Shown here: piece after piece, positions 1-14,888 of the stretch | Layout: every line of letters starts with the position of its first letter | How positions within the stretch are numbered: position 1 is the stretch's first letter | Source: Pseudomonadales bacterium | GTDB taxonomy: Bacteria > Pseudomonadota > Gammaproteobacteria > Pseudomonadales > DT-91 | Direction: 5' to 3' | DNA length: 14,888 nt | NCBI GenBank assembly: GCA_013215025.1 | Contig: JABSRR010000033.1 | Coordinates: 1-14,888 of the forward strand | The notes under the pieces: generated by a model | Databases searched by the model: none | The model's input: only the letters and a program-made list of their open reading frames with translations | What the model was told of the DNA's origin: nothing | Program-made: the position numbers and the translations under genes

Positions 1-484
1 TAAAGCGCGCTGCATCAAAGGTTTGACGGTTATTACGCCACGCCACATGGCCAATAAAACGCTGATTATCTAAAGTCACCACTTGGCGGCCAATCTTAGT
101 AGTAAATATGTCAGAGTTATATTGAATAAATGCCTGATCAACTTCAGTGAATTCAGGGTCACCTATCACTGAAAAACCTTGTGACAATGGCGCGTATTCA
201 TCTTCACCAAAGGCCACACGCCCATCCTCAAACTCAGCCGTTGCGGTAAAGCCCATGAAGTCACCGGTGGTATAGCCAAGCCGCGTACGCAGGGTTACAG
301 CGGTCGCATCATCGAGGGCATTATCCTGCTCTACCGACTCGTAACGAAGACGTGTAGTGGCAAATGTTTTGCCTGAGGTTAATGCATCGATAAATGCGTC
401 AGCGTTTGCGCCCGAGCTAACACCCAATGTGCCAGCCGTCGTCATAGCCGCTAAAATAGCGCTGCTTGTTTTGTTTAACTTCAT
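1..484 (-). CDS. Outer-membrane porin, alginate-export/nitrate-associated family (3' part cut off by window edge)
   Basis: The first 161 residues of a beta-barrel porin; the C-terminus lies beyond base 1. A Sec signal peptide (MKLNKTSSAILAAMTTAGTL..., cleaving near GANA-DAF) is followed by alternating strands with the family's typical runs: RLRYESV near residue 46, TRLGYTTGDF near 66, then DPEFTEVDQA, KIGRQVVTLDNQRFIG and WRNNRQTFDA. These match the alginate-export-type porins of gammaproteobacteria. The ATG at 484 is set by an AGGGGAA ribosome site about 5 bases upstream. It starts only 35 bases after the stop of the ABC ATPase with no terminator between, so it is most likely the last known gene of the nrt operon, and nitrate/nitrite entry through the outer membrane is a reasonable inferred role. 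The family is broad, so the substrate is not shown by sequence. Confidence 0.8.
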   Translation of the reverse strand, partial: MKLNKTSSAILAAMTTAGTLGVSSGANADAFIDALTSGKTFATTRLRYESVEQDNALDDATAVTLRTRLGYTTGDFMGFTATAEFEDGRVAFGEDEYAPLSQGFSVIGDPEFTEVDQAFIQYNSDIFTTKIGRQVVTLDNQRFIGHVAWRNNRQTFDAARF

Positions 485-519
485 AAGTTTCCCCTTTAGA
501 TTAAACTATCATTAAAAAA

Positions 520-1365
520 TTAGGCTACCTTTACCTTGTTAGATTTTTTGGCTTTCTTTTGTTTAGCCTGCTCAAAATTCTCAACTTTTTTTTGCTTCTC
601 ATATAAGAACTGCAATACAGCGGCACGATAATGGTTGTATTGCACATCATCAGCGAGTGCCAAACGGTCTCGTGGTCGCTCTAAGTCGATTGCCAAAATC
701 TCGCCGATAGTCGCTGCTGGTCCATTTGTCATCATGACAATCCGATCCGACAACAACACGGCCTCATCCACATCATGGGTAATCATGATGACGGTATTAT
801 TTAAATCACTTTGAATTTCCATTAATGAATCTTGTAAATGCGCCCGCGTAAGCGCATCCAGTGCACCAAAGGGCTCATCCATCAACAACACTTCTGGCTC
901 CATAGCTAGGGCACGCGCAATACCAACGCGCTGTTTCATGCCGCCAGAAATCTCATCCGGGCGCTTGTGCATCGCATGTTCCATATGCACAAGTTTAAGA
1001 TTGTGCTCAATCCAATCTTTCATTTCGGCCTTGGACTTTTGCCCTTTAAATACTGTCTTAACCGCAAGCTCAACATTTTCATAGGCGGTTAACCATGGCA
1101 GTAAAGAATGGTTTTGAAATACCACCGCACGCTCAGGCCCTGGCTCTAGCACTTCTTTACCGTGCAAAATAACCCCACCTTTGGTGGCCTGATAGAGGCC
1201 TGCAACCATATTTAACACGGTAGATTTGCCGCAGCCTGAATGACCAATCAAAGAAACAAACTCACCCTGCTGAATATCCAGATCAACCGACTGCACCGCA
1301 CAAAATGGACCGGTCGGGGTAGGAAACTCAATTGCCACATCACTTAATTCTAAAAATTTATTCAT
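520..1365 (-). CDS. nrtD: Nitrate/nitrite ABC importer, ATP-binding subunit (NrtC/NrtD, NasD type)
   Basis: A 281-residue ABC ATPase that powers the importer with NrtA and NrtB. Visible motifs, in order: Walker A GHSGCGKST (41-49), Q-loop Gln84 (VVFQNHSLLPW), signature ISGGMKQR (139-146), Walker B VLLMDEP (159-165), D-loop GALD (167-170) and switch His197 (MITHDVDEA). The NHSLLPWLTAYENV stretch is typical of the nitrate/sulfonate/taurine importer class. It ends in a Lys-rich tail and lacks the extra NrtA-like domain of cyanobacterial NrtC, so it is of the short NrtD/NasD form. The start has a GAGGA site 8 bases upstream. It lies 32 bases after nrtB in the same operon. Nitrate specificity rests on the operon and its nitrogen-type leader; the ATPase alone could not be told from a cyanate, sulfonate or taurine one. 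Confidence 0.9.
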   Translation of the reverse strand: MNKFLELSDVAIEFPTPTGPFCAVQSVDLDIQQGEFVSLIGHSGCGKSTVLNMVAGLYQATKGGVILHGKEVLEPGPERAVVFQNHSLLPWLTAYENVELAVKTVFKGQKSKAEMKDWIEHNLKLVHMEHAMHKRPDEISGGMKQRVGIARALAMEPEVLLMDEPFGALDALTRAHLQDSLMEIQSDLNNTVIMITHDVDEAVLLSDRIVMMTNGPAATIGEILAIDLERPRDRLALADDVQYNHYRAAVLQFLYEKQKKVENFEQAKQKKAKKSNKVKVA

Positions 1366-1397
1366 TGTTTTATCCTCAACTCAATTATCTTGATGCA

Positions 1398-2396
1398 TTA
1401 ACGCACAGAGCTATTTTTATCCCACGACACCTTGCGCTGCAGCAGCATCATGATGCGGTCGAGAATAAAGCCAATAAAACCAATGACCAAAACAGCAAAC
1501 ATGATGCGACCTAGAGACGCCGAGCTGCCGTTTTGAAATTCATCCCAAACAAATTTTCCAAGGCCTGGATTTTGTGCCAGCATTTCTGCAGCAATTAATA
1601 CCATCCATGCGATGCCTAGTGACAAGCGTAAGCCCGTAAAGATCATCGGAATCGAAGATGGCAAAACAATTTTGCGCACATGTGTAAGCCAGCTTAAACG
1701 CAACACCTGACTGACGTTTTGTAAATCTTTCGATACGCCCGATACACCCACGGCAGTATTAATCATGGTCGGCCATAGCGAGCAAAGCGTCACCGTAATC
1801 ATCGAATTAATAAAAGACTTAGCCACTAGCGGGTCATCAGACACATATAAGGCTGACACCACCATAGTCACTAGAGGTAGCCATGCCAGCGGCGATACCG
1901 GTTTGAATATTTGAATCACCGGATTGGCCGCACTGTATAAACCTTCACTTAAACCGATCGCTATACCAACTGGAATAGCAATCAATGACGCCAGTACAAA
2001 ACCTGCTAACACTGTCACTAAAGAGGTGAATATTTGATCAATAAATGTGGGCGCGCCTGTATAGGGACGAATGCGCACTTGATAATCTGGATTTTTCTCT
2101 AATTTTTTAGCATTCCTGGCTTCTTGGCGCTGATAAAACTTCTCTTCTTTAATGCGCTCTTCTTTGTGCTCAAGCCACAAATTCTGACCTTGCTCATACA
2201 CTGCCGCAGGGCCTGGAAACTTACCTAACGAGGTGTCTATTTTTGATGCACCGATCGACCAAAAAAATAAAAACACCAATATACCTAGCAGAGGCAAACC
2301 TATTTGCCGAAAGATAGTATTGATTTGTGCTATCGGGTCTTTTCCCATTAGCAATAATTTATAAGGTTCTATCACATTCATGATTGCATTTGACAT
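1398..2396 (-). CDS. nrtB: Nitrate/nitrite ABC importer, inner-membrane permease (NrtB)
   Basis: A 332-residue integral membrane permease. One N-terminal membrane helix (about residues 32-50) is followed by a charged cytoplasmic or connecting stretch (about 65-115, rich in Glu, Lys and Arg) ending in the NrtB-typical YTGAPTFIDQIFTSL. The BPD_transp_1 core follows, with helices near 125-148, 165-187, 195-215, 255-275 and 299-318. The EAA loop that docks on the ATPase is visible as AAEMLAQNPGLG (about 270-281). No strong ribosome site is seen before the ATG at 2396 (GTGAGATACTACT), so translation may be modest. It is separated from nrtA by 151 bases holding small hairpins, and followed 32 bases later by the ATPase. 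The family also includes cyanate and bicarbonate permeases; nitrate or nitrite is preferred here because of the regulatory leader. Confidence 0.9.
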   Translation of the reverse strand: MSNAIMNVIEPYKLLLMGKDPIAQINTIFRQIGLPLLGILVFLFFWSIGASKIDTSLGKFPGPAAVYEQGQNLWLEHKEERIKEEKFYQRQEARNAKKLEKNPDYQVRIRPYTGAPTFIDQIFTSLVTVLAGFVLASLIAIPVGIAIGLSEGLYSAANPVIQIFKPVSPLAWLPLVTMVVSALYVSDDPLVAKSFINSMITVTLCSLWPTMINTAVGVSGVSKDLQNVSQVLRLSWLTHVRKIVLPSSIPMIFTGLRLSLGIAWMVLIAAEMLAQNPGLGKFVWDEFQNGSSASLGRIMFAVLVIGFIGFILDRIMMLLQRKVSWDKNSSVR

Positions 2397-2507
2397 AGTA
2401 GTATCTCACTCATCTTGTTTTACAGCGTTGCAAAACCCATAGAATAATTAACGACATTGTTATTTGTGGTGTGAAAATTACTCATACTTTGTCTTGGTAG
2501 TTGTAAT

Positions 2508-2540
2508 GGGCATCCATGCCCTCAATGCGTCCATGCATGG
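2508..2540 (-). repeat. Two short hairpins in the nrtA-nrtB intergenic region
   Basis: Two perfect palindromes sit 9 bases apart just after the nrtA stop: GGGCATCCATGCCC (2508-2521) and CCATGCATGG (2531-2540). In the transcript they would fold as small stem-loops. Neither is followed by a U tract, so they are not a simple intrinsic terminator. Such structures between a binding-protein gene and its permease often protect the upstream mRNA, giving excess binding protein; that role is inferred. The rest of the 151-base gap shows nothing I recognise. Confidence 0.4.
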
Positions 2541-2547
2541 TTAATCG

Positions 2548-3915
2548 TTACAGCTTTTCGCCTTGCTTTAAGCCAATTGGGAACTTAGCAAGGTAAGCAT
2601 TTGGCTTAGTACCGTCATAAGGAATACCGTCAATGAAGGACTCTTCGACTGGTTTAAAGCCACTCTCGCTGGCGAAGTCAGGAAAATCTTTTGCCTGCAC
2701 CTTACCTTCTGCGATCAATTCTTTGGCAGCGATAGCATAAATGTCAGGGCGATAAACTTTCTTGGCAATGTCCATATACCAGCTGTCTGGCTTAGCTTCA
2801 GAGATTTGGCCCCAGCGACGCATTTGCGTTAGGTACCAGATGGCATCTGAGTAGTATGGATAGGTTGCGTTATAGCGGAAAAATACGTTGAAATCAGGCA
2901 CTTCACGCTTATCACCTTTTTCATACTCAAATGTACCGGTCATCGAGTTAGCAATAACGTCTTTATCTGCACCAACATAATTAGGCTTAGACAAGATTTT
3001 CACCGCTTCCATACGATTGGCATTGTTATTCTCATCCAGCCATTGCGCGGCGCGAATCATTGCTTTAACTACTCGGATATGAGTATTTGGATATTTATCC
3101 GCCCAAGCCTTGGATACACCAAACACTTTTTCTGGGTTGTTTTTCCAAATTTCATAGTCAGTAATAACCGGCACACCAATACCTTTAAACACTGCCTGCT
3201 GGTTCCATGGCTCACCCACACAGTAGCCATAAATAGTACCCGCTTCTAAGGTGGCTGGCATTTGCGGCGGCGGCGTCACGCTCAATAAAGCATCGGCTTG
3301 CAGCTGTCCCTTGATGTCGCCCTTATGTGGCGCATAAAAGCCTGGGTGAATACCGCCTGCAGCTAGCCAATAACGCAGCTCATAGTTGTGCGTGGATACC
3401 GGGAATACCATACCCATATTGAAGGGCTTACCCTCAGATTTGTATTTTTCAACTATTGGCTTCAGCGCATCGGCTTTAATAGGATGCACTGGCTTACCGT
3501 CGGCCTGTTTAGGAATGTTCGGCTTCATTTGCTGCCAAATATCATTTGAAACGGTAATGCCGTTACCATTTAAGTCCATGCTGAAAGCGGTGATGATATG
3601 CGCCTGCGTGCCAAAACCGATCGTAGCGCCGAGCGGCTGACCCGCCAACATATGTGCACCGTCGAGCTGACCATCAATGACGCCGTCCAACAATACCTTC
3701 CAGTTGGCCTGCGCTTCTAACGTTACATACAGATCTTCGTCTTCAAAATAGCCATTCTCGTAGGCAATCGCTAAAGGCGCCATATCGGTTAGCTTGATAA
3801 AGCCAAACTTCAAATCTTCTTTTTCAGGCTCGCCAACGGCGGCCAACACTGACTGCGTCGTCATTGTCATTACCGCAGCGGCCGCAGCTAACTTTATTGG
3901 TTGTAACCACTTCAT
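2548..3915 (-). CDS. nrtA: Periplasmic nitrate/nitrite-binding protein of ABC importer (NrtA/NasF)
   Basis: A 455-residue substrate-binding protein of the NrtA/CmpA family, at the usual family length. A Sec signal peptide ([18 protein letters not shown]..., cleaving near SVLA-AVG) has no lipobox Cys, so it should be soluble in the periplasm. Family hallmarks follow: [78 protein letters not shown] and [12 protein letters not shown]. The ATG at 3915 has an AGAGGG site 7 bases upstream. It is the first gene of the nrt operon, read from a sigma-54-like promoter and through a terminator-bearing leader that ends 32 bases before the start. CmpA (bicarbonate) and cyanate binders are close relatives, but the nitrogen-type control argues for nitrate or nitrite. 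Confidence 0.92.
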
Positions 3916-3947
3916 GTATTTACCCTCTTGAGGTTAGTGTGTGGGTT

Positions 3948-3996
3948 AAAAAAAACGCTTAATGCTGCCGCAACATTAACTGCAGAGCATTAAGCG
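3948..3996 (-). terminator. Attenuator terminator in the nrtA leader
   Basis: In minus-strand RNA an 11-bp perfect stem, CGCUUAAUGCU/AGCAUUAAGCG, closes a 19-base loop region and is followed at once by eight U. It lies between the promoter and nrtA, ending 32 bases before the ATG, so it would stop transcription before the operon unless relieved. Its 5' arm shares bases with the 3' arm of the P2 hairpin at 3991-4006, so the two folds exclude each other. Confidence 0.85.
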
Positions 3997-4031
3997 CCTT
4001 TGCTTATATTTATTTTCATCGCCATTGATGA
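3991..4031 (-). promoter_or_regulatory. ANTAR-type antiterminator RNA (P1 + P2) in the nrtA leader
   Basis: Two short hairpins with six-base loops stand in tandem in the leader RNA. P1 (4016-4031) is UCAUC[AAUGGC]GAUGA and P2 (3991-4006) is UAAGC[AAAGGC]GCUUA, joined by the 9-base linker AAAUAAAUA. Both loops have A at position 1 and G at position 4, the defining pattern of RNA bound by ANTAR-domain antiterminators (NasR of Klebsiella, NasT of Azotobacter/Pseudomonas). The P2 3' arm is part of the 5' arm of the following terminator. Binding of a nitrate/nitrite-responsive NasT or NasR would hold P2, block the terminator and let nrtA be transcribed. The regulator gene itself is not in this window. 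Confidence 0.85.
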
Positions 4032-4050
4032 TATTTCTGATTTAAAATAA

Positions 4051-4066
4051 AGCTTTAATCATGCCA
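4051..4066 (-). promoter_or_regulatory. Sigma-54 (-24/-12) promoter for nrtA
   Basis: TGGCATGATTAAAGCT fits the sigma-54 pattern TGGCAC-N5-TTGCW: the -24 GG and -12 GC are exactly 12 bases apart and five of six -24 bases match. The predicted start is near 4040, about 9 bases before the P1 hairpin, so the antiterminator RNA would be the first thing made. An NtrC-like site lies about 108 bp upstream. Confidence 0.7.
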
Positions 4067-4140
4067 ACTTTAATTAGTTATTATAAATCATATACTTATA
4101 TAAATTTAATGGTGATAATTTACCTCTAAAAATACCTTAT

Positions 4141-4157
4141 GGCACTATTTTGGTTAG
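4141..4157. promoter_or_regulatory. NtrC-like enhancer site upstream of nrtA
   Basis: GGCACTATTTTGGTTAG closely resembles the NtrC site GCACTATATTGGTGC; the left half and core match, the right half is degenerate. Its centre is about 108 bp upstream of the predicted sigma-54 start, the usual enhancer distance. An additional TGCAC half-site at 4173-4177 lies about three helical turns further up but overlaps the globin terminator and is doubtful. Confidence 0.5.
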
Positions 4158-4177
4158 CTTTAAAATTCTGCTTGCAC

Positions 4178-4204
4178 AAAAAAAACCAGCTTTCGCTGGT
4201 TTTT
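4178..4204 (-). terminator. Intrinsic terminator after the globin gene
   Basis: On the minus strand AAAACCAGC-GAAA-GCTGGTTTT forms a strong stem with a GNRA-type GAAA loop and a U tract. It begins 23 bases after the globin stop and closes the cytochrome operon, separating it from the nrtA promoter. The flanking A/T runs could make it work in both directions. Confidence 0.9.
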
Positions 4205-4227
4205 CTCGAGCCACCTAAAGTTAATCT

Positions 4228-4659
4228 CTACGCTGGCTGCTCCGCATTCGCTGCAGCTATCATGGTAGATGATAAGACGCCGTAGGCTGTCAGCCATGCG
4301 GCCTTCACCTCATCGGTAAAAGCATCGCCTAAACCCTGCCCCAAGGTTTTGATCAATGCAGCACCAACTGTTGCATAGTGCTCATCTTTAACCCCATAGC
4401 CCACATGGCGCAGTGCCAGCTTTTCTACCACCGGCACCAATTCATCCAACTTATCCAATAAATTTACTGCCGCAGTGATCATTTGCATCAGCTTTTTACC
4501 CTGCTCAGTGAGGTCTCCTTTAAACAATGGCTTGAGCGCGGGATCAGCCTCAAACAAGTTACTGTAGAATAAGGCCGCCGCATCATCTGCAATTGGCTCC
4601 ACTTTCGACCATGAATCACGGCAGAGCGCAATTTTTTCTGCGTTTAACGTATCTGACAT
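4228..4659 (-). CDS. Single-domain bacterial haemoglobin (Vitreoscilla-globin-like)
   Basis: A 143-residue cytoplasmic globin without a reductase domain or signal peptide. Aligned by eye to Vitreoscilla haemoglobin it keeps Tyr32 (B10, in FYSNLFEADPALKPLF), Gln53 (E7, in TEQGKKLM) and the proximal His85 (F8, in ALRHVGYGV). Tyr-B10/Gln-E7 is the distal pair usual in O2-binding, NO-dioxygenating globins. It is the last gene of the cytochrome operon, which suggests NO removal during nitrogen-oxide metabolism (inference). Start choice is open. ATG 4659 has GGGAGA 8 bases upstream and gives the normal family length. An in-frame ATG at 4701 has a perfect GGAGG 5 bases upstream and would add 14 residues (MLKKLMSLIKGESD). 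A third ATG at 4713 has no ribosome site. Confidence 0.88.
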   Translation of the reverse strand: MSDTLNAEKIALCRDSWSKVEPIADDAAALFYSNLFEADPALKPLFKGDLTEQGKKLMQMITAAVNLLDKLDELVPVVEKLALRHVGYGVKDEHYATVGAALIKTLGQGLGDAFTDEVKAAWLTAYGVLSSTMIAAANAEQPA

Positions 4660-4722
4660 ATCAGATTCTCCCTTTATTAATGACATCAATTTTTTAAGCA
4701 TTTCAGCCTCCATGACTGATCA

Positions 4723-5073
4723 TCACTGATCCACTTGACTCAGCATATATTTTACCGCCTCGGCCACTTCAGCATCGCTTAGAAACGTTTTACCGCCCTT
4801 GGCTGGCATCAGCTCGTAGCCCTCGATCGCATGCGCAGTCAAAACCGCCAAACCTTGCGGCGCGCGCTTTGACCACATCTTCTTATTGCCAATAATGGGT
4901 GCACCATTGATGCCTTGACTGTGACAAACGACGCAGTGCTGCTTAACAATACTCGCTCCCAACGCAAGCTCAGCGCTAACGCTATTTGCTGAGGGGTTCT
5001 CAACAGCATCAACACAGCTCAATAGATTCACAGCCGCAAACACCAAACTCATGGCTATCAAACAAAACTTCAT
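4723..5073 (-). CDS. Monohaem c-type cytochrome, c5-like, exported
   Basis: A 116-residue class I cytochrome c. It has an N-terminal signal (MKFCLIAMSLVFAAVNLLSC); the LLSC ending could be a weak lipobox, making it a lipoprotein. One haem site CVVCH (Cys47, Cys50, His51) is followed by the c5-like QGINGAPIIGNKKMW, and the axial Met is probably Met89 in GYELMPAKGG. It ends in a helix typical of c5/c8 proteins. Its likely role is to shuttle electrons in the periplasm between the multihaem proteins of this operon or the respiratory chain. The ATG at 5073 is preferred over an upstream TTG (5085) because the signal begins there, although no clear ribosome site is seen. It is 24 bases from the DUF3365 gene. 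Confidence 0.85.
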   Translation of the reverse strand: MKFCLIAMSLVFAAVNLLSCVDAVENPSANSVSAELALGASIVKQHCVVCHSQGINGAPIIGNKKMWSKRAPQGLAVLTAHAIEGYELMPAKGGKTFLSDAEVAEAVKYMLSQVDQ

Positions 5074-5097
5074 CACAACACCCAAGCAATCAATCGC

Positions 5098-5670
5098 TTA
5101 AAGCGGCACGCGAATAACAACGCCACCCATGACTTCACCAATCTGAAAATCAGTTTTCGGCGAGTCTTTATGGTCGTTATGGCATGTGGTGCAGGCTGGC
5201 GACACAGCCACATCAGGATACACTGCAGTAAAGTAGGTCACGTCGCCCAACGCTTCTTCACCGTAAAAATTTTGCCCAGGGTTATCTGCAATAAATTGCA
5301 GACCTTCTTTTTCCATCGGTGTTTTCGGCGCATTTTGCTTATTTATTGGCCAAAGCGACTGCAGCGAGTAGGTAAAGTCATCCGTAGTTTCTGCAACTCT
5401 CTCAGCGCCAGCCCTAAACATCTGCGCCGGCAGTAAAGTGCCATTATCAATATCTTCCCAATGTTCATCAGGCTTAACCGCACCCGAGCCATTCGGACCC
5501 AAGCGCTGCACAACCAGCTTGGTATAATTAGCGCGATCCGCATTCATCACTGCAAACAACGAGTCGGTATATAACTTAGGCTCTATACCCTTCATTACAA
5601 CCTCATCTTTACATGCACTTAAGCCGACAGCCAAGGCTGCCATTGTGGTTACCGATAGTAGTTTTTTCAT
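5098..5670 (-). CDS. DUF3365 (Tll0287-like) c-type haem lipoprotein
   Basis: A 190-residue lipoprotein: signal MKKLLSVTTMAALAVGLSAC with lipobox LSAC, Cys20 being the lipidated residue. The body matches the DUF3365/Tll0287-like fold, which has PAS-like topology and binds one c-type haem; the haem motif is CTTCH (Cys160, Cys163, His164) in SPACTTCHNDH near the C-terminus. The end reads IGEVMGGVVIRVPL, typical of the family. Family members are electron carriers or haem-based sensors of unknown ligand. The ATG at 5670 is chosen over the one at 5691 because AGGAG lies 6 bases before it. It sits 28 bases after the 11-haem cytochrome gene, so it probably acts as a periplasmic partner or NO/redox-binding accessory; this is inference. 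Confidence 0.82.
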   Translation of the reverse strand: MKKLLSVTTMAALAVGLSACKDEVVMKGIEPKLYTDSLFAVMNADRANYTKLVVQRLGPNGSGAVKPDEHWEDIDNGTLLPAQMFRAGAERVAETTDDFTYSLQSLWPINKQNAPKTPMEKEGLQFIADNPGQNFYGEEALGDVTYFTAVYPDVAVSPACTTCHNDHKDSPKTDFQIGEVMGGVVIRVPL

Positions 5671-5698
5671 AGGTTTCTCCTTGGTTAACATATCAGTG

Positions 5699-6985
5699 TT
5701 ATCGTGAATCTCTTTCTAACGCCCAATCTATTGATGGAACATGCTTACTAGGCTGGCCATTAAAATTGTTATTAATTAAAAGCTGGTCTGCTAATGCATC
5801 AATCGAAAAACCTAAACCATGACAGTCAAGGCAGACCTCTCGAATCATCTTCTCATTTGGTCTGAGATTGGCATTTTGATTATGCTCGACCATGCTGAAT
5901 GCCTGCCCGTCAATCATGATTTGCTTATGCGGCATATGACAGGTGGCGCAACTAAACTCAATATCCGATTGCTTAGCATGCGGTGAGGCGATAAAGCTTT
6001 TCGAATGCTCATCGTCATGACAACTCAAACAGCTTTCAGTTGCAGACATCTGCTGATACTGATGCGGCGCATGACAGGCACTGCACTCTTGTTGCGCCGC
6101 AGTATGAAACGCCATCGACCTACTCATATCAGTATTCATTGCCGGCAAATCTTGCGCCAAGCGCATGCCATGCTTCGAGGCTAGAAACCCTTCCGTTTCT
6201 TGACTGTGACAGGTAGCACACTGACTCGATGCCGGCTTCGCTAACCACTCATCTGCATCTTGTAAATGACAGCTTGCACATGACAAGCCAGCTTCTGCAT
6301 GAATATCTTCAGCAAACACTGCCGCCACAGCAATTTTTGCCTCAGAATCTAAATTTACTGGCTGCTGCGCACTAACATCAGAAAAATCTGCATTTTTAGA
6401 GTGATGATAATAACTGGGCATGCTAGACGAGAGCACTACTTCATCTAACACCTTAAGCCATGGCTCTTGCGCATGTTGCAATAAGAAATTTTCGTATAAA
6501 GCTCGATTATCGTGATAGTTATGGCAGCCTGCATCAGCACAACTATCAAACGCTAAATCTTGATGGCTCTCACGCTCTTCAGCAATATCCTGATGGCAGT
6601 GATAGCAATAGTCATCTGGCAAACTTACGCCCATCGCTCTTGTCTGCTCATGCTGATGCTCGGTATGACAACTCACACAATAGCGCGCATCCACGACCTC
6701 TAGACGGTCGGCGTTACGCGGATCGGTAAACTTTTTTTTCGGATGCGAATCGTGTGCCGCATCTAACTCTGTTTGATGACACGCAACGCATGCATTTTGC
6801 AGTATTTCCTCACCGCCAAAAGGCTCGGTATGACATGCCGTACAAGCCATCTCAATTTGATAGTGGCCATAACTGGCTTCGCCGATGAGAAAATCTGTTT
6901 TATGCGCTTGAATAAACATCTGATTAACAAAGTAGCCTGCTAAAGCCAGGCATATCAGCCCCCAAAGTATCCATATTTTTTTCAC
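5699..6985 (-). CDS. Periplasmic multihaem (11-haem) c-type cytochrome
   Basis: A 428-residue protein with an uncleaved-looking N-terminal membrane anchor (about residues 4-24) and eleven haem-attachment motifs in two groups. Group 1: C48-H52, C66-H70, C103-H107, C127-H131 and an atypical CX4CH (CADAGCH, 149-155). Group 2: C236-H240, C256-H260, C301-H305, C319-H323, C346-H350 and C385-H389. About 80 haem-free residues separate the groups. CX4CH is known from tetrahaem cytochromes c3. Group 2, with SKHG, CATCHMPH and a final CLDCHG, loosely recalls the octahaem hydroxylamine-oxidoreductase/nitrite-reductase superfamily, but there is no CXXCK as in NrfA and I cannot assign it. The GTG start at 6985 has an AGGTGAG site overlapping the stop of the preceding gene, suggesting coupled translation. 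It is likely to receive electrons from the membrane oxidoreductase encoded upstream and pass them to nitrite or another N-oxide (inference). Confidence 0.85.
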   Translation of the reverse strand: MKKIWILWGLICLALAGYFVNQMFIQAHKTDFLIGEASYGHYQIEMACTACHTEPFGGEEILQNACVACHQTELDAAHDSHPKKKFTDPRNADRLEVVDARYCVSCHTEHQHEQTRAMGVSLPDDYCYHCHQDIAEERESHQDLAFDSCADAGCHNYHDNRALYENFLLQHAQEPWLKVLDEVVLSSSMPSYYHHSKNADFSDVSAQQPVNLDSEAKIAVAAVFAEDIHAEAGLSCASCHLQDADEWLAKPASSQCATCHSQETEGFLASKHGMRLAQDLPAMNTDMSRSMAFHTAAQQECSACHAPHQYQQMSATESCLSCHDDEHSKSFIASPHAKQSDIEFSCATCHMPHKQIMIDGQAFSMVEHNQNANLRPNEKMIREVCLDCHGLGFSIDALADQLLINNNFNGQPSKHVPSIDWALERDSR

Positions 6986-6992
6986 AACTCAC

Positions 6993-8975
6993 CTAAAAGT
7001 AATACACACTGAGGATATGAAAGATCAACAACACCGGCAGTGGCCAAGCCACTAGCACATGCAGCCATGTACTTCGCCGCCGAAACAGTCGCGCATTTCC
7101 CGCAGCAAACCAATGCGAGCCAGCGACCAACACACCGGCCAACGAACCCATAAACACTACCGCGATAAAGTTCAGCATAAGCCAGCGGTTTAAGTTTTCA
7201 CCAAGATGAAAGCCGGTATGCAAGCCAAGCGTTACAACACACAGCACCCCAAGTAAAATATGCAGCACTCGCCATTTGGAAAAATGCCCTAACGATATGA
7301 CTGCAATACGCTTTCGCAATGACATCAACATGCCAAGCACGGTAAGCCCTAACAAGCTGAAACCTGTTACTTGTTTAACAAAATGATCATTCCAGATCCG
7401 TTCGTACCAGCTAATTTGCAGCACTGAATCTGCGGTTTTCGCCTCAGGCATTAACAGATAAACTGTCGCCAGCAATGCGGCTATAGCACTCAACACCAGC
7501 TGCGGCCGCCAAGCCTGCTCTTTTTCTCGCTTCGCACCCACCATCTCTGTTAACAACGGTAAGCAAGAACCACAACCGGTTCCGGCCATGGTCGACGCCG
7601 ACAGCTCAGCAACCGTTGTACCCGCTTGCGCGCAGCGCTTCGCAATCTCGCCTTTTGTCACCGCATGACACTGGCACAGCACTGCACTATCAGGCCAGGC
7701 TTGCACCGACTGCTGCCCCTGACGCCATAGGGAGCCAGTCCACTTAAAACGCAATAGCTGCCAAGGCATAATGCGATCACCTTGCTGAAAGCTATGTTGT
7801 GTTTTGGAAAAATCCGGCCACGGCCCTAAACTTACCGCACCAATCAATCTATGCTTATGGAGTACCAGCTTGCGATATTCAGACTGGTCAGCATTACGCC
7901 AAATCCATTCGCGGTAGCGGCTTCGGCCGGCGTCATAATTAATCTCGCCAAACGAAGCCACATCAGTACCCACCACTTTTAAGCGCGCCACTAGAGAACT
8001 GCCGGCATAGCGCGCAGGGTGCTGCGATAGATGCTGCACCGCCACCCTAGCCTGCTCAAAACCGGGGCTGACCAGACCGTAAGTCAGACCGTTATACTCG
8101 CAGCACTCGCCTACGGCATAGATATCAGGATTCGAGGTTTGCAGAAACTGGTTAACTTGCACACCTTTGCCATAGTGAAGCCCAGAGCGCTTGGCAATAT
8201 CAATATTAGGCGTTATGCCCGTACAAAACAGCACCATATCAGCCATGATCTCGCGGCCGGACCGGGTTTTTACCGCCCGCACACGCGCATCACCCACAAG
8301 CTCTCTAACGCCCTCATTGACTAACACATCTATTCCTAGAGCTTGAATACTTTGCTGTAATTTATTAGCGGCGAAGGCGTCCAACTGACGATTCATTAAA
8401 AATTCGCCCTGCTGAATAATCGTCACCTTGTTGCCATATTTATGCAGTCCTTTGGCAGCCTCTAAACCTAACAGGCCGCCACCAACCACCACTGTCGAAC
8501 GCACACTCATTAGCTTGCTGTACAAACGCTCTGCGTCGATTAAGTTGCGAAAGGTGAATACATTGTCTAGCGCATTACCCGGTATCGTTGGTACAAAGGC
8601 ACGCGAGCCAGTGGCGATAAAGCATTTATCATAGTGATATCGCTGCCCCTCAGTATCTACAAGCTGTTTTGCATCGGCATCAATATGATGCACACGGGCA
8701 ACTACTGAAAACAGCTGCTGCGAAGACTCAGGCGCCAGAGGCTGAAGATAAATCGCCTCACGCCGCACATCGCCAGCGAGCATTGCCGACAATCGAACGC
8801 GATCATAGGGCGCATAAGGCTCATCGCCAATGAGGGTAATGGCAATCTGACTGTGCTGCTGAAGCAGCTCTGCAGCTACACGCATCCCCACTGGGCCGTT
8901 ACCAATAATAACCACCCTTAGAGCTGACACTGAGGCATCACAGTTTTTGCTGTATTGATCTATTGCTGCGCACAT
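6993..8975 (-). CDS. NirB/NasC-like FAD-NAD(P)H oxidoreductase + BFD [2Fe-2S] + di-haem membrane cytochrome b fusion
   Basis: A 660-residue fusion protein. Residues about 20-310 are a pyridine nucleotide-disulfide oxidoreductase like the NirB/NasC N-terminus: FAD GxGxxG (GNGPVG, 25-30), NAD(P)H GGGLLG (165-170) and FAD-binding SNPDIYAVGE (about 282-290). A BFD-like [2Fe-2S] site follows (Cys434, Cys436, Cys468, Cys471). The sirohaem/4Fe-4S catalytic half of NirB is absent. Instead there are five membrane helices (about 493-508, 534-553, 569-589, 599-620, 636-658). Helices 3 and 5 each carry two His spaced 14 apart (His572/His586 and His639/His653), the ferric-reductase pattern that stacks two b haems across the bilayer. 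Arg/Lys-rich loops put the FAD module in the cytoplasm. It would move electrons from NAD(P)H to the periplasm. The ATG at 8975 (AGGG 3 bases upstream) is preferred; an in-frame TTG at 8996 abuts the leader terminator's U tract. Confidence 0.85.
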   Translation of the reverse strand: MCAAIDQYSKNCDASVSALRVVIIGNGPVGMRVAAELLQQHSQIAITLIGDEPYAPYDRVRLSAMLAGDVRREAIYLQPLAPESSQQLFSVVARVHHIDADAKQLVDTEGQRYHYDKCFIATGSRAFVPTIPGNALDNVFTFRNLIDAERLYSKLMSVRSTVVVGGGLLGLEAAKGLHKYGNKVTIIQQGEFLMNRQLDAFAANKLQQSIQALGIDVLVNEGVRELVGDARVRAVKTRSGREIMADMVLFCTGITPNIDIAKRSGLHYGKGVQVNQFLQTSNPDIYAVGECCEYNGLTYGLVSPGFEQARVAVQHLSQHPARYAGSSLVARLKVVGTDVASFGEINYDAGRSRYREWIWRNADQSEYRKLVLHKHRLIGAVSLGPWPDFSKTQHSFQQGDRIMPWQLLRFKWTGSLWRQGQQSVQAWPDSAVLCQCHAVTKGEIAKRCAQAGTTVAELSASTMAGTGCGSCLPLLTEMVGAKREKEQAWRPQLVLSAIAALLATVYLLMPEAKTADSVLQISWYERIWNDHFVKQVTGFSLLGLTVLGMLMSLRKRIAVISLGHFSKWRVLHILLGVLCVVTLGLHTGFHLGENLNRWLMLNFIAVVFMGSLAGVLVAGSHWFAAGNARLFRRRSTWLHVLVAWPLPVLLIFHILSVYYF

Positions 8976-8994
8976 AGGCCCTGTAATTTTTGGC

Positions 8995-9040
8995 AAAAAA
9001 AAACGCTAACGCTCTGGCTGTTAAACCAAAGCTTTAGCGT
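8995..9040 (-). terminator. Second (proximal) attenuator terminator of the cytochrome operon leader
   Basis: A 15-position stem, ACGCUAAAGCUUUGG against CCAGAGCGUUAGCGU, has one A-G mismatch and one G-U pair, an 8-base loop and a U9 tract ending 20 bases before the ATG at 8975. Its 5' arm contains the 3' arm of the P2-like hairpin at 9034-9049, so it can be disrupted by antitermination. It is the second terminator in the same leader. Confidence 0.82.
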
Positions 9041-9094
9041 CTTTACTAAACTCTCACTCATCACGAGCACTGAAGCTGCCACCTTTGACAACTT
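9034..9094 (-). promoter_or_regulatory. Second ANTAR-type antiterminator RNA in the cytochrome operon leader
   Basis: P1 (9073-9094) is an 8-bp stem AAGUUGUC/GGCAGCUU with loop AAAGGU. P2 (9034-9049) is a 5-bp stem UUAGU/GCUAA with loop AAAGAC. Both loops have A1 and G4, the ANTAR-target signature, and P2 overlaps the following terminator. The linker is 23 bases, longer than the 9 bases of the other two elements here, and contains a small CUC/GAG hairpin that could bring P1 and P2 closer. Two hexaloop hairpins just before a terminator are unlikely by chance, but the long linker lowers certainty. Confidence 0.65.
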
Positions 9095-9106
9095 GAGCAT
9101 GGAAGC

Positions 9107-9161
9107 AAAAAAAAGCGCCTAATGCCTCAACACAAATTTTTATGTGTGAGTCATTAAGCGC
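9107..9161 (-). terminator. First (distal) attenuator terminator of the cytochrome operon leader
   Basis: A long stem in minus-strand RNA pairs GCGCUUAAUG with CAUUAGGCGC (one G-U), continues as CUCACACA with UGUGUUGAG (one bulge), and is followed by U8. The flanking text AGCAAAGGCGCTTAATG is identical over 17 bases to that at the nrtA attenuator. It lies about 130 bases before the first gene and overlaps the P2 hairpin of the first ANTAR element. Confidence 0.85.
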
Positions 9162-9196
9162 CTTTGCTGTATTTTATCACCACCTTCATCGGCAGC
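9157..9196 (-). promoter_or_regulatory. First ANTAR-type antiterminator RNA in the cytochrome operon leader
   Basis: P1 (9179-9196) is GCUGCC[GAUGAA]GGUGGU, with several G-U pairs. P2 (9157-9168) is AGC[AAAGGC]GCU, the same loop as in the nrtA leader. The loops are 19 bases apart, exactly as in the nrtA element. P2 fits the A1/G4 rule; the P1 loop keeps G4 but has G instead of A at position 1, so it is a variant or a weaker site. The P2 3' arm is shared with the terminator stem at 9107-9161. The predicted transcription start (about 9199) lies only a few bases before P1. Confidence 0.75.
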
Positions 9197-9209
9197 ACAC
9201 GAAACGATA

Positions 9210-9225
9210 AGCTATTTCTGTGCCA
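9210..9225 (-). promoter_or_regulatory. Sigma-54 (-24/-12) promoter for the cytochrome operon
   Basis: TGGCACAGAAATAGCT has a complete -24 TGGCAC and a -12 AGCT with the required 12-base GG-to-GC spacing. The predicted start is near 9199, immediately before the first ANTAR hairpin. It is the better of the two sigma-54 matches in the window and has the same layout as that of nrtA. Confidence 0.78.
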
Positions 9226-9301
9226 TATTAAATAAGGTTAATTTTTTCAACAATTTATGATCCATTCCTTAAAGCATAGAATGGGTTATATGGCGACATT
9301 C

Positions 9302-9337
9302 GCACTAAAATGAATATTTTTGCACCAAGATAATCAA
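9302..9337. promoter_or_regulatory. Two imperfect NtrC-like sites upstream of the cytochrome operon
   Basis: GCACTAAAATGAATATT (9302-9318) and TGCACCAAGATAATCAA (9321-9337) each match the left half and core of NtrC enhancer sites but have poor right halves. Their centres are about 110 and 130 bp upstream of the predicted start, two helical turns apart. The placement supports NtrC control more than the sequences do. Confidence 0.4.
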
Positions 9338-9366
9338 CGGCTTTTATGCAACTAAGCAATCTCACA

Positions 9367-9831
9367 TCAATCTTGACTGCTACGCCACTGATAATACTCT
9401 TCAGGATCCATACCAGGGTGTGCATCTAATTCTCGTGGCAGCTTAAACACACCGCTGGCCCGCACAACCGGACCCTCAGGCCCCTCTAACATACCCGACA
9501 CAAAACCCATGGTGCGCGTCAACTTAACTGAGGCAATAGCAGCAAAAACCCAGTCACCCACTTTGGCTGCCGACATAAAATCAAAGCTAATATTGATGGT
9601 TGGTGAACTGGTATATTTGCCCATTGCCTCACATACCGCAGCAGACAAAGCCATATCCATAAAGCTCATCACACAGCCGCCATGCACCATACCCATAAAG
9701 TTGCAATGATTTTGCTGCACCTCAAAGCCAAGCTGCGTCTCACCATTAGGCATTTTTTTGATATACAGTGGCTGTACCACGTCATTAAATGTGCCATCAC
9801 CTCGGTATGGCTTAAAACCTTCCGGTATCAT
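9367..9831 (-). CDS. PaaI-type hotdog thioesterase
   Basis: A 154-residue hotdog-fold protein of the PaaI/YdiI acyl-CoA thioesterase class. The core NHCNFMGMVHGGCVMSFMDM (about residues 42-61) carries the family's N-x-G-x-VHGG loop and the central helix with Asp60, the usual position of the catalytic acid. TINISFDFMSAAKVGD follows, then the strands ending ASGVFKLP. It should hydrolyse a cytoplasmic acyl- or aroyl-CoA thioester; the substrate cannot be told. The ATG at 9831 has AAGGG 5 bases upstream, and a TATAAT box lies about 33 bases before it. It ends about 140 bases upstream of the sigma-54 promoter of the cytochrome operon, and nothing links it to that operon. Confidence 0.85.
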   Translation of the reverse strand: MIPEGFKPYRGDGTFNDVVQPLYIKKMPNGETQLGFEVQQNHCNFMGMVHGGCVMSFMDMALSAAVCEAMGKYTSSPTINISFDFMSAAKVGDWVFAAIASVKLTRTMGFVSGMLEGPEGPVVRASGVFKLPRELDAHPGMDPEEYYQWRSSQD

Positions 9832-9863
9832 AGAAACCCTTTTACACTGAATAAAAGCGGAGC

Positions 9864-9869
9864 ATTATA
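9864..9869 (-). promoter_or_regulatory. -10 box (TATAAT) before the thioesterase gene
   Basis: A perfect TATAAT hexamer lies on the minus strand, 33 bases before the thioesterase ATG. No good -35 is visible at 16-18 bases (best is CTTCAA-like). Just upstream, GGCGCA-AA-TGCGCC (9895-9908) is a short palindrome after the SIMPL gene without a U tract; it may help end that transcript. Confidence 0.45.
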
Positions 9870-9931
9870 AACAACTTTATGGATTGAAGGTATTGGCGCA
9901 AATGCGCCATGAAAAACAGCAATATGCTCTA

Positions 9932-10669
9932 TTAATCGGAAAGGTAATACTCGACCGTTGACACGACGCGCACTTTTTTGATCTGCGGATTATTTTTATC
10001 ACGCGCAGTAATACTGAACTGCCCCTGCGACGCGCGCTTAATCTTACCCAGCTGGCTATCTGAATCTTTCGCAAATTTTTCAGCCACGTCGCGCGCATTG
10101 CGAGTTGCACGCTCAATCATTTGCGGCTTGATGGTATTTAAATGGGTATAAATATACTCGGTTTGCGCATTATAGTTGCCTGCATTAAACACAATGCCTT
10201 GCTTACCGAGCTGCGACAGTTTTGCTTGCAGCTGACGCGCCAGCTGCACTTGCTGTGAATAGACGGTAACCGTTTGACTGGCGGCATAACGAAACTTTTG
10301 CGCTTCATTGCCCCATTGCTGCGCCGAACGGTCGTTAATCGACGGCGCCGTGACAGTAATCTCATTGTCGGCCAGACCATTCGCTGTTAAAAACTGCTGT
10401 ACCAGCTGCGCCTGACGCTCTAATTCCACATAGAGTGCCTGCAGGTCGTTATCCGCGGCAACAAACTGAATCGGCCAAAGCACAATATCCGCCTGCACTT
10501 CCTGCTCAGCCAAACCTTTCACACTAACGCTACGCTCAAATTGCTTTACCGATATTGCGGCATTTGACAGCTGGTAACCCAACACGGCAAGCCCAATCAA
10601 TATCGATAGTCCCAAAAGTGCGGCCGCTTTTATGCTTATAAGGTGAGTCACATTCGCTGTATTGCTCAT
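9932..10669 (-). CDS. SIMPL-domain (DUF541) protein, membrane-anchored
   Basis: A 245-residue protein with an N-terminal membrane helix (about residues 14-35, ALLGLSILIGLAVLGYQL) and a periplasmic SIMPL/DUF541 domain. The domain begins at FERSVSVKGLAEQEVQADIVLWPI, the family's typical V-G-E-V-AD-A-W start, and ends with strands RVVSTVEYYLSD. The central stretch YTHLNTIKPQMIERATRNARDVAEKFAKD is the conserved helix. Family roles are poorly known (oxidative-stress or cell-envelope links have been reported). The ATG at 10669 has AGGA 8 bases upstream. A second SIMPL protein is encoded two genes upstream in the same cluster. Confidence 0.85.
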   Translation of the reverse strand: MSNTANVTHLISIKAAALLGLSILIGLAVLGYQLSNAAISVKQFERSVSVKGLAEQEVQADIVLWPIQFVAADNDLQALYVELERQAQLVQQFLTANGLADNEITVTAPSINDRSAQQWGNEAQKFRYAASQTVTVYSQQVQLARQLQAKLSQLGKQGIVFNAGNYNAQTEYIYTHLNTIKPQMIERATRNARDVAEKFAKDSDSQLGKIKRASQGQFSITARDKNNPQIKKVRVVSTVEYYLSD

Positions 10670-10692
10670 ACTATCGTCCTTGCAAAGCGCGA

Positions 10693-10926
10693 TCAGTCTA
10701 ATCGCTTATATTCAATCGCACTGTCTGCCAGCTTCATCTGCCAAACAAACTGCTGATAACGGTCAAAGCAGGCTAGCTCATAACCGAGCATATTTTGATT
10801 AAGCACTGCTTTCACCACCGCCACATCACCCACCTTAGGTGCACGCCGATTTTTAGCATCTTGCACAAAGCGGTAGTCTCTTTGCACCGCAGTAATCATA
10901 ATCTTTTGATTAACCGTTAGCGTCAA
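10693..10926 (-). CDS. Small conserved-looking hypothetical protein between two SIMPL genes
   Basis: I do not recognise this 77-residue protein. It has no signal peptide, no membrane segment and no metal motif. The composition is that of a compact beta-rich domain (PKVGDVAVVKAVLNQNMLGYELACF...QQFVWQM). The start is uncertain: the TTG at 10926 lies two bases after the stop of the upstream SIMPL gene and would rely on coupled translation; an ATG at 10899 gives 68 residues but has no ribosome site. The tight packing, with 23 bases to the next SIMPL gene, argues it is real and part of the same operon. Confidence 0.65.
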   Translation of the reverse strand: MTLTVNQKIMITAVQRDYRFVQDAKNRRAPKVGDVAVVKAVLNQNMLGYELACFDRYQQFVWQMKLADSAIEYKRLD

Positions 10927-10928
10927 GA

Positions 10929-11609
10929 CTACTGATCCGCTATCGCTACCCGATAAACAAGCTCGGCACGAATTGTCACAGGGTCTAGGGTAAGCTGCTC
11001 CATCGCATTATCTTCGGCCATAGCAAACTGCTTAACACTGCGGGTATGTGCATAGCCATAATTATTGATATTCTCACTGACCTCGAGCACGCCACCTAAC
11101 TTGACGTTCAAATGGCCGGCAAGTGCAGCAGCCTTGGCCTGCGCCACTTTTAACGCGTTTACCAAGGCCAGCTTTTCGGTTTCGGCAATCTTAGAGGAGC
11201 TGCTCGCCACATTAACATTGATATCACCAATACCGCTAAGTATCTTACTGGTCGCATCATAAAGAGCAAGCTGCTGAGTTTTCAGGCTCAAACTTTGGCG
11301 ACAATAATTCTTACCCTTGGAGACATAATTGCTGAAAGTTGAACGACGATACTCATGCTGCTCGTCATACAAGGTCTGCAACGCCTGAATCACAGACTGT
11401 GCCTGACGATCGATTTTTGCTTTACAATCGTCAGCATCACGATCCTCAGCGTTCAGGCGAATTTGCCAATTCAAGGTATCTACCGGCGCTTTCTCGACCG
11501 CTTTGCCGCTGACCAAAATACTTTTATCGTCAGCCAGTAAAGTCTGCGACCACGATAGGCAGCTAGCGAAAAGCAAACTGACACTCAGCTTGTGCAAGCA
11601 TAGCTTCAT
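10929..11609 (-). CDS. SIMPL-domain (DUF541) protein, exported
   Basis: A 226-residue periplasmic protein: signal peptide MKLCLHKLSVSLLFASCLSW, cleaving near LLAD, then a SIMPL domain starting SILVSGKAVEKAPVDTLNWQIRL. The helix EKLALVNALKVAQAKAAALAGHL is the family's typical central segment, and it closes with VTIRAELVYRV. Cys in DADDCKAKI and KNYCRQSL could form a disulfide in the periplasm. The ATG at 11609 is preferred over an ATG 27 bases earlier because AGAGGA sits 6 bases before it and the signal peptide begins there. It is followed at once by the small unknown gene and the membrane-anchored SIMPL gene. Confidence 0.85.
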   Translation of the reverse strand: MKLCLHKLSVSLLFASCLSWSQTLLADDKSILVSGKAVEKAPVDTLNWQIRLNAEDRDADDCKAKIDRQAQSVIQALQTLYDEQHEYRRSTFSNYVSKGKNYCRQSLSLKTQQLALYDATSKILSGIGDINVNVASSSSKIAETEKLALVNALKVAQAKAAALAGHLNVKLGGVLEVSENINNYGYAHTRSVKQFAMAEDNAMEQLTLDPVTIRAELVYRVAIADQ

Positions 11610-11641
11610 GGATATTCCTCTAATCTTTGCGCCCAACAGGC

Positions 11642-12100
11642 TTAGTTTAAAAATGGCTCAAGCTTGCGCAAGTCTGCACCCTGCCATGCCGCATTAAGCG
11701 CATCAACATCATAATAATAGTCTTTATCATAGACCAATTTACCACCCTTGATCTGTAATGAGCTCATCACAGTGTTTTCGAACGTCACACCAAAGCGGTT
11801 GGTATAACAAACGTCAATCTCGGTTGCCAATTGATTGCTGACGCCCAAAGCATAGATGTTATCGATAAAAGTATGCCGCGGGGTAAAGTTAAGGGTTGGA
11901 AACTGCTGCATATAAATCTCAAAAAATGCTGTCAACATCGGCTTACCGCGAATTTCACCACTAAACGGCATATTGCCAGGATAAACTAGCACCGCATCAT
12001 CGGACCAGTGCGCCAACAGCGCCGACACATCACGGCTATTAATTGGTTGACTGCCGGTCCGCTCGATCATGGTTTTTAACAGTATTGCACCTATCATCAT
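11642..12100 (-). CDS. SnoaL-like / NTF2-like domain protein
   Basis: A 152-residue protein of the SnoaL/NTF2-like cone-fold superfamily. Signature stretches are DVSALLAHWSDDAVLVYPGNMPFSGEIRGKPMLTAFFEIYMQQFPTLNF in the first half (no more than the fold's helix-strand core) and SSLQIKGGKLVYDKDYYYD near the end. Members are ketosteroid-isomerase-like enzymes, polyketide cyclases or binding proteins; the sequence gives no substrate. The ATG at 12100 follows AAGGTGG. It is 17 bases from the hotdog gene before it and 32 bases from the SIMPL gene after it, so it is probably co-transcribed with them. Confidence 0.75.
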   Translation of the reverse strand: MMIGAILLKTMIERTGSQPINSRDVSALLAHWSDDAVLVYPGNMPFSGEIRGKPMLTAFFEIYMQQFPTLNFTPRHTFIDNIYALGVSNQLATEIDVCYTNRFGVTFENTVMSSLQIKGGKLVYDKDYYYDVDALNAAWQGADLRKLEPFLN

Positions 12101-12117
12101 CAGCCACCTTAGATAAA

Positions 12118-12552
12118 TTACGTCGGCTTTCTTTGACCCACATACGCTAACACCGTTGCCGATGAGACTAGCTGCTGATCAGCATCGCGCACTTCAACCG
12201 CAACCGCTTGCTCAATAGTTCCGCCGGCGCTGGCACGATCAAGCATCTGTTGTTTTTCTTGTTCGGATATCTGCGCCACACATTCTAACCGCCCTGAGGC
12301 ACGAGCCACAAAATCGATATTAACGTTTTTTACCACCACCAAGGCCTGTGCCGCCAAATCGCCCAACAATAGCACGACCAAGCCCATGCCAACCATTTCA
12401 CTCATCGAAAAAATCACACCCGCATTCACATCGCCATTATGATTCAAGTGTAAATTCTCTGGGGTGTGACTCAAGGTTAATGCTGTATCCGTCAGTGATT
12501 CTAACTGCGGATTGATCATTTTGGTCCAGGCAACATCGACACCTATGCTCAT
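12118..12552 (-). CDS. Hotdog-fold protein, DUF4442/PaaI-like
   Basis: A 144-residue single hotdog domain. The central helix region is NHNGDVNAGVIFSMSEMVGMGL (about residues 37-58), followed by strands VVVKNVNIDFVARASGRLECVAQ and ending VSSATVLAYVGQR. The usual HGG motif of active PaaI thioesterases is replaced by VNAG, as in DUF4442/YiiD-C-type members, so catalysis is not assured. The ATG at 12552 has AAGGA 6 bases upstream. A 13-base palindrome 15 bases before the start may be an operator. It looks like the first gene of a cluster running to about 9932. Confidence 0.75.
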   Translation of the reverse strand: MSIGVDVAWTKMINPQLESLTDTALTLSHTPENLHLNHNGDVNAGVIFSMSEMVGMGLVVLLLGDLAAQALVVVKNVNIDFVARASGRLECVAQISEQEKQQMLDRASAGGTIEQAVAVEVRDADQQLVSSATVLAYVGQRKPT

Positions 12553-12566
12553 AGCTTTTCCTTATA

Positions 12567-12579
12567 TGCTGATTCAGCA
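12567..12579. promoter_or_regulatory. Palindrome before the hotdog gene, possible operator
   Basis: TGCTGATTCAGCA is a perfect dyad around a central base, with partly symmetric AT-rich flanks, placed 15-27 bases before the hotdog gene's ATG. The position suits a repressor site; no regulator is encoded nearby that I can link to it. Confidence 0.35.
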
Positions 12580-12681
12580 CATATTGTGTCATTGAAAGCC
12601 GTGATCGCCTATTACAGCTCGTTAACCAGCGAGAACACTAACAGCAGAGCACAACATGATAAAAGAAAGGTTAAGCATGAC

Positions 12682-12719
12682 ACCCTCTGTGAAGGCCTCA
12701 TTACGCTTCACAGATGGGT
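12682..12719 (-). terminator. Hairpin after the DUF6746-like gene, possible terminator
   Basis: TCTGTGAAG (12686-12694) and CTTCACAGA (12706-12714) pair perfectly across an 11-base loop, and ACCC/GGGT extends the stem with a one-base bulge. It begins about 20 bases after the stop of the exported protein gene. No U tract follows, so it may be a weak terminator or an mRNA-stabilising end. Confidence 0.4.
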
Positions 12720-12739
12720 AAGCTAGGCGAGAAAGCTGC

Positions 12740-13129
12740 TTATGGCTTAAAGTTTGCCGCCGTCGATAGGTATTGCTGAAGCGCAGCTTCGGTATCTGCG
12801 AGACGCTGACTCTCAGAGTGCAAATGAAACGATTCAACCTGCTCAGCCATCATGGCAGCCTGTGCCTTAGCAGAGTCAGAAGCGTTGCTAACATAATAGG
12901 CAATACTCTGCTCAAGTGTATAACTGATCTGATGCACCTGTGCTAAATCGCTGTCGGTTAACGGCATCAGTGCCTGCAGCTTGGCGGTATCGCGCTGAAA
13001 CACCATCTCTGCCGAGGCAGCCTCAGTAATCACATCCACCTGCATGTGTTGAATCGGCTTTTCAGCCATAGCATTGGCAGTGCAGCATAAGACAAACAAT
13101 GCGCTTATGCGCCGTAAAAATCGCGGCAT
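12740..13129 (-). CDS. Small exported protein, DUF6746-like
   Basis: A 129-residue protein with a signal peptide (MPRFLRRISALFVLCCTANAMA, cleaving before EKPIQH) and a mostly helical mature part. The pattern LTDSDLAQVHQISYTLEQSIAYY followed by a second helix and ADTEAALQQYLSTAA resembles the DUF6746 family of small periplasmic gammaproteobacterial proteins, whose function is unknown. The ATG at 13129 has AGGAG 7 bases upstream. Its promoter region contains a Fur-box-like sequence, hinting at iron control. It stands alone, with a hairpin after its stop. Confidence 0.65.
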   Translation of the reverse strand: MPRFLRRISALFVLCCTANAMAEKPIQHMQVDVITEAASAEMVFQRDTAKLQALMPLTDSDLAQVHQISYTLEQSIAYYVSNASDSAKAQAAMMAEQVESFHLHSESQRLADTEAALQQYLSTAANFKP

Positions 13130-13161
13130 GGTAAGCTCCTAAAAGAAATCAAGAAAACAAT

Positions 13162-13190
13162 ATTTAAACGCAAATAATTATTATTATCAA
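13162..13190 (-). promoter_or_regulatory. Promoter with Fur-box-like operator for the DUF6746-like gene
   Basis: A -35 TTGATA (13185-13190) and a -10 TTAAAT (13162-13167) are separated by 17 bases. Within and beside the spacer, GATAATAATAATTATTTGC (13170-13188) matches 15 of 19 bases of the Fur consensus. The AT-rich context makes chance matches easier, so this is moderate evidence. Confidence 0.45.
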
Positions 13191-13280
13191 CGAGTGTTTG
13201 CATCGACTTTCAGCAGACAAATTTTAGGCGAAAATATTTTGAGTCAGGACAGGCCAATATCGAGCTGTCAATATGCTTTT

Positions 13281-13610
13281 CTAGCCACGCCAAGCGCGCC
13301 ACTTCAGCCAGATCTCGTAACCAAGCCAACTAAAGGGTTTGAACACTGGCCATACTAATACCCGCCAGGCTTTGGCATAAGGGGTATGCTGCCAAGCTCG
13401 CACATTGGCATCCACACCTTGCAACCATTGACCATCTGCCGTGCGCACATGCAAACGCGCCAAAAGCGTTGCTTTTGAGGGAAGATCGGCAGAGTCATCC
13501 AAGCTATGGATATCGGCAAGCTCCAAGGAAGCGTCGGCACAGCTGGCCAGTTTTTGCATTTCTGCGCGGCACACTGGGCATGCGCCGTCATAATAAATGG
13601 TATCTTTCAT
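13281..13610 (-). CDS. DCC-family (DUF393) thiol-disulfide oxidoreductase-like protein
   Basis: A 109-residue protein with the hallmark N-terminus YYDGACPVCRAEM: the DGxCPxC motif of DUF393, named DCC after its conserved Asp-Cys-Cys. The family's ARLHVRTADGQWLQGVDANVRAW and a hydrophobic end VWPVFKPFSWLGYEIWLKW follow. A redox role for the CPVC pair is inferred from the thioredoxin-like motif; partners are unknown. The ATG at 13610 begins the domain directly; an in-frame ATG at 13631 adds seven residues. Neither has a good ribosome site. Confidence 0.8.
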   Translation of the reverse strand: MKDTIYYDGACPVCRAEMQKLASCADASLELADIHSLDDSADLPSKATLLARLHVRTADGQWLQGVDANVRAWQHTPYAKAWRVLVWPVFKPFSWLGYEIWLKWRAWRG

Positions 13611-13806
13611 GTTGTATTTACGCACTGACATAACTGCTAGACTAGCTAGCTAATACAGTGAGGCCGCTGAAAACATATCGCATTTGCAAAAAATGCATCA
13701 TCTTTCATCACTGCAATGCTTTTCGCAGCCATCACAGCTAAATAATTCAGCTCGATTTATTCTGCCTTTAGCACTACACTGCCGTCTTTTACAATACTGC
13801 CCACTT

Positions 13807-14145
13807 ATGTCTAGCCCAAACTGCCTGCAATGCCAATCGCCCTATGTGTATCAAGATCAAGATCAATGGGTGTGCCCTGAATGTGGTTTCGAATGGAACT
13901 CCAATGAACAGGCTGAGCAACTCGCCCTAGCAGCCATCAAAGACGTAAACGGGCAGATTTTAGAGGCTGGCGACAAGATCACCATCATTAAAGATTTAAA
14001 AGTGAAGGGCAGTTCTCAAGTGCTTAAAATAGGCAGCAAAGCAACTATCAAACGCATTGTTGACGGCGATGATCACCAGCTCGATTGCAAATTAGCTAAG
14101 GGCGGCGAGATGATGATCACGGCGAAATTTGTCAAAAAGTCGTAG
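13807..14145 (+). CDS. yjdM: PhnA/YjdM family zinc-ribbon protein
   Basis: A 112-residue protein, the usual length for the YjdM/PhnA family. An N-terminal zinc ribbon has Cys pairs CLQC (near residue 6) and CPEC (near 27), then GFEWN. The conserved body reads VKDVNGQ-like IKDVNGQILEAGDKITIIKDLKVKG, GSKATIKRI and ITAKFVKKS at the end. It was historically called PhnA through confusion with phosphonate genes; phosphonoacetate hydrolase activity is not implied, and the function remains unclear. The ATG at 13807 is chosen by homology to the family start; no strong ribosome site precedes it. It is the only plus-strand gene in the window. Confidence 0.88.
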   Translation: MSSPNCLQCQSPYVYQDQDQWVCPECGFEWNSNEQAEQLALAAIKDVNGQILEAGDKITIIKDLKVKGSSQVLKIGSKATIKRIVDGDDHQLDCKLAKGGEMMITAKFVKKS

Positions 14146-14195
14146 TTAGCGACGGCATTAATAGCGAACGTTTAATCCACTAAATTCACAACGCA

Positions 14196-14618
14196 TCAAT
14201 CTTTAGCGTGCTGATGAATCGCCCCATCAGGCATATTTTCTAACATGCTAATATAATTCATCGCAGCATCTGCAAGTTGATGCGTATATGCCATCATTGG
14301 CGTTTTGCCCTGCCCAGCCTTATGCAAGGCTTGCATTGCATCACCCTCAACAGTTTTCTCAATTAAGGCTTTCGCACTGGCAATCATTTTTTCGCCATGC
14401 AGTATAGTCATATTATCGACATCGCTCGACATATCCATTTTACCCAACATCACCAAGCTTGAACCCTCGGCCGCCATTTCTACCGCATGGTTAATCATCA
14501 CATGCATATGATGCAAAGACATATCGGTATGTTGCTGATCAGCATGGCTATGAAATGGTGCCAAGACTAGTGCCAGCAAGAGACTGAAAATTGCAATATT
14601 GTTTTTTTGTGTGAACAT
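14196..14618 (-). CDS. Exported His/Met-rich protein of unknown function
   Basis: A 140-residue periplasmic protein with signal peptide MFTQKNNIAIFSLLLALVLA, cleaving near SHA-DQQ. The mature part is helical and unusually rich in Met and His (DMSLHHMHVMINHAVEM, VMLGKMDM, MPDGAIHQHAKD), which recalls periplasmic copper- or other metal-handling proteins, though no family is recognised. The ATG at 14618 has AGAGGA 5 bases upstream and a plausible promoter. It is convergent with yjdM, and the short gap between them shows no clear terminator. Confidence 0.75.
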   Translation of the reverse strand: MFTQKNNIAIFSLLLALVLAPFHSHADQQHTDMSLHHMHVMINHAVEMAAEGSSLVMLGKMDMSSDVDNMTILHGEKMIASAKALIEKTVEGDAMQALHKAGQGKTPMMAYTHQLADAAMNYISMLENMPDGAIHQHAKD

Positions 14619-14634
14619 TTTATCCTCTCATTAA

Positions 14635-14661
14635 AGTATAGATTACTTATATAACCGTCAA
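14635..14661 (-). promoter_or_regulatory. Promoter for the His/Met-rich exported protein
   Basis: TTGACG (14656-14661) and TATACT (14635-14640) match -35 and -10 boxes in 5 of 6 bases each, but the spacing is a short 15 bases; a TACTTT two bases further on restores 17. It lies about 17-43 bases before the ATG. Confidence 0.4.
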
Positions 14662-14752
14662 TGTTCTAGCTTAGTAGCTCAATATAAAAAAGCACAATAT
14701 CTGCAAATGATTCGGCCAATGATCGTTTAAAATAAGTGAGACTGACGCAGCG

Positions 14753-14888
14753 TTAATTGACTCGGATGCGATATCGAATCGTGAACCCTGAAATATCGCT
14801 GGCCGAAGAACCTGAACTGCCAATAAGCTCGCCGCTGGGCTCAAACTTGATCTGATCAACCTGCCCTGTCCATTCGCCTAAACCAGCA
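14753..14888 (-). CDS. C-terminal end of an unrecognised, probably secreted protein (5' part outside window)
   Basis: The last 44 residues of a gene whose start lies beyond the window. The tail includes GEWTGQVDQIKFEPSG and ends SDISGFTIRYRIRVN. The W-x-G-x-V-D-Q-I-x-F-x-P pattern followed by a closing I-R-V strand is seen at the ends of beta-sandwich, carbohydrate-associated domains of secreted enzymes, so a polysaccharide-related extracellular protein is a guess. The reading frame is open from the edge to a TAA at 14753-14755. About 90 bases without a recognised feature separate it from the promoter of the next gene. Confidence 0.5.
   Translation of the reverse strand, partial: AGLGEWTGQVDQIKFEPSGELIGSSGSSASDISGFTIRYRIRVN

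Follow-up and report, generated by a model that had tools for sequence, protein, structure and literature searches.

A widespread operon with a probable role in sending electrons across the inner membrane in aid of nitrate use

We found that a 14,888-nucleotide stretch of a Pseudomonadales genome (contig JABSRR010000033.1, positions 1 to 14,888; hereafter the window) carries a set of genes whose probable role is to pass electrons out of the cytoplasm to haem proteins beyond the inner membrane, aiding nitrate use. The original prediction had described a single operon of five genes at 4228-8996 with the anatomy for transmembrane electron transfer, and the gene and domain content bore this out: all five genes were present on the minus strand with the claimed domains. 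The operon consists of the following features.

6993..8996, minus strand: NAD(P)H/FAD and BFD [2Fe-2S] head of the NirB N-terminal type, fused to a five-helix membrane domain
5699..6985, minus strand: 11-haem c-type cytochrome, membrane-anchored
5098..5691, minus strand: Tll0287-like (PF11845/DUF3365, haem-Cache) lipoprotein; likely start ATG 5670
4723..5085, minus strand: small monohaem cytochrome c with a lipobox-like Cys; likely start ATG 5073
4228..4713, minus strand: single-domain globin (PF00042); likely start ATG 4659
4173..4203, minus strand: stem-loop ACCAGC-GAAA-GCTGGT with a T-run at the operon end, read by eye and not listed by the pattern scan

The stem-loop and T-run lie 3' of the globin gene, at approximately 4203-4173, in agreement with the predicted terminator. 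The gene spacing had been given as 7-28 bases; with the likely starts, chosen by eye from Shine-Dalgarno-like sequence, the gaps become approximately 7, 28, 24 and 63 bases. For the fusion gene, the TTG listed as its start (8996) falls within the T-run of a leader hairpin, and ATG 8975 is the likelier start. The protein database gene call for this same fusion protein, which is not an independent copy, is 660 residues long (P0121). An Rfam scan of the window gave no match at the gathering score.

The fusion protein shares its FAD/NADH and BFD [2Fe-2S] part with NirB (TIGR02374), but has a membrane domain in place of the siroheme/[4Fe-4S] half. In particular, the domain search revealed both of these NirB modules, as PF07992 and PF00070 (FAD/NADH), Rubredoxin_C (PF18267) and BFD [2Fe-2S] (PF04324), followed by the C-terminal membrane domain, and the catalytic NIR_SIR half (PF01077) was absent. 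The match to TIGR02374 covered only profile positions 1-472 of 794, with a score of 381 against a cut-off of 578. Cys 441, 443, 475 and 478 were kept at 93% or more in 73 aligned rows. Five long helices were predicted in the membrane domain, the helical model of which had a pLDDT of 91.5; helical bundles were the top matches in a structural search, and a comparison with PDB sequences gave none. Four His residues of this domain (579, 593, 646 and 660) were invariant in 24 rows, and in the set of 73 rows each was kept in at least 93%; these two His pairs in helices would hold two haem b groups. Against plasmids, 3,469 records matched the fusion, and among the 20 matches listed none covered 80% of it.

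The 11-haem cytochrome contains ten CXXCH motifs and one CX4CH motif, all ending in His, and each motif His was present in all 200 rows of an alignment of 79 loci, the window protein and 120 listed proteins, duplicates included. We also observed 11 non-motif His residues kept at 97-100% in these rows, a number that fits 11 bis-His haems, while the next most kept spare residues were His 415 (90%) and His 129 (81%). CXXCK, the motif of the active-site haem in E. coli NrfA (CWSCK at 122), was absent from the window protein and from the 200 rows. The count of spare His residues together with the lack of CXXCK suggests that this protein carries electrons instead of catalysing, and the 11 conserved non-motif His residues suggest that none of its haems is open for catalysis. 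The C-terminal half resembles the octahaem nitrite reductase/HAO/NrfA superfamily in sequence and in predicted fold, weakly in both. The protein differs from that superfamily in lacking CXXCK, in not keeping the NrfA catalytic residues, and in its additional membrane anchor and c3-like N-terminal half with five haems, the latter being poor in the structure model. In an alignment that was itself weak, the catalytic Tyr and His of NrfA (Y216 and H264 of E. coli) had no counterparts in the window protein; a His near the H264 place was found in 88 of the 200 relatives, and no Tyr followed the aligned haem in 29 sequences (the window protein and 28 of the 120 listed proteins). Membership in the NrfA family is weakened by the absent CXXCK and the unconserved catalytic residues.

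The best NCBIfam matches of the 11-haem protein were decahaem families of the conduit type, with scores below the DmsE/MtrA-type cut-off of 192.2 bits for TIGR03508 (39.1 bits for the window protein and 44.7-54.4 bits for three relatives). The undecahaem cytochrome UetJ of Tenderiales/Gallionella, compared here by its description in the accessible part of PMC10734462, is similar in having 11 (or 12) haem motifs and a cytochrome c3 family label. In contrast, UetJ sits in a cluster with a porin and a trihaem cytochrome, and the neighbours named there for the Uet complex differ from the recurring neighbours of the present operon. The assimilatory octahaem nitrite reductase of Nitrospira is likewise a multihaem cytochrome c linked to nitrogen assimilation; as far as the available portion of PMC12342949 describes it, it occurs mostly with a Rieske/cytochrome b complex and in a quarter of cases with NapC, whereas the donor here looks like NAD(P)H.

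The haem-Cache lipoprotein was recognized by PF11845 (71.3 bits against a cut-off of 24.1), with a lipobox Cys at position 27 and a single CXXCH motif (CTTCH) at 167-171; no match was found among PDB sequences. It shares this one-motif domain with the Tll0287/haem-Cache (sCache_heme) proteins (PMC12889525), but lacks the axial Cys of the Tll0287 and P. putida type, as the window protein has only the lipobox and two motif Cys residues and the alignment of its relatives revealed no other conserved Cys. A further difference is that its gene always adjoins the 11-haem cytochrome gene in the loci studied here. For a stand-alone haem-Cache protein with the axial Cys, weak NO binding and redox-like behaviour have been reported (preprint PMC12889525). 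NO was released fast by the Cys-to-Ala variant as well, so that tight NO binding here would not follow from the absent Cys alone. Neither "operon" nor "genomic neighborhood" appears as a term in the text of that preprint, and a DUF3365 protein of Idiomarina is named in a table of PMC9230427 with no further context in the accessible part of that source. The small cytochrome c is class I-like (PF13442 and PF00034).

To place the operon among other genomes, one-per-species genomes were scanned, which gave 387 loci confirmed by a relative of the 11-haem cytochrome; the operon was examined in the best 80 of these. The loci include some from isolates of Alcanivorax, Spongiibacter or Marinobacter. 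The order fusion, 11-haem cytochrome, haem-Cache lipoprotein was found in 79 of the 80 loci, and the remaining contig begins within the 11-haem gene. Relatives of the small cytochrome occurred in 49 loci, in one of them apart and on the other strand. A globin proved to be a frequent companion, in support of the original prediction: 40 loci carried a relative of the single-domain globin and 28 carried an unrelated truncated globin in its place. The two types never occurred together, against 14 loci expected if they were independent, and at least seven switches between them were counted on the cytochrome tree. Twelve loci, two of them at contig ends, had neither globin but kept the fusion, cytochrome and Tll genes; as BLAST matches at E 1e-5 defined the families, further globin types would go unseen. 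A separate ferredoxin-type NAD(P)H reductase was present in 25 of the 28 truncated-globin loci and in none of the 40 single-domain-globin loci.

The window globin consists of a globin domain alone, aligning with positions 2-136 of the 399 in the Hmp profile (86 bits against a cut-off of 432), and the fused FAD/NAD reductase of a flavohaemoglobin is absent from it. Hmp itself exceeded its cut-off in 5 of 22 carrier genomes and in 48 of 172 other genomes of the order, being neither rarer nor commoner in carriers, so no trade-off with this known NO enzyme was seen. In Bradyrhizobium, a globin and a reductase for NO removal adjoin the assimilatory nitrate reductase (PMC4724949). According to the available part of that report, its narK-bjgb-flp-nasC operon is under NasS-NasT control and is similar in joining a Vgb/Hmp-type single-domain globin and an NAD(P)H reductase to nitrate assimilation; it differs in that the reductase is a separate protein and in that the membrane haem b fusion, the multihaem cytochrome and the haem-Cache gene are not part of it.

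The proposed link with nitrate genes and with control by nitrogen was upheld by the leader, by the promoter and by the co-occurrence of NrtA. The relevant features are as follows.

9210..9226, minus strand: sigma-54-type -24/-12 element (ATGGCAC...AGCT) upstream of the operon, scoring 10 of 13 with GG and GC required
9106..9168, minus strand: leader hairpin 1 with a T-run, containing a 16-mer (9152-9167) common to the nrtA leader
8999..9044, minus strand: leader hairpin 2 with a T-run, terminator-like, directly before the fusion gene (z -3.42)
4051..4067, minus strand: sigma-54-type element upstream of nrtA
3950..4003, minus strand: nrtA leader hairpin with the same 16-mer (3988-4003)
2548..3915, minus strand: NrtA-type nitrate-binding protein (PF13379)
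1398..2396, minus strand: NrtB-type permease (TIGR01183, under its cut-off)
520..1365, minus strand: NrtD-type ATPase (TIGR01184, over its cut-off)

The operon and the nrt operon thus have the 16-mer, the hairpin and the sigma-54-type site in common, and both leader copies fall in strong hairpins. The sequence AAAGGCGCTTAATG was found twice in the window, where the mean expected by chance is 0.01. In the 2.78-Mb genome, GCAAAGGCGCTTAATG matched with zero mismatches solely at the two leader places; with two mismatches three more places were found, and the reversed control gave two matches at up to two mismatches. A chance origin of the shared leader was rejected by these window and whole-genome counts. 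An upstream sigma-54-like GG-N10-GC site scoring 10 of 13 was present before the operon, nrtA and nirB (the last on contig C75). A site of this quality occurs in approximately 7% (7.0%) of random 410-base windows, and at that rate the site in the window is, taken alone, no more than suggestive. Across loci, such a site preceded 45 of the 70 operons that were scored, the other 10 of the 80 having no long fusion ORF or fewer than 300 bases upstream. Nitrogen control of the operon is therefore likely from its sequence features, and NtrC/NasT may be the regulators; ANTAR regulators were found in 16 of the 80 loci.

The survey of neighbourhoods gave a divided answer to the expectation that the operon would lie beside nitrogen genes. 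Within the fetched stretch, nrt genes were near in just 19 of the 80 loci, where "near" means NrtA at 45% identity or more or NrtD at 60% or more; weaker transporter matches in three loci (L088, L089 and L094) are excluded, and contig ends cut many stretches. The operon nevertheless has its own sigma-54-type site in 39 of 51 cases without nrt genes nearby, and within the order NrtA was present in 18 of the 22 genomes that carry the operon and in 54 of the 172 others. NirB was present in 19 of the 22 carriers and 106 of the 172 others (p 0.03, a modest difference). These comparisons treat genomes as independent and place four genomes with weak cytochrome hits (G008, G025, G111 and G150; E 4e-4 to 9e-8) in the operon-negative group. 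A nitrate-reductase match of at least 67% identity was found in 13 of the 22 carriers, and weaker molybdopterin-enzyme matches (38-41%) in seven. Beyond the five genes, the only families in at least 10 of the 80 loci were the truncated globin, its reductase, NrtA/B/D, the ANTAR regulator and an alginate-export-type porin, other-strand ORFs having been set aside as antisense shadows.

The sequences show the parts, their conservation as an operon, a promoter of the nitrogen type with the shared leader, the joint occurrence with nitrate genes and the exchange of globins; from these we infer a direction of electron flow, the haem b groups, an order of carriers, control by NtrC/NasT and a substrate. 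The reading that we favour, tentatively and at somewhat less than even odds, is that the operon is a nitrogen-starvation accessory of nitrate assimilation that exports electrons from NAD(P)H and handles NO or nitrite. In the cytoplasm, the NirB-type head would take electrons from NAD(P)H via FAD and [2Fe-2S], and the fused membrane domain with its putative two haem b groups would carry them over the inner membrane. The anchored 11-haem cytochrome would receive them there and hand them on to the haem-Cache lipoprotein and, in loci that encode it, to the small cytochrome c. Their likely use would be the reduction of N-oxides that have escaped to the periplasm during nitrate assimilation, NO in the first place and nitrite in the second, while the cytoplasmic globin would remove NO inside the cell. 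In favour of this reading are the anatomy of the parts and their conserved order, the leader shared with nrtA, the sigma-54-type sites, the co-occurrence of NrtA and nitrate reductase, the recurring neighbours, the globin exchange, the 11 spare His residues and the Bradyrhizobium precedent. Against it stand the 12 loci with neither globin, the distribution of Hmp, the modest association with NirB and the weak NO binding reported for the stand-alone haem-Cache protein. Nitrite, NO or hydroxylamine may thus be reduced in the periplasm, as the original prediction had it.

The operon would act beside the siroheme nitrite reductase and not as its substitute. The original prediction had the operon take over assimilatory nitrite reduction from NirBD, and the NirB-type head without a siroheme half and the adjoining nrt genes speak for this idea. 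We found a complete NirB and a NirD over the cut-off in the same genome, beside NasA on another contig, which is the first half of a condition named beforehand as speaking against the idea. Additionally, a siroheme nitrite reductase candidate was present in every one of the 50 carrier genomes checked among the 80: 46 had full-length NirB (two with stop codons inside the match), two had NirB fragments at contig edges, one had NirA over the cut-off and one had a NirA-type protein just below it. One carrier of the order sample (G129) had no NirB match at 1e-100 and would fit replacement, but it has a GPP34 domain for the flavin head and also lacks NrtA; its two-domain siroheme protein is NirA-like and far under the cut-off and was left unclassified. 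Replacement of NirBD is rejected on these grounds as very improbable.

Three further readings were weighed. The 11-haem cytochrome itself could reduce nitrite (or hydroxylamine) to ammonia in the periplasm and so recover leaked nitrite for assimilation, in addition to NirB/NirA; we consider this unlikely. All-bis-His multihaem proteins are typical of electron conduits, and this, together with the conduit-type NCBIfam matches, counts for a general electron outlet in nitrogen starvation, in which surplus NAD(P)H would feed an oxidase by way of periplasmic cytochrome c, or iron or other extracellular acceptors would be reduced. The accessible parts of PMC5371394, PMC10734462 and PMC13264449 also propose an 11-haem protein of Tenderiales and Gallionella for electrode/iron electron transfer. 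Such an outlet is again improbable, to a similar degree, as it is nitrate genes and a porin that recur beside the operon, with no further multihaem cytochromes, and the single-domain globin is swapped for another globin in the truncated-globin loci, not merely lost. Less probable still is that the NirB-type head is mainly a globin reductase, with the membrane and cytochrome arm as a redox outlet or second acceptor. The distribution of the separate reductase, present in most truncated-globin loci and in no single-domain-globin locus, favours this, and Flp has been proposed as the reductase of Bjgb in Bradyrhizobium (PMC4724949, in its available part); however, the 12 loci without a recognized globin keep the other three genes, and the four conserved His residues with a multihaem partner point across the membrane.

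The preferred reading, a periplasm-directed accessory of nitrate assimilation, has a stronger form that we regard as rather unlikely. The operon would then encode a system of a categorically new type that reduces N-oxides in the periplasm at the expense of NAD(P)H, in which a NirB head has lost its siroheme half and gained a membrane haem b domain, the 11-haem protein comes from the octahaem nitrite reductase/HAO line, the haem-Cache protein is the NO- or nitrite-reactive end, and an interchangeable globin clears NO inside.

Nitrate assimilation is usually drawn as a two-enzyme cytoplasmic pathway, and a search of the open-licence PMC literature turned up no account of these genes as a set. 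If the operon handles NO or nitrite beyond the inner membrane, nitrate assimilation gains a redox arm in the periplasm. A NirB head would here have been put to a second use, in electron transfer across the membrane, and globins of two unrelated families would fill one operon slot. The old question of why globins accompany nitrate assimilation becomes testable in culturable strains.

The window comprised the complete contig C33 (14,888 bases) of a 2.78 Mb genome that was 96% complete. The five-gene operon of the original prediction was confirmed, as all five co-directional genes and their domains were found at 8996-4228 on the minus strand:

Gene 1, minus strand: fusion protein whose NirB-type head (NAD(P)H/FAD and BFD [2Fe-2S]) is joined to a membrane domain (profile matches)
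Gene 2, minus strand: anchored cytochrome with ten CXXCH motifs and one CX4CH motif (11-haem cytochrome)
Gene 3, minus strand: haem lipoprotein, PF11845 (Tll0287-like, DUF3365; Tll)
Gene 4, minus strand: small cytochrome c
Gene 5, minus strand: globin

Because the match of the NirB profile TIGR02374 to the fusion covered only profile positions 1-472 of 794, with a score below the cut-off, the siroheme half is missing from the fusion. The listed TTG start of this gene fell within the T-run of a leader hairpin, and the ATG at 8975 is the likelier start; the protein-database gene call for the same protein (P0121) was 660 aa long. Two adjoining ORFs of 245 and 235 aa (window 9932-11636, minus strand) were alike in appearance, and we take them to be possible SIMPL/DUF541-type periplasmic proteins.

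Across genomes sampled one per species, a tblastn scan (E of 1e-3 or better) confirmed relatives of the 11-haem protein at 387 loci, of which the best 80 were analyzed. As labelled, these were mostly from Gammaproteobacteria, including Cellvibrionaceae, Porticoccus, Spongiibacter, Alcanivorax, Marinobacter and Ectothiorhodospiraceae; beyond that class, two were from Nitrospirota, two from Poribacteria and one from Verrucomicrobiota. The gene order fusion, 11-haem cytochrome, Tll was kept in 79 of the 80 loci, the sole exception being a contig that began inside the 11-haem gene. The small cytochrome was present in 49 loci, in one of them separately on the opposite strand. When opposite-strand ORFs were left out as antisense shadows, the further families found in at least 10 of the 80 loci were the truncated globin, its reductase, NrtA, NrtB, NrtD, an ANTAR regulator and an alginate-export-type porin. 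Relatives of this PF13372 porin, which may be nitrate-related, occurred in 15 loci; in the window, an outer-membrane porin of the family followed nrtABD at 2-484 on the minus strand and was truncated at the end of the contig. The fetched stretch included nrt genes in 19 of the 80 loci.

The leader and promoter match to the adjoining nrt operon was borne out. The element GCAAAGGCGCTTAATG was common to the operon and nrtA leaders with no mismatches, while a whole-genome search revealed at least two mismatches at every other place. In both leaders, it sat inside a hairpin followed by a T-run (z -2.64 and -4.81). Another hairpin, terminator-like in form (z -3.42), lay 5' of the fusion gene. A sigma-54-type site (GG-N10-GC) scoring 10 of 13 positions was found upstream of the operon, the nrt operon and nirB on contig C75 of the same genome; the nirB upstream region (L007 3949-4200) had the site and lacked the shared leader. 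Among related loci, a site scoring at least 10 was present at 45 of 70 scored fusion genes, against background rates of 7.0% in 4,000 random 410-base windows and 2.9% in base-shuffled controls. It occurred at 39 of 51 operons without nrt genes in the locus versus 6 of 19 with them. For 12 of these 19 operons, a gene for a porin, an ANTAR regulator or a globin lay no more than 300 bases upstream; the site was present in 2 of the 12 and in 4 of the other 7, and its rarity in the 12 fits co-transcription. The promoter type suggests NtrC as the putative regulator.

The operon had been proposed to act in place of NirBD. This role was ruled out by the same genome and by a check of 50 of the 80 carrier genomes. 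Contig C75 encoded a full NirB of 845 aa whose NIR_SIR domain passed its cut-off, a NirD that likewise scored above cut-off, and a nitrate reductase truncated at the contig end. NirB matches reached into the siroheme part in 46 of the 50 carriers (two, G064 and G087, with internal stops), and two others had NirB fragments at contig edges. In a Limisphaerales carrier, the operon contig also encoded a protein of the NirA family that scored over cut-off, and a Poribacteria carrier had a ferredoxin-nitrite-reductase-like protein just below cut-off (543.7 of 594 bits). In Limisphaerales locus L094, a protein phosphatase/kinase fusion (13995-15761) separated the operon from a nitrate-reductase-like gene.

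Within the same order, 194 genomes were sampled, and the 11-haem gene was present in 22 of them (E below 1e-50). At 1e-100, NirB was found in 19 of the 22 carriers versus 106 of the 172 non-carriers (Fisher p 0.031, relatedness ignored). Two of the three carriers missing it (G001 and G021, the latter apparently the same genome as G088 of the 50-genome check) had part of NirB at the edge of a contig; counting these gave p 0.0013, relatedness ignored. NrtA was present in 18 of 22 carriers versus 54 of 172 others (odds ratio 9.8, p 7e-6, relatedness ignored). Nitrate-reductase matches had at least 67% identity in 13 carriers, 38-41% in seven and 34% in G129, and none was found in G016, an 81% complete genome; the weaker matches may be other molybdopterin enzymes.

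The exception was carrier G129, which had no NirB or NrtA match at the order-sample thresholds; it encoded a two-domain siroheme protein. In its locus (L117 8402-11674), the membrane haem b-type domain was the same but was joined to a GPP34/GOLPH3-type domain (PF05719, E 1.8e-33), and genes for an 11-haem protein and a Tll-like protein came next; thus, the input domain of the module can be exchanged.

The globin was also exchanged. A single-domain globin (PF00042) was present in 40 of the 80 loci and the unrelated truncated globin (PF01152) in 28 others; neither was found in 12, two of them at contig ends. The two never occurred together, where 14 loci would be expected if independent (hypergeometric 2e-12, relatedness ignored). 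A Fer2/FAD/NAD reductase accompanied 25 of 28 truncated globins and none of the 40 single-domain globins. The truncated globin lay at most 1.1 kb downstream of Tll in 27 of 28 loci and 5.8 kb upstream in L073, and the single-domain globin was upstream of the fusion in L070 and L092. Two Neptuniibacter loci had double-length truncated globins of 268 and 270 aa (L052 12290-13096 and L065 2841-3653); a profile scan of the L052 protein revealed two PF01152 stretches. The 11-haem protein tree, a quick one with 28 of its 76 inner branches open, required at least seven changes of globin, and this repeated exchange argues that a haem-globin reaction belongs to the task of the operon.

NO removal is the usual reaction of a globin placed in this way. 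The nitrate-assimilation operon of Bradyrhizobium contains a single-domain globin, Bjgb, and a flavoprotein, Flp, which protect against NO (PMC4724949). Counting against a simple NO story, carriers in the order sample had Hmp over cut-off as often as genomes lacking the operon (5 of 22 versus 48 of 172); the window genome had no Hmp match at 1e-60. Tll is a candidate NO- or nitrite-reactive end. Its only Cys residues in the window are the lipobox Cys and two motif Cys, so it lacks the axial Cys present in Tll0287 and a P. putida haem-Cache protein. According to PMC12889525, the P. putida protein releases NO quickly and a signalling relative without the axial Cys binds NO tightly, but binding is not tight in the Cys-to-Ala variant of the P. 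putida protein; the missing Cys alone therefore predicts little. A Burkholderiales Tll (L088 3841-4473) had no lipobox Cys. NrfA residue names follow the E. coli protein; the residues named are catalytic, and their identity was confirmed against its sequence.

The open-licence literature searched did not yield any account of these genes as a set, although one may exist elsewhere. N-oxide handling beside nitrate assimilation is already known, and this architecture was not among the systems found. The operon most likely sends NAD(P)H electrons out to periplasmic haem proteins, with NO or nitrite as the most likely substrate. As a whole, the model, in which the operon is a nitrogen-controlled aid to nitrate assimilation and passes NAD(P)H electrons outward to NO or nitrite, is tentative, at slightly below an even chance; the link of the operon to nitrate is held with much higher confidence.
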